In this document: positions 1 to 64,000 of the stretch, piece after piece
Numbering within the stretch: the first letter of the stretch is position 1
Layout: each line of letters begins with the position of its first letter
From: Vicingaceae bacterium
GTDB lineage: Bacteria > Bacteroidota > Bacteroidia > Flavobacteriales_E > Vicingaceae
Length of the DNA stretch: 64,000 nucleotides
Reading direction: 5' to 3'
NCBI GenBank assembly: GCA_018402765.1
Contig: JAGYIE010000003.1
Coordinates: 1-64,000, forward strand
Made by a program: the position numbers and the translations under genes
Notes under the pieces: model-generated
Seen by the model: the letters and a program-made list of their open reading frames with translations, nothing else
Database searches by the model: none
Told to the model about the DNA's origin: nothing

Positions 1-85
1 GATAGCTCCCGGACAGACCATTACCATTTTGGTCTATTACAAACAGCTTCAATTCAAATATTTAATACCAACAATTAAAATTTAA
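1..85 (+). CDS. C-terminal end of a structural-type protein (partial, runs off left edge)
   Basis: Reading from base 2, an open frame gives about 27 residues ending at a TAA at 83-85. It contains IAPGQTITILVYY, an alternating hydrophobic beta-strand pattern with a PGQT turn. It sits 4 bases before the amidase start, on the same strand and with the same tight packing as the viral genes downstream. The tail of a beta-rich virion or capsid protein would fit, but the fragment is too short to assign and this is only inferred from context. Confidence 0.45.
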   Translation, partial: IAPGQTITILVYYKQLQFKYLIPTIKI

Positions 86-89
86 AACA

Positions 90-584
90 ATGGGAAAATT
101 AAACTATCTGGTCATTCACTGTACCGCAAGTCCTGAAGGCAAAGAGCTTACTAAGGACGATATTATTCGCATGCACACCAATCCAAAACATTTGGGAGGA
201 AGAGGTTGGAACCGTCCGGGATATTCCGACATCGTGTACCTCGATGGAGAGCTTGTAAACATCATACCATTCAACCAAGACGATCAAGTGGATCCATGGG
301 AAATATCCAACGGAGTGCGTGGTATCAACGGCAATTCAAGGCATGTGGTGTATGTAGGTGGTGTTGATGAAAGTGGTGAAAAGCCAAAAGACACAAGGAC
401 TAAAGAGCAAAAAGGCACTTTGGAAACCTATGTAAAGTTCATGCTATTACGCCATCCTCATATTCAGGTTTTAGGACATAATCAAGCTCCCGGAGCAAGC
501 AAAGCTTGTCCAAGTTTTGATGTTCCTAAGTGGTTGGAAAGCATCGGTATTTCAGAGGCAAACATTTACAAAGAAGAAGACTAA
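90..584 (+). CDS. T7-lysozyme-type N-acetylmuramoyl-L-alanine amidase (viral endolysin or virion lysin)
   Basis: 164 residues, a single Amidase_2/PGRP-type domain that cuts the amide bond between N-acetylmuramic acid and L-alanine in peptidoglycan. The expected zinc ligands are visible: His10 in LVIHCTASPEG, His130 in VLGHNQAPGASKACPSF and Cys140, with catalytic-type Tyr45 and Lys138. Length is close to the roughly 150-residue T7 lysozyme. It has no signal peptide, so it would need a holin or a virion to reach its substrate. It opens the run of small plus-strand viral genes and its stop overlaps the next start by one base. The family call is firm; its role in entry or exit is inferred. Confidence 0.9.
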   Translation: MGKLNYLVIHCTASPEGKELTKDDIIRMHTNPKHLGGRGWNRPGYSDIVYLDGELVNIIPFNQDDQVDPWEISNGVRGINGNSRHVVYVGGVDESGEKPKDTRTKEQKGTLETYVKFMLLRHPHIQVLGHNQAPGASKACPSFDVPKWLESIGISEANIYKEED

Positions 585-769
585 TGAGAACGGTAATCAC
601 ATTGGCAATAGGCTTTTGGCTAGGCAGGCAAATCTATATCAAGTACGACAAGCAAACGGCACTTAAAAAGGAAGAGCAAATCAAAAACCGCTTGAAGTCC
701 TTTCTGGAAGATAATGGCTTAACCAAAAGTGAAGTGAAAGAAACCACGGAAGAAATTATAGGCATATAA
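584..769 (+). CDS. Small membrane-anchored viral protein
   Basis: 61 residues starting at the ATG that overlaps the amidase stop (TAATG). A longer in-frame start at 530 lies inside the amidase gene and was not used. Residues 3-15 form a short hydrophobic segment, followed by a Lys/Glu-rich helical stretch likely to coil. No family is recognised. It follows the design seen all through this block: one N-terminal membrane helix and a charged tail. Confidence 0.6.
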   Translation: MRTVITLAIGFWLGRQIYIKYDKQTALKKEEQIKNRLKSFLEDNGLTKSEVKETTEEIIGI

Positions 770-792
770 ATCAATCCCAAAAAGCAGAAAAC

Positions 793-1266
793 ATGGTAGG
801 AGCAGTTGCAGGAGCAAAAGCCGTTGAAGGCTTATCACAAAACAAGGCTACCCCTTATATCATAGGGGGAATTATCCTCGTGGGTATTGGTATTACCTAC
901 TTTGGAGTGATACGTCCGATTCTTTGCAAAACAGGAATTGCCGACTGTAAAAGCAGCAAGAAGATTCGGGACATTATGAGCTACAAAGGCTTTGATCCGA
1001 ATTATGCTCGTCCGGAAAAAATCACACTTTCCCACGATAGAGCAAAACAACTGGCTACCCAAATTTATGATGCCGGTTCCTGGTATAATGATGATGAAGG
1101 AGCCATTTATTCAGCTTTAGAAGAAGCCGGAAGAGCTGATAACCTATCTCTGATTTCTCGAATGTTCAGTGCCATGAAATACGGCAGTTTGGCAGAGTAC
1201 ATCACTTACTACCTAGATGATGCCGATGAAGTAGCACGAGTAAAAGACATTTTAGAAAGCTATTAA
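793..1266 (+). CDS. Membrane protein with C-terminal helical repeat-like domain, probable virion protein
   Basis: 157 residues. A Gly/Ile-rich transmembrane segment lies at about 20-42, followed by CKTGIADCKS, where the two Cys could pair. The C-terminal half (about 80-157) is helical with WYNDDEGAIYSAL and YGSLAEYITYYL. This pattern of a (D/E)EGAIY helix, then a YG.SL helix and a terminal helix ending in KV.DIL recurs, as far as I recall, in structural proteins of phages and environmental viruses. It lies between two other single-helix membrane proteins. Function is unknown; a minor virion protein in a lipid membrane is the preferred guess. Confidence 0.6.
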   Translation: MVGAVAGAKAVEGLSQNKATPYIIGGIILVGIGITYFGVIRPILCKTGIADCKSSKKIRDIMSYKGFDPNYARPEKITLSHDRAKQLATQIYDAGSWYNDDEGAIYSALEEAGRADNLSLISRMFSAMKYGSLAEYITYYLDDADEVARVKDILESY

Positions 1267-1277
1267 CCTTTAGAATT

Positions 1278-1685
1278 ATGGATGCAAAGACAAAGAAATA
1301 TTTAGTCATAGGTGGTGTAGCAACAGTAGTTGTAGCCCTTGCAGGATTTGGAGTTCACAAGTTTATCAAGAACCGAAAAAACCGCACCACAAGTGGCAAA
1401 CAAAAGGAAAGAGACGAGCAAAAGCTCATTGGTAAAAAAGTGCATTACGGATCCGAAGGTTATGTGAATATAAGAAGCTCTGCGAAGGTGGATAATGAGA
1501 ACTGGACTACCATGGATTTCTCGCACAATCTTTTAACACAAGCAGAAAGCAATCCGGTAGGAACCATTTTAGAACGCCTCAAAGGTGAAGATGGCTATTA
1601 CTGGTACAGAATAAAATTGACCAAGCCTGTGGGAGGCAAAACCGAAGGCTATGTGCGTGAAGATGCAGTTGTAGTTCAATATTAA
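1278..1685 (+). CDS. Membrane-anchored SH3-like domain protein
   Basis: 135 residues. A transmembrane helix at about 8-30 is followed by a Lys/Arg-rich linker and then a bacterial SH3-like fold at about 50-133, with VNIRSSAKVDNE, a GDGYYWYRIKL-type strand region and GYVREDAVVV at the end. Such domains commonly bind cell-wall peptides. The start follows AGAATT, a spacing repeated before the starts at 2642 and 3754. Together with the neighbouring peptidoglycan-binding and peptidase proteins it suggests wall-contacting proteins held in a membrane by their N-termini. Confidence 0.7.
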   Translation: MDAKTKKYLVIGGVATVVVALAGFGVHKFIKNRKNRTTSGKQKERDEQKLIGKKVHYGSEGYVNIRSSAKVDNENWTTMDFSHNLLTQAESNPVGTILERLKGEDGYYWYRIKLTKPVGGKTEGYVREDAVVVQY

Positions 1686-1697
1686 ACCCTAAAAGAC

Positions 1698-2078
1698 ATG
1701 AAGAAAGAGACAATTAAACTGGATAATAAAATGCTATGGATCGGAGCTGGACTGGCAGTTACAGCAGCCGGTTTTGGCGTATGGTATTTTCTGAAAAAGC
1801 GAAAAGAGAAACAGCAATTTGCTGCAAGCATTAAGGGAACAACCACTTCGAGCAGTTCTTCAGGAGTTCGCTCATTTAGTTGCATGTATTCCGATAGCAG
1901 TTTCCCATTGAAATTCGGAACCTGTGGAACCAATGTGAAGAAGCTCCAAAACTACCTGAACTCAAAAGGATCGGGAATAGATACCGATGGCAAGTTTGGT
2001 CCGAAAACAGAAGCAGCAGTTCAAAAGGTGTTTGGCACTAAAACCGTGTCTCAGGAGAAATTCAAAACCATAAGCTAA
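1698..2078 (+). CDS. Membrane-anchored peptidoglycan-binding protein (PG_binding_1-like)
   Basis: 126 residues. A transmembrane helix at about 12-33 is followed by Lys/Arg stop-transfer residues, a Ser-rich linker (SSSSSG), and a three-helix peptidoglycan-binding domain at about 66-125, with GTNVKKLQNYLNSKG and TDGKFGPKTEAAVQKV. The GPKTEAAV motif is characteristic of the family. It lacks a catalytic domain, so it would position or anchor. It lies in the same co-directional series as the SH3 protein and the M15 peptidase. Confidence 0.8.
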   Translation: MKKETIKLDNKMLWIGAGLAVTAAGFGVWYFLKKRKEKQQFAASIKGTTTSSSSSGVRSFSCMYSDSSFPLKFGTCGTNVKKLQNYLNSKGSGIDTDGKFGPKTEAAVQKVFGTKTVSQEKFKTIS

Positions 2079-2082
2079 TACC

Positions 2083-2283
2083 ATGGAAACAGAAGAAAGA
2101 ACAGGCATAAAAAACTATTTGGACAATGTGTTTAGTGATGATGGCTTAAAAACCGACATCAAAATCACAATGACCGATGAGACATTGAGAAAGACAAGCT
2201 TGTACCTAGTGGGTTCAGGCTTGGTGATTACGCTCATCGTTTTTGGTATTCGAGGAATTGTAAAAAATATGGAAGCTCAGTAA
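2083..2283 (+). CDS. Small single-helix membrane protein
   Basis: 66 residues: a charged N-terminal half and a membrane helix at about 40-60 (YLVGSGLVITLIVFGIRGIV). No family is recognised. Its stop overlaps the next start by one base (TAATG), indicating translational coupling. It could be a minor membrane component of a virion; a holin is possible, but one helix near the C-terminus is not diagnostic. Confidence 0.55.
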   Translation: METEERTGIKNYLDNVFSDDGLKTDIKITMTDETLRKTSLYLVGSGLVITLIVFGIRGIVKNMEAQ

Positions 2284-2630
2284 TGAATAAGAAGGTCGTT
2301 GCATTATTCGCTATATCCGTTTTTGTCGGAGCCGGTTATGTGGCTTGGGCGTATTCTCCTTTGGGGAAAACGGTCATTTCTAAACGCTTATTAAGTCGTT
2401 GGGAAAAGGATTTAAAAGTGGACAAGGCAAATAAAGATCTTCTTGAAAAAGAGCTCAAAGTATTGGATTACGAACAGCATGTTTTACTATGGAATTTAAC
2501 TCGATGGCATTTAGCCAAACCTTCCGAGAGGAAAGAGAAAAAGCTCAAAAATTTGGCTTTGCAGCTAAACGAATCGGGTATAGAAAAGCATGCAGCCCTC
2601 AAACAGATAACAGATATGCTCCAATCATAA
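2283..2630 (+). CDS. Small membrane protein with long helical cytoplasm- or lumen-facing tail
   Basis: 115 residues. A hydrophobic segment at about 5-24 (VVALFAISVFVGAGYVAWAY) is followed by a mostly helical Lys/Glu-rich region, with ERKEKKLKNLALQLNE near the end. No known domain. It is translationally coupled to the preceding gene and is followed within 11 bases by the start at 2642. Confidence 0.55.
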   Translation: MNKKVVALFAISVFVGAGYVAWAYSPLGKTVISKRLLSRWEKDLKVDKANKDLLEKELKVLDYEQHVLLWNLTRWHLAKPSERKEKKLKNLALQLNESGIEKHAALKQITDMLQS

Positions 2631-2641
2631 ATGCAAGAATT

Positions 2642-3061
2642 ATGGATACAGGAATTATTACAGAAATAGCGACACAAATAATGGGATATGTAAAGAGCCT
2701 TGATTGGGCTTACATTCTCACTTTTATCATTATCGGATATGGTATCAACTCACAAAAGTTCACCGATCAGATCAAGCAGAAAACCAATATTTCATCCAAA
2801 CGAAGATACCGGACGGCATTGGTGGGTTTAGTCTATGCCGTGATCCTTTATTTCATTCGTGGATATGAAGTAAAGCATATTGAAGTACTGTTTCAATCCT
2901 TCGTGTTTGCCTTTGTTTTTCACAAACTCATTTTAGATGGTTTAGTCCGCTATATAACTGGTAAAAGAACGGATTACAAAACGCTAAAGGAAAATGAAAC
3001 TTCAGAGAAGTTCCATCAGACCATTGAAAAAACAAAGCAAACTGATGAAAATGCGACTTAG
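2642..3061 (+). CDS. Multi-helix membrane protein, holin-like
   Basis: 139 residues with three or four hydrophobic segments (about 18-32, 56-73 and 81-103) and a charged C-terminal tail. I took the ATG at 2642 because it follows AGAATT, as at 1278 and 3754; the longer frame opening at 2489 would lie inside the preceding gene. Position just before a spanin-like pair, size and topology resemble class I/II holins or phage membrane proteins, but no signature motif confirms this. Confidence 0.5.
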   Translation: MDTGIITEIATQIMGYVKSLDWAYILTFIIIGYGINSQKFTDQIKQKTNISSKRRYRTALVGLVYAVILYFIRGYEVKHIEVLFQSFVFAFVFHKLILDGLVRYITGKRTDYKTLKENETSEKFHQTIEKTKQTDENAT

Positions 3062-3410
3062 CCATGTTGTCTTGTTGCTTTGGCTGATGACCATTTTAGG
3101 TTTTGTATGGTATTGGAGCTCGCAGGACAGGTCGGTTAATCCGAATCCCAATTACGAGCAAACCATCAAGAAACTAGAACAACAAAACGACAGTCTTTTA
3201 ACCATCAATCAGGGTTTACAAGTGCAAATTGCTGATCAACTGGAAAAACAAGAAGACATTAAGGAAGAATTGAAAAAACGAAAAAAGGATTTAGAACAAC
3301 TCAAATACAGAAAAAGTGAAAAGATTAGGGCTATTGGTAATTATGATAATGATGAACTGTATCGGTTTTTCGCAGAATTTGAAACCGACAGTTTACACCA
3401 TTCAAAATGA
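3045..3410 (+). CDS. Inner-membrane spanin-like (Rz-type) protein
   Basis: 122 residues from the ATG at 3045, which overlaps the end of the previous gene by 17 bases; an earlier in-frame ATG at 2994 lies deeper inside that gene. One membrane helix at about 5-22, then a long periplasm-type coiled coil at about 35-100 rich in Gln, Glu and Lys with heptad spacing. The next gene starts inside this one in another frame. That architecture is what i-spanins of double-stranded DNA phages show. Sequence alone does not prove it. Confidence 0.6.
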   Translation: MKMRLSHVVLLLWLMTILGFVWYWSSQDRSVNPNPNYEQTIKKLEQQNDSLLTINQGLQVQIADQLEKQEDIKEELKKRKKDLEQLKYRKSEKIRAIGNYDNDELYRFFAEFETDSLHHSK

Positions 3411-3747
3411 TACGCTTTTCTGCTTTACGGTAAATCAGGCAAAAGTAATTGCAATTGAACTGGAAGGCAAAAAGTATCAGAATAGTATTACAGTTGAGCA
3501 ATCTGCACAACTGGCTTTGCAAGATTCTTTGATTCAGCAGCAGGATTCAACTATTAAGTTGCTCCATAATCAAGCGATCAACTATCAAAGCATCATTACC
3601 AATAGTAAAGAGGTGAACAATGAGGTAAACCTGCGATTGGGCTATCTAAAAACAGAAGTGAAACGACATAAACGAGATAAGATATTCCTAGGAACCGGGC
3701 TTGGAGTAAGCATTGGAATCATAGGAATCTTAGCCATACTTAATTGA
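3316..3747 (+). CDS. Exported overlapping partner, possible spanin subunit
   Basis: 143 residues with a GTG start, beginning 95 bases inside the preceding gene in a different frame. It has an export signal (about 1-20, ending MNCIGFSQ) with a Cys at residue 15 that is not a textbook lipobox. A TLFCFTVNQAKVIAIELE segment, a coiled-coil region at about 60-105 and a C-terminal membrane helix at about 122-142 follow. The overlap recalls the embedded Rz/Rz1 pair, but a signal plus a C-terminal helix differs from a short o-spanin lipoprotein and is closer to a unimolecular spanin-like layout. Confidence 0.5.
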   Translation: MKRLGLLVIMIMMNCIGFSQNLKPTVYTIQNDTLFCFTVNQAKVIAIELEGKKYQNSITVEQSAQLALQDSLIQQQDSTIKLLHNQAINYQSIITNSKEVNNEVNLRLGYLKTEVKRHKRDKIFLGTGLGVSIGIIGILAILN

Positions 3748-3753
3748 AGAATT

Positions 3754-5094
3754 ATGAGTGCAATTGGTGGATATAGCAGCGATGTAAACCTTAACGATTT
3801 AAACTATGTGGGTGATTTTCCGGTGGAAAATAGCCTCGGTGGTTTTGGTGTTACAACTGGTGGAACAGATGACTATGTGTTAGAATTAGATCCTGCATTG
3901 AAAAATACTTACCGACAAGGATTGAGTGTTCAGGTGAAATTCAATCACGGGAATACAGGGGTTTCAACAATCAATATCAATGGTAAAGGAGCGGTTCCAA
4001 TAATGAAAGCCGTGAACGGTGTATTGGTAGATTTAGCAGCCGATGATTTGGGAACCATCAATCATTATCTATTGCTTTTTGATGGCACATGTTTTCAGGT
4101 GGTGGCAGGATTGAAATCAAGCATAGAAACGGCATCAGAAACCATTGAAGGGAAAGCAAGAATTGCCACAATAGAAGAGGTCAATGCCGGTGTAAGTAAC
4201 TCAACATTTGTTACACCTCAAAAGCTCGTAAGCTATGTTGCCGATAAAGTAACCGGACTTTGGGAAAATAAAGGAATTATTGACTGTTCTACTAATCCAA
4301 ACTACCCGGCAGCATTATCCGGAGATGCTTATACAGTAAACGCAGGAGGTAAAATTGGTGGAGATGCCGGTGAAAATGTTCAGGAAATGGATGTCATTGT
4401 TTGTTTGGTGGACAATGCCGGTGGTGATCAGGCAAGCGTTGGAGCTTCATGGAATGTGATTCAAAGCAATGTTTCGCAAGCAACCGAAACTATTGCAGGA
4501 ATAATCAAAGTGGCTTCACAGGCTTTGGTTAATGGTGGAGCAGATGATTTGACTGCCATTACACCTTTGAAGCTGAAAACACTTTTAGATTCAAGACTAG
4601 CGACCGAAACAATTATAGGCTTAATCGAAATTGCTACTCAGGCAGAAACCGATTTAGGAGCAGATAACCAAAGAGCTATTACGCCATTGAGATTGAAAAC
4701 TCGATTGGATAATTACCTTAATAGGGAATCACTCCTTACAATCACGGCTGAACAGATTGGAACGACCATGTATCATACACCAGGAAGAAATCGCTATTCA
4801 GTAGTAAATGGAAACATGATACTGATTAAAGATATTCGATTAAAACGTACAGGTGGAATCGGTTCAGTTGCAGCTTGGGTAATGAATTTTCCAAAGCCTA
4901 ATAATAGTCCAACTGGAGCTTTATCCGGAACATTAACAAGCAACAAAGGTGAAACCTTCTTTTACAACATTGATGGTAATGGAAGGGTATCAATATTTGG
5001 AACTTTTGTAGATCCGAATGATGAATTGCTTTTCAATATTCATCCTTATATCGCCAAATACCCAATTGAATACGATGCTACTTCACCTGCTTAA
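3754..5094 (+). CDS. Repeat-containing spike/fibre-type receptor-binding protein
   Basis: 446 residues, no signal peptide, rich in Gly, Thr, Ala and Asn. Residues about 30-120 resemble the N-terminal part of phage tail-fibre proteins (LSVQVKFNHGNTG, STININGKGAVPI). Three copies of a roughly 40-residue repeat follow, each with (S/T)ETI.G.(A/I)..A and an ITP.(K/R)LK or VTPQKL ending, at about 125-165, 246-282 and 288-325. This is the fibre repeat common in phage receptor-binding proteins. The C-terminal 110 residues look like a beta-rich binding head. It is the only fibre-like gene in the block. Confidence 0.75.
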   Translation: MSAIGGYSSDVNLNDLNYVGDFPVENSLGGFGVTTGGTDDYVLELDPALKNTYRQGLSVQVKFNHGNTGVSTININGKGAVPIMKAVNGVLVDLAADDLGTINHYLLLFDGTCFQVVAGLKSSIETASETIEGKARIATIEEVNAGVSNSTFVTPQKLVSYVADKVTGLWENKGIIDCSTNPNYPAALSGDAYTVNAGGKIGGDAGENVQEMDVIVCLVDNAGGDQASVGASWNVIQSNVSQATETIAGIIKVASQALVNGGADDLTAITPLKLKTLLDSRLATETIIGLIEIATQAETDLGADNQRAITPLRLKTRLDNYLNRESLLTITAEQIGTTMYHTPGRNRYSVVNGNMILIKDIRLKRTGGIGSVAAWVMNFPKPNNSPTGALSGTLTSNKGETFFYNIDGNGRVSIFGTFVDPNDELLFNIHPYIAKYPIEYDATSPA

Positions 5095-5097
5095 ACA

Positions 5098-5433
5098 ATG
5101 ACTATGGAACTATGGAAAATAATAACGCTGATTTTAGGAGCTACCGGATTTTGGAAGCTGCTTGAAATCCTTATTCGCCTGCGTACCGACAAGAAGGTGA
5201 AGTTGGCAGAGGCTATCAACCTGCATGCACAGGCAGAGAACCAGATTGTTGCAAATTGGATACAGTGGTCGCAAATGTTAGAAAAGAGAATTAAAGAATC
5301 GGAGGAACATACAGAAGCATTACAGAAAGTAATAGAGAACCAACGCAAACGCATCCAAGATTTGGAGAAAAAAGTGGTTCACATGGAAAAACAGAATAAG
5401 GAATTAATAAACGAGCTAAAACGCATAAAATAA
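5098..5433 (+). CDS. Membrane-anchored coiled-coil protein
   Basis: 111 residues. A hydrophobic N-terminal helix (about 4-20, with LWKIITLILGATGFWKLLE) is followed by a long amphipathic coiled coil to the end, with RIKESEEHTEALQKVIENQR and further heptads. No domain recognised. Four bases separate it from the fibre gene. Similar helix-plus-coil proteins occur in lysis cassettes and as virion scaffolds; neither can be chosen here. Confidence 0.6.
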   Translation: MTMELWKIITLILGATGFWKLLEILIRLRTDKKVKLAEAINLHAQAENQIVANWIQWSQMLEKRIKESEEHTEALQKVIENQRKRIQDLEKKVVHMEKQNKELINELKRIK

Positions 5434-5440
5434 GTACGTC

Positions 5441-5590
5441 ATGAAGGAGAATAAAACAATGAACATCTTGTTTGCAACATTTATGGTATTGTCCATTGCA
5501 AACATTTCAATCAATCTATTGAGAATGAAAAAGAGCTGCAAATGCCAAAGCGGTGAAAGCGGTGGTTGTAGTTGTCAAAAACAAGCATAG
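5441..5590 (+). CDS. Very small Cys-rich membrane protein
   Basis: 49 residues from an ATG at 5441 to a TAG at 5588-5590. A hydrophobic helix (about 7-27, MNILFATFMVLSIANISINL) precedes a short tail with CKCQSGESGGCSC, four Cys arranged like a small metal- or disulphide-binding knot. It fills the gap between two coding genes in the same orientation, which supports it being real. Function unknown. Confidence 0.5.
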   Translation: MKENKTMNILFATFMVLSIANISINLLRMKKSCKCQSGESGGCSCQKQA

Positions 5591-5593
5591 TCT

Positions 5594-6130
5594 ATGGCAG
5601 TTCAGGTAGATAAAAAGGTAGTCTTTATAGGGTTTGGTATCCTTGTGGGTGTCATCGGTATTGCTATTGCAAGTCGTTGGCTGTACAAGAAATTGGATAT
5701 TCAAACCAAGTTAAAGCTCCGTCAGCTTCGACCTGAAGTAAGAAAGAAGGTCGAGAAGTTCCTTATCAAAGCACAAAAAGCAGGTATTCCGTTAAAAGTA
5801 ACCAGTGCCTACCGTGATTGTGAAGAGCAAAACAAACTCTATTCACAGGGACGAACAGCTCCCGGAGGCGTTGTTACCAATGCCAAATGCGGACAGTCGG
5901 ATCACAATGTAGGAGTAGCAATAGATATTGTTCCAATAGTGGATGGACGAGCAAATTATAAAGTACCTGAATCGGTATGGAATACCATTGGAGCTATTGG
6001 TGAAAGTGTTGGTCTTTACTGGGGAGGTCGATGGACTTCTTTTAAAGACCGACCACATTTTTACGACCGTGGTGGTAAATCCATTGCACAGCTTTGGACT
6101 GAACAACAAAACTTAGCAAATCTAGCATAA
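5594..6130 (+). CDS. Membrane-anchored M15-type peptidoglycan endopeptidase/carboxypeptidase
   Basis: 178 residues. A membrane helix at about 10-30 is followed by an M15 (VanY/L-alanyl-D-glutamate peptidase) domain at about 40-165. Visible motifs are SAYRDCEEQNKLYSQGR, the zinc-ligand stretch SDHNVGVAIDIV and the C-terminal RPHFYD, giving His, Asp and His ligands. It cuts cross-links or stem peptides in peptidoglycan. An N-terminally membrane-anchored version is unusual for a free endolysin and fits a virion-membrane enzyme used at entry. Its stop overlaps the next start (TAATG). Confidence 0.85.
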   Translation: MAVQVDKKVVFIGFGILVGVIGIAIASRWLYKKLDIQTKLKLRQLRPEVRKKVEKFLIKAQKAGIPLKVTSAYRDCEEQNKLYSQGRTAPGGVVTNAKCGQSDHNVGVAIDIVPIVDGRANYKVPESVWNTIGAIGESVGLYWGGRWTSFKDRPHFYDRGGKSIAQLWTEQQNLANLA

Positions 6131-6564
6131 TGAGTGAAGCAACAAGAGTACATAAAAACGCCTATCGAAATGGCAATGCCTCTTCCATGTTGGATTATTT
6201 GGAAGAACTAATATTGATTCAAAGCGGTGAAAACGGAAGGCTAACCATTCCTGAAACAGAGCAAGGTTATGAAGATCTGACTGTTTCTTATGCGGAAGTG
6301 GCTCAATTAAGCGTTCCTGAAAATGCTATTTCAGCAACTATTTCCATTGAAGCCGATACAAGTGTAACGGATAAATCAAGAGTGATTCGTTTCAAAGAAA
6401 ATGGTAGCGATCCAACAGCCAGTTCCGGTATTGCTTTAGGCGACAATGACCTTTATGAAATTACCGGTCGTTGGAATTTGGAAAGCTTTCGAGTTATCGG
6501 AGTTGAGGCAGGTAAAAGCCATGTTTTAAGAGTGCAATATTATCAATCTCCAAATAACACATGA
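6130..6564 (+). CDS. Probable viral structural protein, beta-rich
   Basis: 144 residues, no signal or membrane helix. The C-terminal two thirds (about 45-140) alternate in beta-strand fashion and end YQSPNNT after HVLRVQYYQS. That ending is reminiscent of the fragment at 1-85 (ILVYYKQ), hinting at related folds. Coupled to the M15 gene by a one-base overlap, and overlaps the next gene by four bases (ATGA). Likely a virion surface or decoration protein, by context only. Confidence 0.5.
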   Translation: MSEATRVHKNAYRNGNASSMLDYLEELILIQSGENGRLTIPETEQGYEDLTVSYAEVAQLSVPENAISATISIEADTSVTDKSRVIRFKENGSDPTASSGIALGDNDLYEITGRWNLESFRVIGVEAGKSHVLRVQYYQSPNNT

Positions 6565-7040
6565 GGTACATCAATAAACAACGCTTTGTAAAGGCAAGTC
6601 AAACCATTATTGAGCAAAATGGTGGAACAGATCCGGGAGGTGGCTCCGTGATTGTTGGTCAAGGTCAATTCATTCAATTGAATAATAAGTCTGGAATGAC
6701 TTTAGTAAAAGGTCATGTCGTTGTAATTGATAAGGTTAATGAGCTTTCAGTTACCGTGACTGCTTTTGATTATAGTGAAGATGTAATGGGGGTAGTATAT
6801 GACACTTCGCTTCCTGATGAACCAGTCATTATTCAAATTAGTGGAATAGCTGAAATTAAAATTGATAATTCAGAAGTAGATTTAGGAGATAACATTTACA
6901 CCTCAAATACCGCTGCTATTGGTTATTCAACCTTATCTTCATGGCCTGGAGCATTTGCGAAAGCACTTACAACAAAACCTTATGGAGTTACAGGAACAAT
7001 CTATGCTATCCTTTGTGGAGGAATGCCTGAAGTGTATTAA
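6561..7040 (+). CDS. Probable viral decoration or spike protein
   Basis: 159 residues, beta-rich, with an N-terminal helical part, a Gly-rich linker (GGTDPGGGSVIVGQGQF) and a domain with VIQISGIAEIKIDNSEVDLGD followed by GDNIYTSNTAAIGYS-like and AKALTTKPYGVTGTIYAILCG strands. The order strand, linker, then a GIAEV-D-GD-Y-S-G-AKAL domain is typical of small capsid-decoration or head-fibre proteins of phages. It is the last but one gene of the viral block. Confidence 0.55.
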   Translation: MRYINKQRFVKASQTIIEQNGGTDPGGGSVIVGQGQFIQLNNKSGMTLVKGHVVVIDKVNELSVTVTAFDYSEDVMGVVYDTSLPDEPVIIQISGIAEIKIDNSEVDLGDNIYTSNTAAIGYSTLSSWPGAFAKALTTKPYGVTGTIYAILCGGMPEVY

Positions 7041-7051
7041 AAACAAAAATC

Positions 7052-7228
7052 ATGATAGAACTATTAAAAGTTACCATTCAAGATAATAGCGGTCAAAAAA
7101 TGATTGGTGTCCGCTACAAAAAAGACGGACAAACCCAACCGTTTGTAATTTTCCATTATTCCGACCTCGATTCACCAACAGGTAATGTTGAATTGAAGGA
7201 GGCGGTGAAGGATTATTTATCCAAGTAG
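7052..7228 (+). CDS. Small protein of unknown function ending the viral block
   Basis: 58 residues, ATG at 7052 after an A-rich leader (AAAACAAAAATC), stop at 7226-7228. Soluble, mixed alpha/beta, with MIGVRYKKDGQTQPFVIFHY. No family recognised. It overlaps tail-to-tail by 16 bases with the minus-strand gene at 7213-7497, so it marks the edge of the plus-strand cluster. Confidence 0.5.
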   Translation: MIELLKVTIQDNSGQKMIGVRYKKDGQTQPFVIFHYSDLDSPTGNVELKEAVKDYLSK

Positions 7229-7497
7229 ATATTTTCTTCTAACCCGAAGAAGAAATCCGGATTCAAATGATAATCGTGAATAAAATCCTGTAGTAATCCA
7301 ATTGGAACGTCTTGATAACCTTGTGAGATTAACGTAATCAAAGATTTACTATATCCATACTTATCAGATATTTCCTTTTTACTAGCAATAACTTTATTCT
7401 CAATTAAATCTTCAACTGCTATGATAAACTTATGACTAATCAAGCTTTTTTCTTTGAAATCACCTGATTCACTCGCTCTATCTCGGTAAGAACTCAT
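7213..7497 (-). CDS. Helix-turn-helix repressor-like protein
   Basis: 94 residues with an HTH at about 40-62 (ASKKEISDKYGYSKSLIT) followed by DVPIGLLQDFIHDYHLNPDFFF, the usual end of XRE/CI-type N-terminal domains. There is no C-terminal oligomerisation or peptidase domain. It lies 26 bases downstream of the CpXC gene on the same strand and could be the last gene of the chaperone operon; alternatively it is the repressor of the virus block that it abuts. The two cannot be separated from the sequence. Confidence 0.65.
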   Translation of the reverse strand: MSSYRDRASESGDFKEKSLISHKFIIAVEDLIENKVIASKKEISDKYGYSKSLITLISQGYQDVPIGLLQDFIHDYHLNPDFFFGLEENIYLDK

Positions 7498-7523
7498 TTT
7501 GTTTTTTTAAGTAAAACTTAAAG

Positions 7524-8060
7524 CTAAAATATGGTATGGTACAAAGTGTAACCCAAACCTCCTGCCACTGTAATTAGAACCGCTAACATTCCTAAGCAAC
7601 CACTATTTTGTTTTTTATTCTTCTTTTCTAAATCTTTCAAAAAACCTTTCATTTGTCCTTCCATTCCGGAACTCATTGTTCCTGGCTTTCCTTTCAATTC
7701 ACCTCTTTCAAATTTTAGGATTGTTTCTTTAAACTCATCCCAAGCACGAATCCTTGGAGCGGTAGCTAAATAATTTCCTTCACCCAACATACCTGCATAA
7801 CCTGCACTATCCTTGTCTATTTGAGGATCATATTCAGGTTCCCACCATACAGCAAAATGTTGTTTTGCATTGGTATATATAAATGGGAAAACCAATTTTG
7901 TTGAATCACCACAAGAGGGGCATTTGGCAACATTGATTTTATCAGACATTACCAATTCTCTGTTCTCAGGGTATTCTCCCCAAATTGAACGAAACAATGT
8001 GTAATCAAACTGATGTTTACACCTTGGGCAAGTTATTTTAGCTTCAATTCTTTTGCTCAT
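7524..8060 (-). CDS. CpXC zinc-ribbon protein with C-terminal membrane helix
   Basis: 178 residues. The N-terminus has CPRCKHQFDY and CPSCGDSTKLVFP, two CxxC pairs that form the CpXC zinc ribbon, then a mixed region with FAVWWEPEYDP, and a Lys-rich segment leading to a C-terminal membrane helix (about 155-175). The fold is associated with prokaryotic stress and conflict systems, but the biochemical role is unknown. Starts 17 bases inside the preceding gene, so it belongs to the long minus-strand operon. Confidence 0.75.
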   Translation of the reverse strand: MSKRIEAKITCPRCKHQFDYTLFRSIWGEYPENRELVMSDKINVAKCPSCGDSTKLVFPFIYTNAKQHFAVWWEPEYDPQIDKDSAGYAGMLGEGNYLATAPRIRAWDEFKETILKFERGELKGKPGTMSSGMEGQMKGFLKDLEKKNKKQNSGCLGMLAVLITVAGGLGYTLYHTIF

Positions 8061-8925
8061 CTCCTTTTAGGAATTGGATTAATCTATTTATTACGGAACT
8101 ACTTTTCTTTTTTGCATTGTCTTTTTCAAAATCTATGCTGACATCTTCTTTATACGGATACATTTTTCCCTGAACCAATAAACCATTCTGCTCCCATAAT
8201 TCTAATACTCCTATTTCTCCATTTTGATTGAAAAACAAAGCAGGCTTGCCATTGATATGATTAATAACCACATCAGGATTTATATTTGAATCCCTTAGAT
8301 TGTTAAATTTACCTTCTAAATACAATAAATACTCATACCTAGAAGGAAGTTCATCAAATACCCATGAAGATGAATACAGAAAGTTTTTACTTAAATAAGG
8401 AGATATTATTGAGACATCTAAATCATTCCATGCCAAAAGAAATTTTTGAGCTAGTTCTTCAATATTTAGATTCTCAGAACTATTGAGTTCATTGTTGTCA
8501 TCAATTTGCGTTATAAAATCAAATTTTACTGAATAATCGCCACCCTTATATGCTTTTTCACCAAAACCACGATAACACCAAAAAGATGCAACAGCAACCC
8601 TAGGTATAATACCCTTCTCAATTAATCGGGTTGAAATATTTGTAAATTTAGAAAAATCAATATCTAAGGCTTCATTGGTTAAAGTAGCAAGAACAAAATA
8701 AGCAACATCTGGATACCCATTAGATCTCTTAATTATATTGGGTTCTGAAAAATTATTATTATAATTTATTGAAAGTATTTCTATCCCTCTGTTTTTATAT
8801 TCTGTTGACAAAATATCTATTGCAAATTTTTTCAATTCAGAATTATCAATAAGCTCAAATTTATTAATATCACCTTCTGGATGATATATTATTTTCATTT
8901 GCCCATTATCATCTCTTATTTCCAT
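8044..8925 (-). CDS. NTF2-like domain protein of the chaperone operon
   Basis: 293 residues, soluble. Residues about 155-255 (LNIEELAQKFLLAWNDLDVS, then SRYEYLLYLEGKF and INGKPALFF) fit the cone-shaped NTF2/SnoaL-like fold that binds small ligands or partners. The first 150 residues are unassigned. It shares a base with the preceding gene's stop and overlaps the CpXC gene by 17 bases, so co-translation is likely. Confidence 0.5.
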   Translation of the reverse strand: MEIRDDNGQMKIIYHPEGDINKFELIDNSELKKFAIDILSTEYKNRGIEILSINYNNNFSEPNIIKRSNGYPDVAYFVLATLTNEALDIDFSKFTNISTRLIEKGIIPRVAVASFWCYRGFGEKAYKGGDYSVKFDFITQIDDNNELNSSENLNIEELAQKFLLAWNDLDVSIISPYLSKNFLYSSSWVFDELPSRYEYLLYLEGKFNNLRDSNINPDVVINHINGKPALFFNQNGEIGVLELWEQNGLLVQGKMYPYKEDVSIDFEKDNAKKKSSSVINRLIQFLKGDEQKN

Positions 8926-10178
8926 TAAAATGCTTCATTTTTAGAACTCGACTGTGTGCTAAAATTCCCGTTTTGCTGCATTATGAGTTCATAGGTTAAA
9001 ATTTGATTAGATATGTATGTTCGAGAATCTTTAGTAATGCTTTCAGATGATACAAAGCCACCTTTTAGCTCACCGCAGTAGGTGTTCTTTATAAATTTAT
9101 TCGGATTCCATCCTTTTCCTGAATAGAAAAATACTTGATAGCTTCCATTTGGTATATTAAATTGATATGAACCACCTGATCTGATGTATCCGTGACGAAC
9201 AACTTTTTCTGACCTGTCTTTAATTAAAACCAAAACATCTGAACCTCCTGATGAAACATCAACTCGAGAACAACCATAACTAGAACAACTATTGTTTGAT
9301 CCATAGCAATAGCCGTATGGTTTTGCCCCCGTATAAAGCGAATTGTTTTTGTACTGCTCTTCATAGGCATAATCTACTGCTGATTGTAATGAACTTTCAT
9401 CATACGATTTACTTGGGAATGAATAATTTATCACCCCAAGAATATCTCCGCTAAAGGAAAACGATTTATCAATATTTGACAATGGGCTATTGTATTTAAT
9501 TTTATCTTCTAAAATTGATTTTCCTGAATTGTTCAGCCCATTTTTTGCTTTATTTAGTTGAGATGAAAATTTGTATTCCTGTAATTGAGATTTTTGCTCA
9601 GTAATTTTCTTGTTTTCCTTATACGCATATAAGAAGGAAAAGAACTCTTTGAATGCACTTTGATTTACAGTGTAGGTCTTGGTATCTTCGAAATAAACGT
9701 TACAACTTTCATTCTGATTGAACTTTAAAAAAGCATTCTTTCCTAGTTTATTCAGCCATTGGTTGGCGATCTCACCAAACTGTTTCTCTATTTTCTGAAA
9801 TTCTGATTCAAAAATATCTTCTTGTCTTTGGTTTTCAATCAATGAATTACACTTCTCATTTAGACAGCTTAAATATTCATGTCCATAACCTAGAATTTGC
9901 AGTTTCTCGGAATAGACAAAATAGGATATTACAGAATCACGGCTAACAATTCCTTTAGATTCTTCATAATAATCTGAAAATAAGTTAGCATCTTCCTTGT
10001 TCTCTTCTTCAAAGGTACTTTGGGCTTCTTTTTTACTTTTTAAGAATTGGCTTTTCTCTTTGTGTTCAAGTTTTTCTATTTCAAATTTCGCTTCATCAAC
10101 TTTATTTGAAAAAATAAAATATGTTACTCCGAAAATTAGAATAATAGCTAAAACTAATATTATGTATCCTTTTTTCAT
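8925..10178 (-). CDS. Membrane-anchored or exported protein, operon-specific, unknown function
   Basis: 417 residues with an N-terminal uncleaved-type membrane helix (about 5-23, YIILVLAIILIFGVTYFIF) and the rest probably outside the cytoplasm. Residues about 27-60 and 120-215 are helical and charged. A Cys-rich turn (YGYCYGSNNSCSSYGC) at about 288-303 precedes a beta-rich C-terminal domain with GSYQFNIPNGSYQVFFYSGK and GWNPNKF. The C-terminal domain looks conserved but I cannot name it. Abuts DUF6804 upstream by one base. Confidence 0.6.
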   Translation of the reverse strand: MKKGYIILVLAIILIFGVTYFIFSNKVDEAKFEIEKLEHKEKSQFLKSKKEAQSTFEEENKEDANLFSDYYEESKGIVSRDSVISYFVYSEKLQILGYGHEYLSCLNEKCNSLIENQRQEDIFESEFQKIEKQFGEIANQWLNKLGKNAFLKFNQNESCNVYFEDTKTYTVNQSAFKEFFSFLYAYKENKKITEQKSQLQEYKFSSQLNKAKNGLNNSGKSILEDKIKYNSPLSNIDKSFSFSGDILGVINYSFPSKSYDESSLQSAVDYAYEEQYKNNSLYTGAKPYGYCYGSNNSCSSYGCSRVDVSSGGSDVLVLIKDRSEKVVRHGYIRSGGSYQFNIPNGSYQVFFYSGKGWNPNKFIKNTYCGELKGGFVSSESITKDSRTYISNQILTYELIMQQNGNFSTQSSSKNEAF

Positions 10179-10492
10179 TATTTATTTTCAGAACTTCCCT
10201 TTGATTTAAACACAGAAACGAATAGATATATAGCAGCTCCAACATCTATAATATTCCATAGCTCTCTTCCTAAAGTGATTTTTGCAAATGGTTGAAACAA
10301 TAATGCTAACGCACCAAAAACTATTAAATCAACTTTGTTTTCTCGTTGATACGCAGAGTAAGTCAAATAACCTAGTCCAATTGAGCCAATGAATCTTACC
10401 AATTGATAAAAGCCATAAGGGAAGTCGGCTAAACAAAGAAGGAATAAAACCGCAAGAGCAATTTTTACGTATTTATTCTTGCTCGTCATCAT
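10178..10492 (-). CDS. DUF6804-like small membrane protein
   Basis: 104 residues with four short hydrophobic segments: about 9-20, 26-43, 54-68 and 80-96. Motifs ALLFQPFAKITLGRELWNII and DVGAAIYLF match, as I recall them, small DUF6804-type membrane proteins. Overlaps the TerB gene by 20 bases. It gives the operon a second membrane component besides the GrpE-like and 417-residue proteins. Confidence 0.6.
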   Translation of the reverse strand: MMTSKNKYVKIALAVLFLLCLADFPYGFYQLVRFIGSIGLGYLTYSAYQRENKVDLIVFGALALLFQPFAKITLGRELWNIIDVGAAIYLFVSVFKSKGSSENK

Positions 10493-11018
10493 CTTCTTTG
10501 AGATTCTTTAAAACATTGTCATCAATAGAGCTAATCAGTTCAAATTGCTTAGATGTATGTGTGTCAAAAAAGTCATCTTGCAATCTCGCTAAATAAGAAT
10601 CACTGATAATATCTTGCTCTAAATATTCTTCGAAATCTGGATGTATCTCAAGAATTGGATCGTTTTCAATTTTAAGTTTACTTCTAATAACCTTGAAAAA
10701 TTTAATTTCACTATACTCAACTTTTTGATCTGCTTTTATTGTGTCAATAGCAGCTTCAATTAGTTTAAGTTCTTCCGCTTCGGTAAGCTCATTAGTTGAA
10801 AGATCATTAAAAAAATCTTTTAAAAACTTTTGCCCATCATTATTGATTGACAGCAATAATTCGTCTAACTCCTTCTCAATATCAATATCCCCAAACACTT
10901 TTCGATCATTTTGCATACTTTTAATTAACACAACTTCTCGTTTATCAATATCACCATCACAAGCCATGCAAGAGAAGGCTGTTTTTAGCAATAGTTTATT
11001 AAAACTCATTTGTTCCAT
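10473..11018 (-). CDS. TerB-like domain protein
   Basis: 181 residues, all-helical. FSCMACDGDIDKREVVLIK at about 15-33 is the first acidic helix-loop of TerB. A second one, LIEAAIDTIKADQKVEYSEIKFFK, lies at about 85-108. TerB domains are found in tellurite-resistance and related membrane-linked stress systems and probably bind metal through the acidic loops. Lies 1 base after the kinase-AAA gene and overlaps DUF6804. Acidic C-terminus (EDDDEQE). Confidence 0.75.
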   Translation of the reverse strand: MEQMSFNKLLLKTAFSCMACDGDIDKREVVLIKSMQNDRKVFGDIDIEKELDELLLSINNDGQKFLKDFFNDLSTNELTEAEELKLIEAAIDTIKADQKVEYSEIKFFKVIRSKLKIENDPILEIHPDFEEYLEQDIISDSYLARLQDDFFDTHTSKQFELISSIDDNVLKNLKEDDDEQE

Positions 11019-11019
11019 A

Positions 11020-12801
11020 TTAATTTCTTTTAAAACCTATTCTAGGTCGTTCGCTACTGGTTGAATTTTGACCTTCCATTTTCGCTCTTATAGCTTCATA
11101 GCTGTGAAGTTCATTAAGAGAAATAGACGGTTTATTATCTTTGATTGTGGATGAAAGTATCTCCCAAGTAATTCTAGATTTTGCTTTAAGAGCTCTTCGA
11201 GAGGCTTCATCACATAAAAATTTTATATCACTAGAAACATAGTTTTCTGTTTCTGTTGCTAACTCAGAATAATTAAGTCCAACCTCAGTAGGTCGTTTCT
11301 TTAAATAAAGCTCAAACATTAGTCTTCTAGCTTCATGATCTGGAGGGGGGAGATATATATGCTTATCTAATCTTCCTGCTCTTAATATGGCAGGATCGAT
11401 CGAATTAGGACGGTTAGTCGCACCTATTATAAAAACCCCATCCTCACCAACATTATTCATTTGGGCAAGAAATTCATTGACTGCACTTGTATTCATGTGA
11501 TTGATCCCTGAACTATCTCTATTTGGAACCATTGCATCGAGCTCATCAATGAAAATGATACTTGGAGCTTTTTCCCTTGCTTCATCAAAAAGTTTTTTAA
11601 TATTCTCTTGGGAAGCATTAACCCATTTACTTTGAATATCTGATGGCTTTATTTGGTAAAAATTAAATCCAATTTCCTCTGCCATCTTTTCTGCAAAAAA
11701 TGTTTTACCACAACCTGGAGGACCATAGAGCAACATTCCATTTGGAATAGTTAAACCATATTCCGCATATTTTTCTTTTTCATTAAGTGCATCAATTACA
11801 TCAAGCTTGATTAAGTCTTTTAAGTCCTGCATTCCTGCAATTGACGAAAACCCTTTACCTTGCTTAACCTTTTTAGGTTTAACAGTTACTTCGGCTTCGG
11901 TAGTTTCAGAAAGCTGAATTTCTAGTTCACCATTAACCGCTTTGATGAATTCTTTTACGTTTTTGAATCTGTTTTCTGCTTTTGGTTGAAGAGCCTTTGA
12001 TATAACCTTTAAAGTGGTTTCATCAAAAATTGAATCAGAATTAGGAAAGCTTAATTTCTTTTGCCGTTCTTCAATAATGGAATCTTCAATTTTTATCCTA
12101 ACAGATTTAAAATTTGAAAGTTCCACAAACCAAGGTGGCATGCCAAAGAGCAAATGATAATAGAGAGCTCCAACAGAAAAAATGTCACTTTGAACAGAAA
12201 AAACCTTATTAAAAGCTTCATTTGATTGATAAAAAGGATTTAGCCCATCTTTTAAAAAATCATTTGTTGCTTGATCAATCCACCTAGCATACCCGAAATC
12301 AATTAGTTTTGGAACAGGAACTTTCCCTGCAAGGTCAAGCATTACGTTTAAATTCGTAATATCATTATGAATCAAAGGTCTATCTATACTATGCAAGTGG
12401 TTTAGCCCATTTAAAACACCTAAAATAATATCCTTAGCTTCATATTGATTTAGAGTGTCCTCACGTCTCATCTTATCAGCAAGAGTTTCTCCACTAATAA
12501 AGTCGAGAATAACATACCCATACTTTTGATTTTCAATGATAAGTTCACCCGAATCATGATATTTCACCACATTAGGATGTTTAATAGATTTTAAAACATC
12601 AATTTCTAAAGGTTTCCCAGTATTCGTAAACTGTGTTCTATCTAGTTGGGAGTATATGAATAGCTTCAATAGCTTTGTTTTCCCATCATTTCCTTTGACA
12701 CGATAAGTTTCAGCATAACTCCCTTTTTTAAGAAAGAATGCTATTTGGTACTTATCATCAATAAGTTCGCCCTTTTTTAATATGTGTGCTATTTTACTCA
12801 T
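11020..12801 (-). CDS. Protein kinase-AAA+ ATPase fusion
   Basis: 593 residues with two catalytic modules. Residues 15-225 form a eukaryotic-type Ser/Thr kinase: Gly-rich KKGSYAETYRV, Lys46 in LLKLF, the catalytic loop HNDITNLN at 145-152 (Asn replaces the usual Arg of HRD) and DFG at 168-170. After a linker, residues about 320-570 form a Cdc48/FtsH-type AAA+ domain with Walker A GPPGCGKT (360-367), Walker B IIFIDELD (415-422) and the NRPNSIDPAILRAGRLD arginine-finger region. Such a fusion could phosphorylate and remodel proteins. It overlaps the degenerate Hsp70 gene by 8 bases, implying joint action with the chaperones. Confidence 0.9.
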   Translation of the reverse strand: MSKIAHILKKGELIDDKYQIAFFLKKGSYAETYRVKGNDGKTKLLKLFIYSQLDRTQFTNTGKPLEIDVLKSIKHPNVVKYHDSGELIIENQKYGYVILDFISGETLADKMRREDTLNQYEAKDIILGVLNGLNHLHSIDRPLIHNDITNLNVMLDLAGKVPVPKLIDFGYARWIDQATNDFLKDGLNPFYQSNEAFNKVFSVQSDIFSVGALYYHLLFGMPPWFVELSNFKSVRIKIEDSIIEERQKKLSFPNSDSIFDETTLKVISKALQPKAENRFKNVKEFIKAVNGELEIQLSETTEAEVTVKPKKVKQGKGFSSIAGMQDLKDLIKLDVIDALNEKEKYAEYGLTIPNGMLLYGPPGCGKTFFAEKMAEEIGFNFYQIKPSDIQSKWVNASQENIKKLFDEAREKAPSIIFIDELDAMVPNRDSSGINHMNTSAVNEFLAQMNNVGEDGVFIIGATNRPNSIDPAILRAGRLDKHIYLPPPDHEARRLMFELYLKKRPTEVGLNYSELATETENYVSSDIKFLCDEASRRALKAKSRITWEILSSTIKDNKPSISLNELHSYEAIRAKMEGQNSTSSERPRIGFKRN

Positions 12802-15250
12802 AGCCTTTTATTTCTTCATGCAGCATTTCTAAATTTGGAGACCTATCGGTGCAGGAGCTTAGTTGTTCATAAAGAACTCCAAACTTATCTGCTGGTATTT
12901 TTTCATCCTCTGTCAATGCAAATAATAAATCTTCAACTTTCGATTTACATATACTTACTTTGATTTTCAGTACCTCTTCTTTTAGATGATTAATTATTTC
13001 AATAAGCTGAGGCGTGTTTTTACTATCCTTATCTCTGATAGCCTGCTCTACATCAGGTTTAATCTTATTTACTATTTGGGTAGTCTGTTCATTTCCTTTT
13101 TCACGATTGATCTCTTCGAGATTATGGAAAGCCTCTTTTAATTCCTTTTCTAATTCAGGCCACTCACTATCTCCAAGTAATTTATCAACCACTTTTAGGG
13201 ATTTTCTTAAATTGGAAAGAGCTTGCTGTTTAGTATCTGTATCATCTTTAGAACTTTCATAAAGTTTTTTTCCTTCCTGAATTTCTTTTTCTACATTATC
13301 TAGTTCCTCGGAACTAACTCCTTTCCTTTTTAGCTCGTTTACGCTTGATAAAGCTTTTTTGAATTCGTTATCCAACCAAGCAGTTTCAACATGATCTATT
13401 GCAGTTTCACATTCAAAATCGCACTCGAAATCTATTGCGGGGAAATAAGCTTTTCCAGTTAGCTTTTGAGACTTATCAATAGATATTGAAATATCAATAT
13501 CACTTCCTTCCGGGAGTATGCAGGGTAAGTCGTTGCCTGTAATATAGATAGTGTTAACATGATGATTGTGGATTGCTCTGGTTTCATCTGCTCCATGCTC
13601 ACCTTGGAAAAGTGATAATTCAAAATAATCACTTTCCATTCCTGGGCGAATAGGTCGGTCAGTTTTTAAACCATTTATTGTACCAGTAGCAGGAAGAGAT
13701 TTATTCTTTTCAAGACCTTGAATTGTTCTGAAAACAACTTTACCTGTATTAATATCTTGAATCTCAATACCAACATTGTATGGCAAGGTCGCTGAACCAA
13801 CTACTGATCCTTGAATTACATTGAATGAGTTCGGTTCACATTCAAGAAGGTTACCTTTATCATCATAAAGAGTAATATCAAATACATTCGTTTTACCTTC
13901 AGTAAGTTGAGCTTCAATTACCTCTCCAAGTGTATCAATCTCAATCTTACCACTTGCCCATGCGTTGTCTCCTCTTTTTATTTCAGCGAAAACCTTTTCA
14001 GGAATAGTTCCTTCCGTTTTATCTTCTAATATCTTTACAGTAACAAATTCTTCCATTTCAACAGTTGAGGCTTCATAGCCAATTTCCAATTGAATTTTAG
14101 TTTTATCTCTTGTTTGATCTTTTATTTCTTCATATAATTCTACCGTTGAAGCGTATAAAGCTGCTCCAATAACTATTACCGTTTCCGGATCTCTATTTGT
14201 GTCTGGCTTAAGAATTTGTTTGTCTATCATTGCCCTAAGAATAGGTGACAACGTATCACTTCCAACTAATATTAGTCTATCTAAAGCCTTTCCTGTTAAA
14301 TTATTTCTCGTTAATAATTGAAGTGAAATATCAATTACCTTTTGGAAAGCAGGAGCTAATACTTCTTTTAACTGATGCTGAGTTACCATTAAGTCTATCT
14401 CAATTTCTTCACCATTATCATCTTTCCCAACTTCTCCTAAATCTGCATAAATGTTATAAGAGGTATTTAATGAAAGGTTCTTTTTAATTTCCTCTGCAAA
14501 GAATTTTAATGCACCTCTGTATTCGGCTTTTTTGGCATCATCACTTAAAACACCATCGATCTCATAATTTTCCTGAATATTAGGAATGATTAATTGGTCA
14601 ACTACTGTGTAATCAAGATTTACACCTCCTAGATAATTATCACCTTCGGTATCAATTACTTTCATGATACCTTCTTCTATTTTTAATAATGCTGTATCAA
14701 AGGTTCCTTTTTGATAATCAAAAACAAGCCAAAAAGCATCTTTATTAGTGCTGTTTATACTATAAGCCATAGCTGCTGCGACTGGTTCTTGAAGAATTTC
14801 TATTTGATGAAATCCTGCAATTTCCCCTGCCTTTTTTACAGCATCAATTTGATTACTTTTAAATGCAGCAGGCACGGTAATTACAACAGCATTAACTAGG
14901 TCATCTATTACATACTCTTTTAACCGTTTAAAGACTTCTGCTAAAAGCTCTTCTGAACTGAAGCTTTTATCAAGGTTAGACGAATAGTAAAGGCAATTAG
15001 TGCCTAACGTTCTTTTGAATTCTACAAATGAATTTAAAGGGGCATTTTTAGCAAGAGACTTCATGCTATCTGAACGATAAGAAGCGTAGGCAGAATCCCC
15101 AATTAAAATATTGCCTTTTCTATTAAAAGCTACCGCAAGTGGAGTCGTATCTTTTAAAAGATCTGATTTTACGACACAAGGATTCCCTCCTTCAATCCGA
15201 GCGATTGAAGCAAAAGAATCATTAAAATATATGCCGTAATTTATTTTCAT
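12794..15250 (-). CDS. Degenerate Hsp70 (pseudo-ATPase) of the chaperone operon
   Basis: 818 residues, Hsp70 fold, tandem paralogue of the next gene upstream. The nucleotide-binding motifs are altered. The phosphate-1 loop reads YFNDSFAS (8-15) where the paralogue has DLGTTNSA. Phosphate-2 reads FDYQKGTFD (177-185) against FDYGGGTFD. The adenosine motif reads LVGSDTLSP against LVGGPTLSP. Still kept are VEFKRTLGT, LQEPVAAAMAY and the whole substrate-binding half. It probably binds nucleotide poorly or not at all and may serve as a regulatory partner. The last 60 residues differ from the paralogue. Start is 1 base after the paralogue's stop. Confidence 0.85.
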   Translation of the reverse strand: MKINYGIYFNDSFASIARIEGGNPCVVKSDLLKDTTPLAVAFNRKGNILIGDSAYASYRSDSMKSLAKNAPLNSFVEFKRTLGTNCLYYSSNLDKSFSSEELLAEVFKRLKEYVIDDLVNAVVITVPAAFKSNQIDAVKKAGEIAGFHQIEILQEPVAAAMAYSINSTNKDAFWLVFDYQKGTFDTALLKIEEGIMKVIDTEGDNYLGGVNLDYTVVDQLIIPNIQENYEIDGVLSDDAKKAEYRGALKFFAEEIKKNLSLNTSYNIYADLGEVGKDDNGEEIEIDLMVTQHQLKEVLAPAFQKVIDISLQLLTRNNLTGKALDRLILVGSDTLSPILRAMIDKQILKPDTNRDPETVIVIGAALYASTVELYEEIKDQTRDKTKIQLEIGYEASTVEMEEFVTVKILEDKTEGTIPEKVFAEIKRGDNAWASGKIEIDTLGEVIEAQLTEGKTNVFDITLYDDKGNLLECEPNSFNVIQGSVVGSATLPYNVGIEIQDINTGKVVFRTIQGLEKNKSLPATGTINGLKTDRPIRPGMESDYFELSLFQGEHGADETRAIHNHHVNTIYITGNDLPCILPEGSDIDISISIDKSQKLTGKAYFPAIDFECDFECETAIDHVETAWLDNEFKKALSSVNELKRKGVSSEELDNVEKEIQEGKKLYESSKDDTDTKQQALSNLRKSLKVVDKLLGDSEWPELEKELKEAFHNLEEINREKGNEQTTQIVNKIKPDVEQAIRDKDSKNTPQLIEIINHLKEEVLKIKVSICKSKVEDLLFALTEDEKIPADKFGVLYEQLSSCTDRSPNLEMLHEEIKGYE

Positions 15251-17782
15251 TTATCCCCTCAATATTCCTTTAGCACTTTCATTTTGAGGAGAATCTGAAT
15301 CATCTGTTAAACCTGAGTTTTGAAGAAGATCTGCACAAATAGGTCTTAAACTATCGAAGCTCGGATTCTCAACCATAATCTGCTTTCCTCTATTAAGAAG
15401 ACTTCTTGCTGCGTTTCTGTCTTTCCATTGAATTGAATCAAAATCTCTATCTAAACTGTAGATTAACCCCATAGCATGCTCAAGCTTCTCAAGCTCAAAT
15501 GCCAAATGATTAATTATTTCAATAAGCTGTGGAGTGTTTTTACTATCCTTATCTCTGATAGCCTGCTCTACATCAGGTTTAATCTTATTTACAATTTGGG
15601 TAGTCTGTTCATTTCCTTTTTCACGATTGATTTCTTCAAGACCATGGAATGCTTCTTTCAATTCTTTTTCAAGTTCCGGCCATTCTCTGTCACCAAGTAA
15701 CTTGTCAACAACTTTTAAGGACTTCCTTAAATTTGAAAGTGCTTGCTGCTTAGTATCGGTATCATCCTTTGAACTTTCAAATAGTTTTTTACCTTCATTA
15801 ATCTCTTTTTCAGCTTTATCTAATTCATCAGAGCTAATTCCTTTTTTCTTCAAATCATTAATACTGGCTAGTCCTTTCTTAAATTCATTTTCTAACCATG
15901 CGGATTGAACCGAATCAATTTTTGTTTCACACTCAAATTCATATTCAAATTCTAGATATGGGAAAAATGCTTTTCCTGTTAGCTTTTGAGACTTATCAAT
16001 GTTTAATGTAATATCAACATCGCTATTTTCAGGAAGCAATGAAGGGAAGTCATTACCTGTTATATAGATTGTATTCACATGATGATTATGAATTGCTCTA
16101 GTATCCTCAGCTCCATGTTCACCTTGAAAAATTGAAATTTCCAAATAATCACTTTCCATTCCTGGTCTAATTTGTCTTGGTGTTTTTAAACCATTTCTTG
16201 TTCCAGTAGCAGGAAGTGATTTGTTTTTTTCAAGACCTTGAATCGTTCTGAAAACAACTTTCCCTGAATTAATATCTTGAATCTCGATACCAACATTGTA
16301 TGGCAAGGTCGCTGAACCAACTACTGATCCTTGAATTACATTGAATGAGTTTGGTTCACATTCAAGAAGGTTACCTTTATCGTCATAAAGTGTTACATCA
16401 AACACATTGGTTTTACCTTCGGTGAGTTGTACATCTATAACTTCACCAAGGGTATTAATTTCAACTTTACCGCTTGCCCATGCATTATCACCTCTTTTTA
16501 TTTCAGCGAAAACTTTTTCAGGAATTGTTCCTTCAGTCTTATCTTCTAATATCTTTACGGTAACAAACTCTTCTGTTTCAACAGTTGAGGCTTCATGACC
16601 TATTTCAAGTTGAATTTTAGTTTTATCTCTTGTTTGATCCTTAATTTCTTCTGACAAATCAACCGTAGAAGCATATAAAGCAGCTCCGGTTGAAACTACT
16701 GTCATAGGATCAACACTTGTGTCGGGCTTACATATTTGTTTTTCCAACATTTCTCGGACAATAGGAGACAAAGTTGGTCCACCAACAAGAATTAATGAAT
16801 CTAATGATGAACCTTGAAGATTATTTCGATTTATTAAACTCATCGCACAGTCAATTGCTTTTTGAAAGACAGGAGCTAAAACATCCCTTAATTGCTCTTG
16901 AGTGACCGTTAGATCAATTTCAATTTCTTCTCCATTATCGTCTTCTCCACAATCCCCTGGATCAACGTATATGTTGTGTGAAGAATTGAACGAAAGGTTA
17001 TTCTTGATTTCTTCTGCGAAAAATTTTAAAGCCCCTCTATACTCAGCCTTTTTAACGTCATCACCTAGAATATCATCGATATTATATCTTTCTTGAATAT
17101 GGGGTATAATCAATTGATCAACCACTGCATAATCAAGATTTTTTCCACCTAGATAATTATCTCCCTCTGTGTCAATTACTTTCATGATACCTTCTTCAAC
17201 CTTTAATAAGGCTGCATCAAAAGTTCCTCCACCATAATCAAACACTAGCCAAAAACCATCTTTCTTTTTGCTATCCAACCCATAAGCCATGGAAGCAGCA
17301 ACAGGTTCTTGCAGCACCTCAACATGATCAAAACCTGCTAGTTTTGCAGCTTTTCTTGTGGCATCAATTTGATTACTTTTAAATGCAGCAGGAACAGTGA
17401 TAACTGCTGCATTAATGTTTTCATCGCTTACATATTCCTTTAACCTTTTAAGTACTTCTGCTGATAATTCTTCCGAGGTCAAATCTTTTGAAATATTTGT
17501 ACTATGGTAGGTTTTATCTGTTCCCATAGTTCTTTTAAATTCAACAAACGCATTCAATGGAGCGTTTTTTGCAAGCGATTTTAAGCTATCAGAACGATAC
17601 GATCTGTATGCAGCATCACCAACCATAACGCTTCCTTTCTTATTGTATGCTACACATGATGGGCTTGTGTCCTTTTGGGTGTCAAGCGATTTAATAATTT
17701 TCACCTCACCTTTATCAATTCTAGAGATTGCTGAATTGGTAGTTCCTAAATCAATTCCGTAGTCAATTTTTGTCCTTGCCAT
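15251..17782 (-). CDS. Hsp70/DnaK-type chaperone of the operon
   Basis: 843 residues, far longer than the roughly 640 of housekeeping DnaK. Intact ATPase motifs: DLGTTNSA (11-18), VEFKRTMGT, LQEPVAASMAYG, FDYGGGTFD (181-189) and LVGGPTLSPIVREM. The substrate-binding half is divergent, and a long helical extension of about 200 residues ends in a tail not shared with the paralogue. Expected activity is ATP-driven binding and release of client polypeptides. The usual C-terminal EEVD or DnaK tail is absent. 12 bases follow the GrpE-like gene. It is not the housekeeping dnaK, judging from divergence and setting. Confidence 0.9.
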   Translation of the reverse strand: MARTKIDYGIDLGTTNSAISRIDKGEVKIIKSLDTQKDTSPSCVAYNKKGSVMVGDAAYRSYRSDSLKSLAKNAPLNAFVEFKRTMGTDKTYHSTNISKDLTSEELSAEVLKRLKEYVSDENINAAVITVPAAFKSNQIDATRKAAKLAGFDHVEVLQEPVAASMAYGLDSKKKDGFWLVFDYGGGTFDAALLKVEEGIMKVIDTEGDNYLGGKNLDYAVVDQLIIPHIQERYNIDDILGDDVKKAEYRGALKFFAEEIKNNLSFNSSHNIYVDPGDCGEDDNGEEIEIDLTVTQEQLRDVLAPVFQKAIDCAMSLINRNNLQGSSLDSLILVGGPTLSPIVREMLEKQICKPDTSVDPMTVVSTGAALYASTVDLSEEIKDQTRDKTKIQLEIGHEASTVETEEFVTVKILEDKTEGTIPEKVFAEIKRGDNAWASGKVEINTLGEVIDVQLTEGKTNVFDVTLYDDKGNLLECEPNSFNVIQGSVVGSATLPYNVGIEIQDINSGKVVFRTIQGLEKNKSLPATGTRNGLKTPRQIRPGMESDYLEISIFQGEHGAEDTRAIHNHHVNTIYITGNDFPSLLPENSDVDITLNIDKSQKLTGKAFFPYLEFEYEFECETKIDSVQSAWLENEFKKGLASINDLKKKGISSDELDKAEKEINEGKKLFESSKDDTDTKQQALSNLRKSLKVVDKLLGDREWPELEKELKEAFHGLEEINREKGNEQTTQIVNKIKPDVEQAIRDKDSKNTPQLIEIINHLAFELEKLEHAMGLIYSLDRDFDSIQWKDRNAARSLLNRGKQIMVENPSFDSLRPICADLLQNSGLTDDSDSPQNESAKGILRG

Positions 17783-17794
17783 ATATAGTATTTT

Positions 17795-18736
17795 TTAATT
17801 CTGTGATACTTCAACTTGTGCTCTCTGAATAAGAACATCATTAAAGTTGACCTGAGGTTTAATAATTTTAGTAATGATCTTCTTTCCTTTTTCAAGATTT
17901 TCATCTTCCAAGAAATTGATTACATCTAAATTCATTCTATCCTCATATTCTTTGTTCAATAGATTAACCATTTCATATCCATTAGCAGCGAAATTTGCCT
18001 GAATCCTTTCTATTCCTTTTTCTAATGGTTTTAATCCTTTTGTTCCTTCATCCATTCGGGAAATATTCTTTTGCATTCTTACAATTTCGTCTGCAACTTT
18101 AAGTGCTAATGAATGGTCTTCTTTTTCTAATGGTATTTTAGATGTGGAAGCAACGGACTCAACTTGTTGAATTTTCAACTGGGATTCTAAGACTTCAACA
18201 AGCTTACTATCTAATTTGATACTCTCTTCTTCAAGAGATTTCTTTGTACTATTTATTTGGGATTCTACATCAGTCTTACTTGAGGCAATTCGCTTTCCTA
18301 AAAGCCAAAAAATTATACCTCCAATTAATAATGTAGATAAAGTACCAATGATCCAGTATAATCTATTTTCATCAACATCACTATTTAAAGCGGATATCTT
18401 GCTATCAGCATTGTCTCCAGTTTCCTGAATTTTCGTACCTAAGTCTTTTGAAATAGCAACGATGTTGTTTTTATTTGTATTTATTACATTGGAAACACTA
18501 TCGAGCCTAGTTTTTAGTGATCCGTTTTCTTTTTTCAATTGGGTTATAGCATTACCCTTTTCAATCAATGAATTTCTTTGGGTTTGGTATTTACCGTTTA
18601 GCTTATCAAGTTCTGTTGATTGTTCTTTTAACTGCTGTTTCAAAACAGTTATTTCAATATTTACTAAGCTATCATTTTGGGCTAAAGCTCCAAATGATGA
18701 TAAACCTATAATTGTTCCAAGTATTATTTTTCTCAT
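17795..18736 (-). CDS. Exported membrane coiled-coil protein with a GrpE-like C-terminus
   Basis: 313 residues. An N-terminal signal (1-20, ending GALAQ) is followed by a periplasmic coiled coil (about 25-120), a membrane helix (about 127-146) and a cytoplasmic coiled coil. The last 90 residues, with MDEGTKGLKPLEKGIERIQ, YEMVNLLNKEY and a final beta-type stretch GKKIITKIIKPQVNF then IQRAQVEVS, resemble the four-helix plus beta-wing end of GrpE, the nucleotide exchange factor of Hsp70. Placed directly before the Hsp70 gene, a membrane-tethered exchange factor is a reasonable inference; the match is by eye only. Confidence 0.6.
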   Translation of the reverse strand: MRKIILGTIIGLSSFGALAQNDSLVNIEITVLKQQLKEQSTELDKLNGKYQTQRNSLIEKGNAITQLKKENGSLKTRLDSVSNVINTNKNNIVAISKDLGTKIQETGDNADSKISALNSDVDENRLYWIIGTLSTLLIGGIIFWLLGKRIASSKTDVESQINSTKKSLEEESIKLDSKLVEVLESQLKIQQVESVASTSKIPLEKEDHSLALKVADEIVRMQKNISRMDEGTKGLKPLEKGIERIQANFAANGYEMVNLLNKEYEDRMNLDVINFLEDENLEKGKKIITKIIKPQVNFNDVLIQRAQVEVSQN

Positions 18737-20436
18737 TATTTCTTCTTCTTTATAATCTCTACAAATTGGTCTAATGTTTTACGGATAGCAGTATTTATGC
18801 TCTCTTTATTTTTAAGTTTTTCAACAAGTTTTGGGGAGTACTTGTAATAAAACTTTATAAATTGTTTCCCTAGATAAAATTTATCTAAAAACTCGTCTCT
18901 GAATTTTCGCAATTCCAGTACCTGAGGGTGGTCATAATCACCATAAGCCATTGTGGCTATATAACAGCCTCCACCAGATGAATTACTGCTTGAAGAAGAA
19001 CTAGAACTTGTCCTTGAAGCTGTTCTCATTTGACTTCGTACTGTCTCTAATTGAGAGTTCATTCCTTTTATAGTGGACTTATTATCATTAAACCTTCTTT
19101 TGGTCTCATAATTCATATCTAATGAATCCAACATATTAATGACTTCCACAGCATCAGATACAATACCCGGCAAGAGAAGGAGTTTTGAACGATTGTATTC
19201 CAAACCGCTTTGAGCTTCATTTACTACCTCAATTAGCATTCCTAGAGCATTTCCAACTACAGCACTACTTATACCAAGATATAGTTCGTCATCAGAACCT
19301 AATACACTTCTAATTGATTGTAGTTTATATTTACAGCCACTAACTAATGATTTTGCGTTAGCCGTAGTATCTGATTGATTTTGGAAATTACTGAGCTTGT
19401 TAGTAATATATTCTAGGTCTTCTTTTATTGGAGCAGATTGAGCCCATTCCTCCATTCCTTCAATATTCTCCCTAATCCTATCTTTAGCTTGAGAACCTAT
19501 GGCAATTGAATCTGCATACTTCAAGAGTTTCATTCCTTCTGAACTTGGATCTTTCGATTCTTTCCAAGCCTGAAAATAGTCGATTCCACATTGAAGGATT
19601 TCTTTTGCCAAATTATCAGCAATCATTTTATATTTAAGATCGCTTACGCCTAACATTGACTTAATAGTAGACAAATCATCTTTACTATTGATAAAAAGTT
19701 TCAGTCCTATATCATAAGCTTTAAACTTATCTTCTTTTCTTTTGCTTTTTGTGCTTTCTATTAATGACTCTAAGTTGTGAATCGGTTTTTCTGTGAATTT
19801 TTTTGAGACGTATTTTTTTGTTCCTGAATTACATCCAGTGAACATTTTAGCAGTGCTATTTAAAGAGTATTTCCCATTAAGTTGGGACAGAAGAGTATCA
19901 ACGAGTTTTTCAGCTTGCTTTCCGCTTTCAATTGAATAAGTTTCATCTGCAACTGTGTGCACAAAATCAATAAAACTATCGGAATCAATTAATTTGAATT
20001 TAAGAGAAATCCCATCTGATATTTCCGATTGATTGGTTCCTAAAAGTTTTAATGTCCCTATATTATTAAAGCAAGAAAAATTCTTAGCGGTAATTTCTTT
20101 TCCGTTGGTAACTTTCTCCCAGATTTCCAATGCTTTTTCCTTGTCTCCATTAATCAAATAATTTAGAGCCGTTTCGTCAAAAGGATTAGTTTTAACAAAC
20201 CAAAACAATGAATTTGAAACCTTGTCCGCATTTTGCTCAATATTAGAAAATGCTTTAGTTACATTTTCCTCAGAACGACTTACCGGATTTAAGAAATTAA
20301 AATCTAACTCTGAATCAGATTCTCTACCAATCTTGGCAAACTTCTTTATTTTGCTTTGCTGTCTTTGGAGTTCTCTTTCAGTAGCATTGGATAAAATGCC
20401 TGCAATTCTGTATGGATTTTCGTGTATAAGCTTCAT
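18736..20436 (-). CDS. CFI-box C-terminal domain protein, possible divergent J-like co-chaperone; first gene of the operon
   Basis: 566 residues from the ATG at 20436; a TTG start at 20469 would add 11 residues but would sit on the promoter-like box. The N-terminus (ENPYRIAGILSNATERELQR) recalls the opening of J-domain proteins (NPY.ILG....A...E) but there is no HPD. A helical middle of about 400 residues follows, with a Ser-rich linker at about 480. The C-terminal GGGCYIATMAYGDYDHPQV, LRKFRDEFL and YYKYSPKLVEKL match the CFI-box-CTERM domain. One base overlaps the GrpE-like gene. Role as client adaptor is inferred. Confidence 0.7.
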   Translation of the reverse strand: MKLIHENPYRIAGILSNATERELQRQQSKIKKFAKIGRESDSELDFNFLNPVSRSEENVTKAFSNIEQNADKVSNSLFWFVKTNPFDETALNYLINGDKEKALEIWEKVTNGKEITAKNFSCFNNIGTLKLLGTNQSEISDGISLKFKLIDSDSFIDFVHTVADETYSIESGKQAEKLVDTLLSQLNGKYSLNSTAKMFTGCNSGTKKYVSKKFTEKPIHNLESLIESTKSKRKEDKFKAYDIGLKLFINSKDDLSTIKSMLGVSDLKYKMIADNLAKEILQCGIDYFQAWKESKDPSSEGMKLLKYADSIAIGSQAKDRIRENIEGMEEWAQSAPIKEDLEYITNKLSNFQNQSDTTANAKSLVSGCKYKLQSIRSVLGSDDELYLGISSAVVGNALGMLIEVVNEAQSGLEYNRSKLLLLPGIVSDAVEVINMLDSLDMNYETKRRFNDNKSTIKGMNSQLETVRSQMRTASRTSSSSSSSSNSSGGGCYIATMAYGDYDHPQVLELRKFRDEFLDKFYLGKQFIKFYYKYSPKLVEKLKNKESINTAIRKTLDQFVEIIKKKK

Positions 20437-20466
20437 AAGTGCATTCCAAATATATCCTCGGTAAAG

Positions 20467-20474
20467 CAAAACTA
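20467..20474 (-). promoter_or_regulatory. Candidate -7 box for the chaperone operon (TAGTTTTG)
   Basis: On the minus strand TAGTTTTG matches the Bacteroidota TAnnTTTG -7 element and lies about 31 bases before the ATG at 20436. No TTTG -33 box is found at the expected spacing, so the call is tentative. Confidence 0.4.
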
Positions 20475-20496
20475 AAGTTAGACTTAACCTTTTCGT

Positions 20497-20515
20497 GGTT
20501 TTAAATTTTAAAACC
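20497..20515. promoter_or_regulatory. Perfect 9-bp palindrome upstream of the chaperone operon
   Basis: GGTTTTAAA, one central base, TTTAAAACC. It lies 23-41 bases upstream of the candidate -7 box, where a repressor or activator could act. Seen directly; function inferred. Confidence 0.45.
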
Positions 20516-20587
20516 CAAGTTTAGTGCTTTTTTTCCAAACAATTGCAATTTTGCTTACACATTTTTTACATCTAAACAAAATATTAG

Positions 20588-20617
20588 GATTAGATTATTT
20601 CTGCGAATAATCTAATC
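20588..20617. promoter_or_regulatory. 12-bp perfect inverted repeat between the operon and repeat copy 1
   Basis: GATTAGATTATT, 6-base spacer, AATAATCTAATC. Either an operator for the minus-strand operon or a hairpin; no T-run follows on either strand, so a terminator is less likely. Confidence 0.45.
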
Positions 20618-20645
20618 TCTCAACCGTTTGTGCTTTTATATAGCT

Positions 20646-20764
20646 ACTCCCACAAGCTTTGCATGGTGGAGAATTATGTCCACATCCTGCATAATAAAGT
20701 TCGATATTTGTCGGGTTCCTTGTACATCAACACAAAACCCTCTCAGAATAGGAGGGTTTTGTTG
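20646..20764 (+). repeat. Structured intergenic repeat R, copy 1
   Basis: 119 bases that align without length change to copy 2 at 22442-22560; about 44 bases of the core recur as copy 3 at 33743-33786. It contains an imperfect hairpin (GTGGA, GAATTATG, TCCAC), the core GCATAATAAAGTTCGATATT, and ends in a terminator-like hairpin. All copies point the same way. The copies separate gene modules of the island. Confidence 0.8.
20734..20760 (+). terminator. Rho-independent-type hairpin ending repeat copy 1
   Basis: AAAACCCTC, 9-base loop, GAGGGTTTT followed by GTTGTTT. The stem sequence differs from copies 2 and 3 while the pairing is kept, which supports an RNA role on the plus strand. Confidence 0.65.
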
Positions 20765-20820
20765 TTTATAAGAGAATCTATTTCAACTTATTTTGTACTC
20801 TACTGGCATTTTAGAGAAAA

Positions 20821-20863
20821 ACTATAATTAGCCACTAAACCGAATTTAGTGGCTAATTATAGT
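20821..20863 (-). terminator. 19-bp perfect stem at the 3' end of ATPase gene 1
   Basis: Arms of 19 bases (20821-20839 and 20845-20863) pair perfectly around the 5-base loop CCGAA. The right arm touches the stop codon of the minus-strand ATPase. No T-run follows, so it may be a processing or recombination structure as well as a terminator. Confidence 0.6.
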
Positions 20864-22275
20864 TAACTAAATAAACAATCTATGGTTAGGCTATTAGTTA
20901 CTAAACCTTTAGCATGTTTTCCTTCAATACCCCATGTGGTTAGCATGATGGTATTGATTCCTTTTCTAGTTTTTGTACTTGTTTTAAATTGTACTTCTTT
21001 ATTTCTTAAGTTGTTTGCATAATTAGTGTCCACGGGAAAAGTGCCATTGTAAAATTTTATCTCACATAAATTCACCATGTTATCATCACGGTCTATCACT
21101 AAATCGACTTGTGCGTTCCTATTGCTCCAACTATAATTTTTGGAGTTAATTTGATCACAACGTAGTCCTTTTTTTATGTTTTCCATGTGTTTATAGCAAA
21201 GCATTTCAAATGCGAAGCCACTCCAGGTTTCATATACTTTTTTAGTAAAAAGTTGCTTCCAAGAATTTCCATTGAATGGTTCTATGAATTGTAAATGAAA
21301 AAGGCAGAATTCATCAAAAATTCGATATAATGTTGTTTTTCTTTTGTCTGTATAGGATCGATATTTTTCAACAAAACCAGATTCTATTAACTCATCCATA
21401 GATTTTGAAAACTGTCCACCTGAGCTTAGATTTTGATCTTTTAGTATTTGATCTCTCAACATTCCTTTCTTGGGTCCTTTTGATAAAGATTGAATGATCT
21501 GCTCATGATAGGAACCCTCATCAAAAAGAGATTTAAAAACCTCTTCAAATTCATACTCTAATTGCGCTCCTTTTTGAAAGCAAATTCGATCAATTGCTGT
21601 AACTGAGGAATCTCCATTTTCAACGTGTTCTAAATATTCAGCAATTCCACCAAGTGCCATATAAATCTTTAAAACTTCGATCTCCGGAAGTTGAATGCCT
21701 TTGTAATTAAAAAATTCCTTAACCTCATTCAATTGAAACGGAACAAGCTTTATTTTTCTTGTGATTCTATTATGCAAGCCCCCGCGATTTCGAATTATTT
21801 TTTTTAGCATGTAAGAAGCTGCCGAGCCACATATTACGACTATTAAATCGTTTCTTGTTGTGCAGTAGGTATTCCAGAAATTTTCAAAAGCAGGAAGAAA
21901 TCCAGACCTTAATGTGTCCACCCAAGGAAATTCATCTATGAAAATCACTTTCTTCTTTTGGGTTTGTTTAAGTCCTTTTAAATATTGTTTCAATAAATTA
22001 AAGGCTTGAAGCCAATTTTCTGGTTTCTCATCCTTGAATTTCCCTGAGAATTCTCGCAATTCAAGCATGAAATTTTCTATTTGATCTGGTCGTACACCAT
22101 TTCTCAACCCTGAAAAACTAAAAATAATGTTCTTTGAATAGTGCTCTCTTATTAAATAAGTTTTTCCAATTCTTCTCCTGCCATAAATTGCTATCAATTC
22201 AGACCTTTGCGTATTTAAGGCCTCATTGAGTTTTTCTTTTTCTAATAATCTTCCAACAATATTTTTAGGCATCAT
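20863..22275 (-). CDS. Archaeal-type ATPase with C-terminal DUF234/PD-(D/E)XK nuclease-like domain (ATPase 1)
   Basis: 470 residues. The AAA/STAND-type ATPase part (1-230) shows Walker A YGRRRIGKTYL at about 30-40, Walker B KVIFIDEFPW near 110 and the VICGSAASYMLKK sensor strand. A winged-helix segment follows at about 270-330. The C-terminus has AQVDLVIDRDDNMVNLCEIKF, the D...ExK pattern of PD-(D/E)XK nucleases as in DUF234. These proteins are common in archaea and Bacteroidota; the biological role is not established. Its paralogue is at 33954. Flanked by repeats and inverted repeats on both sides. Confidence 0.85.
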   Translation of the reverse strand: MMPKNIVGRLLEKEKLNEALNTQRSELIAIYGRRRIGKTYLIREHYSKNIIFSFSGLRNGVRPDQIENFMLELREFSGKFKDEKPENWLQAFNLLKQYLKGLKQTQKKKVIFIDEFPWVDTLRSGFLPAFENFWNTYCTTRNDLIVVICGSAASYMLKKIIRNRGGLHNRITRKIKLVPFQLNEVKEFFNYKGIQLPEIEVLKIYMALGGIAEYLEHVENGDSSVTAIDRICFQKGAQLEYEFEEVFKSLFDEGSYHEQIIQSLSKGPKKGMLRDQILKDQNLSSGGQFSKSMDELIESGFVEKYRSYTDKRKTTLYRIFDEFCLFHLQFIEPFNGNSWKQLFTKKVYETWSGFAFEMLCYKHMENIKKGLRCDQINSKNYSWSNRNAQVDLVIDRDDNMVNLCEIKFYNGTFPVDTNYANNLRNKEVQFKTSTKTRKGINTIMLTTWGIEGKHAKGLVTNSLTIDCLFS

Positions 22276-22288
22276 TTAATTTTTAACA

Positions 22289-22323
22289 CAGCCAAAAGTA
22301 ATAAAATATTAATCTTTTGGCTG
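22289..22323. promoter_or_regulatory. Operator-like site 1 upstream of ATPase 1
   Basis: CAGCCAAAAG and CTTTTGGCTG are 10-base inverted arms whose cores AGCCAAAA and TTTTGGCT start exactly 25 bases apart. It lies 14 bases before the ATG of the ATPase gene. Confidence 0.6.
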
Positions 22324-22353
22324 CTAATTAATATTTTTTATATTTTTAAACCT

Positions 22354-22386
22354 AGCCAAAAGGAGTTATTTTTAATTATTTTGGCT
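22354..22386. promoter_or_regulatory. Operator-like site 2 upstream of ATPase 1
   Basis: AGCCAAAA at 22354-22361 and TTTTGGCT at 22379-22386, the same half-sites with the same 25-base start-to-start spacing as site 1. Confidence 0.6.
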
Positions 22387-22441
22387 GAATATAGTTTTTG
22401 AATTTACAAATTATTTGAGCCACATAAGCATTTAACTAACC

Positions 22442-22560
22442 ACTCTCAAAAGCTTTGCGTGGTGGAGAATTATTTCCACATCCTGCATAATAAAGTTCGA
22501 TATTTGTCGGTTGCCTTGTACTTTAATACAAAACTTTCTCATTTTGAAAGGGTTTTGTTG
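22442..22560 (+). repeat. Structured intergenic repeat R, copy 2
   Basis: 119 bases aligned end to end with copy 1 at 20646-20764; most differences lie in the 5' tip and in the terminal hairpin. The imperfect stem GTGGA...TCCAC and the core ATAATAAAGTTCGATATTTG are intact. The terminal hairpin is AAAACTTTC...GAAAGGGTTTT. It is directly followed by a transposase remnant. Confidence 0.8.
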
Positions 22561-22567
22561 CAATAAG

Positions 22568-22737
22568 AAGAAGGAACTAAGAAGCGAATACAATAAACAG
22601 TAGATGTAGAACCTGTATTTGCTCACATAAAAAGCAATTGGAACTCCAAGCGATTTACAATGGAAGGTATAGAAAAAGTGGAATTAAGGTTCGGATTGCA
22701 AGCATTAGCACAGAATCTAAAGAAGAAAAGAGCATAA
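22568..22737 (+). pseudogene. C-terminal remnant of an IS1182-type transposase
   Basis: The frame from 22600 reads VDVEPVFAHIKSNWNSKRF, MEGIEKVELRFGLQALAQN and LKKKRA before a stop at 22735-22737; a shifted frame just upstream reads KKELRSEYNK. The order RS...VDVE.VF..IK...RF...G..KV...F.L.A.AHNL is that of the IS1182-family C-terminus (catalytic Glu in DVEPVF). Only the tail remains, with a frameshift near 22598. No terminal inverted repeat was identified. Confidence 0.75.
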
Positions 22738-23003
22738 TAAAGCTAAGAACGTACTAACAACAGAAATAAAAAAACTGATATCAAAAAACTCAAAAAAAAC
22801 GCCCAATTTATTTAATGAGACGGCTTCTTTTTGTTTCATTTTTTTGGCAAAACTTAATAGTAATTTATGAATATTCGTAATGAATCATAATTCTGTAATG
22901 TTTGCAATTACATGTCTATCTAATAATTTCATACCAAAATAGCTCAGATACCTTAAAAACCCTTATATTTATAAAGTTAATATAAAAACAAATTTTTTTT
23001 AAT
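22738..23003. other. AT-rich intergenic region
   Basis: 266 bases without an open frame of note, with several A-runs and the leader AACAAATTTTTTTTAAT just before the start at 23004. No consensus TAnnTTTG box was found. Confidence 0.5.
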
Positions 23004-23789
23004 ATGGAAATATTTGTTAACAATTATGGTGATGAATTTAAATTCACCAAACAGAAGGACGGCAATATACTTTGGGAAGGCCCTTTTGAAAATTGTAAAC
23101 TAGGAGAAAGTTTTGTTAATCCGCCAGGTGGCCCTTGTATAAAAGTAGGTCAAATGATATCTCATGTCATTAAAAGTTCTGACTTTAACGATATGGTTCA
23201 AGGTTTTGAAAAAATTGATGGTGGCATTATAATTCAAACAAATAAATCCAATTCAATTAAAAACTCTATCGAAGATTTACATCAAAAGTTGTTCTCTGAA
23301 GAATACTGTTACATGTTTGTTTCAGATAATGATCCATGGAGCGAAGAACATACAGCCAAACTCAACAGAAGACGGGCCCAATTAGGTGTTTCGCCAATTA
23401 GCTCAGGAGGTTCGACTTCGGATAATTTATCCATGGAGTTTTGCGAAAGAGAAATAAAAGCAGCTCAATCAAATGAAGATACGGAGTACACTAAAATAAT
23501 GCTTGAGATTTTGAAAGAAATTCAAGAAGAAAAGCTAAAACTTGATGAAGAAATAAAAGCTAGATCAGCAGTAGTGAAAGGCATCGACCCCGAAGATCCG
23601 CGCACTTGGACAGAGACTATGATTAATAATAGTTATGAACGAATGGCGGCAGCAGACAGGTGGGAATTAGATACACCAATGCCATTCGAAGATTTTAAAG
23701 AACAGCTTTTTAGTGATAAAGATTTTGCTCGGTCACATGCACCACGAGGAAAAATGAACCAAGACGACTATAACCCTTGGGCAACATAA
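23004..23789 (+). CDS. Two-part protein with the conserved NPWAT C-terminal module (copy A)
   Basis: 261 residues, soluble, unknown family. The N-terminal 85 residues are beta-rich, with EIFVNNYGDEFKF. A helical, Lys/Glu-rich middle follows at about 140-190. The last 70 residues (RTWTETMINNSYERM, DRWELDTPMPFEDFKEQLFS, DYNPWAT) are nearly repeated in the gene at 29928, whose N-terminus is different. Each copy is followed by the same nucleotidase-fusion start at 12 bases. A variable front and constant end suggest a modular family. Confidence 0.6.
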   Translation: MEIFVNNYGDEFKFTKQKDGNILWEGPFENCKLGESFVNPPGGPCIKVGQMISHVIKSSDFNDMVQGFEKIDGGIIIQTNKSNSIKNSIEDLHQKLFSEEYCYMFVSDNDPWSEEHTAKLNRRRAQLGVSPISSGGSTSDNLSMEFCEREIKAAQSNEDTEYTKIMLEILKEIQEEKLKLDEEIKARSAVVKGIDPEDPRTWTETMINNSYERMAAADRWELDTPMPFEDFKEQLFSDKDFARSHAPRGKMNQDDYNPWAT

Positions 23790-23801
23790 AGAATAAGACC
23801 A

Positions 23802-24680
23802 ATGAAAAAATTTGCATTTTTTGGACTAACACCGACAGCCGTGTTATTTGCCAAGGAAATAAAAAAGAGCTTTAAAGCTCAAACATGGGGCTTTGATAAT
23901 GATGAAAGTGCGGTTTATAAAAGTGAAGATGAATTAGACTTTGTTTCATGTATTGATTGTACGGACAAACCATCTATTGGCACACATACCAAATCTGCCC
24001 CTTTTGATACGGCTTTCGTTTTTGTTAAAGACAATGCGGCCGACAACCTTTTGTGTTGCGAGGCATTGTTGGAGTTAGGTGTGGGAAAAATATACTCGGT
24101 ATATAAAGACCAAACACATAAAAATCTGTTGAATCGCATTGGTATTCAAACAGATTTCATGAATGATGTTCTTCAATATCGTGCTTGGGAATTGAAAGCT
24201 AAAAATGGAGGTAAACCAATCCTTTATCTCGATATGGATGGTGTTTTAGCTGATTTGGGAAAAGGTGCAAAAGAACACCCTGATGGCGATAAACCAGAAT
24301 ATCAAGCGCACCCAGATGAGATTCCTGGTGTATTCAGAAACCTACCACCTATAGAAGGTGCCTTAGAAGCAGTGAACAAGCTCTTGGAGTGTAACAAATA
24401 TGACATGTATATTCTTACCACTGCTCCTTGGGGCAATCCAACGGCTTGGAGTGACAAACGCCATTGGATTGAAGATCACTTTGGGGATTCTTTTAAAAAG
24501 AAAATGATCATTTCCCACCGTAAAGATTTACTGATAGGTGATTATCTCATTGACGACCGAGAAGCCAATGGAGCTAAAGATTTTTGTGGGCTTCACCTAC
24601 ATTTTGGAAAGGACTATGAGAACAATTTTACTTCCAATGAATTTCCAGATTGGAATTCGATACTAGAAGAACTACTTTGA
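23802..24680 (+). CDS. TrkA-N-like Rossmann domain fused to a 5'(3')-deoxyribonucleotidase-type HAD domain (copy B)
   Basis: 292 residues. Residues 1-120 look like the nucleotide-binding Rossmann/RCK-N fold of K+ channel regulators: FFGLTPTAVLFAKEI, WGFDNDESAV, DTAFVFVKDNAADNLL and GVGKIYSVYKD. Residues 138-290 form a HAD phosphatase of the NT5C type: DMDGVLAD (144-151), ILTTAPWGNPTAWSDK, HRKDLLIGDYLIDDREANGA. It would dephosphorylate nucleotides, perhaps under control of a ligand bound to the Rossmann part. I know of no such fusion as a described system. A 3' fragment and a 5' fragment of the same gene lie downstream. Confidence 0.75.
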   Translation: MKKFAFFGLTPTAVLFAKEIKKSFKAQTWGFDNDESAVYKSEDELDFVSCIDCTDKPSIGTHTKSAPFDTAFVFVKDNAADNLLCCEALLELGVGKIYSVYKDQTHKNLLNRIGIQTDFMNDVLQYRAWELKAKNGGKPILYLDMDGVLADLGKGAKEHPDGDKPEYQAHPDEIPGVFRNLPPIEGALEAVNKLLECNKYDMYILTTAPWGNPTAWSDKRHWIEDHFGDSFKKKMIISHRKDLLIGDYLIDDREANGAKDFCGLHLHFGKDYENNFTSNEFPDWNSILEELL

Positions 24681-24761
24681 TTAATGAACTAAACTAAACT
24701 AAACTTAAAATGTACGATAACCTTAAAAAGGTTTAATTTCAACTAATTTAAATAAAAAACA

Positions 24762-25153
24762 ATGATGAAAACACAAAAACAAGAGCCAATTGAATATATT
24801 TGTTACCTATTTTTAGAAATGGCTGTTTCTGATGGAGAAGCAAGTGAGGGCGAGATAGAAACATTATTGAAATGATTACCGACTTAATGAACTCAGATAA
24901 ACAGACGCAAATCTTATCTAAACGATCTTCAACAGATGCAATAATTATAGTTCCTCATTGCTATGAAGTATTCGTTAAAAATAGATCTCTTGATTTTCTA
25001 AATACTCATATAATGTTCTTAAATGACTACTTACATGATGAGGAAAAAGAACTAAAAATCAATATGCTTGGGTACTTAGCTAAGATTGATGATAATGTTG
25101 ATGAAGGAGAGGTGCGTTTCTACAATCATGTAAAAAAAGCATGGAACTTATAG
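24762..25153 (+). pseudogene. TerB-like gene split by a frameshift (ATGA junction)
   Basis: The first frame (24762-24875) gives FLEMAVSDGEASEGEIETLL, the first acidic helix-loop of TerB, and stops at TGA. The second frame (24872-25153) starts at an ATG overlapping that stop and gives MITDLMNSDK..., with the second half LGYLAKIDDNVDEGEVRFY. Joined, they make one TerB domain of about 130 residues. It may be a frameshifted gene, a two-subunit form with coupled translation, or programmed frameshifting; a simple mutation is most likely. Confidence 0.6.
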
Positions 25154-25171
25154 TAATGTAAATTTTAAATT

Positions 25172-25645
25172 ATGGCAAAAGTATTTTTGATAATTAAGAG
25201 TAACAATAGCGTTACTTATAGTCAAGAGAAAGTGGAGTTACTGAATTCTCACAGTGTTCCATTTGAAATTAATGACGGCAAGATATATTTGATTAGTAAA
25301 TCTCAGGTCTCCGTAGAAAGCAGAGAATATGACAATGTTTACAGTAAATTTTGTATGCAAATTGCTGATTCTTCAGATGCTGCTATTTCTCTTGGAGAAG
25401 GAGCTTTAGAGGCAGACAAGCTTCTTGTATTAATTAGTGTATTTGGTAATCGTTTGGAATTCGATATTGAATTAATGTGTGACGATGAATCAGCATCTGG
25501 GGAATTAATTTTAGTCAAGAACGAAGATACTGGTGAAATTAATTGGGAGGATTACATCAGAGAACCTGACGAAGAAGATGCTATCTGTGAAAATTGTGGA
25601 TATGAAAACTACATGTGTAATTGCGAGAACGATGGGGAAGAATAG
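25172..25645 (+). CDS. Hypothetical protein with C-terminal zinc-ribbon-like motif
   Basis: 157 residues, soluble and acidic. The body (about 1-120) has beta and alpha segments with EGALEADKLLVLISVFGNRL. The C-terminus carries CENCGYENYMCNC, a compact four-Cys cluster likely to bind zinc. No family known. It lies 19 bases after the split TerB gene. Confidence 0.5.
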   Translation: MAKVFLIIKSNNSVTYSQEKVELLNSHSVPFEINDGKIYLISKSQVSVESREYDNVYSKFCMQIADSSDAAISLGEGALEADKLLVLISVFGNRLEFDIELMCDDESASGELILVKNEDTGEINWEDYIREPDEEDAICENCGYENYMCNCENDGEE

Positions 25646-25676
25646 TAACTAAAACTTTGTTTATTGGACACTAGTA

Positions 25677-25953
25677 TATTCACACCACTGCTCCTTGGGG
25701 TAACCCAAGTGCTTGGAGTGATAAAAGATTATGGATTGAAGATCATTTTGGAAAAGCTTTTGAAAAGAAAATGATTATTATCCACCGAAAAGATTTGCTT
25801 ATCGGGGATTATTTAATTCACTATCGAACCGCAAGAGGTGCAGGAGATTTTTGTGGCGTGCATTTGCATTTTGGACAAGATTATCAAAATAATTATCGGG
25901 ATAACGATTTCCCAAACTGGAATGAAATCATAGCATATTTTGAACTTGTTTAA
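25677..25953 (+). pseudogene. C-terminal fragment of the Rossmann-nucleotidase gene
   Basis: The open frame from 25677 reads HTTAPWGNPSAWSDKRLWIE and continues to a stop at 25951-25953, matching residues about 205-292 of the gene at 23802. The motif IGDYLIDDREANGA has become IGDYLIHYRTARGA, losing both acidic residues, so it would be inactive. The 5' part is absent. An internal ATG at 25771 could give a 60-residue peptide, but decay is the simpler reading. Confidence 0.75.
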
Positions 25954-26009
25954 ACTCAACCTGGACTAAAAAGGGGGAAGCCTACATTCTTAATTTAAAT
26001 CAAAAGATA

Positions 26010-29000
26010 ATGAGTATTCAAGAACAACTTCAGACACTTTTAATTGAAACTATAAAAGATGCCATTGTTAAAAAGGTGGATAAAGACAATTTTTTAGACA
26101 TTCATCTGCCTTCTGTTCACCAAAAAAAAGGAACACATTTATTCTTTAATACTGCAAAAGGCGAAATCAAACTTGGGTTTTACTGCAGAGATAAAGAGTT
26201 TATTGAAAATGCAGTCAAGAAATCTGATGAAGTGGAGGAATACTCACAAGGACTAAGACTGGCTGGAAACCCGAGCTTCTTAGATGTAGAAATAGCAATA
26301 ACTGAGGCATTACGTTTTATCAGCGCAATTACAGGAGAGGAAGCGAGCATGAATGAACATGTTCTTTCAGATAAAGAACAAAAAGCGATTAAATATCAAT
26401 TAAGCTATCTAGATATTACAAACCTTCAAAACTCAGATAGAATATTGAAGGTTAAGATTTTTCCAGGGTCAGGAGTCTATGAAAAAATTAGAGCAGGTGA
26501 TGATGATATCACTTTAGATTGTGTGATGGCATGGAATACCGGATCTTTTGAGTATGAGATACCTGCACGAAACCTAATAGGATTGCTCAAAAATAAACCT
26601 TTTGATAATATAACCTCTAAAGATTTAGCTGATTTTGGATTTGAATTATTAAGTGTTGAGGATGGAACCCTAGAATTTAAATGCGTTAATGATATTGATA
26701 TAGAGAATGAAGATGAAATTATAGAAGCCTTAAAAGATTCCAAATATGAAATCAATGATGAAGACAATGAACATAAAGAAGATCTTATTCATGAACAAAT
26801 GGACAGCCTATACACAAATGGCGATATTTACGATTCAGAATATTATTTCGATAGTTTGTTTTCTTTAGAATTTGATGATGAGGAACTCGGAAGCTACTTC
26901 ATTGACTGGTATTATTGGAAGAGCTTATACTCTAAGCAAGAACAGCTTTTTAAAGAGGAGAGATTTCAAGAAGTTATAGATGTAGCAGAAGAATACCTGA
27001 AGTGGGTAGATGAGCTGAAGGAAATAGCTAAGGCCAATTATGCTATTGGCAAAGCATTAGAAGAACTAAGTCAAAAAGATGAGGCTTTTATAAGATATTC
27101 AACCGCCATTAAATTTGATCCTACTCACGTAGATGCATATTATTCAGCTGCATTCTTAAAGTTTAATGAAGAAGTAAATGCCATTGAAATACTCACAAAT
27201 GGAATTGATGTTTTTACCAATGCTGACAATACTCCAGAAAGAATTTTCAAATTGTATCAATTACGTGGCCAGTTGTTTGCTAATTTAGATAGACATGAAG
27301 AAGCGGAATCTGATCTTCTAACAGGGAATGAATTAAGGTTAGAGCAAAACTATAGCCCCCACGCTCTCTATATCTACATACTTGGAATGGCCCAATACAA
27401 TCTAAAAAAGTATAAAGAAGCACACGAAAATCTAAAAAAGGCAGGAGATCTTGAAGAAAGGTTTAAAACTAAACAAATATTAAATACAAGAGCAGACTGT
27501 TTAAGGAGTATCAATGAAGACAAGGTTGCAATTGAAGAGTTTAAACTAGCAAATGCTGCAGATGAGAACCCGTTTTCATTATATTACATAGGACTTCTTT
27601 TAAATAAATTAAGTGAATATAAGGAGGCAGAGCCATACCTTAAAAGGCTCGTAGAAATTGAGCCTGATGAAAAAATCAATTACAAACCACTGGTGAAATG
27701 CTTGTCCGCCTTAAGTAAATTTGAAGAGGTCGTAAAACATTGCCAAGTAGCTATAAAGAAGGGTGGCGCTGATTACTACTACAAAGAAATCATTTGGGCT
27801 TACCTTAATTTAGATGATGGAGACTCAGCAACTAACTGGGTACAAGAAGCTGAAGATAGATTTTATGATAATAAAATCAAACCACTTTGGTTTATTCTGG
27901 GCTTGTATTATCACTGCATCGGAAATACCGAAAAAGCTGACTATTATTATGCATGCGCTGATGAAACAGAGCAAGATAACTTATACTATAAGTACGTATA
28001 CAAGCAATTTAATAATGGTCAGTTGCCTTTTATTGGTAACATTAATGATGCGCCAAAAACAGACTTATTGGCTCAAGTATATATTGAACGGGCAGAGTAT
28101 TTAGGAAGTAACAGCCCTTATAGATGTGAAGACCTAGCAAACGCTGTTTTAGAATTCCAACCTAACAATATAGATGCACTGAAGCTCCTTGTTCAAAGAA
28201 ATTGGGATTACTGGAAAATTAATGAGACCTATCCTTATCTAACAAAGGGATTAGAGATTAATAATACAGATTCTTATTTAATCGAAATTTATGATAAACT
28301 TTCAACTTATGCATCAAAACAAAATGATGAAATTTACAGTGATGTTCTCATAGACATTAGTTTGTCTAACCTTACTAGCAAAGAGAACCTCATTGTTTTG
28401 TTAAAAAACGAGATGAGATGGGTGAGAAGAAAGGTGGCTTCTAATGGCAAGTTGAACCTGTTAGAAATTGAACAGGAGGTGCCAATGCCTGATAGATATG
28501 TACTCGAGGGTTTTATGGATAATCCAAATTGTTCAATCGAACAAAGGACAAAGATTATAGAACAACTTTCAAATGAAAGTATTCACCCAAGACAAATTGA
28601 TAACTATGTCATTGGCTATGATACTAGACTTGGAGTTAGTGAATTAGTTGCAGGAAGCATTGGCTTTGAAATAATTAAGGAAGTAGTTGATCAGGGCTAT
28701 GATTTATGGGATGAAATTGATTGGTATGATTACGATGATTTATTTCATGAATATGGAACTAATGAACTACCAAATAAGATATTAACTCCAAATGGACAAT
28801 CAAAAGATATCAGCCTGTTAAACAAGTCTAATTCAAATTCATTTGATTTCAATGTAAAACAGCATATACCTAATCAGGGCTCTGGATTTGTTCACTTCTC
28901 GACTTCATACGAAATATGCCGAGATGCATGGTCAAATTGGAAAAAGTACTCGATTGGCCTTGAGTATGAGACGTTAAAGTCAGAAAGAATAAAACCTTTA

Positions 29001-29714
29001 TTCTCTGATATTGATATTTTAGAAGGTTTTGAATATGAAAGTACAGAAGGTATTGTTGAATTTGAAATAATTGAATCAATTGAAACCGATGGGAAAGGTA
29101 TCGATCACGAATTATATTTCTATCATAATGGAGAGTATGTTCAATTAAACATTGATGATTTACAAGAACTTCAAGAAGAAGGTAACTTAACCATTGCAGG
29201 TTTATCTCAATTGATCGAATTAATTCACCTAAAAGACTCGGCTCAAACCAGTGCTGTTCAAAAGATTCATATTGATGATTCGGATTTTGTATTATGGGAA
29301 GTTGAATTTCAAGTAAGTAAGATTTATGATAGGAACAATTTTACTTTCAAAAAGGCATTAGAACATTTTCAAATGGCCTTAAATATTCAATTAGACGATG
29401 ATCCTCCCGAAAATGATGAGGATATTTACTTGTCATGTGAATTTCAATATTATGCCTTTGATAATGGGCATGGTAGTAATATCATTAATGACTGTTTGGT
29501 TGCAATGAAAGACGATGGGATAAATTTGGACGGTTTTGAGTACGAAGTTCATTGGTTAAAATTAGATCACAAAAAAAGTGAGAATAAAGATTTCATTCCA
29601 ATGGCACTATCCGTATCATATTATGACATAAAGTTTGATGACCCTTATTTTATTGGAGAATGTCTTGCAGGAATTTCAAGCCATTGTCCCTGCGATAATT
29701 GCCAGGATGATTAA
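26010..29714 (+). CDS. Large TPR-containing protein with a novel N-terminal domain
   Basis: 1234 residues, soluble and acidic. Residues 1-115 (KVDKDNFLDIHLPSVHQKKG, FFNTAKGEIKLGFYCRD, EYSQGLRLAGNPSF) match the N-terminus of the gene at 32584-33483, so it is a shared unnamed domain. Residues about 310-720 hold tetratricopeptide repeats (YAIGKALEELSQKDEAFIRY, AYYSAAFLKFNE, YIGLLLNKLSEYKEAEPYL). About 790-900 may be alpha-solenoid (LKNEMRWVRRKVASNGKL). The C-terminus ends in SSHCPCDNCQDD, a Cys cluster. Likely a scaffold or sensor in the accessory island. Confidence 0.7.
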   Translation: MSIQEQLQTLLIETIKDAIVKKVDKDNFLDIHLPSVHQKKGTHLFFNTAKGEIKLGFYCRDKEFIENAVKKSDEVEEYSQGLRLAGNPSFLDVEIAITEALRFISAITGEEASMNEHVLSDKEQKAIKYQLSYLDITNLQNSDRILKVKIFPGSGVYEKIRAGDDDITLDCVMAWNTGSFEYEIPARNLIGLLKNKPFDNITSKDLADFGFELLSVEDGTLEFKCVNDIDIENEDEIIEALKDSKYEINDEDNEHKEDLIHEQMDSLYTNGDIYDSEYYFDSLFSLEFDDEELGSYFIDWYYWKSLYSKQEQLFKEERFQEVIDVAEEYLKWVDELKEIAKANYAIGKALEELSQKDEAFIRYSTAIKFDPTHVDAYYSAAFLKFNEEVNAIEILTNGIDVFTNADNTPERIFKLYQLRGQLFANLDRHEEAESDLLTGNELRLEQNYSPHALYIYILGMAQYNLKKYKEAHENLKKAGDLEERFKTKQILNTRADCLRSINEDKVAIEEFKLANAADENPFSLYYIGLLLNKLSEYKEAEPYLKRLVEIEPDEKINYKPLVKCLSALSKFEEVVKHCQVAIKKGGADYYYKEIIWAYLNLDDGDSATNWVQEAEDRFYDNKIKPLWFILGLYYHCIGNTEKADYYYACADETEQDNLYYKYVYKQFNNGQLPFIGNINDAPKTDLLAQVYIERAEYLGSNSPYRCEDLANAVLEFQPNNIDALKLLVQRNWDYWKINETYPYLTKGLEINNTDSYLIEIYDKLSTYASKQNDEIYSDVLIDISLSNLTSKENLIVLLKNEMRWVRRKVASNGKLNLLEIEQEVPMPDRYVLEGFMDNPNCSIEQRTKIIEQLSNESIHPRQIDNYVIGYDTRLGVSELVAGSIGFEIIKEVVDQGYDLWDEIDWYDYDDLFHEYGTNELPNKILTPNGQSKDISLLNKSNSNSFDFNVKQHIPNQGSGFVHFSTSYEICRDAWSNWKKYSIGLEYETLKSERIKPLFSDIDILEGFEYESTEGIVEFEIIESIETDGKGIDHELYFYHNGEYVQLNIDDLQELQEEGNLTIAGLSQLIELIHLKDSAQTSAVQKIHIDDSDFVLWEVEFQVSKIYDRNNFTFKKALEHFQMALNIQLDDDPPENDEDIYLSCEFQYYAFDNGHGSNIINDCLVAMKDDGINLDGFEYEVHWLKLDHKKSENKDFIPMALSVSYYDIKFDDPYFIGECLAGISSHCPCDNCQDD

Positions 29715-29927
29715 CCGATTAAAAGAGGCTTTAATAAGATATCTGCAGCACAACCTAAACCATAATTGATATCCACAATTCCAAGGTTTCTCGCCTATGG
29801 GTAAAAATAGTTTTGATTTGCCAACCTTCGTATTGAACTGGAGATAGAATTGAGAATTATTGAAAACGGATAGTATTAATAAGACATTACCACAGCTTTT
29901 ATTTTCACAGATAAAAACTCAAATAGC
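29715..29927. other. Intergenic region before copy A'
   Basis: 213 bases. No open frame or strong hairpin seen. Confidence 0.4.
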
Positions 29928-30509
29928 ATGATAGAAAAATATATCTCAGCCGACAAACTATTTACAGATCTTTTTTCTGAAGAATCAGATTCTTTCTATG
30001 ATTCTTATGCAGATGCACAAGATCGTAGAAGAGGCAAAAATCCAATGAGTCTTGAATACCAAGAAAAAGTTAACACCAAAAGAAATACCCTAGAAGTCAG
30101 TCTGTTAGACGCATCTGGAATGCCGATCGATAATTCTTCTATGCAGCGATGCATTGAAGAAATTGAGGCACTTATGAAAGGGACAAAAACAAAGTACACC
30201 GATTTGATTAATGACATTCTTACAGAGATTAAAAGAGAAAAAGGAGAATTAGAAGAATCAATTAAAGATACATCTAAAAAAACCTCCGAGCTGAGAAATA
30301 CCATTAATGTTAGAGATCCTAGTACATGGACAGAGACTATGATTAATAATAGCTACGCCTTAATGGAAGCATCTGACAGATGGGAAATGGAACGTACAAT
30401 GCCTTTTGAAGAGTTCAAAGCAAAATTATTTTCAGATCCAGATTTCGCTGCTTCAAATGCACCAAGAGCAGGTATGGAAAGCGAAGACTATAACCCTTGG
30501 GCAACATAA
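29928..30509 (+). CDS. Paralogue of the NPWAT-module protein (copy A')
   Basis: 193 residues. The N-terminus differs from copy A, while the last 65 residues (STWTETMINNSYALM, DRWEMERTMPFEEFKAKLFS, DYNPWAT) are closely similar. A helical Lys/Glu-rich middle (about 85-130) precedes it. The following 12 bases and the start of the nucleotidase gene are almost identical in DNA to the region after copy A, showing a recent duplication. Confidence 0.6.
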   Translation: MIEKYISADKLFTDLFSEESDSFYDSYADAQDRRRGKNPMSLEYQEKVNTKRNTLEVSLLDASGMPIDNSSMQRCIEEIEALMKGTKTKYTDLINDILTEIKREKGELEESIKDTSKKTSELRNTINVRDPSTWTETMINNSYALMEASDRWEMERTMPFEEFKAKLFSDPDFAASNAPRAGMESEDYNPWAT

Positions 30510-30521
30510 AGATTAAGACTA

Positions 30522-30740
30522 ATGAAAAAATTTGCATTTTTTGGACTAACACCGACAGCCGTGTTATTTGCCAAGGAAATAAAAAAGAGTTTTGAAGCTC
30601 AAACATGGGGCTTTGATAATGATGAAAGTGCGGTTTACAAAAGTCCAATAGTTCATCTATCATCGCCTTATCATCCTCAAAATTTTCAGAAACAAATTTC
30701 AGTTCATTCGTGTCCAAATACCAGATATACTCAAAGCTAA
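30522..30740 (+). pseudogene. 5' fragment of the Rossmann-nucleotidase gene (copy B')
   Basis: Residues 1-41 (MKKFAFFGLTPTAVLFAKEI, then WGFDNDESAVYKS) match the gene at 23802 almost perfectly. After about base 30644 the frame runs into unrelated DNA, in fact the antisense of a broken minus-strand gene, and stops at 30738-30740. The nucleotidase domain is missing, so the product is not functional as an enzyme. Confidence 0.85.
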
Positions 30741-31018
30741 ATTGATTTAGTGATGCAATGAACGCGTCACCAGATTCAAACTGATTTCTGAATATCTCAT
30801 AAGAATATTTGTTTTCAAATAATTCTAAACCCGACATATTTTCAGCATACATATATCTCTGAAGATTAACGTCTTCCTACTTAGTCAATCCAAATTCGGT
30901 TAATAGATCAGATTCGTCAAAGTTTTCAATGTTTTTTTCTTGAAGCATTATGATTACTTTTGCACTTGAATTGTCAACATCCCAAGTGTCAAATTCTTTA
31001 AATTCAATATTTTTTTTA
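30644..31018 (-). pseudogene. Truncated minus-strand gene with an in-frame stop
   Basis: On the minus strand one frame reads KEFDTWDVDNSSAKVIIMLQ, DESDLLTEFGLTK, a TAG near 30880, then EDVNLQRYMYAENMSGLEL and FIASLNQFSFEYIWYL up to the junction with copy B' near 30644. Both ends are cut and there is an internal stop. Codon pattern and composition look coding. Unknown family. Confidence 0.6.
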
Positions 31019-31106
31019 GTTTATGTTTGCTAATGTACGAATTTAACTAAAGAGAGAAAAAATGATGGTTAAAAATTTATTCAATGTTACACTATCAATC
31101 CCTCGA
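31019..31106. other. Short AT-rich spacer
   Basis: Separates the broken gene from the next intact minus-strand gene; no feature seen. Confidence 0.3.
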
Positions 31107-31442
31107 TTAACTGATGGAAATTAGCTTGCTTTTACCCCTTACAAGCTTCCCTTCAATTCTTTTATATTTCGTCACTGACGTGTGTCCTGCTAATGGTCCT
31201 AAACTAAATTTTTCAATAAGTTCAACGTGTTTAATAGATATGTTCAAAAACCATGCATGATAAGCTTTTGATGTCTCGTTTTTAAAATTCTTGATTACCC
31301 TGCATTCATGTCTTAACCTTTCTCTATTTCTTCGGTCAAGATATTTTACCCAAACAAATTCCCCGACTGTATTAAGGTTGGTTTGGTTTTCTAGGTTCAA
31401 CAATTGATCTAATACTAATTCAAAGTCCTTGCTCTCATTCAT
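31107..31442 (-). CDS. Hypothetical protein downstream of an HNH nuclease
   Basis: 111 residues, basic, soluble, mixed alpha/beta, with VGEFVWVKYLDRRNRERLRH and HVELIEKFSLGPLAGHTSV. No family recognised. It follows the HNH gene on the same strand by 57 bases and may be its partner or immunity/target-specificity factor; that is only a positional guess. Confidence 0.5.
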   Translation of the reverse strand: MNESKDFELVLDQLLNLENQTNLNTVGEFVWVKYLDRRNRERLRHECRVIKNFKNETSKAYHAWFLNISIKHVELIEKFSLGPLAGHTSVTKYKRIEGKLVRGKSKLISIS

Positions 31443-31499
31443 CTTGGGTTCAAATTTAGCATTTTTTCAAGACTTTGTAATTTATTTTGAAATTGCAAA

Positions 31500-32480
31500 T
31501 CATGCCTTATGTATGTCTCTGATGATATTACTGTAGCTAGGATTAAATCTTTCGTTGACCGTCAAGTAAAAACTTTTAATTTGGTTTAAATCAGGCCAGG
31601 CATTCACAATCCCAGTAATTTTCCGAGCTAACTCCTTTGCTTCAGGGTAGGTGTTTGTTCTGATAAATTGATCTTCAAGTTTGCATGCTTTCAAAATCTC
31701 TTTTTGAATATCGGTGAAGTTTGATTGATATGCATTACTGGCGGCAATTTCAAATAAACTTCTTGGGATAGAATCATTTTTATATCGGTTTAAACTAAAT
31801 CCAATAGGGACTAAATTTTCAATAATATTACCTGGGCCACCAACGCTTTTTGGTACAAAATGGTCAATATCAATTAAGTGGCTTATGCTATATTTATTAT
31901 TAAAAAGAGAATATAGCTTTAGCCTAAGATCTCCAGGGATTTCTGGGTTTACGCCTGTAACAACCTTCAATCTGTAATCGGGTTTTTTCAAATATTCAAC
32001 GTCTTCGATTCTTAATTTAAAAAAAATGCTTGCCATACCACGATTAATAGACGCATCGTATCTTTCTAAAGGGCCATTGTATGGAATAGTCCTATCTAAG
32101 ATTTTTTGATTGATATAGTATTCATGAAATCGCAGTTTATAATTCTGATTGGAAGACAATTTCCGACTGAATTCACGAATCTTTGATAGCCAGTATTGGT
32201 CATCATTAAATCTCTTTGAAAATTCCAGTAATTTCTCTATTGATGTAAACGTTTCTACCTCACCACTTTCTATTACCTCACCCATTGCATAAATCCCACC
32301 GCTAGTCTCAGCTACATAAACAATATCGTTAGGCTTTATTTCAACCGATGGCGGATTAAATGCTGTCTTTCTAATTGTCAACTCGAAAAAGCCTTTGCGC
32401 CTAATGTTGTTTTTTCTTATCTGTCGAATAGAATTGCTTCTCTTTATCAGAAAATGATTCATTTCTTCTTTATTCTTCAT
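31500..32480 (-). CDS. HNH endonuclease with an N-terminal PUA/EVE-like segment
   Basis: 326 residues. The HNH core is visible at about 203-235: ISHLIDIDHFVPKSVGG, NIIENLVPIGFSLNRYK, with D-H, N and N residues that bind metal and the phosphate. The N-terminal part has KPNDIVYVAETSGGIYAMGEV, similar to EVE/PUA-type modified-base readers. The remainder is helical. The combination suggests a nuclease acting on foreign DNA, in keeping with an island of accessory genes. Assignment of the reader domain is tentative. Confidence 0.75.
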   Translation of the reverse strand: MKNKEEMNHFLIKRSNSIRQIRKNNIRRKGFFELTIRKTAFNPPSVEIKPNDIVYVAETSGGIYAMGEVIESGEVETFTSIEKLLEFSKRFNDDQYWLSKIREFSRKLSSNQNYKLRFHEYYINQKILDRTIPYNGPLERYDASINRGMASIFFKLRIEDVEYLKKPDYRLKVVTGVNPEIPGDLRLKLYSLFNNKYSISHLIDIDHFVPKSVGGPGNIIENLVPIGFSLNRYKNDSIPRSLFEIAASNAYQSNFTDIQKEILKACKLEDQFIRTNTYPEAKELARKITGIVNAWPDLNQIKSFYLTVNERFNPSYSNIIRDIHKA

Positions 32481-32583
32481 AGCATTGGTATTCAGCGATT
32501 AAAAATTAATTTCAGTGGTTTGGTGTAATAATTATTTCACAACGTATTGTTAACCAATGATCTAATAAAGATCAATAAGTTTT

Positions 32584-33483
32584 TTATTCAACACTAGTAT
32601 AAAGTTCTTTAAAGGAGTTGAAGTTTCTGCGCAGAATGCCCATTTTATCTACTGAAGACCAAATAATCATTGGTTCATTTCGGAATTCTTCAATGATCAA
32701 TTTTACAATATGCTCGTACATATAGTAGGTGACTAACAACGAAAGTGACCCTTCTTGGGTTAAAGTTAAAAACTGACCGTTTTCTTGGAACAAACCTAAG
32801 GTTACCCTAGATTTATCCTCGGCAACTTTAATTTTAAGATCAGCTAGGCTATCCCAATTGAATAAAAGTTTGTATTCATTTTGCCCCATTGATGAATAAA
32901 AACCGTCATTATTAATAAGTAAATCCCACAAACCGTCATTCTCTGCCCACCGAACTTCTTCCGTGTAAAACCAACAGGCATTTCCGTCAATATTGTACCC
33001 ATTTTTACGTAAGATTTCTGGAATGAAACTGAAATTAGGTAATAGTTTATACGATTCGATTAGTTCATTTAAAATACCAATGAATTCTTCATTTATGGTA
33101 AGAGAATGCATATTGCCAGTTTCGTGATTTTCTTCTTGATAAATCGAACCTTCATTTCCTTGAATTGCATTGATAAGGGTTATTGCAGCCGAGATGGTAC
33201 TATCAGCATCCTCAAGGGTGGGGTTGCTTGCTAATCTTATTCCTTGAGAATAAGTCTCAAGCACATTTGATGAATTCACAGCCTTAGCAACGAAATCGTT
33301 ATCTCTACAATAAAAGCCAATTTTTACTTTGTTTTTACTTGTATTGAAAAAGATGTGCGTGCCCTTTTGCTCATTTACAGATGGTAAATGAATGTCCAGA
33401 AAATTGTCCTTATCTATCTTTTTGATAGTTGCATCTGAAAATAGATCAACGATTCTGTCAGCAATTTGTCTTTGTAAACTCAT
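32584..33483 (-). CDS. Protein sharing the novel N-terminal domain of the 1234-residue TPR protein
   Basis: 299 residues. Residues 1-110 (KIDKDNFLDIHLPSVNEQKG, FFNTSKNKVKIGFYCRDNDF, ETYSQGIRLASNPTLED) are clearly homologous to the start of the gene at 26010. The C-terminal 150 residues are different, with ACWFYTEEVRWAENDGLWDL. Two operator-like inverted repeats lie upstream. Function unknown; the shared domain could be the part that recognises a common partner. Confidence 0.65.
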   Translation of the reverse strand: MSLQRQIADRIVDLFSDATIKKIDKDNFLDIHLPSVNEQKGTHIFFNTSKNKVKIGFYCRDNDFVAKAVNSSNVLETYSQGIRLASNPTLEDADSTISAAITLINAIQGNEGSIYQEENHETGNMHSLTINEEFIGILNELIESYKLLPNFSFIPEILRKNGYNIDGNACWFYTEEVRWAENDGLWDLLINNDGFYSSMGQNEYKLLFNWDSLADLKIKVAEDKSRVTLGLFQENGQFLTLTQEGSLSLLVTYYMYEHIVKLIIEEFRNEPMIIWSSVDKMGILRRNFNSFKELYTSVE

Positions 33484-33544
33484 GACTTCATATCTTCTTT
33501 TTCTTTTATTCTTCCTATTATTTTCATTTTTATATCATTTTATT

Positions 33545-33627
33545 ACGCGGAATGTTTTCAAATATACACACATTCCGCGAAAAACAATTTAATACGCGGA
33601 ATGTGTTATAAATTTTAATATTCCGTG
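33545..33627. promoter_or_regulatory. Paired CGCGGAATGT inverted repeats upstream of the 33483 gene
   Basis: CGCGGAATGT at 33546-33555 faces ACATTCCGCG at 33570-33579. A second pair has CGCGGAATGT at 33595-33604 and ATATTCCGTG at 33618-33627. Half-sites start 24 and 23 bases apart. Two tandem operators resemble the two-site arrangement before ATPase 1, though with another half-site sequence. Confidence 0.6.
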
Positions 33628-33742
33628 AGATATAAAATAACAAATTAGTAATGAGATAATTACTAAACATCCTTCTACAATCATAATTTAATATGTAAAG
33701 GAACTTGATGTCATGGTATTTGAATTATCCAGGATTAGGTTG

Positions 33743-33786
33743 ACATCCTGCATAATAAAGTTCGATATTTGTCGGGTTCCTTGTAC
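33743..33786 (+). repeat. Structured repeat R, copy 3 (5'-truncated)
   Basis: The 44-base core from ACATCCTGCATAATAAAG to GTCGGGTTCCTTGTAC matches copy 1 exactly as far as I can read. The 5' hairpin half (GTGGA...) is missing. A different hairpin follows at once, as in the other copies. Confidence 0.75.
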
Positions 33787-33790
33787 ACTT

Positions 33791-33830
33791 CCCTCTGAAA
33801 CAATTGTTTTCAGGGGGATTTTTTGTTTTT
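33791..33830 (+). terminator. Terminator-type hairpin after repeat copy 3
   Basis: CCCTCTGAAA, loop CAATTG, TTTTCAGGGGG, followed by ATTTTTTGTTTTT. The T-run fixes the plus-strand direction. Confidence 0.7.
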
Positions 33831-33901
33831 AATGATTTTACCTAAATGTGATCTAATCTTCTGTAACCCTTACTTTATATGGAAAACAAGGTTCGATAAT
33901 T

Positions 33902-33948
33902 TATAATCCGCCAAAAATTCAAATTTACACCTGTTTTGGCGAATTATA
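33902..33948. promoter_or_regulatory. Operator-like inverted repeat at the 3' side of ATPase 2
   Basis: CGCCAAAA at 33909-33916 and TTTTGGCG at 33934-33941 start 25 bases apart; extended arms match over 14 of 15 bases. It lies just after the ATPase stop codon on the minus strand and repeats the site found before its start. Confidence 0.6.
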
Positions 33949-33953
33949 GAAAA

Positions 33954-35366
33954 TTAACTTTTAAAAAGACAATCCATTGTAAGGTCATTTTGAACTAGCT
34001 CTTTACTATACTGATTCGCTTTTACACCGTAGGTTGTGATCATTGTTAAGTAGATGTTTTTTCTCGTTTCAGTATCGGTCTGCAGTTCGGATATTTTATT
34101 TTTTAGATTTAAATAAGTCGTTTTGTCAAGAGAGAATTGAGCATTATAAAATTTCATTTCACATAAATTTATAATATTATCAGCTCTATCAATCAATAAG
34201 TCTACCTGAGCATTTTCATTAAACCAGCTGTGATTAGTTGAATATATTGCGTCTATTCTTAAAGCTTTTTTAATTTGATTTACGTGTTTCAAACAAACAG
34301 TTTCAAACGTAAAGCCTGACCATGTTTTGTAGGATTGTGACGTACTTAACTTCTGCCATGTACCTTCTCCTCCATTTTTATTTTTCTCAATGAATTTTAA
34401 ATAAAACTTTGAGTATTCGTCTGACAAACGATATAGCGTTAGTTGCTTTTTATTTTGATAGTATGCGTATTCACTTACAAACCCTGATTCAATTAACTCT
34501 TCTATTTTTAAACTAAAATCACCACTTGAAGGAATACCACTATTCTTTATTAATTCTTTTCTTGTTAATCCCTTACTTGATCCAGCTAAAGCCCTTATTA
34601 TGATCATGTGCTTTTCGGAATCGTCATACAATGAGACATAAAGCTGATTGAACTCATCGTTAAGAACTCCATCTTTATTAAAACAAAGACGATCAATATT
34701 TTGAGAAACGCTTAACCCTTTTTGGAGTTTTTCGAGGTAATGCGGAACACCTCCAATCGCCATATACACTTGTAGAGTATCATACTCAGTATATTTGATC
34801 CCTCTACTTTTCAGAAATAAGTCTGTTTCATGCAGATTAAAAGGTAGCAACCGAATTTTACTTGATATTCGATTATGTAAACCACCTTTATTTTTGATTA
34901 TTTTTTGAACCATGTATGATGCAGCTGACCCACAAATAACTACAATCAAATCATCTCTTTTTGTGCAGTAGTTATTCCAAAAATTCTCAAAGGCCATTAA
35001 AAACTTCGATTTTGCCGTTGCTATCCATGGTAATTCATCAATAAATAGCACTTTTTTAGCTTTGCCTTTTTTAGTATCCAAATAGTTTTCAAGAATAGTA
35101 AACATTTCGAGCCAAGAACTAGCAACAGGAACCTTGCTTTTTGTTCGTTTAAAAACTTCTTTTGAAAAGTTTGAAAGCTGATCTTTCATATTCCCCCCAA
35201 ATAAACCGGTGACTTCAAAAACAATATTTTTTTTATAAAATTCTCGAATTAAAAAAGTTTTACCAACCCTTCTTCTGCCGTATACTGTTATAAGTTCAGA
35301 TTTATTATTATTCAAAGATTCTTTTAAAATCTCCATTTCCGGGGCTCTTCCAATTAGTTCTGACAT
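33954..35366 (-). CDS. Archaeal-type ATPase with DUF234/PD-(D/E)XK-like domain (ATPase 2)
   Basis: 470 residues from the ATG at 35366; an upstream TTG at 35387 lies inside the operator repeat and was rejected. Walker A YGRRRVGKTFL, Walker B KVLFIDELPW, VICGSAASYMVQK, and C-terminal AQVDLLIDRADNIINLCEMK reproduce the domain order of ATPase 1 with roughly half the residues identical by eye. Its own flanking inverted repeats have another half-site sequence than those of ATPase 1. Probably a second, independently acquired cassette rather than a recent tandem duplicate. Confidence 0.85.
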   Translation of the reverse strand: MSELIGRAPEMEILKESLNNNKSELITVYGRRRVGKTFLIREFYKKNIVFEVTGLFGGNMKDQLSNFSKEVFKRTKSKVPVASSWLEMFTILENYLDTKKGKAKKVLFIDELPWIATAKSKFLMAFENFWNNYCTKRDDLIVVICGSAASYMVQKIIKNKGGLHNRISSKIRLLPFNLHETDLFLKSRGIKYTEYDTLQVYMAIGGVPHYLEKLQKGLSVSQNIDRLCFNKDGVLNDEFNQLYVSLYDDSEKHMIIIRALAGSSKGLTRKELIKNSGIPSSGDFSLKIEELIESGFVSEYAYYQNKKQLTLYRLSDEYSKFYLKFIEKNKNGGEGTWQKLSTSQSYKTWSGFTFETVCLKHVNQIKKALRIDAIYSTNHSWFNENAQVDLLIDRADNIINLCEMKFYNAQFSLDKTTYLNLKNKISELQTDTETRKNIYLTMITTYGVKANQYSKELVQNDLTMDCLFKS

Positions 35367-35371
35367 ATTTA

Positions 35372-35424
35372 TTTTATAATTCGCCAAAACTAAGTAAATT
35401 TATCTGTTTTGGCGAATTATAAAA
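35372..35424. promoter_or_regulatory. 19-bp perfect inverted repeat upstream of ATPase 2
   Basis: TTTTATAATTCGCCAAAAC (35372-35390) and its exact complement at 35406-35424, spacer 15. The cores CGCCAAAA and TTTTGGCG start 25 bases apart, as at the 3' side and before ATPase 1. It sits 5 bases before the ATG, so binding there would block transcription or translation. Confidence 0.7.
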
Positions 35425-35939
35425 CAATCACACTCTAAGAATGACTTCTATATCTTCCTTCAAAAAGTTCGAGCTTTCACCCGTTTTTGGTACAAAACAG
35501 TATCTTAAGAAATTAAGGTGCATTTTTTATTTTTAATACGTCGGCTTGAAAATAAATGCAATCCTATTGATATGCGATTCATATTGATTTCGTTAGATTT
35601 TGTGCATCTTGAGTTCAGATGTTCAGACGTCAAAAAAACCCGGCTCCATGAATAAGACAGGATTCAAGTCAAAAAGTTGGGGATTAAGCATAAATATTCG
35701 TTAGTCTGAACAAGTAGCATTCTATATTTCTTAGACCTCTAAATTGAACTCTGAATGCTTTAATTTTTTATTAAAGGATTCATTTTAAGCATTTATACTT
35801 CTATTATCAAAGTAAATTATTATGGAATCGTAATTAATTCATACAGTATTTATTATTGGATTAAAGAATCTAAAATCAATATTTTAATATCTATTATGCC
35901 GCTTAATAGCTTAGTTAAAGCGACTCCTTTATTTGTATT
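35425..35939. other. Non-coding stretch between ATPase 2 and the IS remnant
   Basis: About 515 bases, AT-rich, with no open frame longer than a few dozen codons and no recognisable RNA or repeat. Confidence 0.5.
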
Positions 35940-36853
35940 TTAAATTTGTCGTACGCTTTGACTTGAATTATAGGTTTTTTCTTTGGCCTTCGCTATACCT
36001 TCACTTTGTTCATCTAAGTCTTCCCGTCTATGCTTTCTTTTCACCTCTTGTAAGGTCTCTAAACAACGTTTCTGAACATGAAATCTATCGGTGACTTATG
36101 GGCTTAGGGAAGAATCTTTTAGCAATTAATTTCATCCTATTTGCCATGTCTAAGGTGATTTCTTTTACGCTGAGCCTTTTAGCTGAACTTTTTTTAAATG
36201 TGTTTTATAAAGTATTTATTTTTAGGCTCTTTCTAAAATAGAACCTGTAGAATCTGCTCTGCCTTTAGCTTTTTTGTTGGTTAAAACTTAATAAAGCTTT
36301 ACTCGTGATAATGTCACTTCAGCAATGGAGAGTCGCTAACCGAAATTTTCTGGATATATCAACCATTTTGAGGCATGTGATATGGCTTCCTATTCTTTAA
36401 AATCACTTAGGTAATTTTCGTCTTCCACTTGAAGTTTTCTAACTTGAATACCATAAACAATTGCTAGCTAGCAGCAAATTTTAACTTTAGTATTGATTAA
36501 TTGCTTTTAAAAAAGCATCGAATTTCGGTGTCATTCGGCTGTACTTAGCTACTAGTTACAAATCTCGTTTAATGATTTATTCTGTCGATTTGTCTTTCCA
36601 ACGTCGTCGTTTGATATGTAAAAAACTCCTTTCCATCGTAAAGGAAAATCTCTAATTGTAATTCCAGAGTAAAATCTACGACCAATCTACTCTTGATCTT
36701 TAGCCTCTTCCGGCACTTCCTTTTTCTCTACAAAATGAATGTCAATTACCTTAATTTATCGCTTAAATTCACGAATGTCAAAATGTGAAATCAGCAACTC
36801 AGGCAGTGAAGAATTTAATAATTCTTTGGATATTTTCAACTATCTTTTTCATA
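35940..36853 (-). pseudogene. Decayed ISAon1/ISL3-type transposase
   Basis: Translating the minus strand in shifting frames recovers the family in order. The N-terminal LPELLISHFDIREFKR and IDIHFVEKKEVPEE come first, then NYLSDFKE, YPENFG with RLSIAEVTLS and VLTNKKAKGRA. ITLDMANRMKLIAKRFF and VTDRFHVQKRCLETLQEVKR follow, ending near 35940. Many stops and frameshifts show it is dead. Likely a former insertion next to tRNA-His. Confidence 0.8.
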
Positions 36854-36922
36854 CTAAAATCCGAATCTTATTTTAATTTACACACACCTTTTGTTCTTGA
36901 TTCAACTTTTGGTGTTGACCCA
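36854..36922. repeat. IS-end-like repeat, copy 1, beside tRNA-His
   Basis: CTAAAATCCGAATCTTATTT and AATTTACACACACCTTTTGTTC, ending TGTTGACCCA, match a shorter copy at 59888-59937 next to tRNA-Val. It adjoins the decayed transposase, so it is probably the outer end of that insertion sequence. Confidence 0.6.
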
Positions 36923-36972
36923 CAAGAAAGCTTTTTTTTAATATAAATTTTATTCCTCAAATCCATACAACT

Positions 36973-37000
36973 AAAAAAGACCCGATACATTCGTATCGAG
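36973..37000 (-). terminator. Terminator of tRNA-His
   Basis: On the minus strand CTCGATAC, loop GAAT, GTATCGGG is followed by TCTTTTTT, 11 bases after the tRNA 3' end. Confidence 0.8.
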
Positions 37001-37010
37001 CCTTTCTTTT

Positions 37011-37086
37011 GGGTGAATGATGGGATTCGAACCCACGACCCCCGGCACCACAAACCAGTGCTCTAACCAACTGAGCTACAATCACC
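37011..37086 (-). tRNA. tRNA-His (anticodon GTG)
   Basis: 76 bases, read on the minus strand from GGTGATTGTAGCTCAGTTGG. The anticodon loop TTGTGGT gives GTG, the T-loop is TTCGAAT, and the discriminator base is C, as usual for bacterial tRNA-His. No CCA is encoded. The acceptor stem has one mismatch. Confidence 0.92.
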
Positions 37087-37250
37087 ATATAATACTTGTT
37101 AAAAAAGCAATTAAATCGTTTTCTTAACGGGTGGCAAATATAAAACTTTTTATTTTATTGCTACATTTTATGTTGTAAAATTTTGATCCATTTTATGCTA
37201 TTTTGATTCGTTTTGGCATATTGATAGCAAATAAGCTATTTAGTATTGCT

Positions 37251-37258
37251 TAACTTTG
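37251..37258 (+). promoter_or_regulatory. -7 box TAACTTTG before the P-type ATPase
   Basis: Matches the Bacteroidota TAnnTTTG consensus and ends 4 bases before the ATG at 37263, which would give an almost leaderless transcript. No TTTG -33 box at ideal spacing. Confidence 0.55.
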
Positions 37259-37262
37259 AACT

Positions 37263-39395
37263 ATGGAAAATACTGAGCAAAAACAGTTAATTGTTGAAGG
37301 TATGACTTGCTCAAATTGTGCAATGGGCGTTACTAAACGATTAGAGAAAAGAGGACTTAAAAATGTTGATGTTAATTTTTCTACGGGAGAGGTTAGATAT
37401 GCTGCCGATACTGATATTGAAGATGAGGTTGTAGTATCCGATATTAGGTCGTTGGGCTACAGAGTTGCAGATGAAAATGAAATGCTGGGTACTCAGCGTT
37501 TTTGGACTATTGAACGGAAATTTTATATTTCTTTATTCTTCTCTATTCCACTATTCTTACATATGTTTATTTCTTGGCATGTTTTGCATAATCCTTTGGT
37601 TCAATTAGCCCTTTGCATACCAGTTTTTGTCTTAGGGTTTATACATTTTGGAAAAAGTGGCTTAGGCTCTCTTAAGTCGGGTGTTCCTAATATGGACGTA
37701 CTTATATTTATAGGTTCTACTGCTGCTTTTTGTTATTCACTTTTTGGCGTCTATATGCATTGGGGTTCAGCGAATGCATCGAATTATTTATTTTTTGAAA
37801 CCACGGCGACTATTATAACACTTGTTTTTCTTGGTAATTTAATTGAGCACCGTTCCGTAAAACAAACAACATCTGCTATCCAAGAACTAACCGCTCTTCA
37901 AGTGGATCGAGCAACAAAGGTTGTTATTGTTGACGGAGGAGTAGTGTTTGAGGATATAGATGCTAAAGACATTAAAGTAGGAGATGTGCTTTTAGTGAAG
38001 AATGGAGATAAGATTCCTACCGACGGTCAAGTGAACTCTGGCATGGCCAAATTGGATGAGTCTATGATTAGTGGAGAATCTTCTTGGATAACAAAAACGG
38101 CAGGTGATGAGGTGATTGGGGGCACGATACTTCATGACGGTAGTATTCAAATGACTGCCTTAAAGGTAGGTCATCAAACAGTATTGTCTCAGATTATTGA
38201 ATTGGTAAAAACAGCACAAAGTCAAAAGCCTTCGATACAAAAATTAGGAGATAGAGTAGCAGGAATCTTTGTTCCTATCGTAGTAGGTATTTCAGTTTTA
38301 ACTTTTTTAGTTTGGTATTTTGCTCTTGGAATAGATTTTAAAATGGCTCTTCTAAATTCAATTGCTGTATTGGTAATATCTTGTCCTTGTGCAATGGGAT
38401 TGGCAACACCAACTGCTGTAATGGTTGGAATTAGTAGAGCAGCAAGGAATGGAATTTTAATTAAAGGTGGACAAAGCTTAGAGCTTTTTGCAAAGGCGAA
38501 GCACATTGTTTTCGATAAAACGGGAACCATAACTACCGGTGATTTTACAATTGAATCCATTCAATTATTTCATAACGAAATTTCAGAAGATGAAGTGAAG
38601 TCTCTTATGTTGAGTTTGGAATTGTACTCGTCACATCCTATTGCAAAATCCTTAATAAAGCAATTAAAGGGTAAGGTAAAGATGCTTTCATTACTGCAAA
38701 TAAAGGAAGAGAAAGCTTTAGGTATGAGCGGTAAGGATATGGATGGCAATTATTATCAGTTAGGTTCACATAAACTTTTAACTACTCCTCTCGATGAAGA
38801 TTATAGTATTTATTTGTTTAAAAATAATGTATTAGTTGCAGGGATTCAGCTTGCTGATGAGCTTCGAGAAGACGCTTTTGATGCTATGCAATTGTTTCAA
38901 TCCATAGGGATAACGCCAATAATACTTAGTGGAGATAAACGGAGTAAGGTAAAAGAAATTGCATTGAAATGCGGCATCGAAAACTATTATGGAGAGCAAT
39001 TGCCCGAGCAAAAGTTAGCAAAGATAGAAGCGTTGAATTTGTTAGGTGATACCATAATGGTGGGCGATGGGATTAATGATGCTCCTGCATTAGCCAAGGC
39101 AACAATTGGAGTAAGCTTAAGTTCTGCCACTCAGGTTGCTATTAATACTGCAGAAGTGGTACTGTTAAATAAAACATCGCTTAAGGCAGTTTGGAATGCA
39201 TACAACATTAGTACGCATACTTATTTAACTATAAAGCAAAATTTGTTTTGGGCGTTTGCTTACAACGTGGTGGCGATACCTATTGCTGCTATGGGTTTTT
39301 TAAATCCGATGGTGGCTGCTCTTTCAATGGCTTTTTCAGACGTAATTGTGATCGGGAACTCTATACGTTTGCGATTTAAAAATATAAATAAATGA
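37263..39395 (+). CDS. copA: Heavy-metal P1B-type ATPase, Cu(+)-exporting type
   Basis: 710 residues. An N-terminal HMA domain with GMTCSNC (13-19) binds the metal. Eight membrane helices follow; helix 6 holds SCPCAMGLATPTA near 374, the CPC signature of Cu(+)/Ag(+) pumps. DKTGTIT near 417 is the phosphorylated Asp site and GDGINDAPAL near 600 the hinge. It exports monovalent copper from the cytoplasm at the cost of ATP. Its stop overlaps the start of the CoA-transferase gene (ATGA), so the two are co-translated. No copper-responsive regulator lies beside it. Confidence 0.9.
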   Translation: MENTEQKQLIVEGMTCSNCAMGVTKRLEKRGLKNVDVNFSTGEVRYAADTDIEDEVVVSDIRSLGYRVADENEMLGTQRFWTIERKFYISLFFSIPLFLHMFISWHVLHNPLVQLALCIPVFVLGFIHFGKSGLGSLKSGVPNMDVLIFIGSTAAFCYSLFGVYMHWGSANASNYLFFETTATIITLVFLGNLIEHRSVKQTTSAIQELTALQVDRATKVVIVDGGVVFEDIDAKDIKVGDVLLVKNGDKIPTDGQVNSGMAKLDESMISGESSWITKTAGDEVIGGTILHDGSIQMTALKVGHQTVLSQIIELVKTAQSQKPSIQKLGDRVAGIFVPIVVGISVLTFLVWYFALGIDFKMALLNSIAVLVISCPCAMGLATPTAVMVGISRAARNGILIKGGQSLELFAKAKHIVFDKTGTITTGDFTIESIQLFHNEISEDEVKSLMLSLELYSSHPIAKSLIKQLKGKVKMLSLLQIKEEKALGMSGKDMDGNYYQLGSHKLLTTPLDEDYSIYLFKNNVLVAGIQLADELREDAFDAMQLFQSIGITPIILSGDKRSKVKEIALKCGIENYYGEQLPEQKLAKIEALNLLGDTIMVGDGINDAPALAKATIGVSLSSATQVAINTAEVVLLNKTSLKAVWNAYNISTHTYLTIKQNLFWAFAYNVVAIPIAAMGFLNPMVAALSMAFSDVIVIGNSIRLRFKNINK

Positions 39396-40465
39396 GTTTG
39401 CCTTTTGAACGATTAAAAGTTGTTGAGCTAGCTGCAGTTTTAGCAGGTCCAGCGGTTGGGACTTTTTTTGCGGAGTTAGGTGCAGATGTCATAAAAGTTG
39501 AGAATAAAACAACAAACGGGGATGTCACTAGGTCTTGGCGATTATCTACAGAGTCAAAGAGTAATCCCGTCTCAGCTTACTACTCTGCAGTAAATTATGG
39601 AAAAAAGGTATTGTTATTAGACCTAAAAGACTCAAAAGATTATCAATTGGTTATTGATGAGATTAAGTCTGCTGATATACTCATTTCAAATTTTAAGAAA
39701 GGAGACGATTTGAAGTTTGGATTTGATTATGAATCTATTAAAATAGTTAATCCAAAAATAATTTATGCTTCTATCAATGGGTTTGGAGAGGAAAGTGATC
39801 AGGTAGCTTTTGACGTAGTGCTGCAAGCTGAAACAGGGATAATGTCTATGAATGGAAACATGGATGGGAATCCTGTAAAGTTACCTGTTGCATTTATTGA
39901 TTTATTCGCAGCACATCAATTAAAGGAGGGAGTGCTTATAGCATTGCTCGGCCGATACAAAACTGGAATAGGAGCTCATGTTTCTGTTTCATTATATGAT
40001 GCTGCAATAGCTTCTTTGGCTAATCAAGCTACAAATTATTTAATGAATAACCAAATCCCAAAACCTATGGGAAGTTTACATCCAAATATTGCACCTTATG
40101 GTGAAGTGGTATCTTCGGCTGATGGCTTGCAAATGGTTTTAGCTGTCGGAAGCCAATCTCAGTTCAACGCACTTTTAGAAGTGTTAAATCGTATTGACCT
40201 TAAGGATGATCTTCGGTTTTCTACTAATTCAAATAGAGTAAAAAATAGAAAGTCGCTATACAATGAATTGCAGTCAGCAGTCTCTAATTTTAATGGGAAT
40301 GAGCTTTTTACTGAATTGAATAGAAAAAAAGTACCTGTTGGTATTATTAAGAATCTTCAGCAAGTATTTGACGACCCAAAGGCAAAGCAATTGTTGTTAG
40401 AACAAAATATCGAAGGAGTAAAAACAATACGAGTAGCTACGGCAATTTTTAAGATTAGACAGTAG
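39392..40465 (+). CDS. Family III CoA transferase (CaiB/BaiF type)
   Basis: 357 residues. ERLKVVELAAVLAGPAVGTF and FAELGADVIKVE form the N-terminal Rossmann-type part. SINGFGEE and VSLYDAAIASLANQ follow, and the C-terminal KVPVGIIKNLQQVFDDP is typical of the family, which moves coenzyme A between carboxylic acids through a catalytic Asp. Usual length is about 380-400. Substrate is unknown. Overlaps copA by 4 bases and converges on the next gene, sharing 11 bases of its 3' end. Confidence 0.85.
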   Translation: MSLPFERLKVVELAAVLAGPAVGTFFAELGADVIKVENKTTNGDVTRSWRLSTESKSNPVSAYYSAVNYGKKVLLLDLKDSKDYQLVIDEIKSADILISNFKKGDDLKFGFDYESIKIVNPKIIYASINGFGEESDQVAFDVVLQAETGIMSMNGNMDGNPVKLPVAFIDLFAAHQLKEGVLIALLGRYKTGIGAHVSVSLYDAAIASLANQATNYLMNNQIPKPMGSLHPNIAPYGEVVSSADGLQMVLAVGSQSQFNALLEVLNRIDLKDDLRFSTNSNRVKNRKSLYNELQSAVSNFNGNELFTELNRKKVPVGIIKNLQQVFDDPKAKQLLLEQNIEGVKTIRVATAIFKIRQ

Positions 40466-41015
40466 CCTTCTGACGTTTATTGAGCTGAAGCTGAATTATT
40501 TTTAGGACTTTACTGATTTCTTTTTCAGAAAGTCGATGTCCGAAAAGTATAATCTTATTGCCAAAGGTAAAACACAATTGCTCATTAGAAATCATCCAAT
40601 AAGAGTCGTTCATACTTTTTACAAAATCATTGCTTTCATTGTTGAACCTTCTTGGAGATAGCACTTTCTCGATGGTATACGGTTTTAGTAATCCTCTTTC
40701 GCCGAATCGTTTGCCTAAATAAAGATAGTCATCGGTAAACTCTAAAACCTCTTTTCCGTTTTTTCTCCATCGCCATGTCCTAATCATTTTGTAGGAAAAA
40801 TACCCCCAGAAAATAGAAAATACAAAAATCATTAATTTCATTTCACTATTATCAGCAGTAAACAGTTGTGAAATAATGGCTAATCCACAAAGCAGAAAGG
40901 CACCTAGCCAAATAGAGAAAAACTTTTGTTTGTCATCTTCTTTGAAAGAGTTGATTTCTAGAATAAACTTTCCTTTTTCTTCGGTGGATTTAATTCGTTG
41001 TTCATTATTTCTCAT
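40455..41015 (-). CDS. Two-helix membrane protein with a PH-like cytoplasmic part
   Basis: 186 residues. Two hydrophobic helices at about 33-50 and 60-78 are followed by RTWRWRKNGKEVLEFTDDYL and a beta-rich domain to the end, similar in layout to YcxB/PH-type membrane proteins. No defined function. Converges with the CoA-transferase gene. Confidence 0.5.
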   Translation of the reverse strand: MRNNEQRIKSTEEKGKFILEINSFKEDDKQKFFSIWLGAFLLCGLAIISQLFTADNSEMKLMIFVFSIFWGYFSYKMIRTWRWRKNGKEVLEFTDDYLYLGKRFGERGLLKPYTIEKVLSPRRFNNESNDFVKSMNDSYWMISNEQLCFTFGNKIILFGHRLSEKEISKVLKIIQLQLNKRQKATV

Positions 41016-41031
41016 AGGGACAAAATATGAC

Positions 41032-41039
41032 CAAAATTA
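41032..41039 (-). promoter_or_regulatory. -7 box TAATTTTG for the 41015 gene
   Basis: TAnnTTTG match on the minus strand, 17 bases before the ATG. Confidence 0.45.
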
Positions 41040-41131
41040 CCATAAATTTTAAGCTATATAGGCTAAATGTCTTATCTTCGTTTCCGGTTGGTACAAGATT
41101 TGTAATTTAACCTCCCAAAATAACTAGAACT

Positions 41132-41968
41132 ATGAAAAATATACTTTTATCACTAACTATAACTATTCTTTCATTTGGCAGTTCATTTGCTCAAGAAGAT
41201 GATAAGAAGCTGAGCAAAATTGCCTTTATGATGGTAGATGGCAAATATATTGACGTAGTAGATAAAGCTGAAAAGTTAGCAGAAGATCCTGATTACAGAA
41301 GAAATCCAACTACATATATGTATATCGCCCAGGGCTACTTTGAATTAGCTAAGAATTGGGAATATCAGGAAGACTATCCTAACGCAATTAAGGAGTCGCT
41401 GAAGGGAGCTTATAAAATGGTTAAATATGCTGATAAGGAAGAGAATGAAAAGATCATTAAGGTTAATAATGACTTTTTAACAGATCTAAAAGATACGGTA
41501 ATAAAAATTTCAGAAATATACTATGATACGGATAATCCAAGAAAGGCAGCATATTATATGAGCAAAATTGTAAAATTTGATCCTGATGATTATGCTGTTT
41601 GGTTGATGAAGGGTATTTATGAAATTAAAGCAAGGAATATTGGAGAAGGAGTGAAAAGTATCAAATTGGCCATGGAAAATATTGATGCTAAATATGTTCC
41701 AGATGAGGTATCAGCTCAAACACTCGTAAATGGTCTAGAAGAGTGGGCTACGCTTGTTAAAAATGGAGAGTATAATAAATATTTTGAGGCCTATAAATTT
41801 GAAGTAAATGAGAGTCAGGCTGCAGGAATCCTATCTATGAGTAAGGATATGGAGAAGTATTTAATTGGAGAGAAAATTGATGTACAATCAAGAAAGAAAG
41901 AGTCTGAAGTAATCTACAAATCATTCAAAAGTGATGGAGAAGATGAGGAAACTGACGATGAAGAATAA
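41132..41968 (+). CDS. Exported tetratricopeptide-repeat-like protein
   Basis: 278 residues with a cleavable signal (1-20, SLTITILSFGSSFAQ). The mature part is helical with TPR-like pairs (TTYMYIAQGYFELAKNWEYQ, AAYYMSKIVKFDPDDYAVWL) and an acidic tail (DGEDEETDDEE). It probably lies in the periplasm and binds other proteins. A TATCTTCG box at 41073-41080 is a weak promoter candidate. Not assigned to a named family. Confidence 0.6.
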   Translation: MKNILLSLTITILSFGSSFAQEDDKKLSKIAFMMVDGKYIDVVDKAEKLAEDPDYRRNPTTYMYIAQGYFELAKNWEYQEDYPNAIKESLKGAYKMVKYADKEENEKIIKVNNDFLTDLKDTVIKISEIYYDTDNPRKAAYYMSKIVKFDPDDYAVWLMKGIYEIKARNIGEGVKSIKLAMENIDAKYVPDEVSAQTLVNGLEEWATLVKNGEYNKYFEAYKFEVNESQAAGILSMSKDMEKYLIGEKIDVQSRKKESEVIYKSFKSDGEDEETDDEE

Positions 41969-41990
41969 TAGAAATAAGAGGGTTAAAGTA

Positions 41991-42023
41991 AAGGTAGCAT
42001 TTTATTGAATGCTACCTTTTTTT
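41991..42023 (+). terminator. Terminator after the TPR protein gene
   Basis: AAGGTAGCATT, loop TTATTG, AATGCTACCTT followed by a T-run. It lies between convergent genes and could serve both. Confidence 0.85.
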
Positions 42024-42026
42024 GTT

Positions 42027-42800
42027 TTACACATAGCGCAGATGCTTAACAGATTCCCCTGAATCACGCAATTCAATTAATGCATCAATTCCAATTTGAA
42101 GGTGAGCATTCACAAAGTTTGACGTAACTCCTTTGTCGCTTTCCGTAGTTTTAACTCCTTCTGCTATCATTGGATTATCAGATACGAGAAGAAGAGCTCC
42201 ATGTGGAATTTCATTGACAAAAGCTACTGTAAAGATTGTTGCCGTTTCCATATCGATTCCCATTGCTCTTATTTCACGCAAGTAGTTTTTGAAATCTTCA
42301 TCATGTTCCCAAACTCTCCGGTTCGTCGTGTAGACAGTCCCTGTCCAGTAATCTAATTGATGCTTTTTGATCATAGACGAAACGGAGCGTTGGAGTCTAA
42401 AAGATGGTAATGCCGGAACCTCAGGTGGCATGTAGTCATCACTGGTGCCTTCCCCTCTAATAGCTGCAATAGGTAAGATCATATCACCAATCTGAGTTTT
42501 CTTTTTTAGTCCCCCACATTTTCCTAAGAAGAGTACTGCTTTTGGCATAATGGCTGATAATAAGTCCATAATAGTTGCAGCCATAGGACTTCCCATACCA
42601 AAATTGATAATTGTAATTCCATTTGCAGTTGCTGTTTGCATTGGTTTATCTAATCCTAAAATTGGCACTTCAAATTCATCCGCAAACATTCTTACGTAGT
42701 TGCCAAAATTGGTGAGGAGTATATAATCTCCAAACTTTTCTATTGGAGTTCCGGTGTATCTTGGAAGCCAATTTTTTACAATATCCTCTTTAGTTTTCAT
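42027..42800 (-). CDS. amn: AMP nucleosidase
   Basis: 257 residues, a member of the purine nucleoside phosphorylase-like fold. NFGMGSPMAATIMDLL, VLFLGKCGGLKKKTQIGD, IRGEGTSDDYMPPE and AMGIDMETATIF are visible; the last holds the ribose-binding Met-Glu pair. It hydrolyses AMP to adenine and ribose 5-phosphate and is the short Bacteroidota form without the N-terminal regulatory domain of the E. coli enzyme (484 residues). Stands alone, between convergent and divergent neighbours. Confidence 0.88.
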   Translation of the reverse strand: MKTKEDIVKNWLPRYTGTPIEKFGDYILLTNFGNYVRMFADEFEVPILGLDKPMQTATANGITIINFGMGSPMAATIMDLLSAIMPKAVLFLGKCGGLKKKTQIGDMILPIAAIRGEGTSDDYMPPEVPALPSFRLQRSVSSMIKKHQLDYWTGTVYTTNRRVWEHDEDFKNYLREIRAMGIDMETATIFTVAFVNEIPHGALLLVSDNPMIAEGVKTTESDKGVTSNFVNAHLQIGIDALIELRDSGESVKHLRYV

Positions 42801-42980
42801 GATTATTAATTTATTCTAAATTACTAATTAATCGAATGGATTTTGTAATCGTTAAATGATTAATTGTTTGTAATTAATATATTATTAGTTGGTTGCGCAA
42901 TGTTATTTATTTATTAACAAATTTTAATAAACAAAACTTAACATTAAATGTTTGTAAAAGATACATTAAAACACTTAACT

Positions 42981-43964
42981 ATGAAAAATTTAAACAAGCT
43001 GCTTATGGCAGCATTAATTTTAAGTACATCTTTAATCGCATGTGATGATGATGATGATGATGTAACCACTCCAGTAACCCCGCCTTCGAAAAACATCGCA
43101 GAGCTGGCTTCTGAAGATAATAGGATGGATAGTTTAATCGTCGCATTGACGCAATCGCAATCTGGACTAACATCCATCTTCCAAAATCCCGGTACTTACA
43201 CTGTGTTTGCACCAACAAATCAGGCGTTTGTAAATTTATTAGCTTCTAATCCTGCTTGGGACAGAATAGCTGATATTGATCAACTCACCTTAACAGGTGC
43301 ACTATTATATCACGTATTGCCTAACACGGTTAGATCTTCAGCAATTACTAATGATAGCTACGTTTCTACTTCAAGTCCTGCAGGTCCTGGAAATACACCA
43401 GCAAGTCTATTTTTAGAGACTGGAAATGGTGTAAAAATTAATAATTCTGCAAACGTAATTGAGGCAGATATAGTTGCTTCCAATGGCGTGATACATGTAA
43501 TAGATGCTATTCTTTCCCCACAGAATATAGTAGGATTAGCGCTAAATGATGACCGTTTTTCTACTTTAGTAGCAGCTTTACAAGCCGATAGTAGCTTCTC
43601 ATACGTTGCTACTTTAAGTGGTGCAGGTCCGTTTACTGTATTTGCTCCAACTAATGCAGCATTTCAAGCATTGTTAGATTCTAATCCAGCTTGGAATACA
43701 TTAAGTGATATTCCTACAGCTACTTTAGCACAGGTTTTAGAGTATCATGTGGTAACTGTTGGAAATGTACAATCAGGCAGTTTAACCCAAGGACAAGTAA
43801 TTCCAACACTTGAGGGTTCTGAATTAACTGTTGACTTAACAAACGGTGCTCAGTTAGATACTGAAAATGCAAACCAAGGTAAAGTAAATATAATTGTTAC
43901 CGACGTGCAAGGTACAAATGGAGTGATTCATGCGGTTGATCAGGTATTATTGCCTACACTATAA
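42981..43964 (+). CDS. Fasciclin-domain lipoprotein
   Basis: 327 residues from the ATG at 42981; an ATG at 42948 would add 11 residues without a signal role. Lipobox STSLIAC with six Asp after the Cys, which fits surface exposure in Bacteroidota. Two FAS1 domains: NIAELASEDNRMDSLIVALT with FTVFAPT-type YTVFAPTNQAF and GVIHVIDAIL, then a second with FTVFAPTNAAFQALL and GVIHAVDQVL. FAS1 domains mediate adhesion. Confidence 0.88.
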   Translation: MKNLNKLLMAALILSTSLIACDDDDDDVTTPVTPPSKNIAELASEDNRMDSLIVALTQSQSGLTSIFQNPGTYTVFAPTNQAFVNLLASNPAWDRIADIDQLTLTGALLYHVLPNTVRSSAITNDSYVSTSSPAGPGNTPASLFLETGNGVKINNSANVIEADIVASNGVIHVIDAILSPQNIVGLALNDDRFSTLVAALQADSSFSYVATLSGAGPFTVFAPTNAAFQALLDSNPAWNTLSDIPTATLAQVLEYHVVTVGNVQSGSLTQGQVIPTLEGSELTVDLTNGAQLDTENANQGKVNIIVTDVQGTNGVIHAVDQVLLPTL

Positions 43965-43991
43965 TTTAACCATAAATTTATCATAATACTC

Positions 43992-44027
43992 GGAGGCTTT
44001 CTAAATATCAGAAAGCCTCCTTTTTTT
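43992..44027 (+). terminator. Strong terminator after the fasciclin gene
   Basis: GGAGGCTTTCT, loop AAATATC, AGAAAGCCTCC, then seven T. Confidence 0.93.
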
Positions 44028-44062
44028 GGCCTTTTCCTAATCAATACGACTTATTTTGTGAG

Positions 44063-45424
44063 ATGATTAAGAAGGAAGTAACCTTTCGCCACATTAACAA
44101 CATCGCAATACCTGCCTTACTTGCAAGTATTGCGGAGCCTTTGCTGTCCTCAACAGATGCTGCAGTTGTAGGAAATTTAGATGCTAATGCTACAGAGGCT
44201 TTAGCCGCGGTGGGTATCGTTGGTGCATTTCTTTCAATGCTAATTTGGGTCTTAGGACAAACTCGAAGTGCTATTTCTGCTATTATATCACAGCATGTAG
44301 GAGCTAATAGGTTAGTTAATGTTGCCAATCTTCCAGCTCAAGCTATTTTTTTTAATTTGTTGCTATCCTTAATTGTATTAGGAGGTACCGCTATTTTCAT
44401 TAAGCCAATATTTGAATTACTCAATGCCCAGGGTAAGGTATTAGATTATTGCATAGCATACTATCAAATTCGTGTTTGGGGCTTTCCGCTAACACTTTTT
44501 ACCTTTGCTATTTTTGGAATATTTAGAGGCCTGCAAAATACTACCCGGCCCATGATTATAGCAATTACAGGAGCTGTTGTGAATATTGGATTAGACTTTC
44601 TTTTGGTTTACGGTGTAGAAGGAGTATTACCTGGTATGCATATTGAAGGAGCTGCTTGGGCAAGCTTGATAGCCCAGTTTATTATGGCAATATTAGCGTA
44701 CATTTTATTAAAGTCGAAAACTGAAATATCCCTTCAATTGCATTTTCCGATTCATCCAGACATTAAAAAACTAGCGATTATGAGTTTGAATCTCTTTGTT
44801 AGAACTTTAGCGCTGAATATTGCATTCATATTAGCTGTAAGAGTAGCAACAGATTTAGGTAAAGAAGTTATAGCCGCTCATACAATAGCCATAAATTTAT
44901 GGTTGTTTTCTGCTTTCTTTTTAGATGGTTATGCTTCTGCAGGCAATATTATAGGAGGAAAATTGTATGGTGCTCAAGATTTTAATTCATTAAGAATATT
45001 AGGGAAACGTTGTTTAAATTATGGTTTAATGATGGCTTGTTTACTACTTGTAATTGGTATAATTAGCTATGAAAGTTTGGGTAGGATTTTTAGTAATCAA
45101 CCTGATGTTTTGACTATTTTCAATTCTTTCTTTTTTCTAGTTTTATTAAGTCTTCCCATAAATGCCGTAGCTTTTATCTATGATGGAATATTTAAAGGTC
45201 TTGGAAAGATGGGCTTTCTGAGAAATGTATTGTTAGCTGCCACATTTTTAGGGTTTCTTCCTGTGCTGTATATAAGTCAATATTTTGGCTTGGGGATTTA
45301 TGGTATATGGCTCGCTTTTTTAGTATGGATGTTGTTTAGGTCAGTGGCCTTATTTCTAAAATTTAATCTATTAATAAAAGAGAAAAGCATACAAGATGTC
45401 GAAAAGTTGAATCAAAACATATAA
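44063..45424 (+). CDS. MATE-family efflux transporter (DinF-like)
   Basis: 453 residues with about 12 membrane helices. LLASIAEPLLSSTDAAVVGN in helix 1, GALGWVLGQT-like LIWVLGQTRSAISAIISQ in helix 2, and GIFRGLQNTTRPMIIA in the middle are MATE signatures. It exports cationic or organic compounds in exchange for Na(+) or H(+). The strong terminator upstream separates it from the fasciclin gene. Substrate not predictable. Confidence 0.88.
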   Translation: MIKKEVTFRHINNIAIPALLASIAEPLLSSTDAAVVGNLDANATEALAAVGIVGAFLSMLIWVLGQTRSAISAIISQHVGANRLVNVANLPAQAIFFNLLLSLIVLGGTAIFIKPIFELLNAQGKVLDYCIAYYQIRVWGFPLTLFTFAIFGIFRGLQNTTRPMIIAITGAVVNIGLDFLLVYGVEGVLPGMHIEGAAWASLIAQFIMAILAYILLKSKTEISLQLHFPIHPDIKKLAIMSLNLFVRTLALNIAFILAVRVATDLGKEVIAAHTIAINLWLFSAFFLDGYASAGNIIGGKLYGAQDFNSLRILGKRCLNYGLMMACLLLVIGIISYESLGRIFSNQPDVLTIFNSFFFLVLLSLPINAVAFIYDGIFKGLGKMGFLRNVLLAATFLGFLPVLYISQYFGLGIYGIWLAFLVWMLFRSVALFLKFNLLIKEKSIQDVEKLNQNI

Positions 45425-45522
45425 GAGTTGATAGGGAAAGGTTGTTTTTTTGTTTTAATATATTGTTTATTAATTGATTATGTGCTTTTAGTGCAATTAA
45501 CTTCTAAGGCATTTTAAATATG

Positions 45523-45530
45523 TAACTTTG
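45523..45530 (+). promoter_or_regulatory. -7 box TAACTTTG before the J-domain gene
   Basis: Consensus TAnnTTTG, 21 bases before the ATG at 45552. Confidence 0.55.
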
Positions 45531-45551
45531 TCGGCCAATTAGATTACCATT

Positions 45552-46001
45552 ATGAAGCGCATAAATGAATATAAGAAGCTCTTTAACGTAGAGAAAGAGA
45601 TTGATTTAAAAGAATTAAAATCGACTTACAGAAATCTGGTAAAAGAGTGGCATCCTGATAAGTTTCAAGATGGTGATGAAAAAGCAAAAGAGGCTGAGAT
45701 AAAAAGCAAACAAATTATCGATGGCTACCATTTCTTAGTTAGTATAGCTCCTGCCACCAAGGAAGCAAATCTAGAAGCATATACTGCTATGCTAGAAAAT
45801 GAAACAATAGATGATTTTAAGCATAAAGGATTGTTGTTAGATGTAACATTTACGGATGGCAGTACTTATGAGTATTTTGGTGTTAACCAAAAATTATTTC
45901 AAAAGTTGATAAATTCTGATAAGCAAATGCGTTTTGGAAAGAGAAATATTTTTAACTCATTTCTTTATAGAAAATCTAAAAAAGGCTCAGAGCAAGAATA
46001 A
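45552..46001 (+). CDS. J-domain protein with C-terminal KTSC domain
   Basis: 149 residues. The J-domain occupies about 1-65: YKKLFNVEKEIDLKELKSTY and the catalytic tripeptide in EWHPDKF, so it can stimulate an Hsp70 ATPase. The KTSC domain (about 92-145) has LDVTFTDGSTYEYFGV and GKRNIFNSFLYRK. The role of KTSC is not known. It is distant from the Hsp70 operon but could in principle serve it, since that operon has no HPD-bearing J protein. Confidence 0.85.
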   Translation: MKRINEYKKLFNVEKEIDLKELKSTYRNLVKEWHPDKFQDGDEKAKEAEIKSKQIIDGYHFLVSIAPATKEANLEAYTAMLENETIDDFKHKGLLLDVTFTDGSTYEYFGVNQKLFQKLINSDKQMRFGKRNIFNSFLYRKSKKGSEQE

Positions 46002-46591
46002 AAAGTAATGTAATTTTTTATAAACTTCATTGATAACTATTAATGAGGTTTATTTTAGGTTGCGATTTTATTGCAATTAAAGCTGTCAACTCTATCAGTT
46101 TCTCCTAATTTTTAATCTATTTAATCAATGTTTTACTTTGGTTCATCTGTATGCTTGCTTTTCAGCTGGCATATTGGTTGCTTAACACATTTTTTAAACT
46201 GTTTACTTGTTTAATGGTGACGAATTTTTAGCATTAATTTCTTAAATTAAAATAAACTGTGGGAAAATAGTTTGAGTTTATGAAGTGCGATGTCACTATT
46301 TGTTGAGTATCTCCACCACTTTAGATAAACTTATTAATTTATGCAATCTGTTCCGATTTGTGGCCATTTCGTTTAATAGTCTGTCTGTTTTAGAAAGTGA
46401 AGTATTTGAAAGATTAGCTAACTCCTGCGTATTTAATGGATGCTTAAAAATGGCGAAATAAGCTAAAGCACTAATTATTTGTTCTTTTTATAGAAATTTT
46501 CATCCATCAGTTGTGCTAAAATACCGTTTATTCTTTATGTAAAAAAGTGCTATATTGTTTTGATTAAAATGTTTTATGATTCACCTTTTAT
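46002..46591. other. 590-base intergenic region with a gene remnant
   Basis: Holds a minus-strand winged-helix-like remnant at 46296-46503 (listed apart). The rest is AT-rich with no gene or clear hairpin. Confidence 0.5.
46296..46503 (-). pseudogene. Frameshifted winged-helix-type fragment
   Basis: From the minus strand a start MDENFYKKNK is followed, after a one-base shift, by IISALAYFAIFKHPLNTQEL, ANLSNTSLSKTDRLLNEMA and SLSKVVEIL, then a stop. ALAYF.IFKHPLN..EL is the pattern of small winged-helix domains seen beside nucleotidyltransferases and transporters in Bacteroidota. Only the N-terminal part remains. Confidence 0.45.
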
Positions 46592-47965
46592 ATGTCTGTT
46601 AAACAAGTGATTAGGTTTGTTTTTTTTCTCGTTTTTCTGCTTCTAATTTTACCTATTCATCTATTTTCTCAAGAGAAAATAGGTGTAACTTCAGATAATT
46701 ATTTGCCCGTTAAACAAGTCGGAGTCAATCCAGCATTGATTGTAGATCAGAAGTTTTTTCTATCCGTTAATATTACAGGTGCTCATATTTTTGCTGGGAG
46801 TAACGTTATCAATTATCCCAATAGCATTCTATTTCCGCCTACTGATGTTGGTGATCCTGTCTATGACGAACCAAATAAGTTTGCAAAAGGGTTCATTTCA
46901 GGAGAGGTATCAGGTCCTTCTGCTACCCTAAGTTATAAGAAGAATTCTTTTGGAATACATTCAGGTTCTCGCTTTTACGGAAATATGAATAGAGTTCCTG
47001 CAGTACTAGTTGAGTTGATTAACGCAGGTGGAACAGAAGATGTTGAAGATGGAATTTATACAATGAAAAATGGGAGGTTTAAATCAATGTCTTGGGGGGA
47101 GGTTGGCATTTCATACGGTCGTATTTTAAGAAGTCGTGAGTATGAAATGATATCTGCTGGGATTACTGTGAATAGGTTATATGGGATTCAACAATCTTCT
47201 TTAAATGTTAAGAGTGGTGTGGTAAATGTGAATCAAGGCAGCGGCACTATTAGTGAGATTGATGGACGATATGCATACACTGATCCAAAGTTCAAATCAG
47301 GAAAAGGTTGGGGAATGGATTTAGGTATAACTTATAAAGGTATGTTTGACAACGTCAATAAATACTTGCCTCATTCCCGAAACGGTGGATGCAAAGTATC
47401 GGACTATAGATACAGAATAGGAGTTTCATTACTTGATCTTGGCTATATTCGATATAATGAAGGAGCAAGATATGCTGATTTAAAGCAAACAGATGCAATA
47501 CGTGTGGATGATTTATTTGAAGGTAATCCTGAAGTTTTAGGGCAGGAGGGGAATAGATACACGGCCTTTTTACCTACAGCACTATCTGTTCAAGGTGATT
47601 TTTATTTAGCCGATTATATCTATCTGAATGCACGTATAAATCAGCGATTAAGTTTTAGAAACTCTTTTGGAGTTGAGCGATCAAACTTGATTGCAGTTGC
47701 ACCAAGATTTGAGAGTCGGTGGCTTTCGGCCTCCATTCCCTTAACGTTATCTAATTATACAGTTCCTCAAGCAGGATTTTATTTACGTCTAGGTTTTTTA
47801 GCAATCGGTTCTGATCATATTTTACCTTTTTTCCGAAGAGGAGATATCAGAACAGTGGATTTTTACTTTAACCTCAACCTCTTCATTAGAAATAGCCCAG
47901 AATGCAGAGTGGTGGATAATCGAAGTATTCCTTGGCTGTGTCCAAGTTGGGGGAAAGTCAGATAG
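46592..47965 (+). CDS. DUF5723-type outer-membrane beta-barrel protein
   Basis: 457 residues. Signal peptide at 1-26 (ends IHLFSQ). The mature protein is beta-rich with alternating strands (NITGAHIFAGSNVI, GWGMDLGITYKG, YRYRIGVSLLDLGYIRY) and a terminal strand near YFNLNLFI. The layout matches Bacteroidota DUF5723 barrels. Probably an outer-membrane channel or scaffold; no substrate suggested. Followed after one base by the META-domain gene, likely the same transcript. Confidence 0.75.
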   Translation: MSVKQVIRFVFFLVFLLLILPIHLFSQEKIGVTSDNYLPVKQVGVNPALIVDQKFFLSVNITGAHIFAGSNVINYPNSILFPPTDVGDPVYDEPNKFAKGFISGEVSGPSATLSYKKNSFGIHSGSRFYGNMNRVPAVLVELINAGGTEDVEDGIYTMKNGRFKSMSWGEVGISYGRILRSREYEMISAGITVNRLYGIQQSSLNVKSGVVNVNQGSGTISEIDGRYAYTDPKFKSGKGWGMDLGITYKGMFDNVNKYLPHSRNGGCKVSDYRYRIGVSLLDLGYIRYNEGARYADLKQTDAIRVDDLFEGNPEVLGQEGNRYTAFLPTALSVQGDFYLADYIYLNARINQRLSFRNSFGVERSNLIAVAPRFESRWLSASIPLTLSNYTVPQAGFYLRLGFLAIGSDHILPFFRRGDIRTVDFYFNLNLFIRNSPECRVVDNRSIPWLCPSWGKVR

Positions 47966-47966
47966 C

Positions 47967-48257
47967 TTGAGTTTTAGAAATTATGTTCTATCTATATTTT
48001 TAGCAATACTCTTTGGCTGCAAGGGTTCCTTAGTTGTCAGTGAAATTGTTGAGCCTAAAACCAATGATCAGATCAATAGCAGGTTGCACGATATATGGGC
48101 ACTTAAAAGTATAGATGCAAAAGTAATAGGTAGTGAGCAGTCAAATGCTTATTTGGAGTTTAATCTTACTACTGAAAAAGTTTACGGAAATACAGGTTGT
48201 AATTCCATTTCAGGAAATTTAACTATTCGTGCTGACACATTGATATTATCAAATTGA
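47967..48257 (+). pseudogene. META-domain (HslJ-like) lipoprotein, truncated by frameshift
   Basis: 96 residues from a TTG start. The lipobox SIFLAILFGC lies at the end of the signal. HDIWALKSIDAKVIGSE, AYLEFNLTTEKVYGNTGCNS and ISGNLTIRADTL match the first two thirds of the META domain (GNTGCN is diagnostic). The frame then stops. The next frame continues KLTTRQQCNIEKKSPKF, resembling the following TTRMAC strand, so a frameshift near 48250 and a shortened end are likely. A short functional form cannot be excluded. Confidence 0.6.
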
Positions 48258-48300
48258 CCACTCGACAGCAATGCAATATTGAAAAGAAATCACCAAAATT

Positions 48301-49203
48301 TTAACGCTCACTAACGATTATTTTATGATAGGTTCGTTGGTTGTCTTCATCGATAGTTACTACCATTACTGTACCCTTGGGTAAGTTGTCAATTCTCATT
48401 AGGTTCGTATTTGTTGCTTGTCTTACATCAATTAGTTCCCCTAAAATATTGAATAAGTGCACTTCTTTTATTCTTCTGCCTTTAAAGTCCAATTGTATTT
48501 CCCCATTAGCAGGGTTTGGGAATATAGCTATTTCTTGTTTCGCTACAGTAGTCTCTACAGTTGATGTTATTGTTTGGCAATTGCTTGAAGTATTAGGGAA
48601 AGTAGTTTGTGAGCCTTGCTGAAAGCAGGTTAGAGAGAAGTCAGCAAAATCAGTAAAACAGCCTGGAGATTTCTCTATTAAACCGAAAGTAGAACCGATT
48701 CCTTCTATAATTGAAATGTTGTAGCAATTATTGATGTTCCATCTTTTTCTGTAAGTATTTCCTACTATTACAGCGTCTATAGAAATAACAGTATCTACAA
48801 CACCGGCCATTTGTAATGCCCCTGTTATTGTATCACCTACTTGTAGATTAAAATCATATAGAATGAAGTCGGTTGTTTCTTGTGGCCAAATGATATAAAC
48901 CTTCTTATTTGTTGCATCCTCGCGTATTGCGCCTTTATATCCATTGTTAGCTAAAGCGCAAACCCCAGAAACATTTCTCTGCACAAAAGGAGTATAGAGT
49001 TTATGATAAGTCAGACTGTTTATGGTAGTATCTCCATTTATGATTATAGAGTAATCTTCTACTGTAGACCCGCTGCTAGTGCAAACAGCTTGAGCATTAA
49101 AATTCCATACAGTAACGCCGGTAGGAAAAGGATAATAAGTGTTGGCTTGTCCAATTAGAGAAAAAGTATATGAAAGAACTGCAAACAGTAGTGTCTTTTT
49201 CAT
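48301..49203 (-). CDS. Secreted protein with type IX secretion (Por-type) sorting domain
   Basis: 300 residues with a signal peptide (1-20, LLFAVLSYTFSLIGQANTY). The body is beta-rich with several Cys. The C-terminal 75 residues read IAIFPNPANGEIQLDF, EVHLFNILGELIDVRQ, LPKGTVMVVT, the T9SS type A sorting domain. It is exported by the type IX system and probably attached to the surface. No enzyme motif visible. Confidence 0.85.
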   Translation of the reverse strand: MKKTLLFAVLSYTFSLIGQANTYYPFPTGVTVWNFNAQAVCTSSGSTVEDYSIIINGDTTINSLTYHKLYTPFVQRNVSGVCALANNGYKGAIREDATNKKVYIIWPQETTDFILYDFNLQVGDTITGALQMAGVVDTVISIDAVIVGNTYRKRWNINNCYNISIIEGIGSTFGLIEKSPGCFTDFADFSLTCFQQGSQTTFPNTSSNCQTITSTVETTVAKQEIAIFPNPANGEIQLDFKGRRIKEVHLFNILGELIDVRQATNTNLMRIDNLPKGTVMVVTIDEDNQRTYHKIIVSER

Positions 49204-49400
49204 GGTCAGATTGTTTTAAAGAGAGTGTTAATTTCTAATAAACTTAATTAAAATAATTGATATTAAGCAATTAAGAAGTTTGTTTTGTTTTTATATCAAT
49301 GCAAGGAAGCTTTTATAAGGCCTGTATAATAAGGGCTCAAATACCTTTTCATATTGGTTGACAGAAGTAGAAAAAAGAAGGTTTGAAAACAAAAGACAAA

Positions 49401-49430
49401 AAAAGCGCTATTTTTTAAAATAGCGCTTTT
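49401..49430 (-). terminator. Terminator of secA
   Basis: AAAAGCGCTATTTT and AAAATAGCGCTTTT form the stem; on the minus strand it runs into a T-rich tract. It lies 24 bases after the secA stop. Confidence 0.88.
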
Positions 49431-49453
49431 CGTTTTATCATTCATCTCGGAAA

Positions 49454-52400
49454 TTATTTACCATGACATTGCTTGTATTTTTTTCCACTTCCACAAGGGC
49501 AAGGCTCATTTCTTCCTACGCGCTTTTCTGCAACTATAGGTTGCGTTACCTGTCGTTCTTGAGTGTTTTGTCCTGCTTGCTGTCCTCTGCTTGGTTGTTG
49601 CTGCTGATTTGTTCCTTGTGGAGTTTCAGAGCGAGAAGTTTGCAATCTAGGCTGCTCTTTCTGCTGAGGTGCATTCTGTACTTGTGCTTGTTGATTAGGA
49701 TCTTGAACCGGCAAATTGCCTTTTACTAAGAATCCAATAGCTTCTTTGTTTGTTCGATCAATCATTTGTTTGAACAATTCAAAAGCCTCAAATTTATAAA
49801 TCAATAATGGATCTTTTTGCTCATATACAGCACCTTGAACAGACTGCTTTAAGTCATCCATTTCACGTAAATGCTCTTTCCATGAGTTATCAATCATTGC
49901 TAATATGATGTTACGCTCAAATGTTGCTAGTAGCTCTTTACCTTGAGAGTCATATGATTTCTTTAGGTCTGCAACTACCTGAATTGATTTCTTGCCATCT
50001 GTAAATGGAATAACAATATTTTTATATTGATCGCCTTGGTTCTCGAAAACATCTTTAATCACCGGATACGCCGTTTCAGCCACTACTTTTGATTTTCTGG
50101 TGTAGTGATCCATAGCTTTTTGATAGAGTTGATCGGTCAGCTCGTTGTTATTAGCTTGCATAAATCCTTTTTCATCTACAGGAGATTCAATAGAGAAATT
50201 ACGAATTACATCCATCTTGAAATTATCAAAATCCCGCATCTCCAAATTTTCTTCAACCAATGCACTAGATGTATCATACATCATATTAGCGATATCTACA
50301 CTAATTCGCTCGCCAAATAAAGCATTCCGTCTTCTTTTGTAAATTACTTCACGCTGAGAGTTCATGATATCATCATACTCCAAAAGTCGCTTTCGCACAC
50401 CAAAGTTGTTTTCTTCAACCTTTTTCTGTGCTCGCTCAATTGATTTAGAAATCATTGAATGCTGAATTACTTCGCCTTCTTCAATTCCCATTCGGTCCAT
50501 TAGCTTGGCTATTCTGTCTGAGCCAAATAGACGCATCAAGTTGTCTTCTAAAGAGACATAAAATTGAGAGCTACCTGGGTCTCCTTGACGACCTGCACGA
50601 CCTCTTAATTGTCTATCAACTCGTCTGGATTCGTGACGCTCAGTACCTATAATAGCAAGTCCGCCCGCTTCTTTTACTTCTTGGCTCAACTTAATATCGG
50701 TTCCTCTACCCGCCATGTTGGTTGCAATGGTAACAGCACCAGTTTTACCTGCTTCTGCTACTACATCTGCTTCTTTTTGGTGAAGTTTTGCATTCAGAAC
50801 TTGGTGTTTAATCCCTTTCATTTTAAGCATTCTGCTTAATAATTCAGAAATTTCAACGGAGGTAGTACCTACTAATACTGGTCTTCCTTCGGCGACTAAT
50901 CTTACAACTTCATCGCTTACAGCGTTGTATTTTTCGCGTGTGGTTTTGTAAACCAAATCCTCGCGGTCATCCCTAGCTATTGGTCGGTTAGTAGGAATTA
51001 CTACTACATCTAGTTCATAGATATCCCAGAATTCTCCTGCTTCAGTTTCAGCCGTACCTGTCATGCCCGATAGCTTGTGGTACATTCTGAAATAATTTTG
51101 TAAAGTTACAGTAGCATATGTCTGAGTTGCTGCTTCCACTTTTGCATTTTCTTTAGCTTCTATCGCTTGGTGCAGACCATCAGAATATCTTCTACCTTCC
51201 ATAATACGTCCAGTCTGCTCGTCTACAATTTTCACCTTGTTGTCCATTACCACATACTCCGTATCCTTTTCAAATAGGGTGTAGGCCTTTAGCAATTGAT
51301 TTATGGTATGTATCCTTTCTGCTTTTACAGAATAGTCTTGAATTATTGCTTCTTTTTTCGCTAGCTTTTCTTCATCAGAAATAGCTTGTTTTTCAAGGTC
51401 TGTAATTGATAAGTTAATATCAGGTAAAATAAAAAATTCTTTATCATCACCTGATTCTGCCGAAATAAGATCTAACCCTTTTTCTGTTAACTCAATTGTA
51501 TTGTTTTTTTCATCAATCGTAAAGTAAAGTTCTGCGTCTACAATATGCATTTCCTTACCTTGGTCTTGTAAGTAATAATTTTCAACTTTTTGCAACCTAG
51601 CTCTTATTCCTGGCTCGGATAAAAACTTAATTAATGCTTTGTTTTTAGGCAGCCCTCTAAAAGAACGAAGTAAAGCCATGCTCGCTTCTTCCTCTTTTTT
51701 CTTTCCTTCTTTACCCTCAAAGTTCGCATCTCCTTGATATGCTTTTTTAGCGTCAGCCAATAATGTAGTAATCAACTTTTTCTGAGCAGCGTGTAGCTTT
51801 TCTATTCTTGGTTTTAATTCATAAAACTCGTGAATATCTCCTTTTGGAGTTGGCCCAGAAATAATTAAGGGAGTTCTAGCGTCATCAATTAATACAGAAT
51901 CGACCTCATCGACTATCGCATAGTGGTGTTTGCGTTGTACTAAATCATCAGATGATCTGGCCATATTATCACGCAAATAATCAAATCCAAACTCATTATT
52001 TGTTCCATAAGTGATGTCTGCTAAATAGGCCTTTCTTCGCTCTTCTGAATTGGGTTGATGCTTATCAATACAATCGATAGTCATACCGTGAAATTCGAAT
52101 AAAGGTCCCATCCATTCACTATCTCTCTTTGCCAAGTAATCATTTACGGTAACCAAATGAACGCCTCTTTCTGCAAGTGCATTTAGGTAAACTGGCAGTG
52201 TAGCAACCAACGTTTTACCTTCACCTGTAGCCATTTCAGCAATTTTACCTTGGTGTAATGTTATACCTCCGATTAACTGAACATCGTAGTGAACCATATT
52301 CCACATTACCTCGGTGCCTGCGGCATCCCATCGGTTGTGCCATAATGCTTTATCACCTATAATTTGTACGTTATCCCGCTTAGCAGCAAATTCTCGATCC

Positions 52401-52810
52401 ATTTCATTGGCTGTAACTTCTACTTTTTCATTTTCAGTAAATCGTCGTGCAGTTTCTTTAACTACTGCAAATGCTTGAGGAAGTATTTCTAAAAGGGTGT
52501 CTTCTATTTTTTCAATTATCTGTTTCTCAAGTTCATCTACCTCTTTGTAAAAATTTTCTTTTTTATCAACATCCTCTAAAGCCTCAATATCAATCTTTAG
52601 TTGATTGATTTTTTCATGCTCTCCTTGATAAGATGACCGAATTGTAGATTTAAAATCTGCAGTCATCGCTCTAAGTTGGTCGTTAGAAATACTGCCTAAC
52701 TTTTCGTATTCTGATTTTATTTTTTCAACTAGTGGGCTTAATGCTTTAATATCTCTATCGGATTTATTTCCTAATATTTTTCCGAATAACTTATTGATTG
52801 AACCTAACAT
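49454..52810 (-). CDS. secA: Preprotein translocase ATPase SecA
   Basis: 1118 residues, longer than the 901 of E. coli, as usual in Bacteroidota. The motor has [20 protein letters not shown] (Walker A), [19 protein letters not shown] (Walker B, helicase-like), [12 protein letters not shown] and [19 protein letters not shown]. The C-terminus has a Gln-rich linker and a SEC-C zinc motif [17 protein letters not shown]. It drives secretory proteins through SecYEG. A TACTTTTG -7 box precedes it. Confidence 0.96.
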
Positions 52811-52844
52811 ATATATCTTCTATTCTTCTTAAAAAATCTAGTTC

Positions 52845-52852
52845 CAAAAGTA
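52845..52852 (-). promoter_or_regulatory. -7 box TACTTTTG for secA
   Basis: TAnnTTTG match on the minus strand, 35 bases before the ATG at 52810. Confidence 0.5.
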
Positions 52853-52905
52853 GGTAAATTAATGCGCTTTTTGTTTGTTATTCATGGTTAAAAGAACCAG
52901 AAAAA

Positions 52906-52936
52906 AACCCCGTTTCAAGCTTATTGGAACGGGGTT
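52906..52936 (-). terminator. Terminator after the DUF2795 gene
   Basis: AACCCCGTT and AACGGGGTT form the stem with a 13-base loop; T-rich in the minus direction. Confidence 0.82.
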
Positions 52937-52954
52937 ACTAATTTTTCTAATTTT

Positions 52955-53176
52955 TTAATATTCATCTTCATTAAAGAAGAAATCTTCCTTCGTGGGATAA
53001 TCTGGCCATATATCTTCTATGGTTTCGTAAGACTCACCTTCATCTTCCAATTCTTGTAAGTTTTCTACCACTTCTAATGGTGCACCAGTTCTGATGGCAA
53101 AGTCAATTAACTCATCTTTGGTTGCGGGCCATGGAGCATCTTCTAAATTTGAAGCAAGTTCAAGCGTCCAGTACAT
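52955..53176 (-). CDS. DUF2795 family small protein
   Basis: 73 residues, acidic. WTLELASNLEDAPWPATKDE followed by IDFAIRTGAPLEVVENLQEL is the DUF2795 fold of two helices. Function unknown, conserved in Bacteroidota. Has its own TACATTTG promoter box and terminator, so it is monocistronic. Confidence 0.8.
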   Translation of the reverse strand: MYWTLELASNLEDAPWPATKDELIDFAIRTGAPLEVVENLQELEDEGESYETIEDIWPDYPTKEDFFFNEDEY

Positions 53177-53198
53177 AATCTTCTAATTTTGATTTTTG

Positions 53199-53206
53199 CA
53201 AATGTA
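53199..53206 (-). promoter_or_regulatory. -7 box TACATTTG for the DUF2795 gene
   Basis: TAnnTTTG match on the minus strand, 22 bases before the ATG. Confidence 0.5.
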
Positions 53207-53292
53207 ATTTTTTCAGGCGTGAAATTTCACATTTTAAAAAAATCATTAATAATTATTTAATTTACTCTATTGTAGTATTTTATATTCATAAA

Positions 53293-53841
53293 TTACTGGC
53301 GTGGTACCCAAGGGGTCTCGGGGGCGCCAAGTTTTTTCGTCAGATATCTTGATAAAACGAATAAATAATCTGAAAGTCTGTTTAGGTATTGCATAATAGT
53401 CTCATCTACAAGAGATTCTTCGCTTAAATGAACCGTAATTCGTTCTGCTCTTCTACAAACACATCGTGCAACATGACAAAAACTAATTGCTTGATTACCT
53501 CCCGGTAACACGAAGTTTCGCATTGGAGGAAGTTCTTCATCCATTTTGTCTATTTCATTTTCTAAAAATTCAATGTCAGCATTAGAGAGCTCAGGGAGTT
53601 TCATTTTAGACGTTTCGGGATCAGCTGCTAATAATGAGCCTATAGTGAATAAACGATCTTGGACTTCTAAAAGTACATTCGTTGGATGTTCTCCTATTTT
53701 GTGATCTCTAATAACACCAATATATGAGTTCAATTCATCAACGGTTCCATAGGATTCTATTCGTAAGTGGTGTTTTGGTACTCTTGTTCCCCCAATTAAT
53801 GAAGTCATTCCCTTATCACCTTTCTTTGTGTAAACTTTCAT
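53293..53841 (-). CDS. PduO-type cob(I)alamin adenosyltransferase
   Basis: 182 residues. KVYTKKGDKGMTSLIGGTRV at the N-terminus binds ATP. ESYGTVDELNSYIGVIRD and RRAERITVHL, then YLNRLSDYLFVLSRYLTKK, complete the PduO signature. It adenosylates cobalamin to form coenzyme B12. Full length. Confidence 0.92.
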   Translation of the reverse strand: MKVYTKKGDKGMTSLIGGTRVPKHHLRIESYGTVDELNSYIGVIRDHKIGEHPTNVLLEVQDRLFTIGSLLAADPETSKMKLPELSNADIEFLENEIDKMDEELPPMRNFVLPGGNQAISFCHVARCVCRRAERITVHLSEESLVDETIMQYLNRLSDYLFVLSRYLTKKLGAPETPWVPRQ

Positions 53842-53885
53842 GTAGACTTTCTTTAGATTTCCAAACAGCCTGGAGGCAGGTTTGT

Positions 53886-54593
53886 TTAATTTGCCGCTAA
53901 AGTAATGTTTTCGTTTTTGATATCCGATTCAATAACTCCATCTCTTAACCTTATAATTCGATGTGCATGCTTTGCAATATCCTCCTCGTGAGTAACTAAA
54001 ATAATGGTATTTCCTTTTTTGTGTATATCATCAAATAAGGCCATAATTTCATAGGAGGTTTTAGTGTCCAGATTTCCTGTTGGTTCATCAGCTAATATTA
54101 TCGAAGGTGAGTTTACCATGGCTCTAGCTACTGCTACACGTTGTCGCTGTCCTCCTGACAATTCATTTGGTTTGTGGTCTAATCGATCACTTAAACCAAC
54201 TTGGGTTAGCATATTTTTGGCAGTGATTGTTCTATCTTTCGAGTTCTTTCCTGCATATATAAGTGGGAGTGCAACATTCCCGAGTGCAGTAGATCTCGGT
54301 AGTAAATTAAATGTCTGAAATACGAATCCAATTTCTTTATTTCGTATTTCTGCTAATTCATTGTCAGTTAGCTTGCTAACATTTTTATTATTTAAGATAT
54401 AATCTCCACCTGATGGGGTGTCTAGGCATCCCAGAATATTCATTAAAGTTGATTTTCCTGAACCTGAAGGTCCCATCAATGCAACGTATTCATTTTTTTG
54501 TACTTCAAAAGTGATGCCCTTTAAAACTTTAATAAGTTCAGATCCTAACTTAAAGTTACGCGTAAGGTTATTGATACTAATTATTGGATTCAT
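53886..54593 (-). CDS. ABC transporter ATP-binding protein (LolD/MacB-like)
   Basis: 235 residues. Walker [16 protein letters not shown], signature [15 protein letters not shown], Walker [12 protein letters not shown] and the switch histidine in [13 protein letters not shown]. The sequence type (INNLTRNF..G...K.L, TPSGGDY..N) is that of LolD/MacB ATPases, which move lipoproteins or substrates out of the inner membrane. No permease gene is adjacent, so the partner lies elsewhere. Confidence 0.92.
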
Positions 54594-54609
54594 ATGCTGG
54601 AATTTACAT

Positions 54610-54617
54610 CAAATTTA
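54610..54617 (-). promoter_or_regulatory. -7 box TAAATTTG for the ABC ATPase gene
   Basis: TAnnTTTG match on the minus strand, 16 bases before the ATG. Confidence 0.45.
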
Positions 54618-54643
54618 TTGAAATCTAATAGATGTTAGCGAAC

Positions 54644-55432
54644 TTAATGATAAACGGTAAAATCTTCTTTTGTCTGTTCATTTCTGAAAAATACAAGTCC
54701 AAAGTGAAATAAATCTATGGTTACTTTTACTCGTTTGTTGATCTTAATTTTCTTCCAAGCTTTCGTCATACCTTTACTCCAATAGATATCGTCGAAAATG
54801 AATATGCTTTCATTTGTAGTGTATGGTAAACATTGTTCAAAATAGCCAATTGTAGCATCTTCAGTATGGTTTCCATCAAAATAGACTAAATCAACTTTGT
54901 CCAGTTGCTTTAATGCGATTGGCAGTTGTTGGCTAAACTCTCCAATTACTGAAGTAATATTTTTAGCATTCAATTTTTGAAAATTTAGCTGAGCTACTTT
55001 AGCTATATTGTGGCAGCCTTCTATGGTAATTAGTTTGTTTTTTTCGCCCCATTGTGATAGGTATAATGAACTTAATCCGAATGAGGTTCCTAACTCAATT
55101 GCTACCTCAGGTTGGAAATGGTTCCCTAATCTAAATAGAAGTTGAGCTTGCTTTTTTGGTTTTAGGGCAGCTTTAGCTATGGACCTAATCGTTCGTTTGT
55201 TTTTCTTCGTGGTTCTAGACCCTGCTCCCAAATCTTCGACTATAATTTCTTGTTCAGTAAGTAAAAGTTTTGCTCTAAGGGATTCAATGTCCTCAAAAAC
55301 ATAATACTGATCTGTGTTATCAATTACTTCTTTTATTAATTGATAAACAAAGGGTGAATGTACACCATGTCCTCCCTTTTTGGACTGTAGGAGATGTCTA
55401 ATAAAATGATAGATGGCATGAAGGTAATTCAT
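54644..55432 (-). CDS. Class I SAM-dependent methyltransferase
   Basis: 262 residues. VAIELGTSFGLSSLYLSQWG holds the glycine-rich SAM-binding loop, ITIEGCHNIAKVAQ the acidic strand 2 end, and LDKVDLVYFDGNHTEDATIG strand 4. The DGNH motif resembles the catechol-O-methyltransferase-type group. The first 100 residues are helical and probably a cap. Substrate unknown. Confidence 0.75.
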   Translation of the reverse strand: MNYLHAIYHFIRHLLQSKKGGHGVHSPFVYQLIKEVIDNTDQYYVFEDIESLRAKLLLTEQEIIVEDLGAGSRTTKKNKRTIRSIAKAALKPKKQAQLLFRLGNHFQPEVAIELGTSFGLSSLYLSQWGEKNKLITIEGCHNIAKVAQLNFQKLNAKNITSVIGEFSQQLPIALKQLDKVDLVYFDGNHTEDATIGYFEQCLPYTTNESIFIFDDIYWSKGMTKAWKKIKINKRVKVTIDLFHFGLVFFRNEQTKEDFTVYH

Positions 55433-55505
55433 GTAGCGAATTTACTTTTTTGAACTAAGTAGTTCTTCATTTTATAGTATTCTATGATCGAAATACTCAA
55501 ACAAA

Positions 55506-55534
55506 AAACTCCTTACTAATTTAGTAAGGAGTTT
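55506..55534 (-). terminator. Terminator of the M13 peptidase gene
   Basis: Near-perfect 14-base stem AAACTCCTTACTAA and TTAGTAAGGAGTTT with a one-base centre, beginning 20 bases after the stop on the minus strand; A-rich on the plus strand, giving T in the minus direction. Confidence 0.8.
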
Positions 55535-55553
55535 ACTACTGTAAGTGTATTTA

Positions 55554-57599
55554 TTACCAAATAACTGCTCGTGTTGAGTCAGGTGCGACCATCGGGCTGT
55601 TCGCATCGCATCCAAATGCTTCACTAAATTCCCTAAGATTCGCTAAAGGCCCTCTTACTCTATATTCTCCCGGAGAGTGTGGGTCAGTAATAATTCTGTT
55701 TCTCAGTTCTTCTTCTGTCATGTTCATTTGCCATACTTGTGCCCATCCTAAAAAGAATCGTTGTTGCTGGGTAAAGCCATCAATTATTCCTGTCGCCTCT
55801 ATTCCTTCAAATGATTTTTCCATTGCATGATACGCTAAAATTAACCCTCCTAAATCTGCAATATTTTCACCTAGAGTTAATTTCCCATTTACAAATACGC
55901 TATCTAAAGCTTCAAAATTGCTAAACTGTTCAACTACTTTGTTTGCTCTTTCATCAAATGCCGCTCGGTCATTTTCAGTCCACCAGTTTTTTAAATTTCC
56001 TTCTGAATCATATTTGCTTCCCTGATCATCAAAACCATGAGTAAATTCATGACCTATCACAGCTCCAATTCCACCATAATTTATTGCTGCATCAGCGCCT
56101 TTTTCATAAAAAGGGGGTTGTAAAATTCCTGCAGGAAATACAATTTCATTTTGAGAAGAACTGTAGTATGCATTTACTGTTTGAGGACTCATGAACCACT
56201 CGTCTTTGTCTACCGGCTTTCCTAATTTATTGATCATTTCCAGGAAATTGAATTTCCTGGCATTAAGGATATTTTGTGCAAAGTTATCCGAAATTTCAAG
56301 GCTGCTGTAATCCGTCCATTTGTCTGGGTAACCAATTTTCTTTTTGAAAGAAGCTAATTTTTCTAACGCTTTCTCTTTTGTAGAATCACCCATCCAAGTT
56401 AGATTCTCTATTCTTACTTTAAATGCAGATCTTAAATTTTCAACCATCTGGCTAACTTCAGCTTTACTTTCTTCAGGAAAATGGCGCTCTACAAATGCTT
56501 TTCCAAGTAATTCTCCTAAACTACCATTTACTGTTCCTAAAGCTCTTTTCCATCTTGGCTTCATTTCTTTTGTTCCTCTTAGAGTAGTTGCAAAAAAGTT
56601 GAAGTTTTGTTTTTCAAAGTCGTCTCCTAAGTAAGAAGCCATATTGTCTGCTAAATGCCATTGCATATAGGTTTTCCATTCTTCAATAGTAAATTTATCT
56701 AAAAATGAAATCGCACCTTTTATAAATTCAGGTTGCCCTACAATAACGTCCTCTACGCTAGATAAACCCAACGTTCCAATATAACCATCCCAGTCTACTC
56801 CTTTAAATTCATTCTTAAAGTCAGCGAAACTAAATTTGTTGTACGTTTTGTCTGGATCTCTTCTTTCTACTCGGCTCATAGAAATTTCTGCTAAAGCAGT
56901 TTCAATTTTAATAATTGTTTCCGCTTTTATGTTGGTTGTTGCTTTTGCATCTCCTAGCAATGAGAATATTTTTTGGATATGCTCGGAATAAGCCGTTTTA
57001 ATAGTTTCTGACTTTTCATCTGTTTTTAAATAATAGTCTCTATCTGGAAGTGTAAGGCCACTTTGATAAACATGTGTAATGTATGCTGAGCTGTTTTTGT
57101 CATCTTGCCCAATATACATACCAAACATAGAACCTATGCCCATAGTGCTAAATTTAGAAGCTAGCTGTATAAGCTCTTCTTTTGTTTTTATTGCTGCAAT
57201 TTCTTCCATATAAGGCATGATTGGCGTAGCTCCTAGTTCTGTTAGCTTTGCTGTATCCATTGCACTTTTATAAAAATCTCCTATTTGCTGCTCTTTGCTA
57301 CCTGCTTTTGCATCTGTCAATGCAGCATATTCATCTAGGATTGCTCTTAATCGAGTGTTATTCCCTTCTGTAACTACATTAAAACTACTCCATCGACTTT
57401 CTGTAGATGGTATTGGGTTGTCTTTTAACCAGCCACCAATAGCATACTGATAAAAGTTATCACACGGGGCTACAGTAGTGTCTAGGTTTGAAAGATCAAA
57501 ACCACTTGGAGTTTTCTCCTCTACAAGAGTGTTCTCTTTTGGTGCCTGCTGACATGCCATTAATAAAGCAGCAGGAAGAATTAAGTAAATTTTTTTCAT
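55554..57599 (-). CDS. M13-family (neprilysin-like) zinc metallopeptidase lipoprotein
   Basis: 681 residues from the ATG at 57599; a TTG at 57605 is less likely. Lipobox LPAALLMAC at the N-terminus. N-terminal DTTVAPCDNFYQYAIGGWL is typical of M13. The zinc site reads VIGHEFTHGFDDQG, with the third ligand in ENIADLGGL. Family members cut small peptides and are anchored to membranes. Length fits the family. A TAAGTTTG promoter box lies 21 bases upstream. Confidence 0.93.
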   Translation of the reverse strand: MKKIYLILPAALLMACQQAPKENTLVEEKTPSGFDLSNLDTTVAPCDNFYQYAIGGWLKDNPIPSTESRWSSFNVVTEGNNTRLRAILDEYAALTDAKAGSKEQQIGDFYKSAMDTAKLTELGATPIMPYMEEIAAIKTKEELIQLASKFSTMGIGSMFGMYIGQDDKNSSAYITHVYQSGLTLPDRDYYLKTDEKSETIKTAYSEHIQKIFSLLGDAKATTNIKAETIIKIETALAEISMSRVERRDPDKTYNKFSFADFKNEFKGVDWDGYIGTLGLSSVEDVIVGQPEFIKGAISFLDKFTIEEWKTYMQWHLADNMASYLGDDFEKQNFNFFATTLRGTKEMKPRWKRALGTVNGSLGELLGKAFVERHFPEESKAEVSQMVENLRSAFKVRIENLTWMGDSTKEKALEKLASFKKKIGYPDKWTDYSSLEISDNFAQNILNARKFNFLEMINKLGKPVDKDEWFMSPQTVNAYYSSSQNEIVFPAGILQPPFYEKGADAAINYGGIGAVIGHEFTHGFDDQGSKYDSEGNLKNWWTENDRAAFDERANKVVEQFSNFEALDSVFVNGKLTLGENIADLGGLILAYHAMEKSFEGIEATGIIDGFTQQQRFFLGWAQVWQMNMTEEELRNRIITDPHSPGEYRVRGPLANLREFSEAFGCDANSPMVAPDSTRAVIW

Positions 57600-57619
57600 G
57601 ATCAACGATTATTTGAAAA

Positions 57620-57627
57620 CAAACTTA
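57620..57627 (-). promoter_or_regulatory. -7 box TAAGTTTG for the M13 peptidase gene
   Basis: TAnnTTTG match on the minus strand, 20 bases before the ATG. Confidence 0.5.
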
Positions 57628-57703
57628 ACTTTTTGATTTAATAAAATGCTGGTTTTTGTACAAAAGGTAACGTATTGGGACAAATGGTGGGTCGATATAA
57701 AAT

Positions 57704-57733
57704 AGAAAAAGCAGATCAACGATCCGCTTTTTC
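57704..57733. other. Intergenic hairpin between divergent genes
   Basis: GAAAAAGCAGATC and GATCCGCTTTTTC pair with one mismatch around AAC. It has terminator-like ends but no gene runs into it from either side; the remaining part of the 343-base region holds only the flanking promoter boxes. Confidence 0.5.
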
Positions 57734-57918
57734 CATTCCCTAAAAAACTACTACTGAATTATGAACCTCTAGAAAGGCTGTAATCATTCCTGATTACTCT
57801 TCAAATATAAAACATTTTTTCAAATTATGTATTAGTACGTACGTATTTTGTTAAAAAAAGAGATAATTCCTTGATATAGAATGTACATTTTTTAATATTC
57901 TCTTAACTCAGACAATAT

Positions 57919-57926
57919 TACTTTTG
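57919..57926 (+). promoter_or_regulatory. -7 box TACTTTTG before the T9SS type B gene
   Basis: TAnnTTTG match, 22 bases before the TTG start at 57949. Confidence 0.5.
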
Positions 57927-57948
57927 CGCTGAACAAAAAAAGTATGCT

Positions 57949-59670
57949 TTGAATAAACTATTTCTTTCGCTAATATTATTGTTATCAATCAATTTAAAGG
58001 CACAGTTAAACGACCTAATTATTACCGAATTCGTTGATTGGAATTCTGGTTCAGGTTTTGCCATTAAAATTTATAATCCGACTTCAAGCGCAATAAACCT
58101 GTCCAATTATTATTTCCATTATTTCACAAACGGCTCTGCAAGTTTTGCAGCAAGTGAACAACTATCCGGTATTTTGTCCTCTAATCAATCCATGACGATT
58201 GCTAATAATCCTTCAGATTTTACCATGCCTTGTACATTTGATCTTGTATTAACCACTATTACTGCCGGAACGAATGATAATGACGGAGTAGCAATAACAA
58301 GGGGGCCTGCATCAGTAAACCATACTGCTTCACAATTTGTAGACATGATAAATTGTTTTGGAACAAACGTAGCGCCTAGGATAGATGGAACAGCTAGAGG
58401 TTTGTATAAGAAGACAATAAAAAGAAATAGTAATAATTGCACACGTTATACTTCTATTAATGGTGTTGCAAATAATTCTTGGCCTGCTTCTTCTTCATCT
58501 AATGTTTTGGGGTGGACTGTTAGTTCTGTAGGCTGTTTAAGTGGCGGTAATAGCTTTAATCCGTTCTATATTCAACAGACAATAAATGTTTCATTTTGTT
58601 ATGGAGATAGTGCTTTGATAGGGGGTAGGTATATTAAATCAACTGGTGTTTACAGAGATACGCTTCCTGCATTTAATAGTTGTGATAGCGTAGTGCTGTA
58701 TTCTGTAAATGTTGAAAACCTAAAGGTAAAGAGCAATTCAATATCAATTTGTCAAGGCGATTCTATATTTCTTCAAGGAGCATTCCAGTTTGCGCCTGGA
58801 ACTTATTTTGATACCATTTTGAATTCAGCTGGATGCGATACTTTATTGACAACAACATTATTACTAAATGGAGTTATTAGAACTAGTGAACAAATCAACT
58901 TATGTGAAGGTGATAGTTATCTGTTCAAGGGCCAAAATATTACCTCTGCAGGTGTATATTCAGATACTAGCGTTACCAATGGAGGTTGCGACAGTATTCA
59001 TGATTTAATTGTATCCATAAATCAAGCTATTTCTATTAACGAGGTATTTACAATTTGTGATGGCGAGTCTGTTAACATAAATGGAATATTGGTAGCTAAT
59101 TCTACAACGATCCAATATATGCGGCAAAATCCGAATGGATGCGATACTTTAGTTGATGCTATTGTAAACGTGATAAATGTAAATGCTGATTATACATATT
59201 CTAAAGACCCCTTTAATCCTTTATTATATGCTTTTTCTGCTACTGATCAAACAGGCAGTCAATACTTTTGGGATTTTGGAGATGGAGTTACTTCAACCCA
59301 ACTAAACCCTGCCCATCTGTTTGCTCCTGGTGTATATTTTATTAAGCTTCTTGTAATTGGAGAAAATGGATGTGAAAGCTATTTCGAAAAGCAAATAGTC
59401 ATTTCAGAAATGACCGAAAATCTTTTTATTCCTAATGTATTTACACCAAATAATGATGGAGTAAATGATGTTTTTAAATTAACATTCAATTCCCCTTTTC
59501 AAATCAGCATATTAATTTATAATAGATGGGGAGAGTTACTTTATGAATCTACTGATTGTTATTTTGAATGGAATGGACGATACAAAGGAAGAGACGCACA
59601 GTCAGGGACCTATGTTTACATTATTTCGGGAAAATACAACCAAAAGGGCACATTGACTCTTTTGAGGTAG
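57949..59670 (+). CDS. Secreted protein with lamin-tail and PKD domains and gliding-type (type B) sorting domain
   Basis: 573 residues from a TTG start; the ATG at 57944 stops after two codons. Signal at 1-18 (ends NLKAQ). Residues about 20-160 resemble a lamin-tail domain (DLIITEFVDWNSGSG, FAIKIYNPTSSAINL). Three Cys-containing repeats follow with C.GDS....G....GVY.DT, then a PKD domain (YFWDFGDGVTST) and the C-terminal IPNVFTPNNDGVNDVFKL, IYNRWGELLYES, GTYVYIISG tail. It is exported by the type IX system and probably surface-attached, with an adhesive role. Confidence 0.88.
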   Translation: MNKLFLSLILLLSINLKAQLNDLIITEFVDWNSGSGFAIKIYNPTSSAINLSNYYFHYFTNGSASFAASEQLSGILSSNQSMTIANNPSDFTMPCTFDLVLTTITAGTNDNDGVAITRGPASVNHTASQFVDMINCFGTNVAPRIDGTARGLYKKTIKRNSNNCTRYTSINGVANNSWPASSSSNVLGWTVSSVGCLSGGNSFNPFYIQQTINVSFCYGDSALIGGRYIKSTGVYRDTLPAFNSCDSVVLYSVNVENLKVKSNSISICQGDSIFLQGAFQFAPGTYFDTILNSAGCDTLLTTTLLLNGVIRTSEQINLCEGDSYLFKGQNITSAGVYSDTSVTNGGCDSIHDLIVSINQAISINEVFTICDGESVNINGILVANSTTIQYMRQNPNGCDTLVDAIVNVINVNADYTYSKDPFNPLLYAFSATDQTGSQYFWDFGDGVTSTQLNPAHLFAPGVYFIKLLVIGENGCESYFEKQIVISEMTENLFIPNVFTPNNDGVNDVFKLTFNSPFQISILIYNRWGELLYESTDCYFEWNGRYKGRDAQSGTYVYIISGKYNQKGTLTLLR

Positions 59671-59725
59671 AGCTCCTTTTCAATAAAATTTTGGCAAAAA
59701 AAGACTTACTAATTTATTAAGTTTC

Positions 59726-59738
59726 TTTGTGGGCGATA
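59726..59738. repeat. 13-bp copy of the tRNA-Val 3' end
   Basis: TTTGTGGGCGATA occurs here and at 59995-60007, where it spans the 3' end of tRNA-Val. A direct repeat at a tRNA 3' end is what site-specific integration leaves, though 13 bases is short. Confidence 0.45.
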
Positions 59739-59887
59739 TTCTGTGGGAATATGATTTGCAGTCATCTTCGAACCAATGGTTCTCCAGTTTTTAAACGGAA
59801 TGCACAGAATTAATATAGCTAAAGATTATGGCGTATAAAAAGTAGGCTCAGTAGATCTTTTGGTAGTTCCAATTTTCTTATATTATG

Positions 59888-59937
59888 CTAAAATCTGGAT
59901 CTTATTTAATTTACACACAACTTTTGTTATTGACCCA
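59888..59937. repeat. IS-end-like repeat, copy 2, beside tRNA-Val
   Basis: CTAAAATCTGGATCTTATTT, AATTTACACACAACTTTTGTT and ATTGACCCA match copy 1 at 36854-36922 with a 20-base gap. Both copies lie 50-90 bases from a tRNA 3' end in the same orientation. Confidence 0.6.
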
Positions 59938-59961
59938 TTAACAGAGCTAAAAATAGGACAT

Positions 59962-59997
59962 AAAAAAACTCTCTTGATTCTTCAAGAGAGTTTTTTT
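59962..59997 (-). terminator. Terminator of tRNA-Val
   Basis: AAAAAAACTCTCTTGA and TTCAAGAGAGTTTTTTT form a 15- to 16-base stem directly after the tRNA 3' end; T-run in both directions. Confidence 0.88.
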
Positions 59998-59998
59998 G

Positions 59999-60073
59999 TG
60001 GGCGATACTGGATTCGAACCAGTGACCCCCTGCTTGTAAGGCAGGTGCTCTGAACCAACTGAGCTAATCGCCC
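59999..60073 (-). tRNA. tRNA-Val (anticodon TAC)
   Basis: 75 bases on the minus strand from GGGCGATTAGCTCAGTTGG. Anticodon stem CCTGC and GCAGG enclose CTTACAA, anticodon TAC. T-loop TTCGAAT, acceptor GGGCGAT/ATCGCCC perfect, discriminator A. No CCA encoded. Confidence 0.95.
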
Positions 60074-60154
60074 TTCTATTGGGTTTGCCTTTTTGCTAAG
60101 CGGATGCAAATATACAACAAGATTTTATTCTAGCAATAGTAATCTGCAAAAAAA

Positions 60155-61375
60155 TTAAAATAATTGTATAGCCTCAGCTACTGTAAATGTACTACCGCCA
60201 ATAAAAATTAAATCTTCTTGATTTGAAGTATTTTGGGCAGCATAAACTGCTTCTTCTACCGAGTTAAATAGTTCGCATTTTAAGTTGTTCGCTTGCATTT
60301 TTTCAAACAGGGCTTCTTTTTTGAGCGCTCGAGGTATTTGTGCCTCGGAAACATAATACTTCGCTTTTGTTGGAAGTAGTTTAAGAATATTGGTGATATC
60401 CTTATCGTTAACCATAGTAATTATAAAGTGCAATTGTTTGTGAGGGATAGAGGATATTTGTTGAGTTATAAATTTAATGCCTTCTTCGTTATGCCCGGTG
60501 TCACAGATTATTTGAGGACTTTGTGAAAGTGTTTCCCATCTACCTCGCAATCCCGTATTTGCAATTACTTTTTTTAATCCCTCTTTTATGCTGTTTTGAT
60601 GAAGTGGAATACTTTTCGAAAGTACAGTGCAGCTTTGTAAAATTGTTTGCAGGTTGGCTTTCTGATAGCTTCCTTTAAGGTCAAAATTATATGGCTCGAA
60701 TTGATTTTCTTCTGCAAAGTAGATAAGGGCGCCTTCTTCAACCGCCTTTTCTTCAAAAATAGATTTAACACCCGAACTTTGTCCAATAACGACAGGGGTA
60801 TGTTTCTTAATAATTCCTGCTTTTTCCTTACCGATTAGCTCTAAGGTGTCCCCAAGAATAGCTTGGTGATCAAAACTAATATTTGTAATTACACTAAGGA
60901 TTGGCGTGATAATATTTGTCGAGTCTAATCTTCCTCCAAGACCTGTTTCTATAACTGCAAAATCTACTTTTTGATTTGAGAAGTAATCGAAAGCCAGCGC
61001 TACAGTCCACTCAAAGAAAGAGGGTTCTATACCATTGAATTTCTCTTGGTTGTTGGCTACGAAATCAATAACATATTTCTTAGAAATCACTTTTCCATTT
61101 ATTCGAATACGTTCTCTAAAGTCAACTAAGTGAGGAGAGGTGTAGAGTCCAACCTTGTATCCTTGTTCCTGCAGTATTGAAGATAAACTGTGGGATACTG
61201 AACCTTTTCCATTTGTGCCTGCCACATGTATACTTTGAAAGTTATTTTGTGGATTGTTTAAAATTGAAGTAAGCTTTATAGTATTGGAAAGGTCTTTTTT
61301 GAATGCTGTTGAACCAACTCTTTGAAACATTGGAAGATGACTAAATAAGTAGTCAATCGTTTCTTGATATGTCAT
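60155..61375 (-). CDS. folC: Dihydrofolate/folylpolyglutamate synthase
   Basis: 406 residues, Mur-ligase fold. VAGTNGKGSVSHSLSSILQ is the P-loop, VGLYTSPHLVDFRERIRING follows, and ETGLGGRLDSTNI and NISFDHQAILGDTLE bind magnesium and substrate. It adds L-glutamate to dihydropteroate or folates using ATP. Full length. Overlaps the TonB gene by one base. Confidence 0.93.
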   Translation of the reverse strand: MTYQETIDYLFSHLPMFQRVGSTAFKKDLSNTIKLTSILNNPQNNFQSIHVAGTNGKGSVSHSLSSILQEQGYKVGLYTSPHLVDFRERIRINGKVISKKYVIDFVANNQEKFNGIEPSFFEWTVALAFDYFSNQKVDFAVIETGLGGRLDSTNIITPILSVITNISFDHQAILGDTLELIGKEKAGIIKKHTPVVIGQSSGVKSIFEEKAVEEGALIYFAEENQFEPYNFDLKGSYQKANLQTILQSCTVLSKSIPLHQNSIKEGLKKVIANTGLRGRWETLSQSPQIICDTGHNEEGIKFITQQISSIPHKQLHFIITMVNDKDITNILKLLPTKAKYYVSEAQIPRALKKEALFEKMQANNLKCELFNSVEEAVYAAQNTSNQEDLIFIGGSTFTVAEAIQLF

Positions 61376-62160
61376 TAATTTAAAATGAAAATAAAAGTCA
61401 TCTGGCCTTTTTGTTCCTGCGCGGCATTAGGGTTAGCATTAAATTTAGTGGCGTATGCTGCTTGTTGCGCTTTATTATATAGAATAGAACTTGCTGTCGT
61501 AGATCCTCTAGCACCTGGAGTTGCCCTAACAACTTTTCCTGTATTATCGACAATAATATCAACGACTACTTTTCCTTCTTCTTGTGAATTGTCCTGAATT
61601 CTTGGTGCACCTAACATACTCCTGCCTGAAAGGCTAAAAGATACACCTTTGCCTTGTCCGCCTCCTGTTCTATTTGTGCTATTTGGGTCTCCATCGATAG
61701 AGCCTTGGTCTCCGGGTTGTCCAGTATCGCCTTCTCCACCGCTAACATTCTTGTTTTTTTTCCAATTACTAAGCGCATCAGTTAAATTTTTGTCTGGCTT
61801 AGGTTCTTCTTTTACAGGCTCCTTTACTTCTTTTGGCTCTTCTTTGTTCTTTTTAGTTTGAACTGATGGAGCATCTTCAGTTGTGGTCAGTATGTCTTCG
61901 TCTGCAATTGTTTCTGTCGGTGTTTCTTCTGGAGTATTATCAATAATTTCTTCTGGAGTAGAAGTTGAAGCAATTTCTTCTGGTTGATTTTCTCCCATAC
62001 CCATTTCAGACGTACCAAAATTGATTGTAATTCCCTGTTCTTCAGGCGGAGGATTTAAATGAGTCATCCCAAAAAAGATAAATAGGATAATTAGAACAAT
62101 ATGCAATGCTATTGTAGTGGCTAATCCTATTCGTTTATTTTTTGTTTCAGCTATTTGCAT
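61375..62160 (-). CDS. TonB-family energy transducer
   Basis: 261 residues. An N-terminal membrane helix (about 15-34, GLATTIALHIVLIILFIFFG) is followed by a Pro/Glu/Thr-rich periplasmic linker and a short C-terminal domain with GKVVVDIIVDNTGKVVRATP. It would pass proton-motive force from ExbBD to outer-membrane receptors. The C-terminal domain lacks the full TonB_C length, similar to many Bacteroidota TonB proteins. Coupled with folC and exbD. Confidence 0.85.
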   Translation of the reverse strand: MQIAETKNKRIGLATTIALHIVLIILFIFFGMTHLNPPPEEQGITINFGTSEMGMGENQPEEIASTSTPEEIIDNTPEETPTETIADEDILTTTEDAPSVQTKKNKEEPKEVKEPVKEEPKPDKNLTDALSNWKKNKNVSGGEGDTGQPGDQGSIDGDPNSTNRTGGGQGKGVSFSLSGRSMLGAPRIQDNSQEEGKVVVDIIVDNTGKVVRATPGARGSTTASSILYNKAQQAAYATKFNANPNAAQEQKGQMTFIFILN

Positions 62161-62552
62161 TAGTTCGGATTAGTCGCTAAAACGAGTTTAAATTTATTTC
62201 TATTGGCAATGTCCATAACTTTAACTGCCTCTTCTACTGCTATGGTTTTATCTACATGTAAAATAACTGATCCGTCAATGTCACCTGCTAGCTTTTGAAG
62301 TAGTAATGGCTCAATGAACTCAAATTGTACTTGTTGTTCATCAATGTAATAATCTAGTTCTTTAGTAATAGAAAGAGAAACTGTTTGCTTAGTAAGTGTT
62401 TTGCTAGAGCTGCTTGGCAGTAAAAGCTTCAAAGCGTTTGGACTCACTAGGGTAGAGGTAAGCATAAAAAATATTAACAGTAAGAATACGATGTCAGTCA
62501 TAGAAGACATGTTGAAATTCGCACTTACTTTATTTCTTGATCGTATTGCCAT
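62160..62552 (-). CDS. exbD: ExbD/TolR-type biopolymer transport protein
   Basis: 130 residues. The single helix has MTDIVFLLLIFFMLTSTLV with the functional Asp (DIVFLLLIFF). The periplasmic part is ELDYYIDEQQVQFEF and GSVILHVDKTI. With ExbB it forms the proton channel that drives TonB. Overlaps the TonB gene and exbB by one base each. Confidence 0.92.
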   Translation of the reverse strand: MAIRSRNKVSANFNMSSMTDIVFLLLIFFMLTSTLVSPNALKLLLPSSSSKTLTKQTVSLSITKELDYYIDEQQVQFEFIEPLLLQKLAGDIDGSVILHVDKTIAVEEAVKVMDIANRNKFKLVLATNPN

Positions 62553-63259
62553 TATGCTGGTTCGTTTAAGATGTCTAGAAATTCTGTTGTTCTTGCTTCC
62601 ATTCTAAAAACCACTTTCTCTACTTTAGCTACTAAAGTATTGTAACCAATGTAAGCTACTATTCCTACAACAAGCCCTGCAATAGTGGTAACCATAGCCG
62701 TGTATATTCCTTCAGCTAACATGGCTACGTCAATATTTCCACCTGCTGCGGCCATTTCATGAAAAGCTAAAACCATCCCAATCACTGTCCCAAGAAATCC
62801 AATCATGGGAGCCGCACCTGATATAGTGGCTAATGAAGCCAAATTGGTCTCTAATTTATACAGCTCTAATTTTCCTGTATTTTCAATTGCGGCAGCAATA
62901 TCTCCTAATGGTTTTCCAATTCGGTTTACTCCTTTTTCAATCATTCGAGCTATTGGAGATGAGGTGTTTTTGCAAAGTGCTTTAGCTGCATCTATCTTTC
63001 CATCGTGAATAAAATCTTTTATTTGATTCATAAAGTTTTCATCTTCTTTTGCCGCTTTTGTAATACTTAAATAACGTTCTATAAAAATGTAAACTGTTAA
63101 AATTGAAAGTATAAATAGAGTCGACATAATGATTATACCTCCCACGCCACCAGAGGTAATCAGGTTCATTATGGAAAGCGTTTCTTCTTGAGGAACGATT
63201 GCAGTTGGATTTGGAACTTTTGTTCCTGCTTCACCTGACATATTGATTTGCAATAGCAT
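62552..63259 (-). CDS. exbB: MotA/TolQ/ExbB-type proton channel protein
   Basis: 235 residues; starts at 63259 or 63241 are both possible. Three membrane helices: IIIMSTLFILSILTVYIFIE, GAAPMIGFLGTVIGMVLAFH and VTTIAGLVVGIVAYIGYN. GFLGTVIGM and the Thr-rich helices are ExbB/TolQ signatures. First gene of the exbB-exbD-tonB-folC run, an order common in Bacteroidota. Confidence 0.92.
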   Translation of the reverse strand: MLLQINMSGEAGTKVPNPTAIVPQEETLSIMNLITSGGVGGIIIMSTLFILSILTVYIFIERYLSITKAAKEDENFMNQIKDFIHDGKIDAAKALCKNTSSPIARMIEKGVNRIGKPLGDIAAAIENTGKLELYKLETNLASLATISGAAPMIGFLGTVIGMVLAFHEMAAAGGNIDVAMLAEGIYTAMVTTIAGLVVGIVAYIGYNTLVAKVEKVVFRMEARTTEFLDILNEPA

Positions 63260-63316
63260 GTTTTTCTGTGTTAAAGTAAATTTACGTAAGCTAAATTAAT
63301 CTTCTGTATTAACAGA

Positions 63317-63362
63317 AAAAGCTAACAACTGACTATTTGTAAACAGTCTGATGTTAGCTTTT
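63317..63362 (-). terminator. Terminator of the NhaD-type antiporter gene
   Basis: AAAAGCTAACA and TGTTAGCTTTT form an 11-base stem, with an inner GACT/AGTC stem; it begins 21 bases after the stop of the minus-strand gene. Confidence 0.85.
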
Positions 63363-63382
63363 ATTGTGTCAACTGATTTTTA

Positions 63383-64000
63383 TCAGTGGTATAATCCTAT
63401 AAAAAATACTGCTCCTAAAATATAACCAAGAAGAGCTAACCAACTAATATTTTTTAAGTACCAAAAGAAGGATATTTTTTCCATTCCCATCGCTACAACT
63501 CCTGCAGCCGAGCCGATAATTAGCATAGAGCCACCTGTTCCCGCTGCATATGCAATGAAGTGCCAAATGTGATCATCAGTAGGGAATACATTCATATCAA
63601 ACATACCCATACTAGCAGCCACTAACGGTACATTGTCAATAATCGCAGAACCTACACCTAGTAGTAAAACAAAGTATTTATTGTCCATAACCGCCTGTAC
63701 ATCTTGTCCAAATTGGAAAATCAAGCCTAATGATTCCAGAGCTGCAACAGTCATTAAAATTCCTAAGAAAAATAGGATAGAAGGTAGCTCAATTTTAGTT
63801 AAAGCTTTCATTGTTGGGCTGGAGGCATGAGCGTTATGCTCGATGTCATATTTAGCATCAGCAGTAACACTTGTCATGCTAAATTGCCGATTACTAACCA
63901 TTTCAGCGACGAAAGCAACAACACCTAAAGACAGCATCATTCCAACATAGGGGGGTAGGTGTGTTACTGTCTTAAAAATAGGGACAAATACAATCATGAC
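63383..64000 (-). CDS. nhaD: NhaD-type Na+/H+ antiporter, C-terminal part (runs off right edge)
   Basis: About 205 residues remain; the start lies beyond the window. Five or so membrane helices with LPPYVGMMLSLGVVAFVAEM, KIELPSILFFLGILMTVAAL, VGSAIIDNVPLVAASMGMF and YAAGTGGSMLIIGSAAGVVA. IIDNVPLVAA and GTGGSML are typical of the arsB/NhaD superfamily. It exports sodium in exchange for protons. Confidence 0.88.
   Translation of the reverse strand, partial: VMIVFVPIFKTVTHLPPYVGMMLSLGVVAFVAEMVSNRQFSMTSVTADAKYDIEHNAHASSPTMKALTKIELPSILFFLGILMTVAALESLGLIFQFGQDVQAVMDNKYFVLLLGVGSAIIDNVPLVAASMGMFDMNVFPTDDHIWHFIAYAAGTGGSMLIIGSAAGVVAMGMEKISFFWYLKNISWLALLGYILGAVFFIGLYH

Follow-up and report, generated by a model that had tools for sequence, protein, structure and literature searches.

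A patchily distributed operon encoding a predicted membrane-tethered Hsp70 machine, with a possible role in phage defence

Organisation of the operon

The window (the whole stretch of 64,000 nucleotides analysed, from a Vicingaceae bacterium) carries, between positions 7524 and 20436, ten open reading frames on the minus strand that are tiled end to end as one operon (Table 1), as stated in the original prediction, which described ten minus-strand genes overlapping or separated by gaps of at most 12 bases. Three of the nine junctions are gaps (12, 0 and 1 bases) and six are overlaps (1, 8, 20, 1, 1 and 17 bases). An eleventh frame (g11) lies 26 bases past g10; its product has no Pfam match at 0.01, and in the closest relative of the operon (locus L048) the CpXC gene is likewise followed by a 94-aa frame. 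Matches to Pfam and NCBIfam models support the identities initially assigned to the CFI-box, Hsp70, kinase-AAA+, DUF6804 and CpXC proteins.

Table 1 Genes of the operon and its nearest upstream neighbour, with positions in the window
Feature	Position	Strand	Description
g1	18736..20436	-	All-helical; J-like N-terminus (helix I and the beginning of II) lacking HPD; CFI-box at the C-terminus
g2	17795..18736	-	Transmembrane GrpE: signal peptide, predicted periplasmic coiled coil, TM, cytoplasmic GrpE fold
g3	15251..17782	-	Hsp70, ATP-site motifs intact; Pfam HSP70 1.5e-63
g4	12794..15250	-	Pseudo-ATPase Hsp70; Pfam Hsp70 3.1e-47; ATP loops broken, C-terminal tail unlike g3
g5	11020..12801	-	Kinase domain and one AAA+ domain; Pfam Pkinase 4.8e-31, AAA 4.4e-41
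g6	10473..11018	-	TerB-family protein
g7	10178..10492	-	DUF6804 membrane protein; Pfam 9e-34
g8	8925..10178	-	Membrane-anchored envelope protein; C-terminal domain as in lipobox proteins (by eye)
g9	8044..8925	-	Accessory protein, weakly NTF2/ketosteroid-isomerase-like
g10	7524..8060	-	CpXC zinc-ribbon protein, Pfam CpXC 3.6e-15; C-terminal hydrophobic segment (by eye)
g11	7213..7497	-	Probable last gene; small protein, 94 aa
PDC-S27 candidate-defence ATPase	20863..22275	-	Neighbour just upstream, outside core; PADLOC PDC-S27 1.6e-171

A transmembrane GrpE and a J-like partner

GrpE is normally a soluble helper. In g2, a transmembrane segment at about residues 126-148 (by eye) precedes a GrpE fold at about 203-313, and the protein is predicted to link this fold, via the membrane helix, to a periplasmic coiled coil. 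When its predicted model was compared with the PDB using Foldseek, the top 12 matches were all GrpE, or GrpE-containing entries at the length of the GrpE chain, and two hydrophobic segments are present in 41 of 41 family members, in keeping with the earlier description of g2 as a membrane GrpE-like protein. The same model gave VIA scores of Z 10.5 to 1dkg_B and Z 8.9 to 8gb3_E (rmsd 3.3 over 95 residues), values to be read with VIA's own caution that, where long helices are compared, a Z below about 13 may carry little weight. A GrpE profile search, originally proposed as a check on this identity, succeeded in part: the Pfam GrpE model is matched by 7 of the 41 members (best 7.4e-7), but the window's own g2 is not among the seven. 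Coiled-coil models such as DivIC are matched by more members (11), and alignment of the family to housekeeping GrpE with hhalign gave a probability of 24% (E 8e-4).

The g1 protein (NCBIfam CFI_box_CTERM, 5.3e-22) has an N-terminus that hhalign aligns with J domains at probabilities of 78-85%, whereas eight other segments reach 1.5% at most, the reference being the 26 fetched J domains that contain HPD. The J-like start predicted for this CFI-box protein is thus upheld, without the HPD motif itself, which occurs in 0 of 38 family members when the first 80 residues are scanned (in locus L066 the called start lies far upstream, and the HPD region may fall outside these 80 residues). The AF2 model of g1 is all-helical, with a mean pLDDT of 88.4. 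A search of the PDB with the whole protein found nothing significant (best E 5.2e-3), the second match (1.3e-2) being P58IPK, a co-chaperone that carries TPRs as well as a J domain. In VIA, designed helical proteins and other helical repeats make up most of the leading matches.

In combining an Hsp70 with intact ATP motifs, a partner with a predicted GrpE fold and a J-like protein, the operon resembles the DnaK-DnaJ-GrpE machine. However, its GrpE is transmembrane, its J-like domain lacks HPD, it adds the kinase-AAA+, TerB and DUF6804 proteins, and its distribution is that of an accessory system.

An active Hsp70 and its inactive partner

The active Hsp70, g3, has its own type of substrate-binding and C-terminal region, and shares Asp at position 11 with 53 other active-type rows (54 of 54). 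These rows are those left after removing duplicates (L018-L022) and distant rows (L023-L028), and they also omit the partial rows L032, L047, L054, L082 and L083. Second copies at L081 and L085 (Tannerella) were left out as well; these two preserve most ATP-site motifs and do not figure among the pseudo-Hsp70s. Duplicate, partial and distant rows are likewise omitted from the Hsp70 trees.

Its neighbour g4 was originally called a degraded Hsp70, a label that is misleading, given that g4 is an open frame of 818 codons, appears to be under purifying selection and is of a type that recurs, some related operons likewise pairing a pseudo-ATPase Hsp70 with the active one. In its substrate-binding part g4 is 86% identical to g3. 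Judged by these sequences, g4 is not decaying and is one of the recurrent pseudo-ATPase Hsp70s that selection maintains. Yeast Ssz1 is an atypical Hsp70 that accompanies an active one and probably does not depend on a normal ATPase cycle; g4 differs from it in being bacterial, in having no known link to the ribosome and in having ATP loops that are broken outright.

The trees alone suggest at least three origins of the pseudo-Hsp70s (AU p 4.1e-5 when the nucleotide-binding part is analysed without its motif columns, and 6.1e-6 for the substrate-binding part, the group having been defined after the motifs were seen). Four pseudo-Hsp70s nevertheless all share Tyr11, Leu86, Leu107 and Val142, residues found in 0, 0, 0 and 1 of the 54 active rows, respectively; a fifth common column, Ile529, is found in about 9% of active rows. 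The four active partners share no column in this way, and random quartets of active rows gave a mean of 0.084 such columns and up to 16, the high-scoring quartets presumably having drawn close relatives. Furthermore, the g4 tail matches the second copies of L036 (7.9e-16) and L047 (1.8e-6) better than it matches g3 (1.2e-4); the pseudo-Hsp70 copies of L059 and L071 were not found in this search. The quartets that reach 16 columns and the two copies missed by the tail count in favour of independent origins, which are nevertheless less favoured given the shared derived residues and the tail matches. Because the four residues are shared, the active partners share none and the tails match, our preferred explanation is that the pseudo-Hsp70s had one origin and have undergone gene conversion with their active partners.

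The kinase-AAA+ fusion and the remaining proteins

A single AAA domain (residues 356-485) lies behind the kinase in g5, with Walker A and B intact. Among 47 relatives of g5, Walker A is in its commonest form in 43, and the kinase catalytic loop reads HND or HRD in 23 only. The original prediction had recognised the parts of a disaggregation machine in the Hsp70, exchange factor and AAA+ remodeller, and a dedicated disaggregase would fit both the presence of Hsp70, GrpE and AAA+ proteins in one operon and the conservation of Walker A. Disaggregases of the Hsp100/ClpB type, however, have two Clp-type AAA+ domains and a middle domain, whereas for the one AAA domain of g5 the NCBIfam models CDC48 and FtsH score best, and the top 25 of 45 models include no Clp family. 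Since the AAA+ is one kinase-fused domain of this type and the J-like domain is without HPD, a disaggregation machine finds no support here, and we consider it improbable.

The kinase half of g5 covers positions 3-273 of the 292 of one PADLOC PD-T4-6 model (2.1e-30), and it partly matches the IetA and mad6 models; among the nine remaining proteins of the operon there is no convincing PADLOC match (best E 0.005). PD-T4-6 is reportedly a defence kinase that has been tested with phage. While g5 resembles it over most of that model, its kinase is fused to an AAA+ motor and lies within an Hsp70 operon. The TerY-P triad joins a vWA protein, a PP2C phosphatase and a kinase fused to a zinc ribbon; here, in contrast, the kinase is fused to an AAA+ domain, and neither vWA nor PP2C has a Pfam match in the ten proteins (for g5, among the best 25 of 30 families).

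The TerB assignment of g6 holds at the level of the family, in which 29 of 35 members match the model at E<=0.05 (best 6.3e-7) and the window's protein itself has E=0.078; the homologue on plasmid pHALHY02 is annotated as TerB family. An N-terminal hydrophobic stretch in g8 (by eye) accords with its prediction as an exported protein, as does its C-terminal domain, which recurs in L030 at 11392-12084 (phmmer 4e-56) and is shared with lipobox proteins (by eye) that sit between the Hsp70 and the kinase-AAA+ gene in relatives. The same slot is occupied in L062 by a homologue of g10. For g9, predicted to be NTF2-like, there is one match to TIGR02096, but it is weak (E=0.004, below the cut-off); its one relative among the loci is in L048.

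Distribution and genomic context

Related loci number at least 58, a lower bound given by a single peptide pattern, and occur in several phyla. A count of how often the genes co-occur, called for by the original prediction, finds the core of g1, g2, g3 and g5 complete in 39 of the 44 related loci that have room on both sides (loci found via an Hsp70-only query). TerB and the DUF6804 membrane protein often complete this core, envelope proteins (lipobox type, exported SH3) recur in related operons, and g8-g10 and the second Hsp70 are accessories outside the core.

This conserved order bears on whether the genes are ordinary housekeeping dnaK/grpE homologues that lie together by chance. The Hsp70 and GrpE families are near-universal (GrpE is present in 20 of 21 relatives examined), which favours such a reading, but the genome has its own grpE and dnaJ side by side on the same contig, about 323 kb from the operon, and its next best Hsp70, on contig C12, is 36% identical. 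The conservation of gene order refutes the chance reading, whose probability we regard as vanishingly small; neither unconserved core neighbours nor housekeeping homologues, the two findings named at the outset as contrary to a dedicated system, were encountered.

A phylum-level survey of 395 genomes gave 12 with matches, of which two were weak and look spurious, and a family-level survey gave strong matches in 2 of 46; at the genus level there was no such match in the two other genomes, one of them 69% complete. Non-Bacteroidota rows nest within Bacteroidota groups, for example an Elusimicrobiota MAG in both Hsp70 trees. One relative is plasmid-borne, on pHALHY02. The flanks otherwise share few genes; by eye, 4 loci have integrases and 4 have genes resembling type I restriction. 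The idea of island ends at tRNA-His found no backing, the pattern tested for them occurring just once. Relatives are absent from phage records and, within one pattern, from viral contigs, which tells against the main reading set out below. The operon is apparently a patchy, mobile accessory module. Truncated copies occur at some loci, and are compatible with an accessory set and also with decay.

PADLOC model matches at 1e-10 numbered 200 in a set of 148 flanking proteins and 97 in one of 100, against 13 in a control set of 136, figures that count models rather than proteins because one type I methylase matches many models. The control is a random draw of 136 of 201 eligible proteins, from 17 fixed-position stretches of 13 genomes of the window's class, and is unmatched for phylum or locus type. 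BREX brxL and pglZ adjoin the relative on pHALHY02, and two of ten frames between 20.8 and 35.5 kb of the window are full-length PDC-S27 candidate-defence ATPases. The defence-like location originally proposed is supported by PADLOC-rich flanks and by these ATPases; the "island of nuclease genes" is not, as no nuclease model is matched by the ten frames of this interval in PADLOC, or by nine of them in Pfam.

Proposed function and comparison with known systems

We regard it as highly probable that the operon encodes an accessory membrane-tethered Hsp70 machine; an anti-phage role, taken by itself, falls a little short of even odds. Our main reading, to which we assign a probability of about 0.5, is of a mobile accessory module through which the cell envelope would control a dedicated Hsp70, with phage defence as the likeliest purpose. 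For such a dedicated signalling machine we infer that defence is a more likely function than general proteostasis. Under this scheme, a disturbance of the envelope would move the coiled coil of g2, which would alter nucleotide exchange on g3 and so change how g3, together with g1, lets go of a bound client; the inactive g4, where present, may be a partner that binds without cycling. The AAA+ ring would remodel either this freed client or g5 itself, and a membrane-linked output via g5-g7 could be protective or growth-stopping. This output is the least certain step, because neither a nuclease nor any known toxin can be recognised among the operon's proteins.

A more specific version, which we offer tentatively and think unlikely in full, is an undescribed immune or alarm class that passes information across the membrane by way of a nucleotide-exchange factor: the transmembrane GrpE sets the Hsp70 cycle, the HPD-less J-like protein and the pseudo-Hsp70 regulate it, the kinase-AAA+ ring responds, and the pseudo-Hsp70 is an old paralogue whose substrate-binding part is kept by conversion. 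If gene conversion keeps the substrate-binding parts of g3 and g4 alike while a dead ATP site and tail are retained, both would have to bind the same client. With a conserved transmembrane GrpE and a dedicated Hsp70, if real, signals from the envelope would be received through the Hsp70 cycle, and the dead and active pair would provide a natural test of Hsp70 action without ATP turnover. Should the role be anti-phage, chaperone-based signalling would be one more means of defence in Bacteroidota and in other phyla.

Envelope-stress proteostasis, in which the membrane-tethered Hsp70 set would loosen or refold membrane signalling complexes in the manner of DjlA, is a doubtful but serious alternative. 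Excerpts of PMC11709261 place a TerB-like domain between the membrane helix and J domain of E. coli DjlA, whose activation of Rcs requires DnaK and GrpE and whose H233Q mutant is inactive. There, membrane-tethered J and TerB-like domains serve Hsp70 at the envelope, and the operon likewise brings TerB, J-like, GrpE and Hsp70 parts together with membrane and envelope proteins. However, it carries the tether on GrpE, has TerB in a gene of its own, and adds an AAA+ and a kinase; the J domain of DjlA works, whereas g1 is without HPD; and a patchy, apparently mobile operon with defence-rich flanks does not resemble a general stress system. A client-specific chaperone serving motility or surface polysaccharide would have a precedent in Myxococcus StkA, an Hsp70 homologue that regulates exopolysaccharide (PMC4319316, excerpts), but in the same excerpts the stkB and stkC products are SCP2-like and PhaE-like, unlike the operon's partners, and the present context looks mobile, such that we consider this very improbable.

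Returning to phage defence, Hsp70 components are also found in predicted conflict operons. GAP1-N2 GTPase systems, mainly from actinobacteria and firmicutes, include Hsp70, GrpE and DnaJ fusions, and a subset has a second protein consisting of an HSP70 domain only (eLife 2020, PMC7159879, excerpts). The Hsp70, GrpE and J parts and the second Hsp70-type protein are points of likeness, but the operon is without a GTPase (none of the ten proteins matches such a Pfam family at E<=1; for g5, among the best 25 of 30 families), and g4 keeps the peptide-binding part and loses the ATP site. CoCoNuT systems similarly place an Hsp70-like protein, CnuD, with degenerate Walker A-like motifs, within defence operons (PMC11090510, excerpts). 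They differ in having a McrB-type NxD GTPase with coiled-coil and nuclease parts: neither such a GTPase nor a HEPN nuclease is matched in the ten proteins by Pfam, NCBIfam or PADLOC (for g5, among the best 25 listed).

No description of this gene set was found in open-access papers, judged by the titles and abstract openings listed, and no mention of DUF6804 was found in those searched; within this literature, the original statement that no described system has this set is borne out. Among the matches listed, Hsp70, TerB and GrpE are mentioned together in the Rcs/DjlA paper (PMC11709261).

Gene set and its conservation

The window forms the start of a contig in a genome of 3.1 Mb, and the ten-gene minus-strand operon of the original prediction (g1 to g10, in order from position 20436 downwards) is confirmed. 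On its own, g6 matches TerB only weakly (E 0.078); in its family, 29 of 35 members match TerB at E<=0.05.

Features of the window and the basis of their assignment
Feature	Coordinates (strand)	Assignment	Basis
Operon	7524-20436 (-)	ten tiling ORFs with overlaps or gaps of no more than 12 bases	
g1		CFI-box protein	domain scan
g2		membrane protein, no family name from domain scan	
g3		Hsp70	domain scan
g4		Hsp70	domain scan
g5		kinase-AAA+	domain scan
g6		TerB-like	domain scan
g7		DUF6804	domain scan
g8		anchored protein	
g9		weakly NTF2-like	domain scan
g10		CpXC	domain scan
94-aa ORF		26 bases beyond the operon	
Gene directly upstream of operon	20863-22275 (-)	PDC-S27 candidate-defence ATPase	PADLOC, 1.6e-171
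Second PDC-S27 gene	33954-35387 (-)	PDC-S27	
Peptidase gene	5594-6130 (+)	VanY/M15-type	
1234-aa protein	26010-29714 (+)	TPR matches only	
Small protein	45552-46001 (+)	DnaJ domain (1.1e-7), KTSC domain (1.6e-11)	

Restricting the query to the substrate-binding and C-terminal regions of g3 let neighbouring genes be counted independently. Matches were obtained in 12 of 395 genomes of the phylum: six carry the operon with the kinase-AAA+ gene (the window's own included; in one, whose contig is short, no g2 was seen), a looser version, with a kinase-AAA-like gene of 480 aa, occurs in one further genome, and two matches (E 5e-5 and 7e-4) hit a 390-aa protein that looks unrelated. A collection of species genomes yielded at least 58 loci, labelled as Bacteroidota, Gammaproteobacteria, Desulfobacterales and others, many being MAGs with unchecked binning. 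Profile searches of their ORFs gave the order g1-g2-g3-slot-g5-g6-g7, the slot being the position between the Hsp70 and kinase-AAA+ genes. At loci whose contig leaves room, and with the same strand required, g1 is present at 43/45, g2 at 44/45, g5 at 49/54, g6 at 32/47 and g7 at 20/45. Co-occurrence of the operon's proteins across genomes is borne out for a core of g1, g2, g3 and g5, complete at 39 of 44 loci (exceptions: L032, L057, L068, L076 and L080). Since only one relative of g9 and two of g10 occur among the locus ORFs, these genes, with g4 and g8, are accessories.

Looser Hsp70 relatives at L023, L024, L025 and L026 have different neighbours, among them a 941-aa protein with a J-like start, TerB and DUF6804 without kinase-AAA, and a kinase-AAA-like gene of reduced length; they hint that the family is broader.

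A probable membrane-tethered Hsp70 module

The anatomy of the operon gives good support to its being a membrane-tethered accessory Hsp70 signalling module; the proposal of a disaggregation machine is not supported. All 41 aligned g2 members have an N-terminal and a second hydrophobic segment, separated by a coiled coil and followed by a conserved C-terminal domain, and since the C-terminal flank is the more positive side in 34 of 41, a cytoplasmic C-terminus is suggested. With the predicted g2 model (mean pLDDT 81.8, pTM 0.40), the top 12 Foldseek rows are all GrpE (best E 9.1e-7, nine at E<=0.001), and in VIA the GrpE chains take ranks 1-6 at Z 8.9-10.5, ahead of BAG domains (Z 7.0). Although Z values of the size seen for g2 and GrpE can arise from long helices, GrpE stands out by heading the results of both aligners and by aligning over the beta part as well. 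VIA rows 1-5 have rmsd of 20-33, which we put down to the long helix; in row 6 (8gb3_E), 95 residues superpose at 3.3 A. The sequences themselves give less support: Pfam GrpE matches 7 of 41 members (best 7.4e-7), the window's g2 not among them, other coiled-coil models match more, and hhalign of the family against GrpE gives Prob 24%. We take g2 to be a transmembrane GrpE, as its predicted fold and hydrophobic segments indicate. The genome's housekeeping grpE lies ~323 kb away.

The J-like start proposed for g1 is supported. A profile built on the N-terminal 45-70 residues of g1, aligned with 26 J domains from related genomes, gives Prob 78-85% over 24-25 columns, corresponding to helix I and the beginning of helix II, compared with Prob <=1.5% for eight other g1 segments. 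The HPD motif, whose role in J proteins is established, is missing from the first 80 residues of all 38 members, so g1, although it may dock on Hsp70, is not expected to stimulate hydrolysis in the usual way. Of the 38, 15 contain a CFI-type box according to a pattern search. The small DnaJ-KTSC protein lies 25 kb from the operon.

Of 47 g5 rows, 43 show the most frequent form of Walker A, whereas the kinase HRD position varies (HND 20, HNE 14, HRD 3, other forms or gaps 10), and 36 rows retain DFG; judged by these motifs, the motor is better preserved than the kinase. The window's g5 retains HND and DFG.

Slot proteins include some bearing a lipobox (by eye) and the g8 C-terminal domain, exported SH3_3 proteins (L031, 6.5e-9) and one CpXC protein; together with g2 and g7, these envelope-type proteins suggest a system sited at the inner membrane and turned towards the periplasm.

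The nearest working precedent that we met is E. coli DjlA, which unites a TerB-like domain with a J domain and a membrane helix and whose activation of Rcs requires DnaK and GrpE (PMC11709261). Predicted conflict operons of GAP1-N2 GTPase systems contain Hsp70, GrpE and DnaJ components (PMC7159879) and CoCoNuTs employ Hsp70-like proteins (PMC11090510), yet the available portions of these papers do not describe the present gene set for either. A search of open-access papers found no account of this operon.

The second Hsp70

A second Hsp70 with broken ATP-site loops occupies the slot at four loci (the window, L036, L059 and L071), and L047 has a partial copy. All four have Tyr in place of the first phosphate-loop Asp and a disrupted GGG loop, while the FKR lysine, which we take from DnaK/Hsc70 work to be catalytic, is lost in three. 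Compared pairwise with the active partner, the second copies have dN/dS of 0.09-0.26, an average over both lineages with synonymous change near saturation in most comparisons; a freely drifting copy should give higher values. Between g3 and g4, the substrate-binding part shows higher identity than the nucleotide-binding part (86% against 68%) and lower pS (0.48 against 0.72), and it includes two 30-codon blocks with 93% third-position identity; this pattern points to gene conversion. Separate origins of the second Hsp70s would agree with the trees, which reject a single clade, but the shared derived residues and shared tail favour one origin, and we prefer one old paralogue homogenised with its active partner. 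The Tannerella loci L081 and L085 have second copies with mostly intact ATP motifs, that of L085 stopping after the nucleotide-binding part.

Distribution and neighbourhood

In the family to which the window belongs, a strong match was obtained in 2 of 46 genomes (that of the window and G403) and a weak partial one (E 8e-4) in a third; neither of the two further genomes in the window's genus, one of them 69% complete, gave a match. Phyla are intermingled in the Hsp70 trees: one Elusimicrobiota MAG is nested in a Bacteroidota group in both the nucleotide-binding and substrate-binding trees, and Vibrio ezurae is so nested in the former and apart on a long branch in the latter. Of 72,556 plasmid records, pHALHY02 of Haliscomenobacter hydrossis alone matched; no relative was found in 50,697 phage records, nor in viral contigs searched with one pattern.

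From its genomic context, a putative role in defence is likely. The commonest flank families are the operon's own envelope proteins (10 and 7 loci); integrases (4 loci), type I restriction-like genes (4) and KilA-N proteins (3) also recur, as named by eye, the KilA-N protein at L041 being confirmed by Pfam. At E<=1e-10, 200 PADLOC models were matched by 148 flanking proteins and 97 by a further 100, against 13 by 136 control proteins taken from 13 genomes in the same class as the window, a comparison that counts models, which overstates proteins, and whose controls are unmatched to flanks of other phyla. On pHALHY02, the BREX genes brxL and pglZ directly follow the operon on the opposite strand. 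Apart from the two PDC-S27 genes, the remaining eight ORFs scanned upstream of the window's operon have no PADLOC match at 1e-3. The sole strong PADLOC match among operon proteins is g5, its kinase half spanning most of one PD-T4-6 model and its AAA half part of IetA.

The window's two PDC-S27 (ATPase_2/DUF234) genes are ~51% identical, and a third copy lies on another contig (C9). The peptidase gene sits amid short plus-strand genes of phage-like look, and the 1234-aa protein is encoded near the operon. Upstream of the operon at L033, L037 and L049 there is a recurrent pair, named by eye as a TPR-like and a response-regulator-like protein.
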